Of a DNA stretch of 64,000 nt, positions 1 through 64,000 are shown piece after piece. The stretch comes from Pseudacidovorax sp. NFM-22 (lineage in GTDB: Bacteria; Pseudomonadota; Gammaproteobacteria; Burkholderiales; Burkholderiaceae_C): positions 1 to 64,000 of the forward strand of contig NZ_JACBFY010000011.1 in assembly GCF_021401245.1 (NCBI RefSeq). Reading direction: 5' to 3'. How positions within the stretch are numbered: position 1 is the stretch's first letter; each line of letters begins with the position of its first letter. Both the position numbers and the translations under genes were made by a program. The notes beneath the pieces are model-generated. The model saw only the letters and a program-made list of their open reading frames with translations. It did no database searches and was not told the DNA's origin.

Positions 1-802
<802 letters not shown>

Positions 803-1244
803 GGAGGGCCTCGTTGTGCGACGGAGATGACCCTGTGGGGCAACATGCATGCCGCCCGCGCCACCCGCCAACCGCGCGATTGACCCCGCAGCCCAAGTCT
901 TTGTCAGACAAGGAGTTTCCTGCAATGCCCCCGGGCGCTTCCGCCCGCACGCGGCGCATTCGCCCGCGCTTGTTACGGGGTCGCCGCCCGTAACGCCGTA
1001 ACGACATCGCCACGCCTCGGGGGCCATGGATCCCGTCCGACGCCCCGATTTCCTTTTATTGCGGTCCTGCCGCTTTCCTCCCAAATATTTACATTCATTT
1101 ATCAACGATATTCAAACATCTTCAATGGTCTTTTTGCCTTCTCAACAATAGGCGCGAAATTTAACAGTACACCTTTTCTGTCCTGTCTAATGGCGTCGCT
1201 TCCCCTCCAAATCGAATTACCGACCCATTTCAGGAGAGCGCGAT
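803..1244. other. AT-rich intergenic region between adhesin and response regulator
   Basis: These 442 bases separate two divergent genes. From about 1040 to 1200 the sequence is clearly poorer in G+C than anything else in the first 15 kb, with several runs of A and T. No convincing ORF, tRNA or terminator is visible. It should hold the promoters for the minus-strand adhesin and the plus-strand regulator, but I could not assign -35/-10 pairs with confidence. A ribosome site (AGGAG) lies just before 1245. Confidence 0.6.
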
Positions 1245-2018
1245 ATGCGTATTGCAGTTGTGGACGACGAGCCGGCGTCGCTGGATTTCCTGCACCGGAC
1301 CATCACCCAGGAAGGCCATGAGTGTTTCGGCTTCACCACCGGGCTGGACCTCCTGCGCACCCTGCGCCATCACAGCTTCGACCTGCTGGTGATCGACTGG
1401 ACCCTGCCCGACCTGACCGGGGCCGAGCTGATCCGAATGATCCGCAACGGCCTGCCCAGCACGGTGCCCATCATCTTCATCACCACCGGCGAGAGCGACG
1501 CCGACATGGTCGAAGGCCTGGGCGCCGGCGCGGACGACCACCTGTGCCGCCCGGTGCGCACCGGCGAACTGGCCGCCCGCATGCAGGCCCTGCTGCGCCG
1601 CACCTATCCGCAATTGACCGAGGCCGAATTGCATTTCGGCGTCTACACCTTCATGCCCCGCCGCCGGCAATTGACGGTGCGCAACACCCTGGTGCCGCTC
1701 ACCAACCGCGAATTCGAACTGGCCCTGCTGCTGTTCCGCAACCTGGGCCGCCTGCTGTCGCGCGAACACCTGTGCGGCACCGTGGTGGGCCCAGGCGCAG
1801 AGACCACCTCGCGCTCGCTGGACACCCATGTCTCGCGCCTGCGCCACAAGCTGGACCTGCGGCCGCACAACGGCTATCTGCTGTCGGCGATCTACCGCAT
1901 AGGCTACCGCCTCGACGCCATCGAGGAGCGCGCCGTCGGCACGGCGGCCGACACCACGGCCGCGGGGGCGGAGCGTCCGCTGCTGCCGGGCCGCAGCCGC
2001 ACACCGCCAGCGACCTGA
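1245..2018 (+). CDS. OmpR/PhoB-family response regulator (orphan)
   Basis: A 257-residue two-domain regulator. The receiver domain (1-115) has the acidic pair D7/D8, the phospho-acceptor D51 in 'LLVIDWTLPD' and T80/T81 at the switch threonine position. The usual Lys before Pro at the end of beta-5 is Arg here ('HLCRPV', R102). The C-terminal winged helix (about 145-230) carries the typical 'PLTNREFELALLLFRN' and 'LDTHVSRLRHKLDL' segments and should bind DNA. An AGGAG ribosome site precedes the ATG. No histidine kinase gene is adjacent. Its divergent position next to a large adhesin suggests control of surface attachment, which is inference only. Confidence 0.9.
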   Translation: MRIAVVDDEPASLDFLHRTITQEGHECFGFTTGLDLLRTLRHHSFDLLVIDWTLPDLTGAELIRMIRNGLPSTVPIIFITTGESDADMVEGLGAGADDHLCRPVRTGELAARMQALLRRTYPQLTEAELHFGVYTFMPRRRQLTVRNTLVPLTNREFELALLLFRNLGRLLSREHLCGTVVGPGAETTSRSLDTHVSRLRHKLDLRPHNGYLLSAIYRIGYRLDAIEERAVGTAADTTAAGAERPLLPGRSRTPPAT

Positions 2019-2041
2019 CCGCCGCCCTCCCGCGCCGCATG

Positions 2042-2074
2042 AAAGGCCGCCATCGCTGGCGGCCTTTTCGTTTT
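2042..2074 (+). terminator. Rho-independent terminator after the response regulator
   Basis: A perfect 10-bp stem (AAAGGCCGCC at 2042-2051 with GGCGGCCTTT at 2058-2067) has a six-base loop and is followed by a T-rich tail (TTCGTTTT). It lies 24 bases after the regulator's stop codon and separates it from the DUF4331 cassette. Confidence 0.9.
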
Positions 2075-2227
2075 CGCAGTCCGTCTTCCGCACAGGCCGC
2101 CTCTCGGTGCAAACCCGAGGCCCGCACGTCCTCTGCATCCAGTGCATGCGCAGTGCCGTATCCGATCCACCGATGCGAAATCGGTCGAATCCCACTGCCC
2201 ATCACTCCACCTACAGAGGTCACGCCG

Positions 2228-3718
2228 ATGAGACTGTCCATCCCTGCCAAGGCGCTCGGCTTTGCCGCCGGCGCGCTGCTGATTGCGGGCGCCCACGCGT
2301 CCAGCCACCGCGAGGCGCCGTCGATCGCGGGCATGCCCAAGCTGGACGCCACCGACTTCTACATGTTCCGCAGCTACGAGGCCGGCCGGCAGGACTACCT
2401 GACGCTGATCGCCAACTACCAGCCCGACCAGAGCGCCTACGGCGGGCCCAACTACTTCAGCATGGATCCGAACGCCCTGTACGAGATCCACCTGGACACC
2501 AACGGCGACGCGGTGGAAGACCTCACCTTCCAGTTCCGCTTCAAGAACACGCTGCGCGACATCCAGCTGCCCGTGGGCGGCAAGCAGGTCTCCATCCCCC
2601 TGATCCAGGCCGGCGGCATCACCGGGCCCAACCAGGCCACGAGCAACCTGCGCGAGACCTACACCCTGAGCGTGGTGCGCGGCGACCGGCGCAAGGGCAG
2701 CGTCCAGCCGGTGACCGGGCCTGGCGGCGCCACCGAGTTCGACAAGCCGACCGACAACATCGGCGAGAAGACCTTCGGTGCCGGCGCGGGCTATGCCAAC
2801 TACGCCAACCAGCACATCTACACCGTCAACATCCCGGGCTGCAGCGCGCCCGGCCGCGTGTTCGTGGGCCAGCGCAAGGACCCGTTCAGCGTGGCGCTCG
2901 GCCAGGTGTTCGACCTGGTCAACCTCAACCCGCTGGGTGCGCCCGATGCCAATGCCGACGCGCTCGCGGCCAAGAACGTGACGACGATGGCGGTGGAGCT
3001 GCCCATCGCCTGCGTGACGACGGCGAGCCAGCCCATCGTCGGCGGCTGGACCACCGCCAGCGTGCGGCAGGGCCGGCTGATCGCCAGCCCGCCCAAGAGC
3101 GGCCACGGCACGACCGCCCTCCAGGGCGGCGCCTGGGCCCAGGTCTCGCGCCTGGGCATGCCGCTGGTCAACGAGGTGGTGATCGGCCTGAAGGACAAGG
3201 ACCGCTTCAACAGCTCGAAACCGATGGACGATGCCCAGTTCGCCAACTACGTGACGAACCCCACGCTGCCGGCCCTGGTGCAGACGCTGTTCCCCGCACA
3301 AGCCCCCACGAACTTCCCGCGCACCGACCTGGTCGCGGCCTTCCTCACCGGCGTGGAGGGCCTGAACAAGCCGGCCAACGTCAAGGCGGCGGAGATGCTG
3401 AGGCTCAACACCGGCATCGCCCCGACGCCCAAGGCGCAGCAGAGCAACCTGGGCGTGCTGGGCGGCGACACGGCGGGCTTTCCCAACGGACGCCGCCCCG
3501 GCGACGACGTGGTGGACGCCGAACTGCGCGTGGCCATGGGCGCCCTGTGCGTGGCCACCGGCGCCAACGACGCGCTCAAGGTGGGCTGCAAGCCTTCGGA
3601 TGCGCCCGCGGGCGGCGCGGCGCTGACCGATGGCGCCGCGCAGTCGCCGGCCCAGTTCCCAGACGCCTTCCCGTACCTCAACACACCGCTGCCGGGCGCG
3701 ACCCTGGCGCGCCAGTGA
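2228..3718 (+). CDS. DUF4331 family exported protein
   Basis: A 496-residue protein with a Sec signal peptide (MRLSIPAKALGFAAGALLIAGAHA) followed at once by the family hallmark 'SSHREAPSIAG'. The body has the conserved 'LDATDFYMFRSYE', 'DTNGDAVEDLTFQFRF' and C-terminal 'GRRPGDDVVDAELRVAMG' segments of the DUF4331 family. The family has no established biochemical function. I chose the ATG at 2228 because it gives an intact signal peptide and the upstream reading frame is a shadow of the regulator gene. It heads a cassette with a lipoprotein, a TPR protein and a HupE/UreJ-like membrane protein, which suggests they work together in the envelope. Confidence 0.88.
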   Translation: MRLSIPAKALGFAAGALLIAGAHASSHREAPSIAGMPKLDATDFYMFRSYEAGRQDYLTLIANYQPDQSAYGGPNYFSMDPNALYEIHLDTNGDAVEDLTFQFRFKNTLRDIQLPVGGKQVSIPLIQAGGITGPNQATSNLRETYTLSVVRGDRRKGSVQPVTGPGGATEFDKPTDNIGEKTFGAGAGYANYANQHIYTVNIPGCSAPGRVFVGQRKDPFSVALGQVFDLVNLNPLGAPDANADALAAKNVTTMAVELPIACVTTASQPIVGGWTTASVRQGRLIASPPKSGHGTTALQGGAWAQVSRLGMPLVNEVVIGLKDKDRFNSSKPMDDAQFANYVTNPTLPALVQTLFPAQAPTNFPRTDLVAAFLTGVEGLNKPANVKAAEMLRLNTGIAPTPKAQQSNLGVLGGDTAGFPNGRRPGDDVVDAELRVAMGALCVATGANDALKVGCKPSDAPAGGAALTDGAAQSPAQFPDAFPYLNTPLPGATLARQ

Positions 3719-3728
3719 GGGCGTCGCG

Positions 3729-4028
3729 ATGAGCCGCCTGTCCATGCATCTCGCGAGCGCCCTGCTGGCTGCCGCGGCCCTGGCGGGCTGCGGCGGCGGT
3801 GGGGGTGGCAGCTCCTTCGCCTTCGTGCCGGCAACGGCGCCCGGCACGGGGAGCAGCAACCCGCCCACGCCCACCAACCCCGCACCGCAGACGAGCGCCT
3901 ACGACCAGTTCCTGGCCTACGTGCTCGCCCTGGTCGGCACCCAGCAGGATGGCGCCGAGCCCGCGGACGTGGCGGCGCTCGATCCGGCGCCCACGTCCGA
4001 GACGGCCGAGCCGATCGCGACACCATGA
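3729..4028 (+). CDS. Small lipoprotein, unknown function
   Basis: A 99-residue protein with a lipoprotein signal: the hydrophobic segment 'LASALLAAAALAGC' gives a lipobox L18-A19-G20-C21, followed by a Gly-rich linker (GGGGGG). The rest is Pro/Thr/Ala-rich and low in complexity, with one short amphipathic stretch ('AYDQFLAYVLALV'). It starts 10 bases after the DUF4331 gene and overlaps the next gene by ATGA, so it belongs to the same transcript. I recognise no family. It may tether or chaperone the DUF4331 protein (inference). Confidence 0.75.
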   Translation: MSRLSMHLASALLAAAALAGCGGGGGGSSFAFVPATAPGTGSSNPPTPTNPAPQTSAYDQFLAYVLALVGTQQDGAEPADVAALDPAPTSETAEPIATP

Positions 4029-5227
4029 GCGGCGGGCCGCCCCGCCGCCGCCACGGCGCGCACTGGCGCCCGCTGGCGCTGGGCCTGGCGGTCGCCGGCA
4101 GTGCGCTGGCGGCCGTCCATGCGGCGCCGCGCCTGCCCGCGTCCGACGACCAGGTCGTCGAGACGCTGCCCGGCGGGCCGGGGGCCGCGAAAGCCAAGCG
4201 CCGGCTGCGTGCGAGCCTGCAGGAACGCGCCGGCGACCCTGCCGCCGCGGTCGAGGCCGCCCAGGCCTACCTCACCCTGGCGCGGACGCAGGGCGATGCC
4301 CGCTATGCCGGTCAGGCGCTGGCCGCGCTGCGCGCCTGGGACGCCGTGCCGGCAGCCCAGACACCGCCGGAAGTCCTGGTGATGCGGGCCACCATCCAGC
4401 AGTTCGTCCACGACTTCGACGGCGCCGAAGCGTCGCTGAAAGCCGCCCTCGCCCGCCGCCCGGCCGACGCGCAGGCCTGGCTGACGCAGGCCACCCTCCT
4501 GCGCGTGCGGGGCCGGCTTGCCGAATCCGACGCCGCCTGCCGGGCCACGGGCCGGGCGGGACCAGCCGTCTACGGCATCGCCTGCCTGGCCGAGAACGCC
4601 GCGCTGCGCGGCCGCCATGACGAGGCGCGTGCCACCCTGCGCACGCTGCTGCAGGACGCGCCGCTCCAGACCGACAGCCTGGCCGGCGTGCGGCAATGGC
4701 TGTGGACCACGCTGGCCGAGGTCGAGCAGCTGGCCGCCCGGCCCGCCGCGGCCGAAGCCGCCTACCGGGAAGCGCTGCTGCTCGGCCGCGACGGCTATCT
4801 GCGGCTGGCCTATGCCGACTTCCTGCTGCAGCAGGACCGCGCCAGCGAAGTGCCGCCCTTGCTGAGTGCAGAGCCGCGCAGCGATCCGGTGCTGCTGCGC
4901 CTGGCCATCGCCGAGCGGCGCACGTCGGGTCGCCCCGGCGAGGCGGCGGAGGAACTGGCCGACCGTTTTGCGGCGGAGGCCCTCCGACCCGCAAGCGCTG
5001 CGGCCCATGCGCGCGAACAGGCACTCTTTGCCCTGGACGTGCAGGGCAACGCGCAGCAGTCCCTGGCGCTGGCGCGGCAGAACATCGGCCTGCAGCGCGA
5101 GCCGACGGACCTGCTGCTGCTGGCACGCGCCGCCCGCGCCGCGCGGGACCCGGCCGCCCTCGCCGAGGCGCGCCGGGTGCGTGACGAGATCGGCCTGCGG
5201 GATGCCCGGATCGATGCGCTGCTCTGA
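4025..5227 (+). CDS. Exported TPR-repeat protein
   Basis: A 400-residue protein with a basic N-terminus (GGPPRRRHGAHWR) and a hydrophobic segment 'LALGLAVAGSALAAVHAAP', likely a signal peptide. The body is a series of Ala/Leu-rich helical pairs characteristic of tetratricopeptide repeats (for example 'DARYAGQALAALRAWDAVP', 'DAQAWLTQATLLRVRGR'), giving a protein-protein scaffold. The start overlaps the previous stop (ATGA), showing translational coupling, and the HupE/UreJ-like gene follows 16 bases later. The neighbours suggest a periplasmic partner of the DUF4331 protein. Confidence 0.82.
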   Translation: MSGGPPRRRHGAHWRPLALGLAVAGSALAAVHAAPRLPASDDQVVETLPGGPGAAKAKRRLRASLQERAGDPAAAVEAAQAYLTLARTQGDARYAGQALAALRAWDAVPAAQTPPEVLVMRATIQQFVHDFDGAEASLKAALARRPADAQAWLTQATLLRVRGRLAESDAACRATGRAGPAVYGIACLAENAALRGRHDEARATLRTLLQDAPLQTDSLAGVRQWLWTTLAEVEQLAARPAAAEAAYREALLLGRDGYLRLAYADFLLQQDRASEVPPLLSAEPRSDPVLLRLAIAERRTSGRPGEAAEELADRFAAEALRPASAAAHAREQALFALDVQGNAQQSLALARQNIGLQREPTDLLLLARAARAARDPAALAEARRVRDEIGLRDARIDALL

Positions 5228-5243
5228 CCCCTGGCGCCGCGCC

Positions 5244-6398
5244 ATGCGTGCCCTGCTGCTCATGGTGCTGCTGGCGCTGGCCACGCTCCTGTGCCCCCTG
5301 CCCGCACTGGCGCACAAGTCCAGCGACGCCTATCTGTGGATCACCCGGGAAGGGCCTCGGCTCGCCATCCGATGGGACATCGCCCTGCGCGACCTGGACG
5401 CCGCCCTGGACCTCGACGCCGACCAGGACCAGCGCCTGCAATGGGGCGAGGTGCGCAGACGCCTGCCGGACATCATGGCCTACGCCAGCGCGCGGCTGCA
5501 GCTGCAGCAGGGCCGCTGCATCCTGCGGCCGGGCCCGGCCGAAGGCATCGAGGAGCGGGTGGACGGCGCCTACCTGGCGCTGCGCTTCGACAGCGACTGC
5601 GCCGACACCGACCTGCTGACCATCGACTACCGGCTGTTGCGCGAGGTCGATCCCACCCACCGCGGCCTGCTGCGGCTCGGCGCGACGAGCGACACGGCCG
5701 CCCCGAGCGCCAGCGTTCGCTCGCTCGACCCGGGCGGTGGCCCGGTGCAGCTGCGCTGGCCCTCCGACGAGGCGCCGCCACCCGCGGCCGGACATGGCTT
5801 CTTCGCCGATGGCCTGCACCACATCCTGATCGGCTACGACCACCTGCTCTTCCTGCTGTGCCTGCTGCTGCCGGCAGTGATGCGCCGCAGTGCCGCGGGC
5901 TGGACGCCGGTGGGCCGCTGGCGCGATGCCCTCTGGCCCATCGTGAGCTGGGTCACGCTGTTCACCCTGGCGCATTCGCTCACGCTTGCACTGGCGGCGC
6001 TCAAGGTCGTGAGCCTGTCGCCGCGCATCGTCGAACCGGCCATCGCCGCCACCATCCTGCTGGCGGCGCTGGACAACCTGCGACCGCTGCTCGGCACGCG
6101 CCGGCGTTTCTTCAGCTTCGGCTTCGGGCTGATCCATGGCTTCGGCTTCGCGGGGGCCCTGGCCGAGCTGGACCTGCCCACCCGGGCCTTCGCCAGCGCC
6201 CTGCTGCAGTTCAACCTGGGCGTCGAGGCGGGGCAGCTGCTGGTCGTGGGCAGCGCCATGCTGGTGCTGCTGGGCCTGCGGCGCTGGCGGGGCTATGTGC
6301 CCGTGGTGCTGCGCGGTGGATCGGTGCTGGCGGCGATCCTGGCGCTGGTGTGGCTGGTGGAGCGGGTGTTCGACCTGTCGTTGCTGCCGATGGGTTGA
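5244..6398 (+). CDS. HupE/UreJ-family membrane protein
   Basis: A 384-residue protein. A signal peptide (ends 'PLPALA') precedes a periplasmic domain of about 170 residues with the acidic motif 'DLDADQDQRLQW'. A C-terminal membrane domain follows with six or seven helices and the family signature 'GLHHILIGYDHLLFLL'; 'AHSLTLALAAL' and 'GLIHGFGFAGAL' supply further conserved His residues. Relatives (HupE, UreJ) move or bind nickel, but this longer two-domain subtype is not tied to hydrogenase or urease and no nickel enzyme genes are nearby. The His and Asp motifs are consistent with metal handling, which is not proven. It is the last gene of the DUF4331 cassette. Confidence 0.85.
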   Translation: MRALLLMVLLALATLLCPLPALAHKSSDAYLWITREGPRLAIRWDIALRDLDAALDLDADQDQRLQWGEVRRRLPDIMAYASARLQLQQGRCILRPGPAEGIEERVDGAYLALRFDSDCADTDLLTIDYRLLREVDPTHRGLLRLGATSDTAAPSASVRSLDPGGGPVQLRWPSDEAPPPAAGHGFFADGLHHILIGYDHLLFLLCLLLPAVMRRSAAGWTPVGRWRDALWPIVSWVTLFTLAHSLTLALAALKVVSLSPRIVEPAIAATILLAALDNLRPLLGTRRRFFSFGFGLIHGFGFAGALAELDLPTRAFASALLQFNLGVEAGQLLVVGSAMLVLLGLRRWRGYVPVVLRGGSVLAAILALVWLVERVFDLSLLPMG

Positions 6399-6499
6399 GG
6401 GCGGTGGCCGCGAGCTGATGCGCCGATGGCGAGCCTCTGCCCGCAGCGGGCCCATGGCTGCCTATAGTCACGGCCGCCGCCATTCCTTGCCTCGATGCC

Positions 6500-6925
6500 G
6501 TGTCCTTCATTGACGCCCTGCGCCGCTGGGCCCGCCAGCTCAAGCGCGACGTGCTCGCCCTCTGGTTCGCCCGCCGCCATCCGCAGACGCCCTGGCATGC
6601 CAAGGCGCTGGGCGCCTTCGTCGTGGCCTATGCGCTCAGCCCCGTCGACCTGATCCCGGACTTCATCCCGGTGCTGGGCTTCGTGGACGACGTGATCCTG
6701 CTGCCAGGGCTGATCTGGCTCACGCTTCGGCTGCTGCCGCCGCAGGTGCTGGCCGATTCGCGCGACAACGCGCGGACCTGGATGGACGCGCGCCGCGACC
6801 GGCCACGCAGCCGGGTGGCGGCGGTGGTGATCGTGCTGCTGTGGGTCGGAGTGGCCGTGGCACTGGCGATCTGGGCCCTGCCGTGGGTGCGGCTCCACGT
6901 TCTCGTCGATGCATCCCATCGCTAG
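6500..6925 (+). CDS. YkvA/DUF1232 family small membrane protein
   Basis: A 141-residue protein beginning with GTG. It contains the DUF1232 core motif 'ALSPVDLIPDFIPVLGFVDD' at about residues 49-68, followed by a hydrophobic segment, and ends with a second membrane helix ('VAAVVIVLLWVGVAVALAIW'). The family is widespread and its molecular function is unknown. The gene stands alone, about 100 bases after the HupE-like gene. The GTG start is the only one that retains the family's N-terminal basic helix. Confidence 0.8.
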   Translation: MSFIDALRRWARQLKRDVLALWFARRHPQTPWHAKALGAFVVAYALSPVDLIPDFIPVLGFVDDVILLPGLIWLTLRLLPPQVLADSRDNARTWMDARRDRPRSRVAAVVIVLLWVGVAVALAIWALPWVRLHVLVDASHR

Positions 6926-6970
6926 CCTCGGCCCGAACAGCCTCGGAGTAGCTCCTAAGAAAATCCAGCA

Positions 6971-8236
6971 CTATCCTCGCGACCCACTCTGCGGCCGCGT
7001 TGCTACGCCTCCCAGCACGCGACGGGCAAAGCGCTGGACGTCACTGAGATCTTTCACTTCCCCACTCAATAGCGCCTGGGCATAGCGTCCGGACGCATTG
7101 GTGCGATCCAGGCGCGCCGCGATCTCGGCGTGCTCGCTGGCTTCACGTTGGCGTGATTGCATGGCAAGCGCCACTGCCAACCCCCCGTGGCTTTCCGCGA
7201 AATTGCGATCCAGCCGAAGCGCCGACTGAAAGCTTTGCTCTGCGCCAATCAAGTCGCCCTGAGAGATTTGTGTCCATGCCAAGCCATGCCAAGTGCCAAC
7301 GTGCTGGCCCATGACGAAAAGCGCCTTGTTGAAGGCCTGAAACGCTTGCTCCAGCTCGCCAGCAAGCAACCAAGCAAACCCGCGTGTGGACCAAGCCCGA
7401 CCATCGCCGGGTTGGCGCTGCAAAGCCGCATCGGCAAACCGGCCGGCCGCTGCCGCGTCTTGGCGGGCAAGCGCCAGCGATGCACATGCGAGCGACGCTT
7501 CGGGCGGATGCTCGGCGGGATCGCCATTTTTATGACTCAGATCGGCCCATCGTTGCGCTGTACCGAACTCGGAAGCGTCGATGGCAATCAGACTGCCCAC
7601 CCCCGCAACTTGCGGGTCCAGCGATCCGCTGCGGTCCAAATCCAAGGCCCACTCCATCGCCCGGTCGAGTTGTGCGTCCTGATGGAGAGCACGCAACCAG
7701 AGTTGCTGAAGCGCCCGCGAGGCAACAGGTGGACGTTCCCCCTTGGCAGATGAGGATAGGACGCCCCTTTGCACAGGAGACTCCAACATGCGGGCAAGTC
7801 GCTGAACGCTGAGTCCGCTTGCGCCTCGACGCAAATCCACAAAGGCGAGGTTATGCGTCAGGACGTCAAGAAAGCCATCGGGTGGATTGGGCGTGGCCAC
7901 GAGCGCCTCAAGGACCGCCTGCGCTTCGTCATAGCGCTGCTGGGCCAGCCAAAAGTCACCTTCACGCAGCCGCCAGCCGAGTGTGTCGGCACCTAGCCCC
8001 TGTGCATGGCGAAGGTGCGCCTTGGCCTTTTCCCACTCACCGCATGCCAAGGACGCTTCGAAGCTCGCGATGAGAAGCTCGTTGTTGTCGGGATCTTGTT
8101 GAAGATAGCCTTCCATGCGCTGCATCCGCTGACGCACGGTGGCGAGACGAGGATCGCTCTGGATGGATGCGTCAACATTGGCAGTAGAAGCTTCGGTCAT
8201 GACGATGCGGTGTTGGGTTTGCAAAGCGGCTATCAC
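6971..8236 (-). CDS. Cytoplasmic TPR-repeat protein
   Basis: A 421-residue protein with no signal peptide. Several tetratricopeptide units are visible, notably 'PGDGRAWSTRGFAWLLAGEL', 'HVGTWHGLAWTQISQGDLIG' and 'NFAESHGGLAVALAMQSRQ'. The long form begins with GTG at 8236; an ATG at 8200 ('MTEAST...') is an equally plausible start and neither has a strong ribosome site. Codon use is less G+C-biased than in the flanking genes, which may indicate later acquisition. TPR proteins of this layout often serve as secretion or assembly scaffolds, but nothing nearby identifies a partner. Confidence 0.75.
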   Translation of the reverse strand: MIAALQTQHRIVMTEASTANVDASIQSDPRLATVRQRMQRMEGYLQQDPDNNELLIASFEASLACGEWEKAKAHLRHAQGLGADTLGWRLREGDFWLAQQRYDEAQAVLEALVATPNPPDGFLDVLTHNLAFVDLRRGASGLSVQRLARMLESPVQRGVLSSSAKGERPPVASRALQQLWLRALHQDAQLDRAMEWALDLDRSGSLDPQVAGVGSLIAIDASEFGTAQRWADLSHKNGDPAEHPPEASLACASLALARQDAAAAGRFADAALQRQPGDGRAWSTRGFAWLLAGELEQAFQAFNKALFVMGQHVGTWHGLAWTQISQGDLIGAEQSFQSALRLDRNFAESHGGLAVALAMQSRQREASEHAEIAARLDRTNASGRYAQALLSGEVKDLSDVQRFARRVLGGVATRPQSGSRG

Positions 8237-8363
8237 GGCCTACAGGCACAGATCGAGCCGGGCATCTTTCTCGAGCAGTTCGCGCAGACGCAGCAAGCCC
8301 TGCCGGTGAAGTTGGGATACCAGCGGCCTTCGCGCTGACGGCGACGCCGCGGCCGTCTGCGCG

Positions 8364-8936
8364 TCACCAACCGGCCGAACCGGACTCGCCCTTGAAGGGA
8401 CCCACGACCTCGGGCGTGATCCAGCCCGCATAGAAGCGACCAGGCTGCGGCACCACGCGAACGCCATCGACCCAGCAGGCGAGCTGGTGCGGATAGAACG
8501 CGACGTGGTCGCGCAGTGCCGCGTAGGTCGGCTCCAGCTCTGGATAGAACCACGCCGCAGCGTCAAACCGGTGGGCGCCTGCAACGACCGTGAGGTAGCG
8601 CGCCTCGCCCTTCCATTCGCAATACGACGTGCCTGCGGCCGGCACCAGCGCACCGGGCCGCACATCGACACGCGGCAGGTAGAAAGTGGGCGGGCTGGCG
8701 GTTTCGAGCAGCCGCAGCGCATTGCGGGTCCGCGCGATCTCCATATCGCCGCAGCACACCACGATCTCGCGCGAGTCCGCCTCGATGCGCGGCGGGCGCG
8801 GGTAGTCCCAGACCGATTCCTGGCCCGGGGCTGGCGTCTGGGCGAACGGAGGGCGGGCGTCGCCCACATGGCGCCACCGGGCGCGGGCGCGCTGGAGGCG
8901 TTCGATCTCTTGAGTACGGGCGTCCTGGGAGGTCAT
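8364..8936 (-). CDS. DUF427 domain protein
   Basis: A 190-residue cytosolic protein. The DUF427 fold is recognisable from 'PTFYLPRVDVRPGALVPA', 'SYCEWKGEARYLTV' and 'AAWFYPELEPTYAALRDHVA', which correspond to the family's Tyr-Phe-Pro, Cys-x-x-Lys-Gly and Trp-x-Tyr-Pro motifs. The long N-terminal extension with 'ARARWRHVGDARPPFA' is also seen in relatives. I chose the ATG at 8936 because the upstream in-frame codons are shadow sequence. The function is unknown. A weakly shared orientation with the downstream TPR gene does not establish an operon. Confidence 0.82.
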   Translation of the reverse strand: MTSQDARTQEIERLQRARARWRHVGDARPPFAQTPAPGQESVWDYPRPPRIEADSREIVVCCGDMEIARTRNALRLLETASPPTFYLPRVDVRPGALVPAAGTSYCEWKGEARYLTVVAGAHRFDAAAWFYPELEPTYAALRDHVAFYPHQLACWVDGVRVVPQPGRFYAGWITPEVVGPFKGESGSAGW

Positions 8937-9056
8937 GCCCGGATTTTGTGCGCGACCGTCGCAGACCACACCCTGACAGCCACGACCGGGGTGGGAACAG
9001 CACCCCACCCCAGCTTTAGGAATGGAGAGCAAACCAGGATGACGTCGAAGACCCAA

Positions 9057-9092
9057 TGAAAAAGCCCGGTGAGCAGTGCGCTACCGGGCTTT
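9057..9092 (-). terminator. Rho-independent terminator after tRNA-Ser
   Basis: A 10-bp stem (AAAGCCCGGT at 9061-9070 with ACCGGGCTTT at 9083-9092) has a 12-base loop. On the minus strand it ends in a run of Ts, 24 bases past the tRNA 3' end. It ends the tRNA transcript before the DUF427 gene. Confidence 0.9.
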
Positions 9093-9114
9093 CTGGAACC
9101 GTCATGGACGGTGA

Positions 9115-9206
<92 letters not shown>

Positions 9207-9236
9207 ACAAGCTGTGCGATTCAGTCGAAGCCTTGC

Positions 9237-9266
9237 ATTATAGCCAGGCTTTTGGCCCGCTGGGAA
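9237..9266 (-). promoter_or_regulatory. Sigma-70 promoter for tRNA-Ser
   Basis: On the minus strand a perfect TATAAT lies at 9242-9237, with TTCCCA 18 bases upstream (9266-9261). Transcription would start near 9230, about 24 bases before the mature tRNA. It lies between the serS stop and the tRNA, so the tRNA can be expressed independently of serS. Confidence 0.7.
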
Positions 9267-9285
9267 GCGGCCGCCGACGAATCGA

Positions 9286-11875
<2,590 letters not shown>

Positions 11876-11891
11876 GAGGCGCGCGCCAGGC

Positions 11892-12884
11892 TCAGGCGAC
11901 CGTCGCCGGATCGACGTTGGCGCCGCAGACGATCAGGCACACGCGCTGGCCGGGCTGCAGTCGCACGGCGCCGCTGTGCAGCGCGGCCAGCGGCAGCGCC
12001 GCGGCGGCCTCGACGGCCAGCTTCATTTCCTTCCACAACCACTGTTGGGCGTCGCGGATGGCGGACTCGGTCAGCAGCAGCGCCTCGGGCACGTGCTGTT
12101 GCGCAATCTGCCACGCGATGTCGCCGATGCGGCGCGCGCCCAGCGAATCGGCGGCCAGGCCGCCCACGGCCACATCGACCGGCTCGCCGGCCTCGCGGGC
12201 GCGGTAGAGCGTGGGCGAGCCCTCGGGCTCCAGCGCGATGACGCGCGTGCGGCGCTCGAACCAGCCGGCCAGGCCACCGATGAGGCCGCCGCCGCCCACG
12301 CTGACCAGCACCGCGTCGGGTACGCCGCCGGCCTGGGCCTCGATCTCGCGGCCCAGCGTGCCGGCGCCGGCCACCACCTCGGGCTGGTCGTAGGCATGGG
12401 TCAGCAGCGCGCCGGTGGCCTGCTGGCGCGCCAGGCAGGCTTCGAGCGCATCGACATACAGCTCGCCGACCACGTTGACGGTCGCACCCAGGTCGCGCAA
12501 CTTCTGGCGCTTGGCCTCGGGCGAGACGCCGGGCAGGAAGACTTCGCAGGGCACGCCCAGCGCCCGCGCGGCGCCCGCGGTGGCGATGCCGGCATTGCCG
12601 CCAGAGGCGACCACCACGCCCGCTGCCGGAATGGGGTTGGCCAGCAGCCGGTTCATCATGCCGCGGGCCTTGAAGCTGCCGCCGGACTGCAGATGCTCCA
12701 GCTTGAGCCAGACCTCGGCGCCGGGCGCGCCCAGGCCCAGCGCAGCGGCCGGCAGGCGCCACAGCGGCGTCTCGCGCACGAAGCCGCGGCCGTCCTGCTG
12801 CAGGCGGCGGGCGGCGGCTTCGATGTCGGCGCGCCAGCCCCGGGAATCGTGCGAACCGTCGGAAGAGGAAGTCGAAGTCGTCAT
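11892..12884 (-). CDS. PLP-dependent threonine/serine dehydratase family enzyme
   Basis: A 330-residue fold type II PLP enzyme. The Schiff-base lysine lies in 'LQSGGSFKARGMMNRL', the substrate-binding loop is 'VVASGGNAGIATAGAARALG', and the phosphate-binding glycine loop is 'VSVGGGGLIGGLAGW'. There is no regulatory ACT domain, so it is the short catabolic or promiscuous type rather than biosynthetic IlvA. It probably deaminates threonine or serine to an oxo-acid. The start at 12884 removes a low-quality upstream extension. Confidence 0.87.
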   Translation of the reverse strand: MTTSTSSSDGSHDSRGWRADIEAAARRLQQDGRGFVRETPLWRLPAAALGLGAPGAEVWLKLEHLQSGGSFKARGMMNRLLANPIPAAGVVVASGGNAGIATAGAARALGVPCEVFLPGVSPEAKRQKLRDLGATVNVVGELYVDALEACLARQQATGALLTHAYDQPEVVAGAGTLGREIEAQAGGVPDAVLVSVGGGGLIGGLAGWFERRTRVIALEPEGSPTLYRAREAGEPVDVAVGGLAADSLGARRIGDIAWQIAQQHVPEALLLTESAIRDAQQWLWKEMKLAVEAAAALPLAALHSGAVRLQPGQRVCLIVCGANVDPATVA

Positions 12885-12982
12885 GCGTGGCTCGGAAGTG
12901 GCACCGGCCGCATCGTGCGGCCGGCGGGTGGGAGGCTTTGCACAACGCATCGTGGCGCGCGTGCATGGGCGTCCGGGAAGGA

Positions 12983-13957
12983 TCAGGAGATGTGCTGCAA
13001 CGGCGGCTGGTCGTCCAGCTTGAGGCCCTTGGGCAAGGGGAACTTGAGATGCTCCTCCACGCCCGGCAGGCTGCGCACCGACACCGCCCCCAGCGACTTG
13101 ATGCGCTCGATGACCTCGGCCACGAGCACCTCGGGCGCGGAGGCGCCGGCCGTCAGGCCCACCCGGCTGCGACCCTCGAACCAGGCCGGTTGTAGCTCGG
13201 CGGCCGAGTCGACCATGTAGGCCGGCGTCCCCAGCCGTTCGGCCAGCTCGCGCAGGCGGTTGCTGTTGGAGCTGGTGGGGCTGCCCACCACGATCACCAC
13301 ATCGACCTGCGGCGACAGCAGCTTGACCGCGTCCTGCCGGTTCTGCGTGGCGTAGCAGATGTCCTGCTGCTTGGGCTCGCGCGCCTTGGGAAAGCGCGCC
13401 CGCACGGCGGCGGCGATCTCGGCGGCATCGTCCACGCTCAGCGTGGTCTGCGTGACGACGGCCAGCTTGTCGGTCTGGCCGGGCTGCACCTGGGCCACGT
13501 CCTCGACGTCCTCGACCAGGTGGATGCCGCTGGAGAGCTGGCCCATCGTGCCCTCGACCTCGGGATGCCCCTTGTGGCCGATCATGATGAACTCGTAGCC
13601 TTCCCTGGCCAGCTTGGCGACCTCGACGTGCACCTTGGTCACCAGCGGGCAGGTGGCATCGAAGATCGAGAAGCCGCGCGCACGCGCCTCGTTCTCCACC
13701 GCCTTGCTCACGCCGTGGGCGCTGAAGACCAGCGTGGCGCCGGGCGGCACCTCGTCGAGTTCCTCGATGAAGATCGCGCCCTTGGCCTTGAGCTCGTTCA
13801 CCACGTAGGTGTTGTGCACGATCTCGTGGCGCACGTAGATGGGCGCGCCGAACTTGGCCAGCGCCCGTTCCACGATCTCGATGGCCCGGTCCACGCCGGC
13901 GCAGAAGCCGCGCGGCTCGGCCAGCAGGACTTCGCTCAGGGCGGTGCTCGTCGCCAT
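12983..13957 (-). CDS. ispH: 4-hydroxy-3-methylbut-2-enyl diphosphate reductase
   Basis: A 324-residue final enzyme of the MEP isoprenoid pathway, making IPP and DMAPP with a [4Fe-4S] cluster. The three cluster cysteines lie in '[10 protein letters not shown]', '[11 protein letters not shown]' and '[10 protein letters not shown]'. The catalytic 'TQTTLSVDD' and the C-terminal 'TAGASAPE' segment are intact. Its ATG overlaps the stop of the preceding FKBP gene by one base, giving the fkpB-ispH pair known from other proteobacteria. Confidence 0.97.
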
Positions 13958-14415
13958 CACAGGACGCCGATCAGGCGCACCTCGAAGGTCACCGGCTGGC
14001 CCGCCAATGGATGGTTGAAGTCGAACTGCACCGCGCTGTCCGACAGCGCGACGACGGCCCCGGCATAACTGCCGGCGCCATCGGGCGTGGGGAACTGCAC
14101 CACGTCGCCGACGGCGTACTGCTCGTCGGGGTCGCCCAGCTGCGCGAGCAGCGTGCGCGCCACCCACTGCTGCATCTCGGCGTTGCGCTCGCCGAAGGCC
14201 TCGCCGGCCGGCAGCTCGAAGGTGGTGTGCGTGCCCTCTTCCAGGCCCAGCAGGCGCTGCTCGACGGCGGGCGAGAGTTCGCCCGCGCCCAGCGACAGCG
14301 TGGCAGGCTTGTCGTTGAAGGTGTTGATGATGTCGCCGGCCGGGCCGGCCAGACGGTAGTGCAGCGTGAGGAAGGAGCCGGGCTGCACCACGGGGATTTG
14401 GGTGGACGAAGACAA
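13957..14415 (-). CDS. fkpB: FKBP-type peptidyl-prolyl isomerase (SlpA/FkpB type)
   Basis: A 152-residue SlyD/SlpA-like FKBP with '[19 protein letters not shown]' at the N-terminus, the inserted-flap region '[20 protein letters not shown]' and the closing '[20 protein letters not shown]'. It catalyses proline isomerisation and may assist folding. The best-fitting start is a TTG at 14415, since no ATG or GTG nearby preserves the first beta strand. It is translationally coupled to ispH. Confidence 0.9.
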
Positions 14416-14512
14416 GGGAGGCCCCCGATAAACTGGCCCGCGAGTTTAAAGGAGGGGGTTGGGCCGCCGTGCCGTGGGGCCGTCGACGCCACAGCCCCCG
14501 GGGAGGATCCAC

Positions 14513-15190
14513 ATGGCATTCCACGACCTGCCGGCCGACGCGCGCCCGCGGGAGAAGCTGCTCGCGCGCGGCCCCGCCGCGCTGAGCGACACCGAACTGC
14601 TGGCGCTGCTGCTGCGCACCGGCCTCGCGGGCCGGCATGTGCTGCAGCTGGCGCAGGACGTGCTCGATGCCTGCGGCGGCATCGCCGGACTGCTGCATGC
14701 CGATGGTGAGGCGCTGCGCCAGATCCGCGGCCTGGGCGGCACGGCCAAGCGGGCCGAGCTGCTGGCGGTGATGGAACTGGCCCGCCGCGCCATGGCCCAG
14801 CGCCTGGCCGAGCGCCCCGCCTTCGAGACGCCCGATGCGGTGGCCGAGTACCTGCAGCTACACCTGGCCCACAAGCCGCACGAGGTGTTTGCGGTGCTCT
14901 TCCTCGACACGCGGCACCACCTGCTGGCCATGGAGGAGCTGTTCCGCGGCACGCTGTCGCAGACCAGCGTCTACCCGCGCGAGGTGGTGCAGCGCGCCCT
15001 GCACCATGGCGCCGCGGCCGTCGTGCTGGCCCACAACCATCCCAGCGGCGACGTGCAGCCCTCGCGGGCCGACCAGCAGCTCACCGACGCGCTCAAGGCG
15101 GCGCTGGCCCTGCTGGACATCCGCGTGCTGGACCATGTGATCGTGGGCCCGGGCCGCTTCCTGTCGATGGCGCAGCAGGGACTCGTGTGA
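14513..15190 (+). CDS. radC: RadC/YeeS-family JAB domain protein
   Basis: A 225-residue protein with an N-terminal helix-hairpin-helix-like region ('[20 protein letters not shown]') and a C-terminal JAB/MPN+ domain with the zinc motif '[17 protein letters not shown]' plus an upstream Glu ('AMEELFRGT'). The family name comes from an old radiation phenotype; the actual role is unresolved. The ATG at 14513 follows a strong GGGAGGA ribosome site. It is divergent from the fkpB-ispH pair. Confidence 0.93.
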
Positions 15191-15231
15191 TCCGCGGCGC
15201 CCCTGCCGCGGGCCCGTGAGACACTGCCCCG

Positions 15232-15900
15232 ATGCCCTCCAAGACCCCGGCCCTCAAGAGCTTGGCCGACCTCAAGCAGGTCCAGCGCCAGCTGGCCGAG
15301 GACCGCGCGCGCGAGGCGGCCGAGGCCCTGCGCCAGAAGCAGCTGGAAGAGCAGCGCCAGGCGCGCCAGAACCTCTTTGCCCGCGCCATCGGCGCCGACA
15401 CGGGCGCCACCAAGCCCCTCAAGCACAAGCCCATGGTCGTGCTGGCCAAGGAGCGGCCGGCGCCGGTGGCCACGCAGTTCCACCTGGACGAGGCCAAGGC
15501 GCTGCGCGAAGCGATCAGCGACGAGTTCGACGTGACGACGCTGCTGGACGCCGACGACCAGATGAGCTTCCGCCGCCCCGGCGTGGGCCTGGACGTGACG
15601 CGCCGGCTGCGCTCGGGCGACTGGTCCATCCAGCGCCAGCTGGACCTGCACGGCCTGCGCAGCGACGAGGCGCGCGAGGCCCTGGGCGGCTTCATCCGCG
15701 AGGCCCACCGCCACGGCGTGCGCTGCGTGCGCGTGGTGCACGGCAAGGGCCTGGGCTCGCCCGGCAAGCAGCCGGTGCTCAAGACCAAGGCGCAGCGCTG
15801 GCTGATCCAGAAGAAGGAAGTGCTGGCCTTCGTGCAGGCCAAGCCGGCCGAAGGCGGCGCCGGCGCGCTGGTGGTGCTGCTGGCGCCCGCCGGGCGCTGA
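15232..15900 (+). CDS. Smr domain protein
   Basis: A 222-residue protein. The N-terminal 65 residues form a charged helix rich in Arg, Gln and Glu. The C-terminal Smr domain (about 135-220) contains 'QLDLHGLRSDEAREAL' and 'VRVVHGKGLGSPGKQPVLK', which match the family's DLHG and HGxG motifs. Stand-alone Smr proteins are nucleases acting on nicked or structured nucleic acid; in bacteria some rescue stalled ribosomes. It follows radC by 41 bases on the same strand. Confidence 0.9.
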   Translation: MPSKTPALKSLADLKQVQRQLAEDRAREAAEALRQKQLEEQRQARQNLFARAIGADTGATKPLKHKPMVVLAKERPAPVATQFHLDEAKALREAISDEFDVTTLLDADDQMSFRRPGVGLDVTRRLRSGDWSIQRQLDLHGLRSDEAREALGGFIREAHRHGVRCVRVVHGKGLGSPGKQPVLKTKAQRWLIQKKEVLAFVQAKPAEGGAGALVVLLAPAGR

Positions 15901-15916
15901 AGGAAGGCGGGGCCGC

Positions 15917-16321
15917 TCACACGCCCTTGTTGCGCATCCAGTCCGCCGTCTGGAAGAAGGAATCGCGCAGCCGCGCCCGCAGCGCCTCGGGCACGCCCGT
16001 CTCGCCCATGGCCTGGTCCATGCAGGCCAGCCACTGGTCGCGTTCCTTGATGCCGATGGGAAAGGGCATGTGCCGCGCCCGCAGACGCGGATGGCCGAAG
16101 CGCTCGGTGTAGTGCTGCGGCCCGCCCATCCAGCCCGTGAGGAACCAGGCCAGCCGCTCGCGCGCGTTGTCCAGGCTGGGACCGTGGGCGGCGCGGAGGT
16201 CGGCGTATTTCGGCTCCAGCTCCATCAGGTCGTAGAAGCGCTCGACCATGGCGCGGATCTTGTCTTCGCCGCCGATCCACTCGAAGGGCGTGTCGAAGGG
16301 CGGCTTTTCCTGAATCTGCAT
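15917..16321 (-). CDS. Group II truncated haemoglobin
   Basis: A 134-residue 2-on-2 globin. It shows 'FEWIGGEDKIRAMVERFYDL' for helices A/B, 'FLTGWMGGPQHYTERFGHPR' for the E-F region with the conserved Trp and Tyr, and the proximal His motif 'LRARHMPFPIG'. Such proteins bind O2, NO or other small ligands. The start at 16321 matches the usual N-terminus; the upstream codons are promoter DNA. It is divergent from the ABC importer operon. Confidence 0.93.
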   Translation of the reverse strand: MQIQEKPPFDTPFEWIGGEDKIRAMVERFYDLMELEPKYADLRAAHGPSLDNARERLAWFLTGWMGGPQHYTERFGHPRLRARHMPFPIGIKERDQWLACMDQAMGETGVPEALRARLRDSFFQTADWMRNKGV

Positions 16322-16437
16322 GCGGCGATTGTCCGCGCCGCCTGCGGCATGCCCGGAATCGGTGCGATGCCACCCCCTTCCCGGCCCGGGGACACTGGCA
16401 TGTGTCTTGCTCATTTTTGTTCTCTATATTGAAATCA

Positions 16438-16453
16438 GTTCAATATATTGAAC
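16438..16453. promoter_or_regulatory. 16-bp perfect palindrome, candidate operator of the ABC importer operon
   Basis: GTTCAATATATTGAAC is its own reverse complement and touches the AAGGAG ribosome site of the importer operon. A further half-site (TATTGAA) lies 10 bases upstream at 16427. Palindromes with GTTC/GAAC ends fit IclR-type regulators, and an IclR gene lies at the other end of this gene group. The site would let a repressor block transcription start. Confidence 0.6.
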
Positions 16454-16467
16454 AAGGAGTGATGAGC

Positions 16468-17508
16468 ATGACCATGAGCGACGCTTTCTCCCGACGCCAT
16501 TTCCTCGGCGCCGCCTCCTCGCTGACGGTGGGACTCGCCCTGCCGGCCCGCGCCGCAGGCGGCCTCACCTCCACCGTCTTCGGCGGCGTCTGGGAAAAGA
16601 ACTACCGCGCCGCCATCGTCGACAGCTTCGAGAAGAAGCTGGGCGTGAAGGTCGCCCTCAAGCTGGGCACGGCCAGCGAGTGGCTGACCAACGGCATGGT
16701 CAACCGGGCCAGGCCCGAGATCGACATGCTGCTGCTGCCCTACCCGGACAGCATCAAGGCGGTGCGTGCCGGCATCGGCATGCCGCTGTCGCCCGAGAAG
16801 ATCCCCAACATCCGCAACGTGCACCCGATGTGGTTCGACCAGTTCCGCAAGGAGGCGGTCGGCCTGGACTATGTGGCCTACGGCATCGCCTACCGCACCG
16901 ACCTGGTGAAGAAGCCGCCGCAGGCCTGGAGCGACCTGTGGGACCCGGCCCTCAAAGGTCGCGTCACCGTGCCCAACATCGGCGTCTGGGGCAGTTGGGA
17001 GATGCTGGTCGCGGCCGCACGCACGCGCGGCGGCGACGAAGGCAACCTCGACCCCGGCTTCAAGGCCCTGCGCGAGCTGCGGCCCAACATCCGCCGCTTC
17101 TTCAGCGGCTCCACCGATGCGATGCAGATGCTGGACACCGGCGAGGTCTCCGTCGTGGCGATGACCACCAACATCCCCGCCTACGCGCTCATCGACAGCG
17201 GCAAGCCCGTGAAGTTCGTCTTCCCCAAGGACGGCTCGATGGTGGGCATGGTCTCCTACCACGTCGCCCGCAACACGCCCAATGCCGAGCTGTGCATGCA
17301 GTTCATCGACCACGCGCTGAGCAAGGAGGCGCAGGAGGCCTTCTGCAATGCCGTGATCGCCGGCCCCACCAACCGCCTGGCGCGCCTGAGCGGCAAGGCG
17401 GCCGAGCGCGTGCCGGCCCTCGAACAGCTCAAGCTCTTCGACTGGGGCAAGGTCATCCCGCAGATGTCCGAGATCACCGACCGCTGGAACCAGGAGATCG
17501 CAGGTTGA
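16468..17508 (+). CDS. ABC importer substrate-binding protein, polyamine (PotD/F) type
   Basis: A 346-residue periplasmic binding protein with a twin-arginine-like signal ('SRRHFLGAASSLTVGLALPA', cleavage near 'ARAAG'). The mature part has 'FGGVWEKNYRAAIVDSFEKK', 'EIDMLLLPYPDSIKAVRAG' and 'GMVSYHVARNTPNAELCMQF', typical of family 1 extracellular solute-binding proteins of the spermidine/putrescine group. AAGGAG at 16454-16459 favours the ATG at 16468 over those at 16462 and 16474. The ligand is not predictable from sequence; the embedded hydrolase gene suggests an amide- or amine-bearing compound. Confidence 0.88.
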   Translation: MTMSDAFSRRHFLGAASSLTVGLALPARAAGGLTSTVFGGVWEKNYRAAIVDSFEKKLGVKVALKLGTASEWLTNGMVNRARPEIDMLLLPYPDSIKAVRAGIGMPLSPEKIPNIRNVHPMWFDQFRKEAVGLDYVAYGIAYRTDLVKKPPQAWSDLWDPALKGRVTVPNIGVWGSWEMLVAAARTRGGDEGNLDPGFKALRELRPNIRRFFSGSTDAMQMLDTGEVSVVAMTTNIPAYALIDSGKPVKFVFPKDGSMVGMVSYHVARNTPNAELCMQFIDHALSKEAQEAFCNAVIAGPTNRLARLSGKAAERVPALEQLKLFDWGKVIPQMSEITDRWNQEIAG

Positions 17509-18716
17509 TCGCCGAGCAGCCCCTGGATGAAGCGGCGCAGGACGCCACGCCGTTCGCGACCGCGCTGGTGATTCCTGCCAGCGCCGCCCTGCGTGACGCG
17601 TTGCCCGCCGCGCTGGAGGATCTGACCACGCTGCTGCAGGCCGCGCGTGCGGCCCGCGTGTTCACCGTCTTCATCGCACCGGTCGAAGCCGACTTTCCCT
17701 GGCCGGCAGCCCTCACGCCGCGTCCGGGCCCGCACGAATTCGTGGTCCGCGCGCCGGACACCGGCGCCTTCGGTGCCAGCACGCTCAACCTGCTGCTGCG
17801 TGCCAACGCCATCGAGCAGCTGGTGGTGGCCGGGCTGCAGCTGGACCTGGCTCTCGCCAGCCTGCTGCGCGATGCGCGCGCCCGCGGGATGCAGGCGCAG
17901 GCGGCCGTCGGCGCCGAGACCCACGCCGCCATCGCGCGCCAATGGCCCGCCACGCCGGAAGCGCCGCGCAGCTGGCAGCCCGAGGTCAAGCATTCGCGGT
18001 GGCTGCGCACGCTGGAGCAACGCGTCGCACCGTCGCACACCGCGCTGCTGCTGATCGACGTGCAGAACGACTTCGTCAGCCCCGAGGGCGCCACCGGCCG
18101 GCGGGAAGCCATGCCGCTGGTGCAGGCCGCCGTGGCCCAGGTGCCGGCGCTGCTGGACGCGGCCCGCACGGCAGGCTGCACCGTGGTGCATGTGCATGCC
18201 GAATACGGCCAGCATGTGCGCAACGTCGGCTCGCCCTACCGCTTCCCGAGCACGCGCACGCGCGAAGGCGCCGTCTGGAGCCTGTCGGCCACCGAGGTGG
18301 ACGACGCCCATCAGTTCGCGCCCGGCGAGGTGGAGGTCTGCCTGCCCGGCAGCTGGGGCGGTCAGCCGCTGGCCGCTGCCGCGCCGCGCGACGGCGAGCT
18401 GCAGATCACCAAGCACCGCTTCAGCGCCTTCGTGGACACGCCGCTGGAAGTGATGCTGCGCGCGCGCGGCATCCGCACGCTGATCGTGGCGGGCGTGACC
18501 ACCAACTGCTGCGTCGAGTCGACGGTGCGCGATGCATCCATGCTGGACTTCCACGTCGTGGTCGCCGAAGACGCCGTGGGCGTGAAGAACTCGGTGGTGG
18601 CGCTGCACGAGGCGTCTCTCGAGCAGATGCGCACCTACTTCGCGCTGGTCGAGCCCGTGGCCCGTATCGCGCAGGCGCTGCAGAGCCACGCCGCGCCGCA
18701 GGACGCCGGCCCATGA
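17505..18716 (+). CDS. Tandem isochorismatase-like hydrolase, N-terminal half degenerate
   Basis: A 403-residue protein made of two isochorismatase-type domains. The C-terminal half (about 175-390) is complete, with catalytic D185 in 'LLLIDVQNDF', K303 in 'QITKHRFSAF' and C336 in 'VTTNCCVES'. The N-terminal half (about 15-150) keeps the fold pattern, but the three catalytic positions are replaced: P24 for Asp, Arg or Val near 82 for Lys, A116 for Cys. It begins with TTG overlapping the previous stop (TTGA), supported by an AGGAG nine bases upstream; no ATG preserves the first strand. It probably hydrolyses a C-N bond in the imported compound. Confidence 0.82.
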   Translation: MIAEQPLDEAAQDATPFATALVIPASAALRDALPAALEDLTTLLQAARAARVFTVFIAPVEADFPWPAALTPRPGPHEFVVRAPDTGAFGASTLNLLLRANAIEQLVVAGLQLDLALASLLRDARARGMQAQAAVGAETHAAIARQWPATPEAPRSWQPEVKHSRWLRTLEQRVAPSHTALLLIDVQNDFVSPEGATGRREAMPLVQAAVAQVPALLDAARTAGCTVVHVHAEYGQHVRNVGSPYRFPSTRTREGAVWSLSATEVDDAHQFAPGEVEVCLPGSWGGQPLAAAAPRDGELQITKHRFSAFVDTPLEVMLRARGIRTLIVAGVTTNCCVESTVRDASMLDFHVVVAEDAVGVKNSVVALHEASLEQMRTYFALVEPVARIAQALQSHAAPQDAGP

Positions 18717-19630
18717 CCGCGCATGCCGCCATCCTGGCGCCCGACTCCCTCACCGTCGTCGCCCCGGCGCGGCGCAGGCCGCCGGTAGGGCTGCTGGTGC
18801 TGCCGGGCCTGGCCTTGCTGGTGCTCGGCCTGTTCCTGCCGCTGGGCCAGGTGCTGTGGATGAGCCTGAACCCGCCCGAGCCCGGCGTCATCGCGCCGGT
18901 CGCCGAACTCACGCTGGCCAACTACGCGCGCCTGATGCGCAGCGACTTCTACCTGGGCATCGTCGGACGCACGCTGTGGCTGTCGGCGCTAACCACCCTG
19001 CTCACCGCGGTGTTCGGCATGGTGCTGGGCCTGTCGGTATGGCGGGCAAGGCCTTCGGTGCGCGGCATGCTGCTGGTGATGATCCTCGCGCCGCTGCTGG
19101 TGAGCATCGTCGCGCGCACCTACGGCTGGGTGGTGCTGCTCGGCGACAAGGGCGCGCTCAACAGCGTGCTCATGGCGCTGGGCCTGACGGACGAGCCCCT
19201 GCGCATCATGTACACCCAGCCGGCCGTGCTCATCGGGCTGGTGCATGTGTTCCTGCCCTTCATGGTGCTCTCGCTGCTGGGCGCGCTGGACCGCATCGAC
19301 CCCCTGCTCACCGAGGCCGCGGCCACGCTCGGTGCCTCGCGCTGGCATGTGTTCCGCCACGTGATCCTGCCGCTCGCGGTGCCGGGACTGGCCAGCGGCA
19401 CCATCATTGTCTTCAGCCTGTCGATGTCCTCGTACGTCACGCCGGCGCTCATGGGCGGCAGCCGCTCGGGGCTGATGACCACCTTCATCTACCAGCAGTT
19501 CTCGGTCACGATGAACTGGCACTTCGGCGCCACCATAGTGGCCGTGCTGCTGGCCGCCACGCTGGCCCTGCTGCTGGCCGTGGTGGGCTGGAGCCGCTGG
19601 TACACGCGCCAATGGAGCCTGGCCCGATGA
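18713..19630 (+). CDS. ABC importer permease, PotB type
   Basis: A 305-residue inner membrane protein with six predicted helices. The cytoplasmic coupling loop carries the EAA-type motif 'EAAATLGASRWHVFRHVILP'. The first helix 'LLVLPGLALLVLGLFLPLG' follows a basic tail. It is coupled to the hydrolase gene (ATGA) and to the second permease (ATGA). It forms the channel with the next gene product. Confidence 0.92.
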   Translation: MTAHAAILAPDSLTVVAPARRRPPVGLLVLPGLALLVLGLFLPLGQVLWMSLNPPEPGVIAPVAELTLANYARLMRSDFYLGIVGRTLWLSALTTLLTAVFGMVLGLSVWRARPSVRGMLLVMILAPLLVSIVARTYGWVVLLGDKGALNSVLMALGLTDEPLRIMYTQPAVLIGLVHVFLPFMVLSLLGALDRIDPLLTEAAATLGASRWHVFRHVILPLAVPGLASGTIIVFSLSMSSYVTPALMGGSRSGLMTTFIYQQFSVTMNWHFGATIVAVLLAATLALLLAVVGWSRWYTRQWSLAR

Positions 19631-20418
19631 ACCGCCTTCTCTCCCTGGGCATGCGCGTGCTGACGGTGCTGCTCTACGTCTTCCTGCTCGCGCCGCTGGT
19701 CATGGTCGTGGTGGTGTCGTTCAACGGCGGGCCGGTGCCCAGCTTTCCGCCCACCGACCTCTCGCTGCACTGGTACGGCGAGGCCCTGGCGTCGGACAAC
19801 TTCATGGGCGGGCTGGTGACCAGCCTCTGGCTGGCCGCGGCGGCCACGCTGGTGGTGCTGCCGGTCGGGGTGGCCGCGGCCTTCGCCATCGCGCGCGGAC
19901 GCTGGCCGGGGCGCACGCTGGTCGAGTCGCTGTTCCTGTCGCCGCTGATCGTGCCGGGCATCGTGATCGGCATCGCGGTGCTGGTGGCGATGGCGGGCCT
20001 GGGCATCGGCAACGCGCCGCTGCGCCTGTTGCTGGGCCATGCGCTGATCGTGCTGCCCTACACGCTGCGCACCGTGCTGGCCGCCCTGACGCGGATGGAC
20101 CCGACGCTGGAAGAAGCCGGCATGGTGTTCGGCGCCTCGCGCTGGCAGGTGCTGCGCCACATCCTGCTGCCGCAGCTGCGCGGCGCCATCGCCGCGGGCG
20201 CCATCCTGAGCTTCATCCTCTCCTTCGACGACGTGTCCGTCTCGCTCTTCCTCGGCAGCGCCCAGCACACCACGCTGCCCATCGCCATCATGTCCTACAT
20301 GCAATACAACTTCGACCCGTCCATCGCGGCCATCTCCGCGATGCTGATCCTGGCCACGCTGGCCATCGCGCTGGTGGTCGAACGCGTGTTCGGCCTCAAG
20401 AAGATCCTGGGGAGCTGA
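19627..20418 (+). CDS. ABC importer permease, PotC type
   Basis: A 263-residue inner membrane protein with six predicted helices. It has the coupling-loop motif 'EEAGMVFGASRWQVLRHILL' and the characteristic 'FILSFDDVSVSLFLG' segment of PotC-like permeases. Its ATG overlaps the PotB-like stop. It partners with the PotB-like permease to make the heterodimeric channel. Confidence 0.92.
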   Translation: MNRLLSLGMRVLTVLLYVFLLAPLVMVVVVSFNGGPVPSFPPTDLSLHWYGEALASDNFMGGLVTSLWLAAAATLVVLPVGVAAAFAIARGRWPGRTLVESLFLSPLIVPGIVIGIAVLVAMAGLGIGNAPLRLLLGHALIVLPYTLRTVLAALTRMDPTLEEAGMVFGASRWQVLRHILLPQLRGAIAAGAILSFILSFDDVSVSLFLGSAQHTTLPIAIMSYMQYNFDPSIAAISAMLILATLAIALVVERVFGLKKILGS

Positions 20419-20420
20419 GC

Positions 20421-21488
<1,068 letters not shown>

Positions 21489-21549
21489 GCACCGGGCCGG
21501 CCGCACGCAGGGCGCGTGGTGCACTGAATACGCCATCGGCGGTGTGCCG

Positions 21550-22989
21550 ATGAGCGCCCGCCCGGCCACGGGCACGGGGCCTGTACCGACGACGCGCCCC
21601 GCAACTCCCCGCCCGGCCGTCCGCGACCGGCTGGCACAGGCCGGCCTGGCCACCGCGGCGCTTTGCACCGTGCTGCGGCTCATGCTCGGCGGTGGTGCTG
21701 GGTGGCTGACGGCCGCCGCACTGGGCCTGACGGTGTTCGCCGCCGCCGCCTGGCCGCGGGTCAGTCCGCAGGCGCGCTTCTTCGGCGCGCTGGCCGTGCC
21801 CGCGGCGGCGCTGGTCTGGCTGGTGGCGCCCGCGCCCGGCCCGATCCTCGAAGGGGCGGTGGCGCAGAGCACGCAGTTCGCCGCACTGCTGGCGGCGCTG
21901 GCCACCTTGCGCCTGCCGATGCGCCGCTCGCCGCTGATGGGGCGGGCAGCGGCCTCGCTGCTGGCCGCGCGCCCGGGCCTGCGCCACGGCGCGGTGCTGT
22001 TCGGCAGCCACTGGCTGAGCCTCATGTTCAGCTTCGGCGTGGTGCCGATGATGGGCGAACTGCTGGAGCGCGCGGGCCTGCATGTGCGCAGCAGCCCCGT
22101 GGCCCGCGGCATGCTGGCGGCCGTCATTCGCGGCCTGGCGCTGACCACCGCCTGGTCGCCCATGGCGATCAGCTTCGCCATCGTGAGTTCGGCCCTGCCG
22201 ACGCTGCGCGTGCTGCCCTTCGTCGCCACCGGCATGCTGGCGGCGGCGCTGATCCTGGGCGTCGAGCTCATCGCCGACCATCGCAGCCGGCCGCCCGCGG
22301 AGTCCGCCGATCCGGCGACTTCCGTCCCGTCCGACGGCCGCGCGCTGGCGCTCATCCTGGGCATGAGCGTGCTGCTCTTCCTGGCCACGCTGCTGCTGCA
22401 CCACGCGACCGGCTGGAGCTTCATGGCCTGCGCCACGCTGACCATTCCCGCGCTGAGTCTGGCCTGGGCCCTGGGCCAGTCCACACCGCCATCGACCACG
22501 GCGGAACGCGAGGGCGTCCGCTTGGCGCTGTCGCACTTCTTCGAGGTGCTGACCGAGACGCGCAGCGAGATCTTCGTCTTCTCCTCGGCCCTGTTCATCG
22601 GGCAGGCCGTGCTGGCCGTCGCCCGCGCTTTGGGGCTGGGCGATGGCGCCGGTCTGCCCGGCTGGCTGCTGCCGCTGCTGTGCCTGGTCTCCATTCCGCT
22701 GGTGGCCGCCCTGTCGGTGGCGCCCACCATCGCCGTGCTGATCTGGGCGCAGGTCTTCGCGGGGACCGCCTCCGCACTGGCGGCGCCGCTCACGCATGCG
22801 CTGGCGCTGACGCTGGGCTGGTCGCTGGCCATCATGGTCTCGCCCGTGAGCGCCACGCTGCTGCTGGCGGGCGCCATGACCGGCGTGCCGCCGCGCGAGA
22901 TCGCCCTGGGCTGGAACCTCGGCTTCGTGCTGCGCAGCGCCGTCGTGGCGGGCCTGCTGCTCGCCGGCCTCTACAGGCTGGGCTGCTGA
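21550..22989 (+). CDS. Polytopic inner membrane protein, unknown
   Basis: A 479-residue protein with roughly 12 hydrophobic segments, separated by a hydrophilic loop after about 240 residues ('DHRSRPPAESADPATS') and a second charged loop near 320 ('TTAEREGVRLALSHFFEVLT'). The internal two-fold layout and motifs such as 'ALTTAWSPMAISFAIVSSAL' and 'MVSPVSATLLLAGAMTGVP' recall the ion-transporter superfamily (DctM/ArsB-like), but I cannot name a family. It starts 61 bases after the PotA-like gene and probably shares its transcript, so it may move a related compound or its breakdown product. A GTG at 21544 is an alternative start. Confidence 0.7.
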   Translation: MSARPATGTGPVPTTRPATPRPAVRDRLAQAGLATAALCTVLRLMLGGGAGWLTAAALGLTVFAAAAWPRVSPQARFFGALAVPAAALVWLVAPAPGPILEGAVAQSTQFAALLAALATLRLPMRRSPLMGRAAASLLAARPGLRHGAVLFGSHWLSLMFSFGVVPMMGELLERAGLHVRSSPVARGMLAAVIRGLALTTAWSPMAISFAIVSSALPTLRVLPFVATGMLAAALILGVELIADHRSRPPAESADPATSVPSDGRALALILGMSVLLFLATLLLHHATGWSFMACATLTIPALSLAWALGQSTPPSTTAEREGVRLALSHFFEVLTETRSEIFVFSSALFIGQAVLAVARALGLGDGAGLPGWLLPLLCLVSIPLVAALSVAPTIAVLIWAQVFAGTASALAAPLTHALALTLGWSLAIMVSPVSATLLLAGAMTGVPPREIALGWNLGFVLRSAVVAGLLLAGLYRLGC

Positions 22990-23771
22990 GGCCCGAGGGC
23001 GCGGGCCTGGCCCGCGATGTCGGCCTGCGCGATGCGCAGTGCCGCCTCCACCCGTCCGCGCAGCGGCGCATCCAGGCGATGCGCCGGCACCGCCACCGAC
23101 ACCGCCGCCAGCGGCACGCCCATGGAATTGACGACGGGCAGCGCCAGCGAGGCGACTTCCGGAACACGGCCGGGCGCGCGGAAGGCCACGGCGCCATCGG
23201 CCACCTCGCGCAGATGGGCGATCAGCGCATCGGCTTCCGCGCCGGCTGCCACGCCGCAGCGCGCCAGTGTGGGCGCCCATTGCGCCATGCCGCGCATCGC
23301 CAGCATGGCCAGGCCACCGGCCGTGTCAGTGATCGAGGCACGCTCGCCCAGCGAGAACATGTAGGTCAGGCGCCGCCGGCAGACCTCGCGCCACATCACC
23401 AGCACCTCGTCGCCTTCGGCCTGCACCAGGAAGCTGCTCTCGTCGATGTCCAGCACCAGGCGGCTGAGCACCGGCTGGCTGATCTGCACGATGTCGGCTT
23501 CGGACAGGTAGCGCCCGGCGATGCCCAGGATGCGCGAGCCCAGCGAATAGGCGCGGCTGAAGGCGTCACGGCGCAGGTAGCCCGAGCGCACCAGCGTATC
23601 GAGGATGAGCGTGGTCGTGCTCTTGGGAATGCCCAGCCGCGCGGCGATGTCCGAATGCTTGAGCAGCCGGGCCTCGGCCACCAGCTCGATGATGTCGAGG
23701 GCGCGCCGCGCGGCACGCACCTGCTTGGAGTCTTCGGAAGGCGAGTCGGGCGAGGGAGAGGAAGCGGTCAC
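22971..23771 (-). CDS. IclR-family transcriptional regulator
   Basis: A 266-residue regulator. The N-terminal winged helix-turn-helix (about 20-75) has 'ARRALDIIELVAEARLLKHS' and 'DIAARLGIPKSTTTLILDTL'. The C-terminal effector domain follows, with 'GLAMLAMRGMA' and 'SLALPVVNSMGVPLAAVSVA'. The best start is GTG at 23771. Its 3' end overlaps the 3' end of the convergent membrane protein gene by 19 bases. It is the likely regulator of the ABC importer operon through the palindrome at 16438 (inference). Confidence 0.9.
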   Translation of the reverse strand: MTASSPSPDSPSEDSKQVRAARRALDIIELVAEARLLKHSDIAARLGIPKSTTTLILDTLVRSGYLRRDAFSRAYSLGSRILGIAGRYLSEADIVQISQPVLSRLVLDIDESSFLVQAEGDEVLVMWREVCRRRLTYMFSLGERASITDTAGGLAMLAMRGMAQWAPTLARCGVAAGAEADALIAHLREVADGAVAFRAPGRVPEVASLALPVVNSMGVPLAAVSVAVPAHRLDAPLRGRVEAALRIAQADIAGQARALGPQQPSL

Positions 23772-23856
23772 GATGGGCGAGCGGAGAGGCCATCGCGAGT
23801 GCAGCCCGGCCAACGGCGCGAGGACTTTAGCACCCGGCGTGCCAGCCCCGTTGCAC

Positions 23857-26460
23857 TCACTCGGCCGCCTGCCGCAGCGTGGCCGCCACGGGCCGGCGCA
23901 GCACTTCGCGCAGGCTCCACCAGCCGGCGCCCAGGGCCAGCAGCGCGCCGACGATGGCGCCGAACAGCGGCACCAGCGGCGACGCCGTCCAGCGGAAGTC
24001 GAACACCCAGCGCGCCAGCGCCCAGGCGATGGCCGAAGCCACGATGCTCGCCAGCAGACCGGCGAGCAGCCCGGTGCCGGCCAGTTCCGCGCGCTGCACC
24101 TGCCGCAGCAGCGCGGCGCGGGCGCCCAGCGCGCGCATGACGGCGAACTCGCGCGCCCGCTCCTCGCGCGTCGCACTGACGGCCGCGAACAGCACCACCA
24201 GGCCGGCCGCGAGCGTGAAGCCGAACAGGAACTCCACCGCGCGGATCACCTGGTCCAGCACGCGCTGCACCTGGGCGATGGTGCTGCTCATGTCGACGTT
24301 GGTCACGTTGGGAAACTGGCGGACCAGGGCGTTGTCGAAGCTCGCGCTTCCGTCGCCGGGCCGCCCCAGGACGGAAGGCGCCCCCTCGGGGGGCAGCGGA
24401 CCTCGCGCAGCGGGGGAGCGTGGGGGCAGCTTTTCTGGTGCGCGGAAGGCGGCCAGATACGTCACCGGCACCTCGGCCGGCATCGCCGCCAGCGGGTACA
24501 TCACGAAGAAGTTCGCATGGAGCGAGCCCCAGTCCACCTTGCGGGTGGAGGTGATGCGGCCCTCGCTCGTCACGCCACCGATGTCGAAGCGCAGCCGGTC
24601 GCCGAGCTTGAGGCCCAGCGTCTCCATCAGGCCTTCCTCCACGCTCACGGCATCGGCCTCGCCCGAGGTCCACGCACCCTGCACGATGCTGTTGTGGCCG
24701 GGCCGGTCGGCCGCGTTGCTGAGGTTGAACTCGCGGTCGACCAGGCGCTTGGCGCGGTCCTCGCTGTAGTCGTCGGGCGTGACCGGCTTGTCGTTGATGG
24801 CCACCAGCCGGCCGCGGAACATGGGGTACCAGTCGTACTGCGCCACGCCGCCCTGGCGCAGCGCGTCCTGGAAGGCCTGCGCCTGGTCGGGCATGACGTT
24901 GATGACGAAGCGGTTCGGCGCATCGGGCGGCGTGGCCTTGCGCCAGCTGTCGACCAGGTCGGTGCGCAGCAGCACCAGCAGCATCAGCGCCAGCAGGCCC
25001 ACGGCCAGGCTGCTGACCTGCAGCACCGCATACACCGGCCGCGCCGACACCTGCCGCGTGGCCAGCACCAGCCAGCGCGGCGCACTGCCCTCGCGCACCA
25101 CGCGCCGCAGCACCAGCACGGCCAGCCAGGCCAGCACGGCGAACACGGCCACTGCCCCGGCGAAGCCGCCGACGGCGATCAGGCCGAGCTTGAGGTCGCT
25201 GCTGGCGGCCAGCAGCAGGGCCGCGAAGCCGGCCACGCCCAGGCCCAGCACCGCGGCCGAGGCAGGCCGCAGCGCGCCCAGCTCGCGGCGGATGACGCGC
25301 AGCGGCGGCACCTGCGCCAGCTGCAGCACCGGCGGCAGGCCGAAGGCGAAGAGCAGCGTCAGGCCCATGCCCACGCCGAAGAGCGCTGGCCATGCCGTGG
25401 CAGCAGGCAGGTCGCCGTCGACCAGCCCGGCCAGCAGGCGCACGAACACATGGTGCACCGCATAGCCGATGGCCACGCCCGCCAGGCTGGCGCCCAGCCC
25501 GATGACGCCGAACTCGACCGCATAGGCGCCCGCGATGGTGCGCTGGCGCTGACCCAGCACGCGCAGCATCGCGGCGCCGTCCAGGTGCCGGGCCGCGAAG
25601 CCGCGCGCCGCCAGCGCCACGGCCACCGCCGACAGCAGCGCGGCGAGCAGCGCCACCAGGTTCAGGAATTTCTCGGCCCGGTCCAGCGTCTGGCGCATCT
25701 CGGGGCGGCCGCTGTCCAGCGACTCCAGCCGCGCGCCGCGCAGTTCGCCGGCATCCAGGCGCTGCTGCACCTGGTCCGAGAAGCGCTTGACCGCCGGCGC
25801 CTCGCCGGCCACCGCGAGCCGGTAGCGCACGCGGCTGGCCGGCTGCACGAGCGCGGTGCGGGCCACGTCGGCCTGGTTCATCATGACCCGCGGCGCGAAG
25901 TTGAGGAAGCCGGCGCCGCGGTCGGGCTCGATTACCAGCACGCGGCGGATCGTCAGAGCGGCATCGCCCAGCAGCAGGGTGTCGCCCACCTTCAGGTCCA
26001 GCGCTTCGAGCAGGCTGGCATCGACCCACACGTCGCCGGGGGCGGGCACGTCGCGCGTGGCCGCATCCGGCGCGCCGGGTGCTTCGGCGATGCGCAGGCT
26101 GCCGCGCAGCGGATAGCCGGCCGCCACCGCCTTGAGCGCCACCAGGCGGCTCGCGCCGCCACGCTCGTCCGTCGCCCGGGCCATGGTGGGGAAGTCATAG
26201 GTCATGGCCGACTGCAGGCCCTGGCCATGGGCTGCGTCCACCTGCGCCTGCGGCGGCGGGTTGTCGGTGACCAGCACCGCGTCGCCGCCCAGCAGCTGGC
26301 GGGCATCGCGAGCCAGCCCGCCCTTGAGCCGGTCGGCGAAGAAACCCACCGCCGTGAGCGCGGCCACGGCCAGCAGCACGGCCACGATCAGGAGGCGCAG
26401 CTCGCCCGCACGCAGGTCGCGGCGCAGCGTGCGCCAGCCAAGGAAGAAAGCGTCTTTCAT
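23857..26460 (-). CDS. ABC-type permease, FtsX/YbbP family
   Basis: An 867-residue protein with the FtsX-family architecture: one N-terminal helix ('LLIVAVLLAVAALTAVGFFA'), a large periplasmic domain, a four-helix block in the middle, a second periplasmic domain and a closing three-helix block ('FLFGFTLAAGLVVLFAAVSA', 'EFAVMRALGARAALLRQVQR'). It resembles YbbP, the permease partner of the ATPase YbbA, implicated in envelope lipoprotein or lipid handling. No ATPase gene is adjacent here. A block of about 30 residues near position 680-710 is a translated dispersed repeat. The ATG at 26460 follows an AGGA-poor leader but gives the family N-terminus. Confidence 0.87.
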   Translation of the reverse strand: MKDAFFLGWRTLRRDLRAGELRLLIVAVLLAVAALTAVGFFADRLKGGLARDARQLLGGDAVLVTDNPPPQAQVDAAHGQGLQSAMTYDFPTMARATDERGGASRLVALKAVAAGYPLRGSLRIAEAPGAPDAATRDVPAPGDVWVDASLLEALDLKVGDTLLLGDAALTIRRVLVIEPDRGAGFLNFAPRVMMNQADVARTALVQPASRVRYRLAVAGEAPAVKRFSDQVQQRLDAGELRGARLESLDSGRPEMRQTLDRAEKFLNLVALLAALLSAVAVALAARGFAARHLDGAAMLRVLGQRQRTIAGAYAVEFGVIGLGASLAGVAIGYAVHHVFVRLLAGLVDGDLPAATAWPALFGVGMGLTLLFAFGLPPVLQLAQVPPLRVIRRELGALRPASAAVLGLGVAGFAALLLAASSDLKLGLIAVGGFAGAVAVFAVLAWLAVLVLRRVVREGSAPRWLVLATRQVSARPVYAVLQVSSLAVGLLALMLLVLLRTDLVDSWRKATPPDAPNRFVINVMPDQAQAFQDALRQGGVAQYDWYPMFRGRLVAINDKPVTPDDYSEDRAKRLVDREFNLSNAADRPGHNSIVQGAWTSGEADAVSVEEGLMETLGLKLGDRLRFDIGGVTSEGRITSTRKVDWGSLHANFFVMYPLAAMPAEVPVTYLAAFRAPEKLPPRSPAARGPLPPEGAPSVLGRPGDGSASFDNALVRQFPNVTNVDMSSTIAQVQRVLDQVIRAVEFLFGFTLAAGLVVLFAAVSATREERAREFAVMRALGARAALLRQVQRAELAGTGLLAGLLASIVASAIAWALARWVFDFRWTASPLVPLFGAIVGALLALGAGWWSLREVLRRPVAATLRQAAE
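24355..24440. repeat. Dispersed repeat read in frame inside the FtsX-like permease gene
   Basis: This stretch contains the palindromic core CGCCCCCTCGGGGGGC and a G/C-rich tail (GCGGGGGAGCGTGGGGGC), and translates on the minus strand as Pro/Arg/Gly-rich 'LPPRSPAARGPLPPEGA'. From memory, elements of this style are intergenic repeats in Comamonadaceae. Here it preserves the reading frame of the surrounding gene in the second periplasmic domain. Confidence 0.6.
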
Positions 26461-26657
26461 AGGAGTGGCGCACGATAGCCCAGCGCTTCCGGTCGCGCGG
26501 GAATGCGGGGCAATCGCAAAGGGATTTCCCGCATGCGCGGCAAGGCGCCCGGCGGCCATCATGGGCTGGCGGACGCGGCGTCCTCCGACGCTGCCATGCG
26601 GCGGGCGCTGCAACCATGGCGGCCCAACCGATACGACGCCCCAGTCCAAGGAAGCCC

Positions 26658-26969
26658 ATGAACGCCCTCGTCCGATCCGCCCTCGCCATCGCCACCCTGG
26701 CCGCCGCTGGCGGTCTGCTCGCCGGCTGCGACCCCAAGCCCAAGGCCGATGCCCCGACCGCCGCATCAACCTCTGGCGCCACTGGGACACCCCAGGGCAT
26801 CAACCCCGCGCCTTCCGGTGCGGGCGTAGACTCCGGCGCCCATAAAGGCCCGGCCGAAGGCAGCTCGGCCATCGGCGGGGTGGCAGCAGGCCAGGCGGCT
26901 GGCGGCCACAACGTCGATGGCCCCACACCGGCACCGTCCAGCGGCGACGGTGCGGCGCCCAAGAACTGA
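26658..26969 (+). CDS. Small lipoprotein, unknown function
   Basis: A 103-residue protein. The signal peptide 'ALVRSALAIATLAAAGGLLAGC' ends in a lipobox L-A-G-C. The mature part is Gly/Ala/Pro/Ser-rich with 'GPAEGSSAIGGVAAGQAAGG', probably disordered. An AAGGAA ribosome site precedes the ATG. It lies 101 bases before the formate dehydrogenase operon on the same strand and is divergent from the permease gene. I recognise no family. Confidence 0.7.
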   Translation: MNALVRSALAIATLAAAGGLLAGCDPKPKADAPTAASTSGATGTPQGINPAPSGAGVDSGAHKGPAEGSSAIGGVAAGQAAGGHNVDGPTPAPSSGDGAAPKN

Positions 26970-27070
26970 CGAGCCCCACGGCGGCGGCCCACGAATTCCC
27001 ACGACAGACGCATCACAGCGCGACCCACGATGAAGCCCACGAAACCCGTGTCATTGCAGGAGGTTCGGTC

Positions 27071-30000
27071 ATGGACATGAACCGCCGCCATTTCTTCCGC
27101 GTCAGCGGTGCCGGCCTGGTCGGCTCCAGCCTGGTGGCCCTGGGCTTCTCGCCCACCGCCGCACTGGCCGAGACCCGCCAGTTCAAGCTGGCCCGCACCA
27201 CCGAGACGCGCCAGACCTGCACGTACTGCTCCGTGGGCTGCGGCCTGCTGATGTACAGCCTGGGCGACAAGGCCAAGAACGTGAAGGCCTCCATCCTTCA
27301 CATCGAGGGCGACCCGGACCACCCCGTCAACCGCGGCACGCTGTGCCCCAAGGGTGCCGGCCTGCTCGACTTCGTGCACAGCCCCAACCGGTTGAAGTAC
27401 CCCGAGGTGCGCGAGCCCGGCAGCACCGAGTGGAAGCGCGTGAGCTGGGACGAAGCCTTCAACCGCATCGCCAAGCTGCTCAAGGCCGACCGCGACGCCA
27501 ACTTCCAGGCCACCAATGCCGCAGGGCAGGTGGTCAACCGGTGGATCTCGACGGGCATGCTGTGTGCCTCGGCCTCGTCCAACGAAACCGGCTACCTGAC
27601 GCACAAGGCATTCCGCTCGCTCGGAATGCTCGCCTTCGACAACCAGGCCCGCGTTTGACACGGACCGACGGTGGCCAGTCTGGCCCCGACGTTCGGCCGC
27701 GGTGCGATGACCAACCATTGGCAGGACATCCAGAACGCTGATCTGGTCCTGATCATGGGCGGCAATGCCGCAGAAGCGCATCCGTGCGGCTTCAAGTGGG
27801 TCATCGAGGCCAAGAAGCACAACAAGGCACGCCTCGTCGTGGTGGACCCGCGCTTCACGCGCTCGGCTGCCGTGGCGGACTATTACGCGCCCATCCGCGC
27901 CGGCTCCGACATCGCCTTCCTGGGCGGCGTCATCCACTACCTGCTGAGCCAGGACAAGATCCAGACCGAGTACGTCCGCAACTACACCAACGCCCCCTTC
28001 ATCGTGGGTCCGGACTACAAGTTCGAGGACGGACTGTTCAGCGGCTACAACGCCGAGAAGCGCAGCTACGACAACAAGAGCTGGGGCTACGCGCTCGACG
28101 AGCAGGGCAATGCGAAGGTCGACATGACCATGCAGGACCCGAACTGCGTGCTGCAGGTCATGAAGCGCCACTACGCGCGCTACACGCCCGAGATGGTCAG
28201 CCGCATCACGGGCACGCCCCAGGACAAGTTCCTGAAGGTCTGCGAGTACATCGCCAGCACCGCCGTGCCCGGCCGCACCATGACGGTCATGTACGCGCTG
28301 GGCTGGACGCAGCACAGCCAGGGCTCGCAGATCATCCGCACCGGCGCCATCGTCCAGCTGCTGCTGGGCAACATCGGCGCGCCCGGCGGCGGCATGAATG
28401 CGCTGCGCGGCCACAGCAACATCCAGGGCCTGACGGACCTGGGCCTGCTGTCGAACTCGCTGCCCGGCTACCTCTCGCTGGCACGCGACACCGAGCAGAC
28501 GCTGGACGACTACTACAAGCCGCGCGCCCTCAAGCCCCTGCGGCCCAACCAGATGAGCTACTGGCAGAACTACCCCAAGTTCTTCGTCAGCATGCAGAAG
28601 GCCTGGTTCGGCAAGGCGGCCACCAAGGAGAACGACTGGGCCTTCCACTACCTGCCCAAGATCGACAAGCTCTACGACGTGCTCCAGGCCTTCGAGCTGA
28701 TGGACCAGGGCAAGCTCAACGGCTACATCTGCCAGGGCTTCAACCCCGTCGGCTCGTTCCCGGACAAGCACAAGATCGTGCGCAGCCTGTCCAAGCTCAA
28801 GTTCCTGGTCACCATCGATCCGCTGATGACCGAGACCAGCGAGTTCTGGCGCAACTTCGGCGAGCACAACGACGTCGATCCCAAGCAGATCCAGACCACG
28901 GTGTTCCGCCTGCCCTCCACCTGCTTCGCAGAGGAGAACGGCTCGGTCACCAACTCCAGCCGCTGGCTGCAGTGGCACTGGAAGGGCGCCGAGCCCCCGG
29001 GCGAGGCCCTGGCCGACACCGAGATCGTGGGCCAGCTGTTCACGCGGCTGCGCGCGGCCTACGCCAAGGAAGGCGGCGCCTTCCCCGACCCCATCGTCAA
29101 CCTGGCCTGGAACTACAAGATTCCGACCTCGCCTGCTCCCGAGGAGCTGGCGATGGAATACAACGGCAAGGCGCTGACAGACCTGACGGATCCGAAGGAC
29201 CCGACCAAGGTGCTGGCCAAGGCCGGCGAGCAGCTGGCCGGCTTCGGCCTGCTGCGCGATGACGGCTCCACGGCCAGCGGCTGCTGGATCTATGCCGGCG
29301 CCTGGACGCAGGCCGGCAACCAGATGGCGCGCCGCGGCAATGCCGACCCCTACGGCATCGGCATGGTGCAGGACTGGGCCTGGGCCTGGCCGGCCAACCG
29401 GCGCATCCTCTACAACGGCGCCTCCACCGACCCCAAGACCGGCAAGCCATGGATCGCCAGGCGGCCGCTGGTGTTCTGGGACGGCGCCAAGTGGACCGGG
29501 GCCGACGTGCCGGACATCCGCCCCGACGCCAACCCGGCCGACCCCGACGCGGTGCGTCCCTTCATCATGACCGCCGAGGGCGTGGCGCGCCTGTTCGCGC
29601 CCACGGGCATGGCCGAAGGCCCGCTGCCCGAGCACTACGAGCCCTTCGAGTCGCCGCTGGAGAACAACCCGCTGCACCCCAACAACAAGGTGGCGCGGGC
29701 CAACCCGGCAGCGCGCATCTTCAAGGGTGACCTGGAGCGCCTGGGCGTGCCCAAGGACTTCCCGTACGTGGCGACGAGCTACCGCTTGACGGAGCACTTC
29801 CACTACTGGACGAAGAACGTGATGACCTCGGCCATCATCCAGCCGCAGCAGTTCGTGGAGATCAGCGATGTGCTGGCGAAGGAAAAGGGCATCGCCAATG
29901 GCGACTGGGTCAAGGTGTCGAGCAAGCGCGGCTACATCAAGGCCGTCGCGCTGGTCTCCAAGCGCATCTCGGTGCTGCAGGTGGACGGCAGGACGGTGCA

Positions 30001-30145
30001 CACCGTCGGCCTGCCGAACCACTGGGGATTCGTGGGCGTGGCCAAGCCGGGTTACCTGGTGAACACGCTGACGCCGTTCGTGGGGGATGCGAACACGCAG
30101 ACGCCCGAATACAAGTCCTTCACCGTCAACATCGAAAAAGCCTAG
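27071..30145 (+). CDS. fdnG: Formate dehydrogenase-N alpha subunit, selenoprotein (UGA = Sec196)
   Basis: A 1024-residue molybdopterin enzyme that oxidises formate at a Mo/W-bis-MGD centre and exports as a folded complex. A Tat signal ('MNRRHFFRVSGAGLVGSSLV') is followed by the [4Fe-4S] motif 'TCTYCSVGCGLL'. The reading frame contains TGA at 27656-27658 (codon 196), flanked by 'FDNQARV' and 'HGPTVASLAPTFGRGAMTNH' exactly as around Sec196 of E. coli FdnG, and a SECIS hairpin follows. It is therefore decoded as selenocysteine, not stop; automated callers will split the gene at 27658. The beta and gamma subunit genes follow, and selABCD lie downstream. Confidence 0.95.
27656..27690 (+). promoter_or_regulatory. 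Bacterial SECIS element at the selenocysteine codon
   Basis: Eleven bases after the UGA, the mRNA forms GG (27670-27671), a bulged U (27672), GGCC (27673-27676), loop AGUCU (27677-27681), GGCC (27682-27685) and CC (27686-27687). Spacing, bulged U and apical GU match the E. coli fdnG/fdhF SECIS recognised by SelB. Confidence 0.9.
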
Positions 30146-30160
30146 GGAAGGAGCGCACCC

Positions 30161-31114
30161 ATGTCTTCACTCCAATCCCTGGACATCGCCAAGCGCTCGG
30201 CCACCACGGTGCAACCGCCCGTGGTGCGCCACCAGCCGCAGGTGCAGCCGGTGGCCAAGCTGATCGACGTGTCGGCCTGCATCGGCTGCAAGGCCTGCCA
30301 GGTGGCCTGCATGCAGTGGAACGACCTGCGCGACGAGGTCGGCACCACCCACGGCACCTACGACAACCCGATGGACCTCTCGCCGGCCTCCTGGACGGTG
30401 ATGCGCTTCTCGGAAGTCGAGCCCGAAGAAGGCAAGCTCGAGTGGCTGATCCGCAAGGACGGCTGCATGCACTGCGAGGACCCGGGCTGCCTCAAGGCCT
30501 GCCCGGCGCCCGGCGCCATCGTCAAGTACACCAACGGCATCGTCGACTTCATCAGCGAGCATTGCGTGGGCTGCGGCAACTGCGTCACGGGCTGCCCCTT
30601 CAATGTGCCGCGCATCAACAAGGCGGACAACCGGGCCTACAAGTGCTCGCTGTGCTCCGACCGCGTGGGCGTGGGCCTGGAACCGGCCTGCGCCAAGGTC
30701 TGCCCCACCGGCGCCATCCAGTTCGGCACCAAGGAGGACATGCACGAGTACGCCGCCGAGCGCCTCGTCGACCTCAAGGAGCGCGGCTATGCCAATGCCG
30801 GCGTCTACGACCCGCAGGGCGTGGGCGGCACGCACGTCATGTACGTGCTGCAGCATGCCGACCGGCCCGAGCTCTACCATGGCCTGCCCAAGGACCCGAC
30901 GATCAGCCCGCTGGTCTCGCTCTGGAAGGGCATCGCCAAGCCACTGGGCCTGCTGGCCATGGCCGGCGCGGTGATCGGCGGCTTCTTCCACTACATGAAG
31001 GTGGGGCCCGTCGAGGCCAAGGAAGACAGGGACGCCGATGGCGTCGCCGATGACCACGAGGTCGCCGTCATCGAGAAGCCCGCCGCAGACCGCCGTGAAG
31101 GAGCCCAGCCATGA
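30161..31114 (+). CDS. fdxH: Formate dehydrogenase-N beta subunit (iron-sulfur, membrane anchored)
   Basis: A 317-residue electron-transfer subunit that carries four [4Fe-4S] clusters between the catalytic subunit and the quinone-reducing gamma subunit. Cysteine clusters are '[11 protein letters not shown]', '[14 protein letters not shown]', '[17 protein letters not shown]' and '[20 protein letters not shown]'. A single C-terminal membrane helix is '[19 protein letters not shown]'. An AAGGAG ribosome site lies before the ATG, 16 bases after fdnG, and the 3' end overlaps fdnI by ATGA. Confidence 0.97.
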
Positions 31115-31734
31115 GCCGTGTCTACCTGCGCCGCTACAAGGACGGCACGCGGATGAACCACTGGTTCATCGTCGTCATGTTCTTCTGCGCCGCCCTCTCG
31201 GGCCTGGCCTTCTTCCACCCGGCGCTGTTTCCGCTGACCAACCTCTTCGGCGGCGGGCAGTGGACGCGCATCCTGCATCCCTTCATGGGCCTCTTGATGG
31301 TGCTGGGCTTCGCCTTCATGTTCTTCGGCCTCTGGCGCGAGAACCTGATCGGCCGCAACGACGTCGAATGGATGAAGCGCTCGGGCCAGATGTTGGCCGG
31401 CCACAAGGAGCACATGCCGCCGGTGGGCAAGTACAACGCCGGCCAGAAGCTGGTGTTCTGGGTGATGGCGGTGTCGCTGCTGGTGCTGCTGGCGACGGGC
31501 TTCCTGTTCTGGAGCCCGTGGTTCGTGCACTACTTCCCCATCACGCTGCGCCGTATCGCCGTGGTGCTGCATGCGGCCTCGGCCGTGTTCCTGGTGCTGT
31601 CGGTGATCATGCATGTGTACGCCGCCATCTGGGTCAAGGGCACCATGCGCGCCATGACGCGCGGCACCGTCACCGAAGGCTGGGCACGGCTCAACCATCC
31701 GGTGTGGCACCGCGAGATGACGGGACGCGACTGA
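31111..31734 (+). CDS. fdnI: Formate dehydrogenase-N gamma subunit (cytochrome b556)
   Basis: A 207-residue inner membrane protein with four helices that binds two b hemes and reduces quinone. Helix-associated His residues lie in '[13 protein letters not shown]', '[13 protein letters not shown]', '[20 protein letters not shown]' and the cytoplasmic '[10 protein letters not shown]'. It ends the structural operon and is followed by a terminator. Confidence 0.96.
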
Positions 31735-31778
31735 GCACGGTCGCAGCCCTCGCGCGCCGGTCCGGCGCGCACCCTCCG

Positions 31779-31818
31779 CCCCACGGCGCCGCATCCGGGC
31801 CGTGGGGTTCGTTCTTTT
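31779..31818 (+). terminator. Rho-independent terminator after fdnI
   Basis: A 9-bp stem (CCCCACGGC at 31779-31787 with GCCGTGGGG at 31799-31807) has an 11-base loop and a T-rich tail (TTCGTTCTTTT). A second GC hairpin (GCGCGCCGG/CCGGCGCGC) lies just upstream. It lies between the structural genes and fdhE, so the accessory and sel genes probably depend partly on read-through or their own promoter. Confidence 0.8.
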
Positions 31819-31885
31819 GCAACGCCCGCCCCGGGATACCCCTGGCATGCGCCCTGACACGGCCATGCTCTAGCATTCGCCCCCG

Positions 31886-32941
31886 ATGACCGAACCCAGC
31901 AACCCCGCCGCCTTCTTCGCCAGCACGCGGGTGCTCGAGCCCGAGCAGATCGCGATGCAGGCCGGCCAGCGGGTGCCCTTCCTGCGGCTGCCGCAACGCG
32001 CCACGGTGTTCGCCGACCGCGGCCTGCGCCTTCGCCAGCTGGCCGCCGGCCATCCGATGCGCGACTACCTGCTCTTCGTGGCCGACATCGCGCAGGCCCA
32101 GCACGAGGCGCTGCAGCACCATCCCGATGTGAAGCTGCCCGACCTGGCCGCCATCGAGGCCGCCTCGCAGGCACTCAGGCCGCCGCTGCCCGCCGACCTG
32201 TGGCCGCGCGACCCGGCCTGGCGCGCCGTGCTCCGGCAGGTGCTGATGCCGCTGCGAAACCGACTGCCCGAAGGCCCCGCGCGCGAGACCGTGCAGCGCG
32301 TGCTCGATGCCGACAGCGCCTGGCTGGAACGCCAGGCCGGCCTGATCACGCAGGGCATCATGTTCGGCCTGGACCTGGGCACCGCGCCACTGGTGGCGGC
32401 CGGCCTGCAGGTCTACTTCACGCACATGGCCATCGCCACGGCCGAGGAGCACGGCACCTTGCGCGCCTTCGGCGTGACCGAGCCGCTCACCCGCTGCCCC
32501 TGCTGCGGCAGCGCGCCCACCGCCTGCGTGATCCGCATCGGCGCCGACGATGCCGGCGTGCGCTACCTGCATTGCGCGCTGTGCAGCACCCAGTGGCACT
32601 ACGTGCGCATCAAGTGCGCCAATTGCGAGAGCACCAAGGGCATCCACTACCAGTCGCTGGAGCCCGAGGGCGAGGCCGCGCCCGAGCGGCCGGTGGGCCT
32701 CAAGCCCGGCGCCGTGAGGGCCGAATGCTGCGACGAATGCGGCCACTACCTCAAGCTCGTGGCCATGGACCGCGACCCCGAGGTCGAGGCCGTGGCCGAC
32801 GACCTGGCCAGCCTGCCGCTGGACCTGCTGGTCTCCGAGGCCGGCCATCAGCGCACCGGCCACAACCTGATGCTGCTCTTCGGCGACCCCGAGCCCGAGG
32901 CCGCGGCGAATCACCCACCCGACGACGGCGGAGGCGGCTGA
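31886..32941 (+). CDS. fdhE: Formate dehydrogenase accessory protein FdhE
   Basis: A 351-residue cytosolic maturation factor for Tat-exported formate dehydrogenase. The C-terminal rubredoxin-like iron sites are formed by 'CPCCGSAP', 'HCALCSTQWHY', 'KCANCESTKG' and 'ECCDECGHYLKL'. Its stop codon overlaps the selA start (TGATG), which couples enzyme maturation to selenocysteine synthesis. Confidence 0.96.
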   Translation: MTEPSNPAAFFASTRVLEPEQIAMQAGQRVPFLRLPQRATVFADRGLRLRQLAAGHPMRDYLLFVADIAQAQHEALQHHPDVKLPDLAAIEAASQALRPPLPADLWPRDPAWRAVLRQVLMPLRNRLPEGPARETVQRVLDADSAWLERQAGLITQGIMFGLDLGTAPLVAAGLQVYFTHMAIATAEEHGTLRAFGVTEPLTRCPCCGSAPTACVIRIGADDAGVRYLHCALCSTQWHYVRIKCANCESTKGIHYQSLEPEGEAAPERPVGLKPGAVRAECCDECGHYLKLVAMDRDPEVEAVADDLASLPLDLLVSEAGHQRTGHNLMLLFGDPEPEAAANHPPDDGGGG

Positions 32942-34395
32942 TGGCCATGCCCGACGAGTCCGTGGTCCACGGCTCCAAGGCAAGTCCCCAGGATCTGCCC
33001 GCCGTCGACCGGCTGCTGCGTGCCCCGGACACGCAATCCCTGATCGCCGCCCACGGCCACACGCTGGTGGCCGGCGAGGCGCGCGCCCTGCTCGATGCGC
33101 TGCGCCCGCGTGCCGTCGCCGGCCAGTTGCCCATCGCCGATGTGCAGCCTGCGGCGCTGCAGGCAGCACTGCTGAAGCGCGTGCAGGCCCGGCTGGCGCC
33201 GCGCATGCGGCGGGTGCTCAACCTCACCGGCACGGTGATCCACACCAACCTCGGCCGCGCGCTGCTGGCCGACGAGGCCCTGGCCCATCTGTTGCGGCTG
33301 ATGACCGGCCCCAACAACCTGGAATACGACCTGGCCACCGGCGGCCGCGGCGACCGCGACACGGTGGTGGAGGAACTGCTGACCACCCTGACCGGCGCCG
33401 AGGCCGCCACAGTGGTCAACAACAACGCCGCCGCGGTGCTGCTGACGCTGGGCGCGCTGGCCCGCGACCGCGAGGTGATCGTCTCGCGCGGCGAGCTGGT
33501 GGAGATCGGCGGCGCCTTCCGCATGCCCGACGTCATGGCCTCCGCCGGCGCGCACATGGTGGAGGTGGGCACCACCAACCGCACGCATCCGCGCGACTAC
33601 GAGCAGGCCATCACCGAACGCACCGCGCTGCTTTTGAAGGTGCACACCAGCAACTACGCCGTGCAGGGCTTCACGGCCTCGGTCGACGAATCGGTGCTGG
33701 CCGGCATCGCCCATGCGCGCGGCCTGCCCGTGGCCACCGACCTGGGCAGCGGCTCCCTGGTGGACCTGGCCGCCTACGGCCTGCCGCGCGAGCCGCTGCC
33801 GCAGGAGAAGCTGGCTGCCGGCTGCGACGTGGTCACCTTCTCCGGCGACAAGCTGCTGGGCGGGCCGCAGGCCGGGCTGATCGTCGGCAGCAAGGAGGCC
33901 GTGGGCCGCATCCGCAAGTTCCCGATGAAGCGCGCCCTGCGCATGAGCAAGCTGCCGCTGGCCGCGCTGGAGGCCACGCTGATGCTCTACTTGCGCCCCG
34001 AGCGCCTGGCGCAGGACCTGCCCACGCTGCGGCTGCTCACGCGTCCGCTGGAAGCCATCCAGGCCACCGCCTGCGCCGTGCACGGCCCGCTGGCCGAGGC
34101 CGTGGCGCCGCGCTTCACGGTGGAAACCGTGGCGCTGCAGGGCCAGATCGGCAGCGGCTCGCTGCCGGTGGAGCGCCTGCCCTCGGCCGGCCTGGCGCTC
34201 GCCCCGGCCGGCGTCGCCAGGAAAGGCACCGGCCGCGCCCTCGACCAGCTGGCCCAGGCATTGCGCCAGCTGCCCCTGCCCGTCATCGGCCGCATTGCCG
34301 ACGACCGCCTGCTGCTGGACCTGCGCTGCCTGGAGGCGCCGCAGGACCTCGTCTCGTCCACCCAGCTTTCTTCGCTGCGCGAGCAGCTTCAGTGA
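32941..34395 (+). CDS. selA: L-seryl-tRNA(Sec) selenium transferase
   Basis: A 484-residue PLP enzyme that converts Ser-tRNA(Sec) to Sec-tRNA(Sec) using selenophosphate. Visible motifs include 'VLNLTGTVIHTNLGRALL', 'TVVNNNAAAVLL', 'SRGELVEIGGAFRMPDVM' and the Schiff-base lysine in 'TFSGDKLLGGPQAG'. Length matches the bacterial decameric family. It starts on the last base of the fdhE stop codon and is followed 16 bases later by an acyl-CoA-dehydrogenase-like gene. Confidence 0.97.
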   Translation: MAMPDESVVHGSKASPQDLPAVDRLLRAPDTQSLIAAHGHTLVAGEARALLDALRPRAVAGQLPIADVQPAALQAALLKRVQARLAPRMRRVLNLTGTVIHTNLGRALLADEALAHLLRLMTGPNNLEYDLATGGRGDRDTVVEELLTTLTGAEAATVVNNNAAAVLLTLGALARDREVIVSRGELVEIGGAFRMPDVMASAGAHMVEVGTTNRTHPRDYEQAITERTALLLKVHTSNYAVQGFTASVDESVLAGIAHARGLPVATDLGSGSLVDLAAYGLPREPLPQEKLAAGCDVVTFSGDKLLGGPQAGLIVGSKEAVGRIRKFPMKRALRMSKLPLAALEATLMLYLRPERLAQDLPTLRLLTRPLEAIQATACAVHGPLAEAVAPRFTVETVALQGQIGSGSLPVERLPSAGLALAPAGVARKGTGRALDQLAQALRQLPLPVIGRIADDRLLLDLRCLEAPQDLVSSTQLSSLREQLQ

Positions 34396-34411
34396 CCGAA
34401 AGGACCGCTTC

Positions 34412-35527
34412 ATGAGCCTCACCGACACCCTGGCCCGCATCGACACCGACGTGCTGCAGGCGCTTGCGCCGCGCACCGATGCCGAGGGCCGCTTTCCCCG
34501 CGAGGCCATCGATGCGCTGGCCGGCGCCGGCCTGCTGGGCCTGGTCTCGGCCACGGCCGTGGGCGGGCAGGGCCGCGGCCTGGCCGAGGCGGCGCAGGTG
34601 GTCACGGCGCTGGCGCGCACCTGCCCCTCCATCGCCATGATCGTGTGCATGCACTACAGCGCCACGGCGGTGATCGAGGCCTTCGGCCCCGAGACGCTGC
34701 GCCGGGCCGTCGCCGAAGGCAGGCATCTGTCCACGCTGGCCTTCTCCGAGGCCGAGTCGCGCAGCCATTTCTGGGCGCCCGCGAGCACCGCCCGCGCCGA
34801 GGGCGAGGCCGTGCTGCTCGACGCCCGCAAGAGCTGGGTCACCTCCGCCTTCGAGGCCGACAGCTACGTCTGGTCCAGCAAGCCGGTGGCGGCCGATGGC
34901 GCCAGCACGCTCTGGTGGGTGGACGCGAAGGCCGACGGGCTCTCGCAACCCGGCCGCTTCGACGGCCTGGGCCTGCGCGGCAACGCCTCCACGCCGATCA
35001 CGGCCCAGGGCGTGCGCATCGCGGCCGGCCAGCGCCTGGGGGCCGACGGCCAGGGCTTCGACATCATGATGGGCACCGTGCTGCCCTGGTTCGCCACGCT
35101 GAGCGCCTGCTGCTCGGTGGGCCTGTCCGACGGCGCGCTCACGCGGGCCATCGGCCATGTGGGCGCGACGCAGCACCAGCACCTGTCGACCTCGCTGGCC
35201 GACCTGCCCACCATCCGGGCCTACCTGGCGCGCGGCCGCATCAAGGCCGACATGGCGCAGGCGCTGGTGAACGACACCATCGCCGCCATCGGCGCCGGCC
35301 GGCTCGACACCATGCTGCGCGTGCTGGAGGTGAAGGCCGCCGCGGCCGAGACGGCGCTGGAGGTGACGGACATCGCCATGCGCGTGTGCGGTGGCGCCGC
35401 CTTCCGCAAGGAGGCCGGCATCGAGCGCCTGTTCCGCGACGCCCGCGCGGCCAGCGTCATGGCACCCACGTCGGACGTGCTGTACGACTTCATCGGCAAG
35501 GCCGTCACCGGCCTGCCCCTGTTCTGA
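34412..35527 (+). CDS. Acyl-CoA-dehydrogenase-like flavoprotein in the selenium operon
   Basis: A 371-residue protein with the three-domain acyl-CoA dehydrogenase fold. It has an N-terminal helical domain ('AIDALAGAGLLGLVSATAVG'), a middle beta domain ('STLAFSEAESRSHFWAPAST', 'SWVTSAFEADSYVWSSKP') and a C-terminal four-helix bundle ('DIAMRVCGGAAFRKEAGIER'). At the position of the usual C-terminal catalytic Glu (YEGT in medium-chain enzymes) it reads 'VMAPTSDVLYDFIG', so that base is absent. This fits the flavin monooxygenase or desulfurase-like branch as well as a dehydrogenase with Glu elsewhere. It lies between selA and selB on one transcript. The substrate is unknown; an organoselenium or organosulfur compound is a hypothesis from context. 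Confidence 0.8.
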   Translation: MSLTDTLARIDTDVLQALAPRTDAEGRFPREAIDALAGAGLLGLVSATAVGGQGRGLAEAAQVVTALARTCPSIAMIVCMHYSATAVIEAFGPETLRRAVAEGRHLSTLAFSEAESRSHFWAPASTARAEGEAVLLDARKSWVTSAFEADSYVWSSKPVAADGASTLWWVDAKADGLSQPGRFDGLGLRGNASTPITAQGVRIAAGQRLGADGQGFDIMMGTVLPWFATLSACCSVGLSDGALTRAIGHVGATQHQHLSTSLADLPTIRAYLARGRIKADMAQALVNDTIAAIGAGRLDTMLRVLEVKAAAAETALEVTDIAMRVCGGAAFRKEAGIERLFRDARAASVMAPTSDVLYDFIGKAVTGLPLF

Positions 35528-35538
35528 GGAGCCCCGCC

Positions 35539-36396
35539 ATGAGCCAGACCCTCGTCATGGGCGCCGTCGCCTACGCCCCCAAGGTCGTCACCATCTGGGA
35601 AGGCTTCAAGGCCTTCTTCGTGCGCAACGGCCTGCCCTTCGACTTCGTGCTGTATTCCAACTACGAGCGGCAGGTGGAGGCGCAGTTCGACGGCGGCATC
35701 CACCTGGCCTGGAACTCGCCCCTGGCCTGGGTGCGCGCCGACCGCCTGGCCCGCGCCCGCGGCCAGCAGGTGCAGGCCGTGGCCATGCGCGACACCGACT
35801 GCGACCTCACGTCGGTGCTGGTGGTGCGCGCCGACAGCGCCGTGCAGCAGCCGGCCGGGCTGCGCGGCCAGCGCATCGGCTTCGGCGCGCTCGATTCGCC
35901 GCAGGCCACGCTGATCCCGCTGGACCATCTGCGCCAGCAGGGCCTGGTGCAGGGCCGCGACTACCAGGCCCGCTTCTTCGACGTGCTGGGCGGCAAGCAT
36001 GGCGACCACATCGGCGGCGAACGCGATGCGGCACAGGCCCTGCTGGCGGGTCAGATCGACGCCTGCTGCCTGATCGACGGCAACCACCTGGCCTTCGGCC
36101 TGGACGGCACGCTGCCGGCCGGCAGCACCCGCGTCATCGCGCGCACCGGCGCCTACGACCACTGCAACTTCACCACCAGCCCGGGCGCACCGGCAGCGCT
36201 GATCGACCGCTTCGTCGCGCTGCTGATGGCCATGCGCTGGGACGACCCCGAGGTGCGGCCGCTGCTGGAGCTGGAAGGCCTGCGCGAATGGCGCACCGGC
36301 CGCACCAGCGGCTATGCGCTGCTGGAGCGCGCCGTGGACGACGAAGGCTTCTATGCCGCCGATGGACGCATCACCGCTGCCGACTATCGATATTGA
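35539..36396 (+). CDS. Signal-less PhnD/SsuA-type substrate-binding-fold protein
   Basis: A 285-residue protein with the periplasmic-binding fold of the PhnD/SsuA/transferrin group. Motifs include '[20 protein letters not shown]', '[19 protein letters not shown]', '[15 protein letters not shown]', '[20 protein letters not shown]' and '[16 protein letters not shown]'. Unlike transport partners it has no signal peptide or lipobox: the first beta strand begins at residue 4. It should therefore stay in the cytoplasm and bind, sense or carry a small anion or ligand there. It starts 11 bases after the flavoprotein gene and overlaps the next gene by 44 bases. Confidence 0.78.
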
Positions 36397-37558
36397 GTCG
36401 CTGGGGCTGGCCGAAGGCGCCCTGCTGCTCATCCGCCGCGCGCTGGCCGAGGTGCCCGCGGGCGGCGTGCTGCGCGTGCGCGGCCGCGCGCCCGACTGGG
36501 CGCTGCACCTGGCGGCCTGGTGCCGCCAGCAGGGCCACGGCCTGCAGACCTGCGACGCGCACGAGGCGCTGGTCACCCGTGGCGCCCAGGCGGATGGCCG
36601 CTGGCGGGGCGCGCAGGCCGCCGCGGGCGACACGCCCGGCCTGCCCGCCGACGAAGCCCTGCCCGGCTGGGGCCTGGCCGCGCGCGGCGCCACCGTCGAG
36701 ACCGGCAGCCCGCCCTTCGCCTTCGCGCTGCGCCGCCGGCGCGAGCTGTGGGCCGCCACGGCCGGCGAGCTCTACCGCCAGGCCGCCGCGGCCCAGTGGG
36801 ACCCGGCCACCGCCATCGACTGGGACGCGCCCTTCGACCTGCCCGACGCCATCGAGGACGCCGTGGTGCAGGTCATGACCTACCTGATCGAGAACGAGAA
36901 CGCCGCCCTGCTGGTGCCGGCGCGCCATCTGGGCCAGATCCATCCGCACTTCCGCGAGGTGCTGCAGCTGCTGGCCCTGCAGTGCGCCGACGAGGCGCGG
37001 CATGTGGAGGTCTTCACCCGCCGCGCGCAGCTGCGCGGCCGCTCGCCGGGGCTCTCCACCGCGGGCGGGCAGGCCTCGCTGCAGACGCTGTTCCAGGCGC
37101 CGGATTTCTCCATCGCCACCTTCCTGCTGGCCGTGCTGGGCGAGGGCAGCTTCGTCAACCTGCTGAACTTCCTGCAGGCGCATGCGCCCGACCCCGTCAC
37201 CGCGCAGGTCTGCCGCCTCGCCGCCCGCGACGAGGCACGGCATGTGGCTTTCGGCATGGCCCACCTGGAATACCGGCTGGAGGAAGAGCCCGACTTCCAG
37301 GTGCGGCTGGCCAACGCCATCGAGACCCGCTACGACCAGCTGGCCGCCACCTCGGGCCTGAACGAGGAGGTGTTCGACGCGCTGGTGCTGATCGCGGCCG
37401 GCGCGCTCACGCCTGCTGCCGTCGCCCGCGGCCATGCGGCCGTGCAGCAGCTGCAGCGCGACATGGCCGCCGGCCGCCGCGCCCGGCTGGCGCGGCTGGG
37501 CTTCGCACGCGACGAGGCCGAGCGGCTGTCGGCCCTGCACACGCGCAACTTCATGTGA
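36353..37558 (+). CDS. TusA-like domain fused to ferritin-like diiron domain
   Basis: A 401-residue two-domain protein. Residues 10-68 align by eye with TusA/SirA/YedF ('[20 protein letters not shown]', '[15 protein letters not shown]'), but the catalytic Cys-Pro of that family is Ala-Glu here (A20-E21). Residues about 130-380 form a ferritin-like four-helix bundle with duplicated diiron ligands: E180 or E182, then E214/H217 ('DEARHVEVF'), E264 ('[10 protein letters not shown]'), then E294/H297 ('[10 protein letters not shown]'). This suggests an oxygen-using diiron oxidase. The ATG at 36353 is favoured by GAAGG six bases upstream; 36362 is an alternative. Its position between selA and selB ties it to selenium metabolism; the reaction is unknown. 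Confidence 0.78.
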
Positions 37559-37571
37559 AAGGGCGCGAACG

Positions 37572-39491
37572 ATGAGCACCCTGATCGTCGGCACCGCCGG
37601 CCACATCGACCACGGCAAGACCACCCTGGTGCGCGCCTTGACCGGCGTGGACACCGACCGCCTGCCGGAGGAGAAGCGCCGCGGCATCTCCATCGAGCTG
37701 GGCTATGCCTACCTGCAGGCCGGTGACGTCTCCCTGGGCTTCGTCGACGTGCCCGGCCACGAGCGCCTGCTGCACACCATGCTGGCCGGCGCCACCGGCA
37801 TCGACCATGCGCTGCTGGTGGTGGCCGCCGACGACGGCGTGATGCCGCAGACGCGCGAGCACCTGGCCGTGGTCGCGCTGCTGGGCCTGGACCGCGGCAG
37901 CGTGGCCCTGACCAAGATCGACCGCATCGATACCGCCGAGCGCGAAGCCCGCATCGCCCAGCTGCGCGCCGAGATCGCCGAACTGCTGGCGGACACGCCG
38001 CTGGCTGGGTCACCGCTGTTCCCGGTCTCGGCCCAGACCGGCGAAGGGCTGGAGCCGCTGCGCCAGCACCTGCTGCAAGCCGCAGGCGAGGTGCGCGCCC
38101 ACGACGACGCGCTGGCCTTCCGGCTCGCGGCCGACCGGGCCTTCACCTTGTCGGGTGTCGGCACCGTCGCCACCGGCACCGTGCATGCCGGCACCGCCCG
38201 CATCGGCGACGAGCTGCGGCTGGTGCCCGGCGAACGCAGCGCCCGGCTGCGCGGCATCCATGCGCAGAACCTCCCGGCGGACGAGGCCCGCGCCGGCCAG
38301 CGCTGCGCCCTGGCCCTGGCCGGCCTGGCGAAGGAAGAGGTGCGCCGCGGCGACTGGCTGTGCGCCCCGGCCGTCGCCCTCGCCACGACGCGCCTCGACG
38401 TGCAGCTCACGCTGTGGCCCGGCGAGGCCCATGCGCTGCGCTCGGGCACGCCCGTGCATGTGCACCTGGGCGCCAGCGACGTGATGGCCTCCATCGCCCT
38501 CCTCGACCGCGACACCCTGGCGGCTGGCGGCACCGGCCTGGCCCAGCTGGTGCTGCGCGAGCCCGTCGCCGCCTGGCATGGTGACCGCGGCGTGCTGCGC
38601 GATGCCAGTGCCACGCGCACCGTGGCCGGCGTGCGCGTGCTCGACCCTGATGCGCCCGTGCGCTACCGCCGCACGCCGCAGCGCCTGGCCGAACTGGCGG
38701 CCTGGGCGCTGCCCGAGCGCGCCGCGTTGATCGACGGCCTGCTGCAGGCCGCCCCGCTGGGCCTGGACGCCACCCGCCTGGCCCGCGCCCTGGCCCTGCC
38801 TGGCCCGGACGCACTGGCGCCCTTGCCCGCCGATGCGCTGCGCATCGACGGCATGCTGATCGCCCGCCGCCACCTGGAAGCCCTGCAGGCCCAGGTCATC
38901 GAGCGCCTGCGCGCCTTCCACGAGGCCCAGCCCGCCGAGATCGGCCCCGACGCGCGCCGCCTGCGCCGCCTGGCCGGCCCGCGCACCGATGATGGCCTGT
39001 GGCGCGCGCTGGTCGAGGCACTGGTGGCGGACGGCCGCCTGGTGCGCAGCGCCCACTGGCTGCACCTGCCCGACCATGCGGCCCGCCTCAACGCCGCCGA
39101 AGAGAAGCTCGCGCAGCAACTGCTGCCGAAGCTCGCGGATGGCGGCTTCGACCCGCCCTGGGTGCGCGACCTGGCCAAGGACCTGGCCGCCAGCGAGGCC
39201 ATGGTGCGCCAGACGCTGGCCAGCCTGGCCCGGCGTGGCGCGGCCTTCCAGGTGGTCAAAGACCTGTACTATCCGCTGCCCACCGTCGAGCGGCTGGCGG
39301 CCCTGGCCCGTGACTGCATCGACGGCCCGGACGGCCTGCAGGCTGCCAGCTTCCGCGACGCCACCGGCCTCGGCCGCAAGCGCGCGATCCAGATCCTGGA
39401 GTTCTTCGACCGCGTGGGCTACACGCGGCGCGTCAAGGACACGCACCTGCTGCGGCCGGACACGGCGATGTTCGGGGGGCGGGGCGCATGA
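37572..39491 (+). CDS. selB: Selenocysteine-specific elongation factor
   Basis: A 639-residue GTPase that delivers Sec-tRNA(Sec) to UGA codons followed by a SECIS hairpin. G-domain motifs are '[12 protein letters not shown]' (G1), '[11 protein letters not shown]' (G2), '[10 protein letters not shown]' (G3) and 'LTKIDRID' (G4). Domains II and III follow, then about 270 residues of winged helices; the last ('[20 protein letters not shown]') binds the SECIS RNA. It lies 13 bases after the TusA-ferritin gene, and selC follows. Confidence 0.97.
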
Positions 39492-39605
39492 GAGCCTGTG
39501 CAACGCCGGCCACGAAGGTGGCGAGGTTGGCGCCGCAGGCGGCCGGACAGCGGCGGGGCCGCGCGAGACAACATTCCATGGGCGCCGCGCAGCGGTCGCC
39601 CATTC

Positions 39606-39698
39606 GGAGGGGAAACGTCCCTGGTGGGGCGGCCGGGCTTCAAACCCGGTGGGTGGCGCCACGCGTCGCTGGGAGGGTTCGACTCCCTCTCCCCTCCG
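39606..39698 (+). tRNA. selC: Selenocysteine tRNA (anticodon UCA)
   Basis: A 93-base tRNA with the hallmarks of tRNA-Sec. The acceptor stem has 8 bp (GGAGGGGA at 39606-39613 with TCCCCTCC at 39690-39697), the anticodon stem CCGGG/CCCGG presents TCA in the loop CTTCAAA, the variable arm is long and paired (GGTGGCGCC...), and the T arm contains GGTTCGACTCC. The discriminator is G. The following bases are CCC, so CCA is not encoded and must be added. It decodes the UGA in fdnG and lies 114 bases after selB. Confidence 0.95.
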
Positions 39699-39825
39699 CC
39701 CTTTCGGGGGCATCCGCCTGCTGCGCGGGTCGATCTTGCACCTGCGATGCTCGCCGTACCCATGTACGGCTGCGCTTCTCGGCGCAACCTCGGCCCGCTC
39801 GCGACGGCGGCTGTCCCCCGAAAGG
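39699..39825. repeat. Inverted repeat pair flanking a dispersed repeat after selC
   Basis: CCTTTCGGGGG (39700-39710) and CCCCCGAAAGG (39815-39825) are exact inverted copies about 105 bases apart. Between them is a segment containing GTACCCATGTACGGCTGCGC and TTCTCGGCGCAACCTCGGC, of a style I recall from betaproteobacterial intergenic repeats. No ORF is credible here. Confidence 0.6.
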
Positions 39826-39878
39826 CGTAGCGGAAAGAAGGGTGCGGGGAATTCGAGTGAGCGACAAAGGCCGCTCTT

Positions 39879-39990
39879 CCTCCCTCTCCCTCTGGGAGAG
39901 GGTTGGGGTGAGGGCTTGGGCGGTAATGACCATGCGTTGCATCCACCGCCGCTGGCCCCTCACCCAACCTCTCCCCAGAGGGGAGAGGAG
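39879..39990. repeat. BIME-like inverted pair of C/T-rich repeats
   Basis: The arm at 39881-39913 (CCCTCTCCCTCTGGGAGAGG then TTGGGGTGAGG) and the arm at 39956-39990 (CCCCTCACCCAACCTCTCCC then CAGAGGGGAGAGG) are imperfect inverted copies. Each also folds on itself. The same motif family recurs at 46325-46520 and at 61441-61492 in this window. Confidence 0.75.
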
Positions 39991-40078
39991 TCAAACCAGA
40001 CCCTACAAGCCCAAAGGCCGTGCCCAACGGGCAATCCCGAAGGGGAGCCCGCCACCGGCGCGCCCAGGAGCCTGGTGC

Positions 40079-40294
40079 GGGGTGCCCGCGGGTGGCGCCC
40101 TCAGGATGCGCCGAGGCGCGCAGCCGGATGAGCGAGGCCCGCGGTCTCCGCGGGCCGTTCCTTCTGACTCGCGGCATTTGTCTGAGCGGAGCGCGTCAGC
40201 GCGCAGCGAGTTATGCCGCGCGCTCATCCGGCGAGCACCGCAGGTTCCGCGAGCGTTCAGCGAGCGGCGCAGCCTGTGGGCGACGCCCGCGGGT
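40079..40294. repeat. Multi-arm palindromic element between selC and selD
   Basis: An outer 11-bp stem (CCGGATGAGCG at 40124-40134 with CGCTCATCCGG at 40221-40231) encloses a perfect 9-bp hairpin (GGCCCGCGG at 40136-40144 with CCGCGGGCC at 40148-40156) and a second 8-bp stem (CGCGGCAT at 40170-40177 with ATGCCGCG at 40213-40220). An imperfect further pair (GGTGCCCGCGGGTGGCG near 40081 and CGACGCCCGCGGGTGCC near 40274) extends the symmetry. It is probably a dispersed repeat. The rest of the gap up to 40468 shows no gene. Confidence 0.65.
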
Positions 40295-40468
40295 GCCCCG
40301 CATCAGGCGGACCTCATCGAACGCGCAGGCAGGACGGCGCATCCAGAGCAACACGCGCCACCCGCTCAACCGCTTCGAACAGCACAAGCGCTCAGCCTCA
40401 TCCTCCGACGTGGAACACCTGCCGGGCGACCATCCCGTCCAGCAAAGGCAGCCTCCATAGGCCAGGCC

Positions 40469-41539
40469 TCAGCCCTCGACCACCAGCCCCGCCTCGCCCG
40501 CCTCGCAGCGCCCCACGACCGCCGCCGACTCGAACCCTTCGTCACGGAACACGCCCAGCACCGCATCCACGGCTTCCGGCGCGCAGCTCACCAGCAACCC
40601 GCCCGCCGTCTGAGGATCGGTCACCAGGGCCTGCGTCACGTCAGGCAGCCCGGCAGACAAGGACACCGAGGCCCCATAGCCCGCCCAGTTGCGCCCCGAC
40701 GCCCCCGTCACGAAGCCATCGGCCGCCATCGCTGCCACGCCCTCCAGCAGCGGCACGCGCGGCCATTCGATCACCACCCGCAGCCCCGCGCCCCGCGCCA
40801 GTTCCAGCCCATGGCCCGCCAGGCCGAAGCCCGTCACGTCGGTGATCGCATGCACGCCATCGAGCGCAGCCAGCTTGGGCCCCGGCGTGTTGAGCTTGGT
40901 CGTGTTGGCGATCAGCTGCCGGTAGCCCGACTCGGGCAGCTTCTCCTTCTTCAGCGCCGCCGACAGCACGCCCACGCCCAGCGGCTTGCCCAGCACCAGC
41001 ACGTCGCCGGCACGCGCATCGGCATTGCGCCGCACGCGGTCGGGGTGCACCAGCCCCAGCGCCACCAGCCCATAGATCGGCTCCACCGAATCGATGGTGT
41101 GGCCGCCCGCGATCGGGATGCCCGCCGCGCGGCACACGTCCTGCCCGCCGCGCACGATGTCGCCGATCACCGCCACCGGCAACTGGTTGACCGGCATCGC
41201 CACCAGCGCCAGCGCCAGGATCGGCGTGCCGCCCATCGCGTACACGTCGCTGATCGCATTGGTTGCGGCGATGCGGCCGAACTCGTAGGGGTCGTCCACG
41301 ATCGGCATGAAAAAATCGGTGGTCGCCACCAGCGCCTGTTCGTCGTTCAACCGATACACGGCCGCATCGTCGGCCGTCTCGATGCCCACCATCAGTTCCG
41401 GCGGAATCAGCCCCGCGCCGCTGCTGCGCAGGATCTCGCTGAGCACGCCGGGCGCGATCTTGCAGCCGCAGCCGCCGCCGTGCGAGAAGCTGGTCAGGCG
41501 CATCGGCGCCAGCGGGTTCATCGGTCGCTGCTGCTGCAT
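40469..41539 (-). CDS. selD: Selenide, water dikinase (selenophosphate synthase)
   Basis: A 356-residue enzyme that makes selenophosphate from selenide and ATP, supplying SelA and SelU. The catalytic motif is 'HGGGCGCKIAP' with C24 and K27; the Sec/Cys position is Cys here. Further motifs are 'ATTDFFMPIVDDPYEFGRIA', 'SDVYAMGGTP' and 'GGHTIDSVEPIYG'. AGGAG lies eight bases before the ATG at 41539. It is divergent from the PhnD-like gene, with a 100-base gap that must hold both promoters. Confidence 0.97.
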   Translation of the reverse strand: MQQQRPMNPLAPMRLTSFSHGGGCGCKIAPGVLSEILRSSGAGLIPPELMVGIETADDAAVYRLNDEQALVATTDFFMPIVDDPYEFGRIAATNAISDVYAMGGTPILALALVAMPVNQLPVAVIGDIVRGGQDVCRAAGIPIAGGHTIDSVEPIYGLVALGLVHPDRVRRNADARAGDVLVLGKPLGVGVLSAALKKEKLPESGYRQLIANTTKLNTPGPKLAALDGVHAITDVTGFGLAGHGLELARGAGLRVVIEWPRVPLLEGVAAMAADGFVTGASGRNWAGYGASVSLSAGLPDVTQALVTDPQTAGGLLVSCAPEAVDAVLGVFRDEGFESAAVVGRCEAGEAGLVVEG

Positions 41540-41639
41540 CGCAGTGTTCTCCTGAGGGCGTGGTAGGGACAAGCGCCGGATTATCGAAGCGCCCCCATTC
41601 CTGCCCTTGCCATCCTGTCTTTTCAACGAAGCCAACACC

Positions 41640-42506
41640 ATGACCTTCTCCCGCCGCGCCACCCTGGCCGCATTGCTCGCCACCGCCGCCTTCGGCACGC
41701 TCCCGGCCCATGCCCAGACCGGCACCCTGCGCGTGTCCGCCATTCCCGACGAGGCGCCCACCGAACTGCAGCGCAAGTTCGCCCCGCTGGGCGAATACCT
41801 CAAGCAGCAGACCGGCATGAACGTGCAGTTCACGCCCGTCACCGACTATGCCGCCGTGGTCGAGGGCCTGGCCACCAACAAGATCGACCTGGCCTGGTTG
41901 GGCGGCTTCACCTACGTGCAAGCCAAGATCCGCACCAACGGCGGCGCCAAGCCCATCGTGCAGCGGGCCGAGGACGAGGTCTTCACCAGCAAATTCATCG
42001 TGCCGGCCGACAGCACCGCCAAGACCCTGGCCGACCTCAAGGGCAAGACCTTCGCCTTCGGCGCGCCCTCCTCCACCTCGGGCAGCCTGATGCCGCGCTT
42101 CTTCCTGCTCAAGGACGGCATCAACCCCGAGAAGGACTTCAAGACCGTCGCCTATTCCGGCGCGCACGACGCCACCGTCGCCTTCGTGGCCGCAGGCCGC
42201 GCCGAGGCCGGCGTGCTCAACGCCTCGGTGTGGGACAAGCTGGTCGAGGCCAAGAATCCCAATGCCGCCAAGGTGCGCGTGCTGGCGACCACGCCCCCGT
42301 ACTTCGACTACAACTGGACGGTGCGCCCCGGCCTGGACCCGGCACTGACAAAGAAGCTGACCGACGCCTTCCTGCAGCTCGACCCGGCCAAGCCCGAGCA
42401 GAAGGAAATCATGCAGCTGCAGCGCGCCAGCAAGTTCGTGCCCACGCAGTCGTCCAACTACGACGGCATCGAGGCTGCCGGCAAGTCGGCCGGCCTGATC
42501 AAGTAA
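41640..42506 (+). CDS. PhnD-type ABC substrate-binding protein beside selD
   Basis: A 288-residue exported binding protein with a twin-arginine-containing signal ('[20 protein letters not shown]', cleavage after 'AHA'). The mature domain has '[20 protein letters not shown]', '[17 protein letters not shown]' and '[20 protein letters not shown]', typical of phosphate/phosphite/phosphonate-type binding proteins. No phosphonate catabolic gene lies nearby. Its place between selD and selU suggests that the real ligand may be a selenium oxyanion or organoselenium compound (inference). Confidence 0.85.
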
Positions 42507-42534
42507 GCCACCTCCACTGCAAGAAAGGCACGGC

Positions 42535-43350
42535 GTGAGCTTTACACTGGAAGGCGTGGGCCTGGTCCATCCCAACGGACAGCGGGCGCTTCAAGGCGTG
42601 ACGCTGTCCGCGCGGCTCGGCGAGCGCATCGCCTTCATCGGCCCCTCGGGCGCGGGCAAGACCACGCTGCTGCGCATCCTGGGTGCGGCGTTGCGGCCCA
42701 GCGAAGGCCAGGTGCAGTTGCTGGACCAGGCGCCCTGGCAGGCCGACGCGCGGCGCCTGCGCGCCTTGCGCGCGCGCATCGGCACCGTGCACCAGCAGCC
42801 GCCCATCGCGCCGCGTCTGCGGGCCGTGACGGCGGTGCTCTCGGGCCGGCTGGGGCAATGGTCCACGCTGCGGGCGCTGGGCTCCCTGCTGCGGCCCGGC
42901 GACCTGCAGGGCGCCCATGCCGCGCTGGCACAGGTGGGCATCGAGGGCCGGCTCTTCGAGCGCTGCGACCGGCTCTCCGGCGGGCAGTTCCAGCGCGTGG
43001 CCGTGGCGCGCGTGCTCTACCAGCGGCCCGACCTGCTGCTGGCCGACGAGCCCGTCTCCGCGCTCGACCCCACGCTGGCCGACACCACGCTGCGCGCACT
43101 GGCCGCGCAGAGCGAAGCCACCGGTGCGACGCTCTGCGCCTCGCTGCATGCGGTGGACTTGGCGCTGCGCTGGTTTCCGCGCGTGGTCGGGCTGCAGGGC
43201 GGGCGCGTGCTGTTCGACCTGCCGGCCGCCGAGGTGACGCCGGAGCGGCTTTCCGCGCTGTATGCGGCGGAAGGCGGCCTGCCCGCCGCCGACGAGGCCG
43301 TGGCGGTGACGCCGCCGGCAGCGGCCTTCATTCCCTCGGGTTGCCGATGA
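42535..43350 (+). CDS. PhnC-type ABC transporter ATPase
   Basis: A 271-residue ATPase starting with GTG behind AAGAAAGG. It shows Walker A '[15 protein letters not shown]', signature '[15 protein letters not shown]' and Walker B '[16 protein letters not shown]'. It clusters by order and motifs with phosphonate-type importer ATPases. It follows the PhnD-like gene by 28 bases; the first permease gene follows after 106 bases. Confidence 0.9.
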
Positions 43351-43456
43351 GGACAAGAGCCGCATGGCGCTCATGTTGCGATGACGCCGACCTACCTTTT
43401 TCTGCCGCCGGCATGCCGATGACGTCGCGGTCTGCTCCGTCTGTGTCAGGGCGCAG

Positions 43457-44329
43457 ATGACGATCCGCACGATCACCGCCGCCTCGCCGGCCTCGGCGCC
43501 CGTCGTTGCCGCACCACCGCTGCGCGACCCGGCCGCGCGCCGACGCCTGATCGGCGCGCTGGCGGCGCTGGCCATCGCCTGGCCGGTGCTGCAGCTGTCC
43601 GAGTTCCAGCCCTGGCAGCTGCTGACCAGGGGCAACCTGGCCGTCATCGGTGGCTTCCTCGCCGCCTTCTGGCCGCCCGCGCTGTCGCCCGACTTCCTGG
43701 CCCTGCTGGGCCGCGCCACGCTGGAAACCCTGGCCATGGCCACCGCCGGCACCACGCTGGCCTTCGTGATCGCGGTGCCGCTGGCCTTCGCCGCCACGCG
43801 GGCGCTGTCGGTGTCGCGCCTCGGCCCCGGCCCAGGGCGGCTGCGCGGCGGCCTCGTGCGCCGGGCGGCGCGGCTGCTGCTGATGGGCCTGCGCGCCATT
43901 CCCGAGATCGTCTGGGCCCTGCTCTTCGTGCGGGCCATGGGCCTGGGCCCGGCCGCCGGCGTGCTGGCCCTGGCCGTCACCTACGGCGGCATGCTGGGCA
44001 AGGTGTATGCCGAGATCCTGGAGTCGGTGGACAACCGGCCGGCCCAGGCGCTGCTCGAATCGGGCAGCAGCCGCATCGCCGCCCTGGCCTACGGCCTGCT
44101 GCCCAACGCGGCGCAGGAACTGGCCTCGTACACCGTCTACCGCTGGGAATGCGCGGTGCGCGCCTCGGTGGTCATGGGCTTCGTCGGCGCCGGCGGGCTG
44201 GGGCAGCTGATGGACCAGTCGATGAAGATGCTCAACGGCGGCGAGGCCTGCAGCATCCTGCTGGTCTTCCTGGCGCTGGTGCTGCTCGCGGATGCGCTGT
44301 CGAATGGGCTTCGGAGGCTGCTGGCATGA
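43457..44329 (+). CDS. PhnE-type ABC permease 1
   Basis: A 290-residue inner membrane protein with about six helices. The permease core 'LARATLETLAMATAGTTLAF'-like segment (near residue 90) and the coupling region 'LLESGSSRIAALAYGLLPNA' are typical of PhnE. The closing 'ASVVMGFVGAGGLGQLMDQS' is also conserved. Its stop overlaps the second permease start (ATGA). Confidence 0.88.
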   Translation: MTIRTITAASPASAPVVAAPPLRDPAARRRLIGALAALAIAWPVLQLSEFQPWQLLTRGNLAVIGGFLAAFWPPALSPDFLALLGRATLETLAMATAGTTLAFVIAVPLAFAATRALSVSRLGPGPGRLRGGLVRRAARLLLMGLRAIPEIVWALLFVRAMGLGPAAGVLALAVTYGGMLGKVYAEILESVDNRPAQALLESGSSRIAALAYGLLPNAAQELASYTVYRWECAVRASVVMGFVGAGGLGQLMDQSMKMLNGGEACSILLVFLALVLLADALSNGLRRLLA

Positions 44330-45129
44330 ACGGCCACCTCGCCAAATCGCTGCCCCCGCGGCCCGCACCCTGCTGGCGCTGCCGCATCGTGCTCGTGGCC
44401 GTGCTGGCCGCCATCGTCGCCAGCTTCGCTTGGCTGGGGCTGGACCTGTCGGCGCTGGTCTCGGCCGAGTCGATGGGCCACATGGGCCGCTTCGTGGCCG
44501 AGTTCTTCCCGCCCGACCTGTCGCCCGACTTCCTGGTGCGCACGGCTCAGGGTGCGCTGCAGACGCTGGCCGTGTCGGCGCTGGGCACCGTGCTGGCCAT
44601 GGCCGCGGGCGCGATGCTGGCGCTGCCCGCCTCGGGCCGCGCGGGCTGGCCGGCGCAGCAGGCCGCGCGCTTCGTGCTCAACCTGCTGCGCAGCGTGCCC
44701 GAGCTGGTGTGGGCCGCGCTGATGGTGCTGGCCGCCGGCATCGGCCCCTTCGCCGGCGCGCTGGCGCTGTCGCTGCACACCACCGGCGTGCTGGGCCGGC
44801 TCTTCGCCGAGGCGCTGGAGAACGCGCCGCCCGCGCCCGAGCGTGCCCTGCGCGAGGCCGGCGCCGGCCGCATCGCCGCCTTCGGCTACGCCAGCCTGCC
44901 GCTGGTGGCGCCGCAGTGGCTGGCCTACAGCCTCTACCGCTGGGAGATGAACATCCGCATGGCCGCCGTGCTCGGCTTCGTGGGCGGCGGCGGGTTGGGG
45001 CAGATGCTGTACTTCCACCTGTCGATCTTCCAGCAGGCGCAGTCGATGACGGTGCTGCTGGGCATGTTCGCGCTGGTGGCGCTGGTGGACGGCGCCAGCG
45101 GCTGGGTGCGGCGGCGCTGGGGGGCCTGA
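44326..45129 (+). CDS. PhnE-type ABC permease 2
   Basis: A 267-residue permease similar in plan to its neighbour: 'GALQTLAVSALGTVLAMAAG', coupling loop 'REAGAGRIAAFGYASLPLVA' and 'AAVLGFVGGGGLGQMLYFHL'. Two different PhnE-type permeases imply a heterodimeric channel. The selU gene follows after 113 bases on the same strand. Confidence 0.88.
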   Translation: MNGHLAKSLPPRPAPCWRCRIVLVAVLAAIVASFAWLGLDLSALVSAESMGHMGRFVAEFFPPDLSPDFLVRTAQGALQTLAVSALGTVLAMAAGAMLALPASGRAGWPAQQAARFVLNLLRSVPELVWAALMVLAAGIGPFAGALALSLHTTGVLGRLFAEALENAPPAPERALREAGAGRIAAFGYASLPLVAPQWLAYSLYRWEMNIRMAAVLGFVGGGGLGQMLYFHLSIFQQAQSMTVLLGMFALVALVDGASGWVRRRWGA

Positions 45130-45242
45130 GCGGTCGACGGCCATACGCCGCCGGCCGGCCAGGCCGACGCCGATGCAGGCCAGTACCCGACCGATCCCCC
45201 CGCGTGGCGCTCCCGTGAGACGGCCGCCGACAATCGCGCCCC

Positions 45243-46295
45243 ATGAGCCAGCCCCGCCCCGTCCGCCCGGAAGACCGCCACGCCTTCGACACCGTCATCG
45301 ACGCGCGCTCGCCTTCCGAATTCGCGCTGGACCACATTCCCGGCGCCATCAACTGTCCGGTGCTCGACGACGAGGAGCGCCGCATCGTCGGCACGCTCTA
45401 CCACCAGCAGGGCGCCTTCGAGGCCCGCCGCGTGGGCGGCGCGATGGTGGCGGCCAACCTGGCGCGGCACCTGCAAAGCCCGGTGATGGCCGAGCGGCCG
45501 ATCAAGTGGCGGCCCCTGGTCTACTGCTGGCGCGGCGGCCTGCGCAGCGGCTCGATGGTGCAGTGGATGCGCCTGGTGGGCTGGGACGCGCAGCAGCTGG
45601 CCGGCGGCTACAAGTCCTTCCGCAAGCACGTGGTCACGCAGATCGACCAGCTGGTGCCGGCGCTGCAGCTGCGCGTGATCGTCGGCGCCACGGGCAGCGC
45701 CAAGACCCGCGTGCTGGAGGCGCTGGCCGAGCGCGGCGCCCAGGTGCTGGACCTGGAGGCCGCCGCCTGCCACAAGGGCTCGCTGCTGGGCGCCTGGCCC
45801 GGCGTGCCGCAGCCATCGCAGAAGCAGTTCGAGACCCGCATCGCCGCCGCGCTGGAGGCCAGCGACCCGGCGCGTCCGCTGTACGTGGAAGGCGAAAGCC
45901 CGCGCATCGGCCGCCTGTCGGTGCCGCAGCCGCTGGTCGAGCGCATGCGTGCGGCCGACTGCATCGAGATCCGCGCCACGCCCGAGGCGCGCCTGGCCTA
46001 CCTGCTCACCGACTACGCCTACCTGGGCGACGACCGCGAGGCCCTGGCCGAGCGGCTGGGCGCGCTCAAGGAGATGCAGGGCAAGGAGACGGTGCAGCGC
46101 TGGCAGCAGTGGGCGAGCGAAGGCGCGCTGCCGCTGCTCTTCGGCGAGCTGATGGCGCTGCATTACGACCCGCATTACGAGCGCTCACAGGCACGGCACT
46201 TTCATGCCTGGGCCACGCGGCGGCCGGTGGAAGTGGCGGCGCTGGGGCCGCAGGACATTGACGCGGCGGCCGAGGCAGTGCTGGCGCTGGGCTGA
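45243..46295 (+). CDS. mnmH: tRNA 2-selenouridine synthase
   Basis: A 350-residue enzyme (SelU/YbbB) that exchanges sulfur for selenium at the wobble uridine of certain tRNAs using selenophosphate. The N-terminal rhodanese domain has 'IDARSPSEFALDHIPGAINC' and active-site C95 in 'LVYCWRGGLRSGSM'. The C-terminal P-loop domain has 'VGATGSAKTRVLEALAERGA' and 'DLEAAACHKGSLLGAWPG'. It closes the selenium island, giving the cell a second use for selenophosphate. Confidence 0.96.
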   Translation: MSQPRPVRPEDRHAFDTVIDARSPSEFALDHIPGAINCPVLDDEERRIVGTLYHQQGAFEARRVGGAMVAANLARHLQSPVMAERPIKWRPLVYCWRGGLRSGSMVQWMRLVGWDAQQLAGGYKSFRKHVVTQIDQLVPALQLRVIVGATGSAKTRVLEALAERGAQVLDLEAAACHKGSLLGAWPGVPQPSQKQFETRIAAALEASDPARPLYVEGESPRIGRLSVPQPLVERMRAADCIEIRATPEARLAYLLTDYAYLGDDREALAERLGALKEMQGKETVQRWQQWASEGALPLLFGELMALHYDPHYERSQARHFHAWATRRPVEVAALGPQDIDAAAEAVLALG

Positions 46296-46324
46296 ATCCC
46301 GGCGCTGGCGCGGCGCATAGGCTT

Positions 46325-46520
46325 TTGCTCCCTCTCCCCTTGCGGGAGAGGGCTGGGGAGAGGGGGGACGGCGCCCGCATGCGCAATGCCGTGCGGATGG
46401 ATTCACCCCCTCTCCCCAACCCCTCTCCCACGGGGAGAGAGGGGCTCCAGTCACGCGACGAGGCGGCGCCTTGCTCCCTCTCCCCTTGCGGCAGAGGGCT
46501 GGGAAGAGGGGTGACGGCGC
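46325..46520. repeat. Three C/T-rich repeat copies between mnmH and fdhD
   Basis: Copies lie at about 46330-46367, 46405-46454 (inverted) and 46475-46510. Each has the core CCCTCTCCC...GGGAGAGGG. They fill the gap between two convergent genes, where repeats of this kind often act as terminators or mRNA stabilisers. No other feature is seen in the gap. Confidence 0.75.
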
Positions 46521-46527
46521 AGCCCGT

Positions 46528-47382
46528 TCAGGGCGTGTAGAGCACCCCCCGCGGCGCGCGGCACAGCCCCCACAGCCGCACACCGCTCGCCTTCGCCATC
46601 TGCACGCCCATCGCCGTCGGCGCCGAGATGGTGGCCATCGCCGCGATGCCCACGCGCGCGCACTTGCGCACCAGCTCGTGGCTGCCGCGGCTGGACAGCA
46701 GCACGAAGCCCGGCGTGCCCAGCCGGCCTTCGCGCGCCAGGCGGCCGACCAGCTTGTCCAGCGCGTTGTGGCGGCCCACGTCCTCCAGCACGTCGGTCAC
46801 CGTGCCGCCCAGTGTGGCCCAGGCCGCGGCATGGATGGCGCCGGCCTCGGCATTGAGGCGCTGGCGCGGCGGCAGCTGCGCGAAGCCGCGCAGCACGGTG
46901 GGCAGGTCCACCTGCGCCAGCCAGTCGGGCGCGGGCAGCGGCACGGGCGTGAGGTCGAGCGCGGCGAAGCTCTCGACGCCGCACACGCCGCAGCCGGTGC
47001 GCCCCGCCAGGCTGCGGCGGCGGCCCTTGAGGCGCTCGAAGGCGCGCGTGGAGATCTCCAGCCGCACCTCGATGCCGGGCATGCCCTCGGGCAGGCCGGC
47101 CGCCGCGGCGTCGACGGCCTCGGCCTCGATGCCGCGGCAATCGGCGGCGGCATCGAGGATGCCCTCGCTCAGCGCGAAGCCCAGCGCGAAGTCCTCGATG
47201 TCCTGCGGCGTGGCCATCATCACGGCATGCGAGATGCCGTTGAAGACCAGCGCCACCGGCACCTCGGCGGCCAGCACGTCCTCGCGCTGCGCGCCCTCGG
47301 GCGGCAGCCCGGCCTCGCCCTGCACATGCACGGGCAGGCGCACGAGGGAGGGCAGCAGCGGTTCGGTGGCGATGTGGGACAT
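46528..47382 (-). CDS. fdhD: Formate dehydrogenase sulfurtransferase FdhD
   Basis: A 284-residue protein that passes sulfur from cysteine desulfurase to the bis-MGD cofactor, essential for formate dehydrogenase activity. The Cys-x-x-Cys motif lies in 'LAGRTGCGVCGVESFAAL'; 'VEDVGRHNALDKL'-like sequence ('LEDVGRHNALDKLVGRL') and 'LLSSRGSHELVRKCARVG' are conserved. Both formate dehydrogenases in the window should need it. In many fds operons it sits between fdsA and fdsD; here it is 4 kb away. Confidence 0.96.
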   Translation of the reverse strand: MSHIATEPLLPSLVRLPVHVQGEAGLPPEGAQREDVLAAEVPVALVFNGISHAVMMATPQDIEDFALGFALSEGILDAAADCRGIEAEAVDAAAAGLPEGMPGIEVRLEISTRAFERLKGRRRSLAGRTGCGVCGVESFAALDLTPVPLPAPDWLAQVDLPTVLRGFAQLPPRQRLNAEAGAIHAAAWATLGGTVTDVLEDVGRHNALDKLVGRLAREGRLGTPGFVLLSSRGSHELVRKCARVGIAAMATISAPTAMGVQMAKASGVRLWGLCRAPRGVLYTP

Positions 47383-47489
47383 GGCGGCGGTGAAGCAGGC
47401 GGGCGGTCGTGGGCGCGATGGCCGTAGCGGACAGATGACGCCGCGGCGGCCCGGTGCCGCCGCCCTTTCGGCACGCGTCGCGCCCATGG

Positions 47490-47522
47490 AAAAAGGCCGT
47501 GGCGCTTGCAGCACCACGGCCT
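47490..47522 (-). terminator. Rho-independent terminator after the MFS gene
   Basis: On the minus strand an 8-bp stem (GGCCGTGG/CCACGGCC, 47514-47521 and 47495-47502) has an 11-base loop and ends in TTTTT (47494-47490). It lies 79 bases after the MFS stop codon and before fdhD. Confidence 0.85.
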
Positions 47523-47600
47523 CGGGATTGTGCCCAGCCTGGACGGCCGGCGAAGTGGAGCCATCCACCCGCCGCACGCCGTGCGGGGGCATGGCGCCGG

Positions 47601-48995
47601 TCAGGCGCGCGCCGCCTGAGCCAGGGCCTCGTCGCGCAGGCGCATGTATTCGCCTTCGGGCACCGGAGCCGCCTCGGGCTTGCCCAGGTCGTTCATGGCC
47701 AGGCGGTAGGTCTCGCGGGCGGTGAAACAGGCCACGGCCGAGATCACGGTGATGCCGAAGGCCAGCGCGCCCACGGTCATCCAGATGTTGGTGGAGCCGG
47801 GAGGCGCCACGGCCGCGAAGACGGCCGGCAGCATGGCGGTGATGGCCGTGCCCACGTTCTGCGAGATGGCCATGGCCGACACGCGGGTGCGGGTGGGGAA
47901 CAGCTCCGGGTAGAAGCTGGGGAAGACGGCGTTGTAGCCCTGGTACACGATGCCCCACATCAGCAGCGACATCACGATGGCCAGCGGCACGCTGCCGATG
48001 CTGATCGCGTACAGGTAGCCGAAGGCCAGCAGGCCGGCCAGCACCGAGCCCACGATCATGGGCGGGCGGCGGCCGATCTTGTCCGAGAGGTTCCCCACGA
48101 TCGGGATCACCAGCACGGCCAGGATGTTGCCCAGCACGGGGATCCACAGGTACACGTCCTTGTGAAAGCCGATGCCGTAGGCCGGCTGCACGGCATAGGC
48201 GGCGCCGAAGATGGTGGCCACCACCGGGATCACGTTCATCAGCGACATCAGCACCACGCGCAGCATGTCGGGAGCGTGGTTCTTGAAGGCCTCGGTCACG
48301 GGCGAGCGCGGCTTGGCGGCGCCTTCCTGGGTGAAGGCGGGCGTCTCGTCCACCTCGCGGCGGATGATCCAGCCGATGATGATGACGACGAAGCTCAGGA
48401 TGAAGGGCACGCGCCAGCCCCAGCTGTTGAACTGGTCGGTGGGCATGTAGTGCGCCAGCGGCAGGAAGACGGCCGCAGCCAGGATCTGGCCGGCCTGCAC
48501 GCCCTGCAGCGTGAAGCTGGCGAAGAAGCCGCGGCGGCCGAAGGGCGCGTGCTCCAGGATCATGGAGCTGGCTCCCGAGATCTCACCGGCGACGGCGAAG
48601 CCCTGCACCAGGCGGCACAGCACCAGCAGCGCGGGGGCCCACAGGCCGATCTGGTCGTAGGTGGGCAGCAGGCCCACGGCGATGGTCGAGAAGCCCATCA
48701 TGAACATGCACAGCACCAGCACCTGCTTGCGCCCGCGCGTGTCGCCCATGTGGCCCAGCACGAAGGCACCGATGGGGCGCGCCACGTAGCCCACGCCGTA
48801 GGTGGCCAGCGAGGCAATGATGGCGATGGCCGGATCGCCCTTGGGGAAGAAGATCTGGGGAAAGATCAGCGAGGCGGCCGTGGCGTAGATGAAGAAGTCG
48901 TAGTACTCCAGCGCCGAGCCGATCCAGCCGCTGGCGGCGGCCTTCCTGGACTGGCGCCGGCCTTCAGGCTCGTGCGCGTGGGATGAGGTGGACAT
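47601..48995 (-). CDS. MFS transporter, metabolite:H+ symporter (shikimate/ShiA-like)
   Basis: A 464-residue transporter with 12 predicted helices. Signatures of the MHS family are 'SALEYYDFFIYATAASLIFP', 'RPIGAFVLGHMGDTRGRK' and 'GRRGFFASFTLQGVQAGQIL'. Its position 77 bases after a 3-dehydroshikimate dehydratase gene suggests uptake of shikimate, dehydroshikimate, quinate or protocatechuate; the exact substrate is not readable from sequence. Confidence 0.9.
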   Translation of the reverse strand: MSTSSHAHEPEGRRQSRKAAASGWIGSALEYYDFFIYATAASLIFPQIFFPKGDPAIAIIASLATYGVGYVARPIGAFVLGHMGDTRGRKQVLVLCMFMMGFSTIAVGLLPTYDQIGLWAPALLVLCRLVQGFAVAGEISGASSMILEHAPFGRRGFFASFTLQGVQAGQILAAAVFLPLAHYMPTDQFNSWGWRVPFILSFVVIIIGWIIRREVDETPAFTQEGAAKPRSPVTEAFKNHAPDMLRVVLMSLMNVIPVVATIFGAAYAVQPAYGIGFHKDVYLWIPVLGNILAVLVIPIVGNLSDKIGRRPPMIVGSVLAGLLAFGYLYAISIGSVPLAIVMSLLMWGIVYQGYNAVFPSFYPELFPTRTRVSAMAISQNVGTAITAMLPAVFAAVAPPGSTNIWMTVGALAFGITVISAVACFTARETYRLAMNDLGKPEAAPVPEGEYMRLRDEALAQAARA

Positions 48996-49072
48996 GGTGC
49001 GAGGTCTCCGCGTTGGTATGTGGCGTGTGGTTGTGGAACGGGAACGGGTTGAGCGTAAGGACGGTGGCTGAC

Positions 49073-50977
49073 TCAGGCCTGGGCCTGGGCCGCCATGCGG
49101 GCCGGACTGTTGGCGGCGCCATAGCCGTCGTAGGCGCCGATGCGCTGCACGACTTCGAAGAACAGGCCTTCGTCCGCGGCGCGGGTGTAGATGTGCAGGA
49201 AGTCGCCCTGCGCCGAGCGGTCGAAGAGCACGCCGGCCTCGCGCATGCGCGCCAGCAGTGCCGGGTCGAGATCGAAGCGCGTGGGCAGGTCGTCGTAGTA
49301 GTTGGGCGAGATCGGCAGGAAGGCGATGCCGCGCGCGCGCAGCCGGGCCACCGTGTCGAAGATGTCCTCGCAGGCGAAGGCGATGTGGTGCACGCCACCG
49401 TCGCCGCGCCGGCCCACGGTGCGGGCCGTGAGCGTGCGGCGGCTGAGCGAGGCATTGAGCACCAGCCGCACGTTGCGGCCGGCGTCGGCGGCGGCGCGGC
49501 TGCGCACCAGGCCGAAGGGATCGGCCAGCTCCTGGCTCTCGGCCAGCGACAGGCCCAGCACGGCACGGGTGAACAGCGTCCAGGTGTCGTACTGGTCCAG
49601 GTTCAGGCCCAGAGCCACATGGTCCACGCGCTGCAGGCCGGCATCGGGCGCCTGCCCCTCGTCCAGCACGAAGTCGGCCGCGAACAGCCCGTCGGTGCCG
49701 AGCGCCGCGTCGACGAAGTGCACCAGGTTGCCGCCGGGCGAAACGATGGCCGGCACCGCCACCTCGCCCGGGCCGAGCGGGCTGCGGTGCCGCTGGGAGC
49801 ACAGGGCGATGGCGCGGTCCTGCGCGGCCTGCGGCTGCGCGGTGCGCAGGCCGAGGGCGCAGACCGAGGGGCCGTGCAGCTCGAAGCGGCTGCGCGCAAA
49901 GGAGGCCGGCTCGGCATTGACGATCATGGCGATGTCGCCCTGCCGGTACAGCGTGGCCGCCTTGGAGCGGTGGCGCCCCGCGCGGCGGAAGCCCAGCTGG
50001 CGCAACTGCACATCGAGCTGCGGCGCGGTGGCCTCGTCGGCCGCGAATTCGATGAAGGCGACACCGGCGAAGGCGGGCGCGGCCGGCGGCTCGGCCAGGC
50101 CGCGCAGCGTCAGGACCGAGCCGGCGCGGGCGTCGGGCGCGGGCGCCGCGGCGCGGGCCGCCAGGCGCTCGCGCACCTGGCTTTCCAGGTACAGCAGCGA
50201 GCGCATCGCGTCCACCGCCGTGCGGCGGTTGGGCGTCTCGCGGAACACGTCGTTGAAGATCTCCAGCGACAGCGGACCGCTGTAGCCGGCCAGCAGCACC
50301 TGCTCGTAGAAGCCCACGACGTCGAAGTCGCCCTGGCCCGGAAAGGAGCGGTGATGGCGCGCCCACTGCAGCACGTCCAGGCTCATCAGCGGCGCGTCGG
50401 CCATCTGCAGGAAGAAGATCCTGTCGCCCGGGATGTCGGCGATGCCGGCCGGGTCGTCGCGCAGCGAGAGCGTGTGGAAGCTGTCCAGGATCAGGCCCAG
50501 CGCCGGATGGTCGGCCCGGCGCACGATGTCCCAGGCCTGGCCGTAGAGCGAGGTGTGGCGGCCCCAGGCCAGGGCCTCGAAGCCCACGCGCAGGCCACGC
50601 CGGGCGGCGCGCTCGGCCAGCGCATGCAGCTGCTCGGCGGCCAGCGCCGGCGCGTCCACGCACAGCGGCGAGGTGTTGGAGCAGCACAGCATCAGCGGCA
50701 CGCCCATGGCCTGCATCAGGTCGAACTTGCGCTCGGCCCGCTCCAGGCTGCGGGCGAAGGCCTCGGGCGGCATCGTCTCGAAGTCGCGGAAGGGCTGGAA
50801 CAGGTCGATCGTCAGGCCCAGGTCGGCGGCCATGCGGCCCAGGTCGGCGGCCGAGCCGGGGAAGTGCGTGAAGTCGGGCTCGAAGAGCTCCACGCCGTCG
50901 AATCCGGCCGCCGCCACCGCCTCCAGCTTCTGGCGCAGCGTGCCGCTGAGGGAAACGGTGGCGATGGAACGGCGCAT
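49073..50977 (-). CDS. quiC1: 3-dehydroshikimate dehydratase, QuiC1 two-domain type
   Basis: A 634-residue protein. The N-terminal TIM-barrel domain (1-280) has 'GFDGVELFEPDFTHFPGSA', 'LGLILDSFHTLSLRDDPA' and 'GPLSLEIFNDVFRETPNRRT' with the metal-binding His/Glu/Asp residues. The C-terminal half (about 300-630) resembles 4-hydroxyphenylpyruvate dioxygenase (VOC fold: 'RVDHVALGLNLDQYDTWTLF', 'DGGVHHIAFACEDIFDTVAR'). This fusion converts 3-dehydroshikimate to protocatechuate. A palindromic operator candidate lies 130 bases upstream. Confidence 0.9.
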   Translation of the reverse strand: MRRSIATVSLSGTLRQKLEAVAAAGFDGVELFEPDFTHFPGSAADLGRMAADLGLTIDLFQPFRDFETMPPEAFARSLERAERKFDLMQAMGVPLMLCCSNTSPLCVDAPALAAEQLHALAERAARRGLRVGFEALAWGRHTSLYGQAWDIVRRADHPALGLILDSFHTLSLRDDPAGIADIPGDRIFFLQMADAPLMSLDVLQWARHHRSFPGQGDFDVVGFYEQVLLAGYSGPLSLEIFNDVFRETPNRRTAVDAMRSLLYLESQVRERLAARAAAPAPDARAGSVLTLRGLAEPPAAPAFAGVAFIEFAADEATAPQLDVQLRQLGFRRAGRHRSKAATLYRQGDIAMIVNAEPASFARSRFELHGPSVCALGLRTAQPQAAQDRAIALCSQRHRSPLGPGEVAVPAIVSPGGNLVHFVDAALGTDGLFAADFVLDEGQAPDAGLQRVDHVALGLNLDQYDTWTLFTRAVLGLSLAESQELADPFGLVRSRAAADAGRNVRLVLNASLSRRTLTARTVGRRGDGGVHHIAFACEDIFDTVARLRARGIAFLPISPNYYDDLPTRFDLDPALLARMREAGVLFDRSAQGDFLHIYTRAADEGLFFEVVQRIGAYDGYGAANSPARMAAQAQA

Positions 50978-51106
50978 GGGCGGCGGAGGAAGGAGGAATG
51001 GGGTCGCGGGCCGGCCCAGAAGAACCGGAACGGCCGCGACTTTAAAAACCGCGACCGCCTCCTACAACGCCGCCGCCGCCGCGGCGTTCGTTCAGCGCAC
51101 TTCAGC

Positions 51107-51121
51107 GTTCGATGATCGAAC
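51107..51121. promoter_or_regulatory. IclR/PobR-type palindromic operator candidate upstream of quiC1
   Basis: GTTCGATGATCGAAC is a perfect inverted repeat around a central G and extends to 19 bp (51105-51123). It resembles the GTTCGAT-N-ATCGNAC sites I recall for the PcaU/PobR class of IclR regulators that control protocatechuate catabolism. A further GTTCG half-site lies at about 51086. Confidence 0.55.
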
Positions 51122-51131
51122 GCGTCAGGGG

Positions 51132-51377
51132 TTAACCCTGAAGTTTGGCGGCCGGCGCGAGCTGCGCGCGATGCGCCGTCACGGCCTCGCGCACCAGGGG
51201 ATGCAAGGCGGGCGCGCCGGCATCCAGCGCCGCCAGGAAATCGGCCCGCATGCGCGGCGCCCAGAACTTCTTCAGGTGCTCGGCGATGCCCGCCAGCGCC
51301 TCCTCGTGGTCGGGCTGGGCAGCAAAGAAGTCGCCGATGCGGTTGGCCATGCGCACCAGGTTGTCGTCAGCGTCCAT
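51132..51377 (-). CDS. fdsD: NAD-dependent formate dehydrogenase delta subunit
   Basis: An 81-residue protein. 'LVRMANRIGDFFAAQPDHEE' and 'HLKKFWAPRMRADFLAAL' are the conserved parts of FdsD, a small subunit needed for a stable, active soluble complex. It overlaps the end of fdsA by 11 bases and ends the fds operon. Confidence 0.93.
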   Translation of the reverse strand: MDADDNLVRMANRIGDFFAAQPDHEEALAGIAEHLKKFWAPRMRADFLAALDAGAPALHPLVREAVTAHRAQLAPAAKLQG

Positions 51378-54258
51378 CGGTGGCGGCCTCCAGGTGGGCG
51401 ATCTGCTCGGCGTTGAAGCGGGCGTAGTCGCACTGCCAGGCCGAGCGCTGCTGCGGCTGCGCGACAGGCGCGACCTGCACGGCCGTCACCTTGTATTCCG
51501 GGCAGTTGGTTGCCCAGTCCGAGCTGTCGGTGGTGATCACGTTGGCGCCCGACTCGGGGAAGTGGAAGGTGGTGTAGACCACGCCGGGCTGGATGCGCTC
51601 GGTGACCGTGGCGCGCAGCACGGTCTCGCCGGCGCGGCTGGTGATGCCGACCCAGTCGCCGTCGTGGATGCCGCGCTCCTCGGCGTCGTGCGGATGGATC
51701 TCCAGCCGGTCTTCGCTGTGCCACTGGTTGTTGGGCGTGCGCCGAGTCTGCGCGCCCACGTTGTACTGCGACAGGATGCGGCCGGTGGTCAGCAGCAGCG
51801 GGAAGCGCGGCGTGACCTTCTCGTCCGTGGCCACGTACTGCGTGACGATGAAGCGGCCCTTGCCGCGCACGAAGCGGTCGATGTGCATGATCGGCGTGCC
51901 GATCTCGGGCGTGCTGTCGTTGCAGGGCCATTGCAGGCTGCCGTGCTGGTCCAGCTTGTCGTAGCTGACGCCCGCGAAGGAGGGCGTGAGCGCCGCGATC
52001 TCGGCCATGATCTCGCGCGGATGCGTGTAGTGCATCGGGTAGCCCAGCGCATTGGCCAGCAGCTGCGTTACCTCCCAGTCGGCGTACTGGGCCAGCGGCG
52101 GCATGACCTTGCGCACGCGCGAGATGCGGCGCTCGGCGTTGGTGAAGGTGCCGTCCTTCTCCAGGAAGGAGGAGCCGGGCAGGAACACATGCGCGTACTT
52201 GGCCGTCTCGTTCAAAAAGATGTCCTGCACCACGATGCATTCCATGGCCGAGAGCGCCGCGGCCACGTGCTGCGTGTTGGGGTCGGACTGCACAATGTCC
52301 TCGCCCTCGCAGTACAGGCCCATGAAGCTCCCGTCCAGCGCGGCGTCGAACATGTTGGGAATGCGCAGGCCCGGCTCGGGGCTGAGTTCCACGCCCCAGG
52401 CGGCCTCGAACTGGCTGCGGGTGGTGGTGTCGCTGATGTGGCGGTAGCCCGGCAGCTCGTGCGGAAAGCTGCCCATGTCGCAACTGCCCTGCACGTTGTT
52501 CTGGCCGCGCAGCGGGTTCACGCCCACGCCTTCGCGGCCGACCATGCCGCAGGCCATGGCCAGGTTGGCGATGCCCATCACCATGGTCGAGCCCTGCGCA
52601 TGCTCGGTCACGCCCAGGCCGTAGTAGATGGCGCTGTTGACGGGCTTGCCGGTCTTGACGCCCTCGGCATTGCCCGTGGCATAGAGGCGCGCGGCGCCAC
52701 GCACCACGGCGGCGGGCACGCCGGTGACGGCTTCCATGGCCTCGGGTGAGTTGTCCGGGCGGGCGACGAAGTCCTTCCAGGCCTTGAAGGATTTTTCGTC
52801 GCAGCGCTCGGCGATGTAGTCGTCGGCCAGCAGGCCTTCGGTGACGACCACATGCGCCAGCGCGCTGATCAGGGCCACGTTGGTGCCGGGCTTGAGCGCC
52901 AGGTGGAAGTCGGCCTGCAGGTGCGGGCCTTTGACCATCTCGGTCTCGCGCGGGTCGACCACGATCAGGCGCGCGCCCTGGCGGATGCGCTTCTTCATGC
53001 GCGAGGCGAACACCGGATGCGCCGCCGCCGGGTTGGCGCCGATCACCAGAATGACGTCGCTCTTCTCGACCGACTTGAAGGTCTGCGTGCCGGCCGAGGT
53101 GCCGAAGGTCTGGCCCAGGCCGTAGCCGGTGGGCGAATGGCACACGCGCGCGCAGGTGTCGACGTTGTTGTTGCCGAAGGCCGCGCGGATGAGCTTCTGC
53201 ACCAGGTAGGTCTCTTCGTTGGTGCAACGGCTGGAGGTGATGCCGCCGATGGAATCCTGCCCGTGCTTGGCCTGGATGCGGCGGAACTCCGAGGCCGCAT
53301 GGGCGATGGCCTCTTCCCAGCTCACCTCGCGCCACGGGTCGGTGATCTTGGCGCGGATCATGGGCGTCGTGATGCGGTCCTGGTGCGTGGCATAACCCCA
53401 GGCGAAGCGGCCCTTGACGCAGCTGTGGCCCTCGTTGGCCTTGCCGTCCTTCCACGGCACCATGCGCACGACCTGCGTGCCTTTCATCTCGGCCTTGAAG
53501 GCGCAGCCGACGCCGCAGTAGGCGCAGGTGGTGATCACGCTGTGCTCGGGCTGGCCCAGCTCGATCACCGACTTCTCCTGCAGCGTGGCCGTGGGGCAGG
53601 CCTCGACGCAGGCGCCGCAGCTCACGCATTCGCTCTCCATGAAGGGCTGGTCCTGCCCCGGCGAGACGCGCGACTCGAAGCCGCGGCCGCTGATGGTGAG
53701 CGCGAAGGTGCCCTGCGTCTCCTCGCAGGCCCGCACGCAGCGGTTGCACACGATGCACTTGGACGGGTCGTAGCTGAAGTAGGGGTTGGATTCGTCCTTG
53801 GACGCCTTCAGGTGGTTGGCACCGTCGAAGCCGTAGCGCACGTTGCGCAGGCCGGTGACGCCCGCCATGTCCTGCAGCTCGCAGTTGCCGTTGGCCGAGC
53901 AGGTGAGGCAGTCCAGCGGATGGTCGGAGATGTAGAGCTCCATCACACCCTTGCGCAGCTTCTGCAACTTGGGGCTCTGGGTGCGAACCTTCATGCCCGC
54001 CTCGGCCGGCGTGGTGCACGAGGCCGGGAAGCCCTTGCGGCCCTCGATCTCGACCAGGCACAGCCGGCAGGAGCCGAAGGGCTCCAGGCTGTCGGTGGCG
54101 CACAGCTTGGGCACCTGCACGCCGGCATCGACGGCGGCGCGCATCAGCGAGGTGCCCTGCGGCACGGTGACGGACTGGCCGTCGATCTCCAGCGTGACTT
54201 CCTGCGCGGACTCGCGCAGCGGCGTGCCGTAGTCGGTGGTCTTGAGGTGGTCGAGCAT
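51367..54258 (-). CDS. fdsA: NAD-dependent formate dehydrogenase alpha subunit (Mo, Cys type)
   Basis: A 963-residue soluble catalytic subunit. It carries an N-terminal [2Fe-2S] domain ('CATDSLEPFGSCRLCLVEI'), a His/Cys cluster motif ('CLTCSANGNCELQ'), two ferredoxin [4Fe-4S] motifs ('CIVCNRCVRACEE', 'CVSCGACVEACP') and a proximal cluster ('TTCAYCGVGCAFK'). The bis-MGD molybdenum domain has active-site Cys in 'ARVCHSPTGYGLGQTFG'. The active-site residue is Cys, not Sec, unlike FdnG here. It oxidises formate and passes electrons to FdsB. Confidence 0.97.
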   Translation of the reverse strand: MLDHLKTTDYGTPLRESAQEVTLEIDGQSVTVPQGTSLMRAAVDAGVQVPKLCATDSLEPFGSCRLCLVEIEGRKGFPASCTTPAEAGMKVRTQSPKLQKLRKGVMELYISDHPLDCLTCSANGNCELQDMAGVTGLRNVRYGFDGANHLKASKDESNPYFSYDPSKCIVCNRCVRACEETQGTFALTISGRGFESRVSPGQDQPFMESECVSCGACVEACPTATLQEKSVIELGQPEHSVITTCAYCGVGCAFKAEMKGTQVVRMVPWKDGKANEGHSCVKGRFAWGYATHQDRITTPMIRAKITDPWREVSWEEAIAHAASEFRRIQAKHGQDSIGGITSSRCTNEETYLVQKLIRAAFGNNNVDTCARVCHSPTGYGLGQTFGTSAGTQTFKSVEKSDVILVIGANPAAAHPVFASRMKKRIRQGARLIVVDPRETEMVKGPHLQADFHLALKPGTNVALISALAHVVVTEGLLADDYIAERCDEKSFKAWKDFVARPDNSPEAMEAVTGVPAAVVRGAARLYATGNAEGVKTGKPVNSAIYYGLGVTEHAQGSTMVMGIANLAMACGMVGREGVGVNPLRGQNNVQGSCDMGSFPHELPGYRHISDTTTRSQFEAAWGVELSPEPGLRIPNMFDAALDGSFMGLYCEGEDIVQSDPNTQHVAAALSAMECIVVQDIFLNETAKYAHVFLPGSSFLEKDGTFTNAERRISRVRKVMPPLAQYADWEVTQLLANALGYPMHYTHPREIMAEIAALTPSFAGVSYDKLDQHGSLQWPCNDSTPEIGTPIMHIDRFVRGKGRFIVTQYVATDEKVTPRFPLLLTTGRILSQYNVGAQTRRTPNNQWHSEDRLEIHPHDAEERGIHDGDWVGITSRAGETVLRATVTERIQPGVVYTTFHFPESGANVITTDSSDWATNCPEYKVTAVQVAPVAQPQQRSAWQCDYARFNAEQIAHLEAATDGR

Positions 54259-54309
54259 CGGGGGCTCCTTGCGGGTCTCGTTCGTTGTTCTTCGTGCGGG
54301 TGCGGCGCG

Positions 54310-55893
54310 TCAGGCGACGGCGCCGGCCGGGGCCTGCGCGGCGGCGGCCGGCTGCAGGCCGAAGTCCTCGGGGTAATGGTCCAGCGCGGACAGCACCGGG
54401 TAGGGCGTCATGCCGCCCATGGCGCACAGCGAGCCGGCCAGCATGGTGTCGCACAGGTCGCGCAGCAACTCGACCTGTTCGTCCTTGGCGGTGCCTGCGC
54501 GCGCGGTGATGCGGTCGATGACCTCGACGCCGCGCGTCGAGCCGATGCGGCAGGGCGTGCACTTGCCGCAGGATTCGATTGCACAGAATTCCATGGCATA
54601 GCGCGCCAGCCTCGAAAGGTCGGCCGTGTCGTCGTGCACCACGATGCCGCCGTGGCCCACCACAGCGCCCATGGCGGCGTAGGCCTCGTAATCGAGCGGC
54701 ACGTCCCACTTCGATTCGGGCACGTAGGCGCCCAGCGGGCCGCCCACCTGCACCGCCTTCACCGGCCGGCCCGAGGCGGTGCCGCCGGCCCAGTCCGTCA
54801 GCAGCTCGCGCAGCGTGACACCGAAGGCCAGCTCGACCAGTCCACCGCGGCGCACGTTGCCCGCGATCTGGATCGGCAGCGTGCCGTGCGAGCGACCCAC
54901 GCCGTAGTCGCGGTAGAAGGCCGCGCCACGCGCCAGGATGATGGGCACCGAGGCGAAGGTGATGACGTTGTTGATCACCGTCGGCTGGCCGAACAGGCCC
55001 GACAGCGCCGGGATCGGCGGCTTGGCGCGCACGATGCCGCGCTTGCCTTCCAGGCTTTCGAGCATGGCCGTCTCTTCGCCGCAGACGTAGGCGCCGGCCG
55101 CCATGCGCACCTCGATGTCGAAGGCGCGGCCGCTGTCCAGCACGTCGGGCCCCAGGATGCCGGCGGTGCGGGCGATGTCCACCGCCTCGCGCAGCATGCG
55201 CACGGCGAAGGGGTATTCGGAGCGCACGTAGATGTAGCCGCGCGTGGCGCCGGTGCTGATGCCGGCGATGGTCATGCCCTCCACCAGCACGAAGGGGTCG
55301 CCCTCCATGATCATGCGGTCGGAGAAGGTGCCGGAATCGCCCTCGTCGGCATTGCAGACCACGTACTTGTGGCTGGCCGCCGCCGAGGCCACCGTCTTCC
55401 ACTTGATGCCGGCCGGAAAGGCCGCGCCGCCGCGTCCGCGCAGGCCCGAATCGGTCACCTGCTGCACCACCTCGGTGGCCGGCATGGCGAGCGCGCGGCG
55501 CAGGCCGAGCAGGCCGCCATGCGCTTCGTAGTCGGCCAGCGACAGCGGATCCGTGAGGCCTACGCGCGCGAAGGTCAGGCGCTGCTGGCGCTGGAGCCAC
55601 GGCAGTTCATCGACCACGCCCAGCGCCAGCGCATGCGCGCCGCCCTGGAGGCAGCCGGCGTCGAACAGCGCCGGCACGTCCTCGGGCGCGACCGGGCCGT
55701 AGCCCACGCGGCCCTGCGGCGTCTGCACCTCCACCAGGGTTTCGAGCCAGAGCATGCCGCGTGAGCCGTTGCGCACGAGACGCACCGACAGGCCGCGGGC
55801 CGTGGCCTCGCGTTCGATGGCCACGGCCACCTCATCGGCGCCGACGGCCAGGGCGGCGCTGTCGCGGGGTACGTAGACGGTGACGGCGTTCAT
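54310..55893 (-). CDS. fdsB: NAD-dependent formate dehydrogenase beta subunit (diaphorase)
   Basis: A 527-residue subunit with an N-terminal thioredoxin-like [2Fe-2S] region, the NADH/FMN-binding segments 'SGLRGRGGAAFPAGIKWKTV' and 'CNADEGDSGTFSDRMIMEGD', and the [4Fe-4S] motif 'CGKCTPCRIGS'. It reduces NAD with electrons from FdsA. Its ATG overlaps the fdsG stop by four bases, and fdsA follows 51 bases later. Confidence 0.96.
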   Translation of the reverse strand: MNAVTVYVPRDSAALAVGADEVAVAIEREATARGLSVRLVRNGSRGMLWLETLVEVQTPQGRVGYGPVAPEDVPALFDAGCLQGGAHALALGVVDELPWLQRQQRLTFARVGLTDPLSLADYEAHGGLLGLRRALAMPATEVVQQVTDSGLRGRGGAAFPAGIKWKTVASAAASHKYVVCNADEGDSGTFSDRMIMEGDPFVLVEGMTIAGISTGATRGYIYVRSEYPFAVRMLREAVDIARTAGILGPDVLDSGRAFDIEVRMAAGAYVCGEETAMLESLEGKRGIVRAKPPIPALSGLFGQPTVINNVITFASVPIILARGAAFYRDYGVGRSHGTLPIQIAGNVRRGGLVELAFGVTLRELLTDWAGGTASGRPVKAVQVGGPLGAYVPESKWDVPLDYEAYAAMGAVVGHGGIVVHDDTADLSRLARYAMEFCAIESCGKCTPCRIGSTRGVEVIDRITARAGTAKDEQVELLRDLCDTMLAGSLCAMGGMTPYPVLSALDHYPEDFGLQPAAAAQAPAGAVA

Positions 55894-56489
55894 GCGTCCA
55901 CCTCCGCGGCCATGCAGGCGCCGATCACCCGGTCCAGCCGCTCGGGCGAGAGCCGCGCATGCGGCCGGCCGTCGAGCATGGCGGCCGGCGACTGGGCGCA
56001 CAGGCCGAGGCAATAGACGGGCTGGAGCGTCAGCGAACCATCGGGCCGCGTGCCGCCCCCTTCGGGCAGGCCCAGGCCTTCGCAGGCATGCTGCCAGAGC
56101 GCGTCGGCGCCCATGGCCTGGCAAGCCTCGGCGCGGCAGACCTCCAGCACGTGGCGGCCGGCGGGTTCGCTGCGGAAGTGGTGGTAGTAGCTGACGACGC
56201 CATGCACCTCGGCGCGCGACAGGTTGAAGCCCAGGGCGATCTCGCCCACGACCTCGGCCGGCACGCAGCCCAGCGCGTCCTGCACGTCGTGCAGCGCAGG
56301 CAGCAGGCCGCCGCGCTGCAGGGCGTGCCGGGCGACGATCTCGCGGACCATGGCCAGGCGCGGATCGGCGGCTTCGGCGGGGGCGCGGCCCAGTTGGCGC
56401 AGTCGGTCGCGCAGTTCGTCGGGGGTGGCGAGCACGCGTTCGCTGCGGACGCGCGCGGAGCCGGCGGGTGGGGTCGGATTCTGGGCCAT
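55890..56489 (-). CDS. fdsG: NAD-dependent formate dehydrogenase gamma subunit
   Basis: A 199-residue NuoE-like [2Fe-2S] subunit. The cluster cysteines lie in 'VCRAEACQAMG' and 'YCLGLCAQSP'. The N-terminal helical domain has 'REIVARHALQRGGLLPALHD'. It is the first gene of the operon fdsGBA-D. The ATG at 56489 is preferred because the frame upstream is repeat-rich leader. Confidence 0.95.
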   Translation of the reverse strand: MAQNPTPPAGSARVRSERVLATPDELRDRLRQLGRAPAEAADPRLAMVREIVARHALQRGGLLPALHDVQDALGCVPAEVVGEIALGFNLSRAEVHGVVSYYHHFRSEPAGRHVLEVCRAEACQAMGADALWQHACEGLGLPEGGGTRPDGSLTLQPVYCLGLCAQSPAAMLDGRPHARLSPERLDRVIGACMAAEVDA

Positions 56490-56740
56490 CGTGGGGCGGG
56501 CACCGGGCGCTCGGATGCCGCGCCGCATGCGCGTGGACGGCGGCCGGCCGGTGACGCTGGAGTTGTCTCGGCGGGAGTGTGCGCGCGGGGGGTGCTGGTC
56601 GCAAATTGCTTCGCGACATGGGGCGATTCAGGGATTGAATGGGCTGGGCCGGCAGCGTGAATGGCACTCGGGTTTGGCGTCTCTTCTGAGTCTCCTGTTC
56701 GGGTTCGGGGTTGGGGCGGTGCGCTTCTGGACCTCCTGTT

Positions 56741-56818
56741 CGGGTCCGGGTCCGGGTCCGGGGTCGGGTCGGGGGTCGGGTCGGGGTCGGGTCGGGGTCG
56801 GGTCGGGGTCGGGGTGCG
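56741..56818. repeat. GGGTC-type G-rich tandem repeat upstream of fdsG
   Basis: The plus strand carries an irregular run of GGGTC and GGGGTC units with many G3-G4 tracts. The spacing allows G-quadruplex formation in the plus strand, or C-rich RNA in an fds leader transcript. It lies about 250-330 bases upstream of fdsG and abuts the left arm of the long inverted repeat. Confidence 0.75.
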
Positions 56819-56827
56819 CGAGAAGCA

Positions 56828-56998
56828 GGGGCACTAACCCGGCAGAGGACGCCGGCATGCGTGCTCCCGGTGCACGCTCGCGCTGACCGACTTGCCTCAT
56901 TGCACGGGTGCTCGCTCTCCACCGACGCGCCTTGCGCACTGCACGGCGCCGCGAATGGCACCTCCGCACGCACACCGGCATCCTCCGCCTCGACGCTG
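56828..56998. repeat. Long inverted repeat, left copy (171 bp)
   Basis: This segment reads, from its left end, GGGGCACTAACCCGGCAGAG and ends CGCCTCGACGCTG. It is repeated in reverse orientation at 57397-57567 with about 88-90% identity by eye, without gaps apart from a short divergent patch. No ORF in it looks real. Confidence 0.85.
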
Positions 56999-57095
56999 TG
57001 CGCGAGCCCTCCCCTTTTCAGGTCGTGGGGGCTTGAGGCCATCAGGGCCGTGGGATCCTCGAGTCCTTGAGTCCTTGAGTCCAGGAGTCCCGGGG

Positions 57096-57191
57096 TCCTG
57101 GTCCTGGTCCTGGTCCTGGTCCTGGTCCTGGTCCTGGTCCTGGTCCTGGTCCTGGTCCTGGTCCTGGTCCTGGCCCTGGCCCTGGCCCTGA
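57096..57191. repeat. TCCTGG minisatellite
   Basis: Thirteen exact TCCTGG units (57096-57173) are followed by CCCTGG variants. It lies between the two arms of the 171-bp inverted repeat. Frames through it would encode dipeptide runs (Asp-Gln, Gly-Pro or Trp-Ser), which are shadows rather than genes. Confidence 0.95.
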
Positions 57192-57240
57192 TCCCGGGGT
57201 CTTGGCGTTTTGGGACGAGGCGGACCAGTCAACCCACAGA

Positions 57241-57358
57241 CCGTTCGGGCTGAGCCTGTCGAAGCCTCGCCCCCATGGGCAGCAAGCAAGCGGCTCAAGC
57301 ACCGCCGGGCATTTGCGCCGCGCGCCGCTCTGCCCTTCGACAAGCTCAGGGCGAACGG
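57241..57358. repeat. Nested inverted pair of a TTCGACAAGCTCAG-type repeat
   Basis: CCGTTCGGGCTGAGCCTGTC with GAAGC (57241-57265) and CCCTTCGACAAGCTCAGGGC with GAACGG (57333-57358) are inverted copies of a repeat I recall as common in proteobacterial intergenic regions. They can pair as a hairpin of about 21 of 24 bases with a 68-base loop, all inside the larger inverted repeat. Confidence 0.8.
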
Positions 57359-57396
57359 AGTGAGGACCCGGGCGGCCGAACCCGGCCGTTCGAGCG

Positions 57397-57567
57397 CAGC
57401 GTCGAGGCAGAGGGTGCCGGTGTGCGTGCGGAGGTGCCATTCGCGGCGCCGTGCAGTACCCCGAGCACGTCGGTGGAGAGCGAGCACCCGTGCCGTGCAA
57501 CAAGCCGGTCAGCGCGAGCGTGCACCGGGAGCACGCATGCCGGCGCCCTCTGCCGGGTTAGCACCCC
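57397..57567. repeat. Long inverted repeat, right copy (171 bp)
   Basis: This is the reverse complement of 56828-56998, ending GCCGGGTTAGCACCCC. The two arms are separated by 398 bases holding the minisatellite and the nested repeat. No transposase gene lies between them. Confidence 0.85.
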
Positions 57568-57618
57568 GGCGTCTCGCGCGTCCCGACAACGCCCACCAGC
57601 AACCAGCAACCAGCACCA

Positions 57619-57668
57619 CCAAGCACCAAGCACCAAGCACCAAGCACCAAGCACCGAGCACCGAGCAT
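57619..57668. repeat. CACCAAG heptanucleotide tandem repeat
   Basis: About seven 7-base units (CACCAAG, drifting to CACCGAG) lie just outside the right arm of the long inverted repeat. Too short and spacer-less for a CRISPR array. Confidence 0.85.
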
Positions 57669-57740
57669 CGAAGACCAACCGGCGACCGGCTACCGCAATC
57701 CAGCCAAGGCTCTTGAGCGCGAGATCGCAAAACCCGCCCC

Positions 57741-57845
57741 TCAGCGCCCGATGTTGAACAGCCAGAGAAAGAAGCGCCCCACCATCACCAGCAGTTCCCA
57801 CAGCGCCCGCAGCGCATCCAGCAGCCCGGCGTCAGGCGGCACCAC
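57741..57845 (-). CDS. Possible small membrane peptide (34 aa)
   Basis: This frame starts at GTG 57845 (or GTG 57842), with GAAGGGG a few bases upstream, and encodes 'PPDAGLLDALRALWELLVMV' followed by 'GRFFLWLFNIGR'. The C-terminal 20 residues form one hydrophobic helix ending in Arg. It follows the LysR gene by 30 bases on the same strand. Length and lack of a known family make it tentative; coding bias and a sensible membrane-helix pattern are the only support. Confidence 0.35.
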   Translation of the reverse strand: MVPPDAGLLDALRALWELLVMVGRFFLWLFNIGR

Positions 57846-57875
57846 GGCAGGCCCCTTCGAGACGGCGCACAGACA

Positions 57876-58826
57876 TCACGCCTCCAGCGCCCCGCCATGC
57901 GCCCGCAATTCGGACAACCACTCCTGCGACTGCAGCAGCCCCAGCGCCGCCTCCAGCGCCCGCGAAGGCCGCACCGCCGCCGGCGCCATGAAACCCAAGG
58001 GCGTGCGCACGGTCGGCCCCACCAGCGGCTGCGCCACCAACCCGGGCTGGCCGCGCACCGTGTCGACCATCGCGCCGGGCAGCACCGCACACACGTCGCC
58101 GGCCTGCACGGCCAGCACCAGCGTGAGCACGGAATTGGTCTCCACCGCCGGCGCCACGCCCGTCGCACCGGCCTCCGCGAAGGCGGCATCGACGATCGCG
58201 CGGTTGTGCATCTCGGGCGTGAGCAGGCACAGCGGCAGCGCCGCCGCCTCGGCCCAGCCGATGGGCTGGCCACGCGCCAGCATCGTGGCCGCTGGCGCTT
58301 CGGCCGGCCGGCGTAGCAGGAAGTAATGCTCCTCGATCTGCGGCCAGGTCTGCAGCGCCTTGGCCGCCGGGCCCTGCCGGCCGGTGTAGCCCAGGGCCAG
58401 GTCGATGGCCAGATGATCGAGCCCCGTCTCCAGCTCCAGCGAACTCATCGACAGCACCGTCGGCACGATGCCCGGGTGCCGCGCCCGCAGCCGCGCCGCG
58501 AAGCGACTGAGCAGCGGAATGGCCGTGGGCACAGCCGCCATGCGCAGGCGCCCGCGCGGCTGACCGGCCTCGCTGCGCAACTGCTGCTGCAGTCGCTCGT
58601 GTTCGTGCAGCATGCGGTGGGCGGTCGCCAGCACCTGTTCGCCCTCGGGCGTCAGGCCCGCATAGGCCCGGCCGCGGCGCACGATGGCCACGCCGAACTC
58701 GGCCTCCAGCGCCCGCATGGCATTCGACAGCGCCGGCTGCGTGATGTGGCAGGCGGCAGCCGCCCGGCCGAAATGCCGGTGCTCGGCCAGGGCGGCGAGG
58801 TAGCGCAGGGAGGCGAGGATGTTCAT
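57876..58826 (-). CDS. LysR-family transcriptional regulator
   Basis: A 316-residue regulator. The N-terminal winged HTH has 'LRYLAALAEHRHFGRAAAAC' and 'HITQPALSNAMRALEAEFGV'. The effector domain starts near residue 93 ('LRMAAVPTAIPLLSRFAARL'). It resembles regulators found beside soluble formate dehydrogenase operons and lies upstream of fdsGBA-D on the same strand, so it may be their activator; the 1.4 kb gap weakens this. Confidence 0.9.
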   Translation of the reverse strand: MNILASLRYLAALAEHRHFGRAAAACHITQPALSNAMRALEAEFGVAIVRRGRAYAGLTPEGEQVLATAHRMLHEHERLQQQLRSEAGQPRGRLRMAAVPTAIPLLSRFAARLRARHPGIVPTVLSMSSLELETGLDHLAIDLALGYTGRQGPAAKALQTWPQIEEHYFLLRRPAEAPAATMLARGQPIGWAEAAALPLCLLTPEMHNRAIVDAAFAEAGATGVAPAVETNSVLTLVLAVQAGDVCAVLPGAMVDTVRGQPGLVAQPLVGPTVRTPLGFMAPAAVRPSRALEAALGLLQSQEWLSELRAHGGALEA

Positions 58827-58878
58827 GCGTCGGCAGGGCGGCAGGGCAAGTCAGCCACTGCCGATGATCGCCGGGCTT

Positions 58879-58915
58879 CCTTGCAAATCGATCGGCCGCC
58901 GATCGATTTGCAAGG
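58879..58915. promoter_or_regulatory. 37-bp perfect palindrome upstream of the LysR gene
   Basis: CCTTGCAAATCGATCGGC (58879-58896) and GCCGATCGATTTGCAAGG (58898-58915) are exact inverted copies around one C. It lies 53 bases upstream of the LysR start codon and 39 bases after the apbC stop. There is no T-tract on either side, so a classical terminator is unlikely; a regulator site or cruciform is possible. Confidence 0.75.
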
Positions 58916-58953
58916 ACGAGGGCGGCGCGCGGCCGGCCGCCCCGGCGAGCCCC

Positions 58954-60045
58954 TCAGGTGTTCTTGCTCACCGTGATGGTCGGGAACTTGGACGAGAAGT
59001 CCTTGGCCTTGCCCGCGATGCCCATCGCCACCTGGCGGGCCACGGCCTTGTACAGGTTGGCGATCTCGCCGTCGGGATCGGCCACCACGGTGGGCTTGCC
59101 GCCGTCGGCCTGCTCGCGGATGGTCATGGCCAGGGGCAGCGCACCCAGGTAGGCCATGTTGCGCTCGGCCGCCATCTTCTTGCCGCCCTCGTGGCCGAAG
59201 ATGTGCTCCACATGGCCGCAGTTCGTGCACACGTGCACGGCCATGTTCTCCACGATGCCGAGGATGGGCACGCCCACCTTCTCGAACATGGTGATGCCCT
59301 TGCGGGCGTCGAGCAGGGCGATGTCCTGCGGCGTGGTGACGATCACCGCGCCGGTGATGGGCACGCGCTGGCTCAGGCTGAGCTGGATGTCGCCGGTGCC
59401 GGGCGGCATGTCGACCACGAGGTAGTCGATGTCCTTCCAGTTGGTCTGGCGCAGCAGCTGGTCCAGCGCCTGCGTGGCCATGGGGCCGCGCCAGATCATG
59501 GCCTGGTCGGGGTCGACCAGGAAGCCGATGGACATCAGTTGCACGCCGTGGCCTTCCAGCGGGTCCATGGTCTTGTCGTCGGGGCTGGTGGGCCGGCCGC
59601 TCACGCCCATCATCATGGGCTGGCTGGGGCCGTAGATGTCGGCGTCGAGCAGGCCCACGCGTGCGCCCTCGGCGGCCAGCGCCAGGGCCAGGTTGGCGGC
59701 GGTGGTGCTCTTGCCCACGCCGCCCTTGCCCGAGGCCACGGCCACGATGTTCTTCACGCCCGGCAGCAACTGCACGCCGCGCTGGACGGCATGGGCGGTG
59801 ATCTCGGTCAGCACGTTGACCGACACGTTCTCGACGCCGGGCACGGTGCGGGCCGCGGCCACCAGCGCCTTGCGCAGCGCCGGATGCTGGCTGCGCGCCG
59901 GGTAGCCCAGCACCAGGTCGAAGGCAACGTCGCCACCGTCGATCTGCAGGTTGCGCACGGCCTTGGCCGCCACGAAGGACTGGCCGGTGTTCGGGTCCTG
60001 GACGCTCTTGAGCGCGTCGAGCAGGCCCTCGGGGGTCACGGTCAT
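58954..60045 (-). CDS. apbC: Iron-sulfur cluster carrier protein ApbC/Mrp
   Basis: A 363-residue P-loop ATPase. An N-terminal DUF59/MIP18-like domain (1-90) is followed by the deviant Walker A 'VASGKGGVGKSTTAANLALA', 'LLDADIYGPSQPMMMG', 'VVDMPPGTGDIQLSLSQ' and the C-terminal Cys-x-x-Cys 'HVCTNCGHVEHIFG' that holds a bridging Fe-S cluster. It delivers Fe-S clusters, which the two formate dehydrogenases and IspH here need in large amounts. Confidence 0.96.
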   Translation of the reverse strand: MTVTPEGLLDALKSVQDPNTGQSFVAAKAVRNLQIDGGDVAFDLVLGYPARSQHPALRKALVAAARTVPGVENVSVNVLTEITAHAVQRGVQLLPGVKNIVAVASGKGGVGKSTTAANLALALAAEGARVGLLDADIYGPSQPMMMGVSGRPTSPDDKTMDPLEGHGVQLMSIGFLVDPDQAMIWRGPMATQALDQLLRQTNWKDIDYLVVDMPPGTGDIQLSLSQRVPITGAVIVTTPQDIALLDARKGITMFEKVGVPILGIVENMAVHVCTNCGHVEHIFGHEGGKKMAAERNMAYLGALPLAMTIREQADGGKPTVVADPDGEIANLYKAVARQVAMGIAGKAKDFSSKFPTITVSKNT

Positions 60046-60120
60046 TGGATTTGGCTCCTCAATTGGGCGGCGAGTCTACGGGGCAGCGGCCGGCCGCTGC
60101 CGCGGAAGGGACAAGCCGCC

Positions 60121-60933
60121 TCAGCCGGGGCGGGCGGCCGGCTCGCCCGACACGCGGGCCGCCGGGGCCCCGCGACGCCGGCCACGGTGGCCCTGAGAAG
60201 CCCAGTGCACCGCCAGGCCCAGCGCCAGGGCCATGTAGCCCAGGCCCCCGGGCACCCACATCACCAGGCCGGCGATCTGCTGGTCGGTGAGCGGATCGAG
60301 GCCCCAGGCCCGCGCGCCGGGCGCCTGCAGTGCGTACAGCGGCTGGCCGGCGAAGGTGAGCAACGCGCCCAGCAATCCGGTGTGGGCCAGCGTGGCCAGC
60401 ACGGCCAGCAGCGCGGCGCCGCGGCGGTCCGCCGGGGCATGGACGGCCCGGTGGAAGAAAACGAAGGAGGCCACCACCAGCGCCGCCGTGGCGGCCCAGT
60501 GCACCACGCCGCTGGTCAGCGTGGCCGCATAGACGGCCGGCAGGTGCCACAGCCAGAGAAGCCCGCCGTGCAGGGCCGCCGCCAGCGGCAGCGCCATGCG
60601 CGCGTCCCGGCGCGGCGGCGCCCAGCCGACGGCCAGCAGCGCGCAGCCTGCCACCAGCACCATCAACTGCACCATGTGCGCGCCCGCCAGGGTGGCCGCC
60701 AGCCGGCACAGGGGCGACAGCAGCGCCAGCGCCAGCAGGGCCAGCCCGGCCAGGCGCCATCGGCGGGCGCTGCCCGCCGGCAGGCCCGACTTCGCCGTCG
60801 GCCGAAGCGCATGGAAGGCCAGTGCCAGCAGCGGCAGCAGCATGGCCGGCGCCAGGCTCCAGGCCGTCCACCAGTCCTGCGGCAGCGCGGGCAGGGCGCC
60901 GAGGGTGCACAGGCGGATCAGGTCGACGGGCAT
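60121..60933 (-). CDS. Cytochrome c oxidase assembly protein, caa3-CtaG family
   Basis: A 270-residue membrane protein with about seven helices. Family features include 'LLLPLLALAFHAL', 'GAHMVQLMVLVAGCALLAVG', 'GLLWLWHLPAVYAAT' and 'DQQIAGLVMWVPGGLGYMAL', with conserved His residues likely to bind copper. It belongs to the Bacillus-type CtaG family rather than Cox11. It lies downstream of the oxidase genes on the same strand. Confidence 0.9.
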   Translation of the reverse strand: MPVDLIRLCTLGALPALPQDWWTAWSLAPAMLLPLLALAFHALRPTAKSGLPAGSARRWRLAGLALLALALLSPLCRLAATLAGAHMVQLMVLVAGCALLAVGWAPPRRDARMALPLAAALHGGLLWLWHLPAVYAATLTSGVVHWAATAALVVASFVFFHRAVHAPADRRGAALLAVLATLAHTGLLGALLTFAGQPLYALQAPGARAWGLDPLTDQQIAGLVMWVPGGLGYMALALGLAVHWASQGHRGRRRGAPAARVSGEPAARPG

Positions 60934-60954
60934 GGTGGCATTCCTCGGAGTCGG

Positions 60955-61581
60955 TCAGAGACACGGCGGCAGCCGCAGCAGCGGCAGCGCCACGAACACG
61001 GTGGACGCGGCCGCCAGCGCATGCAGCAGTGCCGCCATGAAGGCGATGAAGCGTCGACGCTCCCGACGCTGATCGAAGGCGCTTTCGGGTACTTCGCCAG
61101 CAGGCGGCTCATCGGACTCGGCCTGCCCCACCGCGTCCGCCGGCCGTGCCGGTCGACGCGGGCCGGCCGGGTCCAGCCGACGCAGGGCCCGGGCATGGCG
61201 CAGGCAACGCCAGGCGGCCAGCAGCAGCAGGACCAGGGTGGCCAGCGTGCCGCCGATCAGCACGCCGTTGACCCCGTTGCCGGGCCCGGTTGCACCGGCC
61301 GCCCAGCCCGCCGCGCAGGCCACCGACACCCCGCCGTACACCCCCACGAACCACAGCGACCACAACGTGAAGCCCAGCGCCAGCTGCCAGGGACTGTCGG
61401 GCGACAGCCACCGCCACGTCCGCGCCGCCCCAGTAGGACGGTCCTCCTCCCCTCTCCCCCCGCGGGAGAGGGGCCGGGGGAGAGGGGGTGACGACGCTCG
61501 TGCAGCGCGACTGTCTGCAGGTGGCCGGGCCTTCCCCACATCCCCACCCCGCACCGGCGCATCGCTCCGCCCCCCCTTCAT
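60955..61581 (-). CDS. Membrane protein of the oxidase locus, unknown
   Basis: A 208-residue protein. Two central helices ('QLALGFTLWSLWFVGVYGGV', 'GVLIGGTLATLVLLLLAAWR') and a C-terminal helix ('RRFIAFMAALLHALAAASTV') are predicted. The ATG at 61581 overlaps the oxidase stop codon (ATGA), which supports this start. Residues about 30-50 ('SSPPLPRPLSRGGRGEEDR') are translated dispersed repeat, so the true N-terminal region may have been remodelled. It could be a small oxidase-associated subunit. Confidence 0.65.
   Translation of the reverse strand: MKGGRSDAPVRGGDVGKARPPADSRAARASSPPLPRPLSRGGRGEEDRPTGAARTWRWLSPDSPWQLALGFTLWSLWFVGVYGGVSVACAAGWAAGATGPGNGVNGVLIGGTLATLVLLLLAAWRCLRHARALRRLDPAGPRRPARPADAVGQAESDEPPAGEVPESAFDQRRERRRFIAFMAALLHALAAASTVFVALPLLRLPPCL
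61441..61492. repeat. C/T-rich repeat inside the 5' part of a gene
   Basis: The core CCCTCTCCCC...GGGAGAGGGG, with the extension GCCGGGGGAGAGGGGG, matches the intergenic copies at 39879-39990 and 46325-46520. Here it is read through in frame near the start of the membrane protein gene. Confidence 0.7.
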
Positions 61582-64000
61582 GCCCACCCCCGCGGCACCA
61601 GCGCAAAGGCCAGCCAGGCGACGGCACAGGCCCCCGCCGTGTAGTGGCAGAAGGCCGCCACCACCCCGGGCTCATAGGGCCGCCGCAGCCCCACATGGCC
61701 CGCCCGCACGCGCGCCGCCTGCATCAACGCCAGCACGCCGGCCAGCAGTGTGTGGAAACCCAGGTAGAGCAGCGTGACGGCGACGATGGCGTCATGCGCC
61801 TGCAGATGCGGACGCAGGTCGAGCGTGCCACCCAGCAACGCCAGGCCGCCTGACGCACCCAGCGCCAGCAGCCCCGCGGCAGCCAGGCGCCACGCAAGAC
61901 CGCCACCCTCGCCCCGCCGCAGCCGCCCGACCCCATTGCCCATCAGCCCGCTCGCCGCCACCGCCAGCCCGCTGACGGCCAGCAGCGGCCACAGCCCCAC
62001 CACCGGCTTCGCCGGCGCCTGCCAGCCGGGCGCCACCGTCCACAGGTAGAACCAGCCGAAGAGCAGCGAACTGAAGAAAGCGCCATCGGCCAGCAGCGTG
62101 AACTTCATGCCCCAGAGCCCCGGCCCGTCGAAGCCGTGCGTGTGCGGGCGCAGCACCACGCCGTGGACCTCGGTGACGGCCTCCTGTTCCTCGTGCGGCG
62201 CGCCATAGCCCGGGTGGTCGCCATTGACCCAAGACCAGCGCAGCAGCACCAGCGCCGCCGCCGCGCCGAGGAGCGCGGCCAACCCGTAGGCCTTGAGCAG
62301 CAGGCAGATGCACAAGAGCGCGATCAGCAGCGCCGCCTGGAAGGGCAGCCAGCTGTTGCCCGGCAGCACGATGAGCTCGGTGGGCCGGGCGGCCACGGGG
62401 CTGCTGCCCAGCGTCTCGCGCGCCGCCACGCCGCGGGCCAGCGCGTGGCGGCCGGCGGCGATCTCGGCGGGCAGGCCGGGCCGCGTCCACAGCGGATGCC
62501 GCGTGTGCACGGCCGGCTGGCTGGCGAAGTTGTAGGCCTCGGCGGGCATGGCGGTGGCCCATTCCAGCGTGTCGGCCTTCCAGGGGTTGACCTCGGCGCG
62601 GCGGCCCAGGCGCCAGTGCAGCGCCAGGTCCAGCAGCACCGTCACCACCCCGAAGGCCATGACGAAGCCGAACACCGAGGAGACGAGGTTGGGCCATTCC
62701 CAGCCCAGCCCCGGCTCGTAGGTGTACACGCGCCGCGGCATGCCCAGCAGGCCCGTCCAGTGCATCACCAGGAAGGTGCCGTTGAAGCCGATGACGGTGA
62801 GCCAGAAGCCCGCGCGCGACAGCCGCTTCGAGGGCATGCGTCCGCTCATGTGGGGCAGCCAGTAGTACAGGCCCGCCAGCAGCGGGAACAGCATGCCGCC
62901 CACCAGCACGTAGTGGAAATGCGCCACCACGAAATGCGTGTCGTGCACCTGCCAGTTGAAGGGCACCAGCGCCAGCATCACGCCCGTCAGCCCGCCGGCC
63001 ACGAACACCACCAGGAAGGCCGCGATCCACAGCATGGGCACCTCCCAGCGCGGCCGGCCGGTCCACAGCGTGGCGAGCCACGCAAAGATCTGCACCGCCG
63101 TCGGAATGCCCACCAGCATGCTGGCCGCCGAGAAGAAGGCCTGCGCCAGCGCTGGAATGCCCAGCGTGAACATGTGGTGCACCCACAGGCCGAAGCTGAG
63201 GAAGCCGATGCCGATCAGCGAGGCCACCACCCAGCGATAGCCCACCAGCGGCCGGCCCGCGAAGACAGGCACCATGGTGGAGATGAGCCCCGTGGCCGGC
63301 AGGAAGATGATGTAGACCTCCGGATGGCCGAAGAGCCAGAAGAGGTGCGCCCACAGGAGCGGATCGCCCCCGCGCGTCGGGTCGAAGAAGGCCCAGCCGG
63401 CGGCGCGTTCCAGCTCCAGCAGCAGCGAGCCCAGGATCAGCGGCGGAAAGCCGATCACGATCATCAGCGAGGTGACCAGCATCGCCCAGGCAAACACCGG
63501 CATGCGCTGCAGCGCCATGCCGGCCGAGCGGGTGCGCAGCACCGACACCGCCAGCTCGATGGCGGCCGCCATGGTGGAGATCTCCACGAAGGTGATGCCG
63601 ATGAGCCAGAAGTCCGAGTTGATGCCCGGCGAATAGGCATTGCTGGACAGCGGCGTGTACATGAACCAGCCCGCGTCGGGCGCCAGCTCGAAGGCCAGGC
63701 TGCTGGTGAAGATCACGCCGCCGAACAGGTAGCACCAGTAGCCGAAGGACGACAGCCGCGGAAAGACCAGGTCGCGCGCGCCGATCATCTTGGGCAGCAG
63801 GTAGGCCGCGATGCCCTGCAGCATGGGCACGGCGAAGAGGAACATCATCAGCGTGCCGTGCATGGTGAAGGCCTGGGCGTAGGCCTCGGCGCCCATGAAG
63901 TCGTGCTGCGGCAGCGCCAGCTGCGCGCGGATGAGCATGGCCAGCACCCCCGCGATCAGGAAGAAGGCGCCGCCGGTGAGCATGAAGCGCTGCGCGATGG
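61578..64000 (-). CDS. Cytochrome c oxidase subunit I + III fusion (partial)
   Basis: More than 800 residues, with the N-terminus beyond the window. Residues from the first visible helix to about 500 are heme-copper oxidase subunit I. They include the CuB/His-Tyr region 'WLFGHPEVYIIFLPATG', the His pair 'GLWVHHMFTLG' and the heme ligands 'THFVVAHFHYVLVGG', giving an A1-type pattern with Glu in 'GHPEVY'. From about 590 onward, five further helices resemble subunit III ('KFTLLADGAFFSSLLFGWFY', 'TLLYLGFHTLLAGVLALMQA'). Such CoxAC fusions occur in alternative aa3/ba-type oxidases. The stop is coupled to the next gene by ATGA. Confidence 0.93.
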   Translation of the reverse strand, partial: IAQRFMLTGGAFFLIAGVLAMLIRAQLALPQHDFMGAEAYAQAFTMHGTLMMFLFAVPMLQGIAAYLLPKMIGARDLVFPRLSSFGYWCYLFGGVIFTSSLAFELAPDAGWFMYTPLSSNAYSPGINSDFWLIGITFVEISTMAAAIELAVSVLRTRSAGMALQRMPVFAWAMLVTSLMIVIGFPPLILGSLLLELERAAGWAFFDPTRGGDPLLWAHLFWLFGHPEVYIIFLPATGLISTMVPVFAGRPLVGYRWVVASLIGIGFLSFGLWVHHMFTLGIPALAQAFFSAASMLVGIPTAVQIFAWLATLWTGRPRWEVPMLWIAAFLVVFVAGGLTGVMLALVPFNWQVHDTHFVVAHFHYVLVGGMLFPLLAGLYYWLPHMSGRMPSKRLSRAGFWLTVIGFNGTFLVMHWTGLLGMPRRVYTYEPGLGWEWPNLVSSVFGFVMAFGVVTVLLDLALHWRLGRRAEVNPWKADTLEWATAMPAEAYNFASQPAVHTRHPLWTRPGLPAEIAAGRHALARGVAARETLGSSPVAARPTELIVLPGNSWLPFQAALLIALLCICLLLKAYGLAALLGAAAALVLLRWSWVNGDHPGYGAPHEEQEAVTEVHGVVLRPHTHGFDGPGLWGMKFTLLADGAFFSSLLFGWFYLWTVAPGWQAPAKPVVGLWPLLAVSGLAVAASGLMGNGVGRLRRGEGGGLAWRLAAAGLLALGASGGLALLGGTLDLRPHLQAHDAIVAVTLLYLGFHTLLAGVLALMQAARVRAGHVGLRRPYEPGVVAAFCHYTAGACAVAWLAFALVPRGWA

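Follow-up and report, generated by a model that had tools for sequence, protein, structure and literature searches.

In the scavenging of alkanesulphonates and sulphones, SsuEADCB, SfnB and DszC combine a binding-protein fold with oxygenation of the acyl-CoA-dehydrogenase (ACAD) or flavin type to deal with an element in organic form. For selenium, passages of two reviews (PMC13188914, PMC9312934) state that a specific high-affinity transport system has yet to be identified in any prokaryote. Scavenging of organic selenium has a precedent in dimethylselenide demethylation, as passages of PMC10418091 describe corrinoid demethylation by Sdm / type 1 mlp clusters, dedicated genes that are thought to free the selenium. 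Further candidates for roles in selenium metabolism have been named by context, namely YedE, YedF, LysR_Se and DUF3343 in 2015 and the ATPase of an ABC transporter near an orphan selD in 2016 (parts of PMC5322559 and PMC5029168).

In the locus studied here, three genes lie between selA and selB. They encode an ACAD-fold flavoprotein (ACAD), a putatively cytosolic PhnD-fold protein (SBPc) and a fusion of a TusA-like head to a predicted diiron oxygenase (TFer). We consider it very probable that this trio serves selenium metabolism; its selenium link is well supported, and the reaction that we propose for it is put forward conditionally. Our literature searches, which covered open-licence PubMed Central papers, found no papers on the trio or its families.

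Organization of the locus

The window, that is, the whole 64-kb stretch of DNA that was analyzed, carries the following selenium-related features (loci and genomes are referred to below by L and G numbers).

27653..27711, + strand: SECIS of the formate dehydrogenase gene (Rfam SECIS_3, 84.6 bits)
32941..34395, + strand: selA (open reading frame, ORF); in 18 loci an orthologue of it precedes the trio
34412..35527, + strand: ACAD, acyl-CoA-dehydrogenase-fold flavoprotein, 371 aa, after a 16-base gap from selA
35539..36396, + strand: SBPc, PhnD-fold protein, 285 aa, after an 11-base gap from ACAD
36353..37558, + strand: TFer, fusion of a TusA-like head and a predicted ferritin-like diiron oxygenase, 401 aa, overlapping SBPc by 44 bases
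37572..39491, + strand: selB (TIGR00475, 468 bits, cut-off 242), after a 13-base gap from TFer
39606..39700, + strand: selC, tRNA-Sec (ARAGORN; 39606-39697 in a second scan)
40571..41500, - strand: selD, selenophosphate synthase (TIGR00476, 423 bits; coordinates are the extent of the profile match)
45243..46295, + strand: selU/mnmH, tRNA 2-selenouridine synthase (NF008752, 498 bits, cut-off 266)

The window also encodes FdhE (TIGR01562, 265 bits, cut-off 188). The insert between selA and selB consists of three + strand genes, and the spacings of 16, 11, -44 and 13 bases that the sequence-only reading had given for it agree exactly with the ORF list and the DNA. Between selD and selU there is a PhnCDE-type transporter.

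41640..42506, + strand: SBPp, a member of the "putative selenate ABC transporter" binding-protein family (TIGR04553, 369.5 bits, cut-off 250); the start is our choice inside ORF 41607-42506
42535..43350, + strand: PhnC-type ATPase (TIGR02315, 204 bits, below the cut-off of 266)
43457..44329, + strand: PhnE-type permease 1 (TIGR01097, 209 bits, below the cut-off of 217)
44326..45129, + strand: putative PhnE-type permease 2 (ORF list; homologues in the same gene order in Variovorax loci); the start is our choice inside ORF 44149-45129

In a Hydrogenophaga locus (L012), TFer and selB are separated by a homologous transporter whose binding protein is 52% identical. It is possible that the SBPp transporter supplies the substrate of the trio.

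Features of the three proteins

ACAD has the N, M and C domains of its fold, with Pfam matches (PF02771, PF02770, PF00441) at or over their cut-offs. The sequence-only reading had called it an acyl-CoA-dehydrogenase-like flavoprotein; an ordinary dehydrogenase was rejected, as the usual catalytic glutamate is missing. In acyl-CoA dehydrogenases this glutamate sits near the C-terminus, in the stretch YEGTS; in ACAD it is VMAPTS that aligns to the YEGTS stretch of 5ol2. The motif VM(A/G)P was found at this position in 41 of 43 ACAD rows, with the remaining two being gapped. Some acyl-CoA dehydrogenase subfamilies carry their catalytic base elsewhere, and inspection of the VLPxF stretch of ACAD by eye revealed no Glu. 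The best NCBIfam match was to NF049984 (Rv1679/FadE16) at 406.3 bits, below the curated cut-off of 600, and there were weak matches to SfnB, DszC and 3-sulfinopropanoyl-CoA desulfinase.

SBPc matched Phosphonate-bd in Pfam (99 bits) and, below the curated cut-off of 400, NF049985 (Rv1680; 232.4 bits); its match to TIGR04553 was 41.8 bits, with a cut-off of 250. The AlphaFold2 model of SBPc (pLDDT 93) has a type II binding-protein fold, for which the best Foldseek match was the PhnD structure 7s6g (E 2e-21), with relatives that include PtxB and, at rank 50, the enzyme Thi5. By eye, no signal peptide was visible at the N-terminus of SBPc, whereas that of SBPp was clear. The ligand stretch of PhnD-type binding proteins is Ser-Ser-Thr-Ser, which in our alignment is present in both 7s6g and SBPp; SBPc instead has Asp-Ser-Pro-Gln-Ala. 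His208-Cys209 of SBPc stands where PhnD has Asp-Tyr, and both residues, together with K153, His154, Asp156 and Glu161, were invariant in 52 of 52 rows. The altered ligand stretch and the invariant Cys-His led us to reject the idea that SBPc is a transporter binding protein merely minus its signal. From these sequence features, the His-Cys pair is a possible candidate for a chalcogen site.

TFer matched AurF in Pfam at 38 bits (cut-off 29.6) and TusA at 17 bits, below the cut-off of 28.6, and comparison with PDB sequences gave no convincing match. It has two E-X(~30)-DEXRH motifs. The ligands E182, D213, E214, H217 and E264 were present in 53 of 53 rows and D293, E294 and H297 in 52 of 53, the single exception being presumably L044, whose reading is partly out of frame. 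The AlphaFold2 model (pLDDT 89) had R2lox, aldehyde-deformylating oxygenase (ADO) and the azoxy synthase VlmB as Foldseek relatives. On sequence and model together, TFer is predicted to be a ferritin-like diiron oxygenase of the AurF/ADO/R2lox type. With its diiron ligands intact, TFer could plausibly take part in the oxidative chemistry that the sequence-only reading had suggested. A persulfide or perselenide role of the TusA type was not borne out for the head. The active site of TusA sulphurtransferases is the cysteine of CPxP, and no Cys was found in window columns 9-33 in any of the 53 rows; the stretch that matches CPxP, positioned by eye, reads LxxGA. Another head cysteine, Cys57, was kept in 41 of 53 rows. 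With the active-site Cys missing, the head was rejected as a TusA-type selenium carrier.

Distribution of the trio and its association with selenium genes

Of 45 close-homologue loci, 18 have the trio in the selA-selB interval, and in one more, L013, it adjoins selC/selA/selD (the search used exact peptide patterns, and so covers close relatives only, as an incomplete list). In an actinobacterium (L072) the co-directional order is selD-selC-selA-selB-ACAD-SBPc-TFer, with proteins 36-39% identical. When the 51 rows of a TFer tree are labeled by whether they lie in or beside a sel operon, that label requires four changes or more, a count to be read with a long-branch warning for L072 and with some "elsewhere" rows lying on short contigs. 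Many trio loci had no sel gene in the stretch read around them; numerous copies distant from sel genes still belong to genomes of Sec users. The set also varies in content: in Caulobacteraceae, 10 loci had SBPc and TFer without ACAD (two of the surrounding stretches start at or inside the pair), and G373 had ACAD and SBPc without TFer in the stretch read around the locus. A search for TFer on plasmids gave no match.

Outside sel operons the neighbors of the trio were mixed (MFS, PhyH, CoA-transferase, alkyl-sulphatase-like and other genes), and among the selected neighbors scanned there was no constant extra partner.

The sequence-only reading had proposed a selenium-related module and named occurrence mostly in genomes without sel genes as what would count against it. 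Most of the carriers looked at have sel genes, and a deeply diverged sel-linked copy occurs in Actinomycetota. Among 44 TFer-carrier genomes, 37 had a Sec marker, six had selD only and one (G024) had neither, so that 43 of 44 have selD or a Sec marker; these counts leave out selB for G073, G164 and six actinobacteria, omit the partial matches L050-L052 as well as L046-L049, which are diverged homologues, and take G169, the same assembly as G017, once. In G024 none of selB, selD and selC was found, and in G073 (99% complete) selD was present and selC was not found. Raw tallies over cut-off were 27/37 for selB and 35/37 for selD in the 37 of 52 loci tested (left out were L002-L008, L010, L031, L032 and L048-L052).

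Since selD is common in the samples (161 of 220 Burkholderiales and 42 of 80 Caulobacteraceae genomes), carriers with selD only tell us little, and co-occurrence with selD was rejected as proof; selB and selC were used instead. With the centre genomes taken out, selC was present in six of seven TFer carriers versus 79 of 298 genomes in the two family/order samples (P 0.0009), and the combined enrichment had P 0.004 after dropping one of the near-twins G018 and G019. Keeping in the centre genomes G000 (the genome of the window) and G013, which are carriers by choice in the Burkholderiales and Caulobacteraceae samples, gives P 7.5e-5; taking them out slightly reduced our confidence in a role in selenium metabolism. 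Without its centre, the Caulobacteraceae sample had selC in 4/4 carriers and 17/79 genomes; the Burkholderiales sample had it in 2/3 carriers and 62/219 genomes, which is not significant (P 0.19). Carriers were strong matches to TFer. Among the 220 Burkholderiales genomes, 16 gave a match at E 0.001; four were counted (E <1e-100), whereas 11 weak matches (E 1.9e-10 or worse) and one broken piece, in G119, were set aside. Among the 80 Caulobacteraceae genomes, 18 gave a match, of which five were counted (E <1e-150) and 13 left out (E 4.6e-10 or worse). The selC counts for Burkholderiales are of rows >60 bits, as lower rows (up to ~52 bits, with a gathering score of 47) resemble tRNA-Ser. That 60 of 63 selC-positive Burkholderiales genomes are without TFer shows the trio to be accessory and dispensable for Sec.

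Possible roles of the trio

Our tentative explanation is that the three genes form an accessory module which, in aerobic selenium users, supplies selenium upstream of SelD in an oxygen-dependent way, with a proposed chemistry of organic C-Se cleavage. The neighboring PhnCDE-type transporter, or another route, would import a small selenium compound. ACAD and TFer would then oxidize the compound and cleave its C-Se bond, which would be an aerobic counterpart of corrinoid dimethylselenide demethylation in anaerobes. In the cytosol, SBPc would hold the selenium-bearing intermediate at its invariant His-Cys site before handing it on for reduction to selenide, which SelD would use. We infer the substrate, the C-Se cleavage, the order of the steps and the hand-over. 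It is possible, if on balance rather unlikely, that the importer, the Cys-His site of SBPc, a non-dehydrogenase ACAD and a diiron oxygenase, which a sibling set swaps for a radical-SAM protein, together make up an undescribed aerobic form of selenium acquisition.

An unlikely alternative is that the trio handles inorganic selenium, with selenite or selenate being imported, SBPc binding the toxic oxyanion or a thiol adduct in the cytosol, and ACAD and TFer managing redox toward SelD. The transporter genes near the trio are in keeping with this, as is the fold family that SBPc shares with the TIGR04553 binding protein, solved members of which bind phosphite, arsenite and arsenate. However, thioredoxin-based selenite reduction has been described (PMC8538045), and selenite reduction needs no oxygen-using diiron enzyme. 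Moreover, the Ser-Ser-Thr-Ser stretch is retained in SBPp and lost in SBPc.

It also seems improbable that the three proteins, with SBPc as an enzyme among them, synthesize in a few steps a small selenium carrier or cofactor that is used by or with the Sec machinery. Some other proteins of the binding-protein fold are enzymes, and the invariant Lys, His, Asp, Glu and Cys of SBPc could be catalytic; Thi5 among the fold relatives of SBPc and VlmB among those of TFer point the same way. Oxygenase and radical-SAM proteins are known to replace each other in biosynthesis (AcsF/BchE, HemF/HemN), and the Rv1679-81 sibling has such a swap in place of TFer. Against this, the neighbors scanned included no regularly recurring gene for a carrier protein, a ligase or a transferase, and most sampled Sec users are without the trio.

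That these are non-selenium metabolic genes traveling by chance with sel operons is distinctly improbable. The many loci without a sel gene in the stretch read, the genomes G024 and G073, the lack of a significant selC association in Burkholderiales alone, and the occurrence of Rv1679-Rv1680-Rv1681 relatives in a genome where neither selD nor selC was found would all fit chance travel. Hitch-hiking would not, however, lead one to expect the many sel-distant copies in Sec users, and the sel-linked copy in the actinobacterium shows deep divergence.

Homeostasis or detoxification, in which the module would oxidize surplus selenide or selenols in aerobic cells, is very improbable: the sel operon does contain a diiron oxygenase and a flavoprotein, and we take the named carriers to be mostly aerobic genera, but detoxification is not expected to track Sec use and the adjacent import system points to supply rather than disposal.

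The trio and its adjoining transporter are defined genes with which to ask by what means aerobic bacteria acquire their selenium; the mutants worth making are indicated by the conserved residues. A role in selenium metabolism would also lend a chemical context to uncharacterized genes of the Rv1679-Rv1681 type.

Comparison with known systems

The set Rv1679-Rv1680-Rv1681 (NF049984, NF049985, NF049973), for which our literature searches found no functional study, resembles the trio in having adjacent genes for ACAD-fold and PhnD-fold proteins. Its Rv1679-Rv1680 relatives in L067 share K153, H154, D156, E161, H208 and C209 of SBPc and, as in ACAD, have VMAP at the catalytic-base position (the ACAD row of L071, out of frame, was left out of this comparison). 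The L067 set differs in that a radical-SAM protein occupies the place of TFer and that its genome is without selD and selC, and the ACAD and SBPc of the window score below the Rv1679 and Rv1680 curated cut-offs. In G481 the stretch read around the locus holds Rv1679-Rv1680-type relatives and a radical-SAM protein, and selD and selC were not found in the genome.

The likeness to SsuEADCB, SfnB and DszC lies in the pairing of a binding-protein fold with an ACAD-type protein, ACAD itself matching SfnB and DszC weakly. Compared with these, the binding protein of the trio is without a visible signal peptide, a predicted diiron enzyme is added and the genes are located in a Sec operon. In the case of the putative selenate transporter of TIGR04553 (ABC_peri_selen), its binding protein in the window is SBPp, and SBPc is far below the cut-off. 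The context-based candidates YedE, YedF, LysR_Se, DUF3343 and the ATPase are set apart by their descriptions in the passages cited above, none of which is of an ACAD, PhnD-like or ferritin-like protein. What Sdm / type 1 mlp clusters have in common with the trio, going by passages of PMC10418091, is the dedication of genes to releasing selenium from a methylated compound; they consist of corrinoid methyltransferases and occur in anoxic organisms, whereas the trio encodes flavin-fold and diiron proteins.

Gene Order around the Trio

Three genes lie between selA and selB with spacings of 16, 11, -44 and 13 bases; the coordinates and spacings show that the sequence-only reading had described this arrangement exactly. 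These genes encode an acyl-CoA-dehydrogenase-fold flavoprotein (ACAD), a PhnD-fold protein without a visible signal peptide (SBPc) and a TusA-like head fused to a ferritin-like diiron oxygenase (TFer), together called the trio.

end at 34395, + strand: selA, 5' flank of the trio
34412-35527, + strand: ACAD, 16 bases after the end of selA
35539-36396, + strand: SBPc, 11 bases after ACAD
36353-37558, + strand: TFer, overlapping SBPc (spacing -44), 13 bases before selB
start at 37572, + strand: selB, 3' flank of the trio
41640-45129: complete transporter of the PhnCDE type (binding protein: TIGR04553), flanked by selD and selU

The run in the window consists of formate dehydrogenase genes, which carry a SECIS element, then fdhE and selA, the trio, and finally selB and selC (tRNA-Sec); it is followed by selD (selenophosphate synthase), the transporter and selU (tRNA 2-selenouridine synthase). 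The binding protein of the transporter scored 369.5 bits against the NCBI "putative selenate ABC transporter" model (TIGR04553, cut-off 250), and the transporter is by itself a candidate for selenium import. In Hydrogenophaga locus L012, TFer is followed by ~1.4 kb of unassigned sequence and then, before selB, by a homologous transporter (its binding protein 52% identical); importer and trio are therefore linked.

Distribution of the Trio

TFer, which is more specific than the other two genes, was searched for in an 84,980-species collection with exact peptide patterns, which reach close relatives only. The 52 loci found consisted of 45 close homologues (L001-L045) and seven diverged or partial ones (L046-L052). 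Of the 45 close loci, 18 have selA and selB on either side of the trio (Variovorax, Hydrogenophaga, Rhizobacter, Ideonella, Roseateles), and in Peristeroidobacter (L013) the trio adjoins selC, selA and selD. No sel gene was seen within the fetched stretches of the remaining 26, some of which are short contigs; the whole trio is present in some of these (e.g., Mitsuaria, Rugamonas, Myxococcota, Acidimicrobiia, Acidobacteriota). The ten Caulobacterales loci among the 26 show SBPc and TFer without ACAD (one shows TFer alone), with two of the ten stretches beginning at or inside the pair.

Several other arrangements were observed. L046 (7934-10444) and L047-L049 encode diverged TFer-like proteins (25-27%), with tandem matches in L046 and L047; L046 also has an upstream gene that is cupin-like. 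The two genomes tested from this group, G036 and G037, have selB and a selD with an in-frame TGA. An apparently decaying copy (L055, 5481-6643), in which SBPc is split in two and the match to TFer covers its head only, was found in a Burkholderiales genome (G119) in which selD was present and selC was not found. Genes for DsrE-like, nitroreductase-family, LysR (with a PBP-like domain) and GCV_H-like proteins lie 3' of selC in related operons (L011:13714-15885; L012:18617-19543; L024:13342-14150), and are possibly further selenium genes.

An SBPc query of 198 Actinomycetota genomes gave nine matches, and in six of these genomes the trio is present in strongly diverged form (identity 35-43% for TFer and 35-39% for SBPc). 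In raw counts, selD was present in 6/6 of these and selC in 5/6, the sixth having a selD with an in-frame TGA. In one, G431 (L072), selD, selC, selA, selB, ACAD, SBPc and TFer are all co-directional, and its TFer is far from the proteobacterial copies in the TFer tree. Two small genes, one PemK-like (toxin), lie between selA and selB there (L072:13363-13944), and in a selenium-using actinobacterium a LysR regulator is transcribed divergently to TFer (L069:6207-7103). At least four changes on the tree are required to account for the label "in or beside a sel operon"; the tree carries a long-branch warning at L072 and includes some "elsewhere" rows from short contigs. Linkage to sel genes was thus gained, or lost, more than once.

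Co-Occurrence with Selenium Genes

Among 37 genomes checked, selB was over the cut-off in 27 and selD in 35. Two with diverged homologues only were set aside, leaving 35. The Sec (selenocysteine) marker was selB over 242 bits or selC. The marker was present in 29 carriers, five had selD only, and in one (G024, an Ideonella azotifigens record) neither a marker nor selD was found. Four of the 29 (G009, G011, G013, G023) have selC and a selB just below the cut-off (223-240 bits). With the window's genome, two further Burkholderiales (G073, G164) and the six actinobacteria, 44 carriers were obtained: 37 with a Sec marker (an in-frame TGA in selD being accepted as such in G520), six with selD only and one with neither. 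The sequence-only reading had proposed a selenium-processing module that would fall if the trio occurred mostly in genomes without sel genes, and the 37 of 44 speak for it.

The selD-only carriers are weak evidence because selD is so common in the background (161/220 Burkholderiales, 42/80 Caulobacteraceae genomes). selC is the better marker (63/220, counting rows >60 bits, and 18/80), and was present in 3/4 Burkholderiales and 5/5 Caulobacteraceae carriers. These counts include the carrier used as the centre of each sample (G000, the window's genome, and G013), and the tests were repeated without both. selC was then found in 2/3 carriers versus 62/219 Burkholderiales genomes (P 0.19), and that sample is therefore not significant by itself, and in 4/4 carriers versus 17/79 Caulobacteraceae genomes (P 0.0016). 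The latter result is the telling one, as the genes there do not adjoin sel genes. The combined P was 0.0009, or 0.004 with one of the near-twins G018/G019 also dropped, values that allow for relatedness only in part.

Residues and Predicted Folds

Acyl-CoA dehydrogenases have their catalytic glutamate in YEGTS. ACAD proteins have VM(A/G)P at this position in 41/43 rows, that is, in all rows with letters there, and an ordinary dehydrogenase is therefore unlikely. Weak relatives include 3-sulfinopropanoyl-CoA desulfinase, SfnB and DszC.

The SBPc model (pLDDT 93) had PhnD and PtxB as top structural matches. In alignment to PhnD 7s6g, a Ser-Ser-Thr-Ser stretch is replaced by Asp-Ser-Pro-Gln-Ala and an Asp-Tyr pair by His208-Cys209; we take both to be PhnD ligand positions, to which HtxB D206 structure entries lend support. 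Asp119, Ser120, Lys153, His154, Asp156, Glu161, His208 and Cys209 are identical in 52/52 SBPc sequences, Rv1680 type included. A binding fold with no visible signal peptide and an invariant His-Cys would suit binding of a soft chalcogen, or an enzymatic role.

The diiron ligands of TFer, two E-X(~30)-DEXRH sets, are kept in 52-53 of 53 rows, and its predicted fold resembles R2lox, aldehyde-deformylating oxygenase (4rc6, target TM 0.84) and VlmB. His396, Thr397, Asn399 and Met401 are identical in all 50 rows reaching the C-terminus, a conservation suggesting that the tail is functional. A TusA-type relay on the head is unlikely, since no cysteine occurs in window columns 9-33, TusA's own cysteine region, in the 53 rows, and Cys57 (41/53) and Cys211 (43/53) are common, not invariant.

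Proposed Role and Comparison with Known Systems

The selenium link of the trio is well supported. From the gene set, linkage, co-occurrence, residues and predicted folds observed, we infer a substrate, reaction and hand-over in which the trio would supply selenium, in an oxygen-dependent manner, upstream of SelD, most likely by freeing it from an organic compound. A role ahead of SelD, and not in Sec insertion, fits the presence of the trio in genomes with selD in which no selC was found (e.g., G073). Rival explanations are that the trio chaperones inorganic selenium, makes a small molecule, serves detoxification or happens to hitch-hike with sel operons. Hitch-hiking does not predict that Sec users carry copies at a distance from their sel genes.

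A sibling of the trio is the Rv1679-Rv1680-Rv1681 set, which shares ACAD and SBPc with it and has a radical-SAM protein where the trio has TFer. In G481 (L067:8203-11110), the ACAD and SBPc proteins pass the NCBI models Rv1679 and Rv1680, and a protein over the Rv1681 radical-SAM model adjoins the pair, in what looks like an oxygenase/radical-SAM exchange. No TFer was found within the fetched stretch, and the genome yielded neither selD nor selC; thus the first two genes occur also without selenium genes. G373 has ACAD, SBPc and selD, with no selC and no TFer within the fetched stretch. TFer looks like the selenium-associated member of the trio. Excerpts of papers naming Rv1679-81 yielded no functional work.

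Searches of the open-licence literature on the trio, on its families and on selenium transporters found no description, and a subscription paper could exist; we regard the trio as new in composition. Reviews of 2022 and 2026, in the excerpts available, state that prokaryotes have no known high-affinity transport system specific to selenium (PMC9312934, PMC13188914). The selenium candidates published from genomic context, YedE, YedF, LysR_Se, DUF3343 and an ABC ATPase near orphan selD (PMC5322559, PMC5029168, in part), carry no description as proteins of the trio's types. The proposed release of selenium has a parallel in anaerobes, which demethylate dimethylselenide by a corrinoid-dependent route, as given in an excerpt citing Methanococcus work (PMC10418091).
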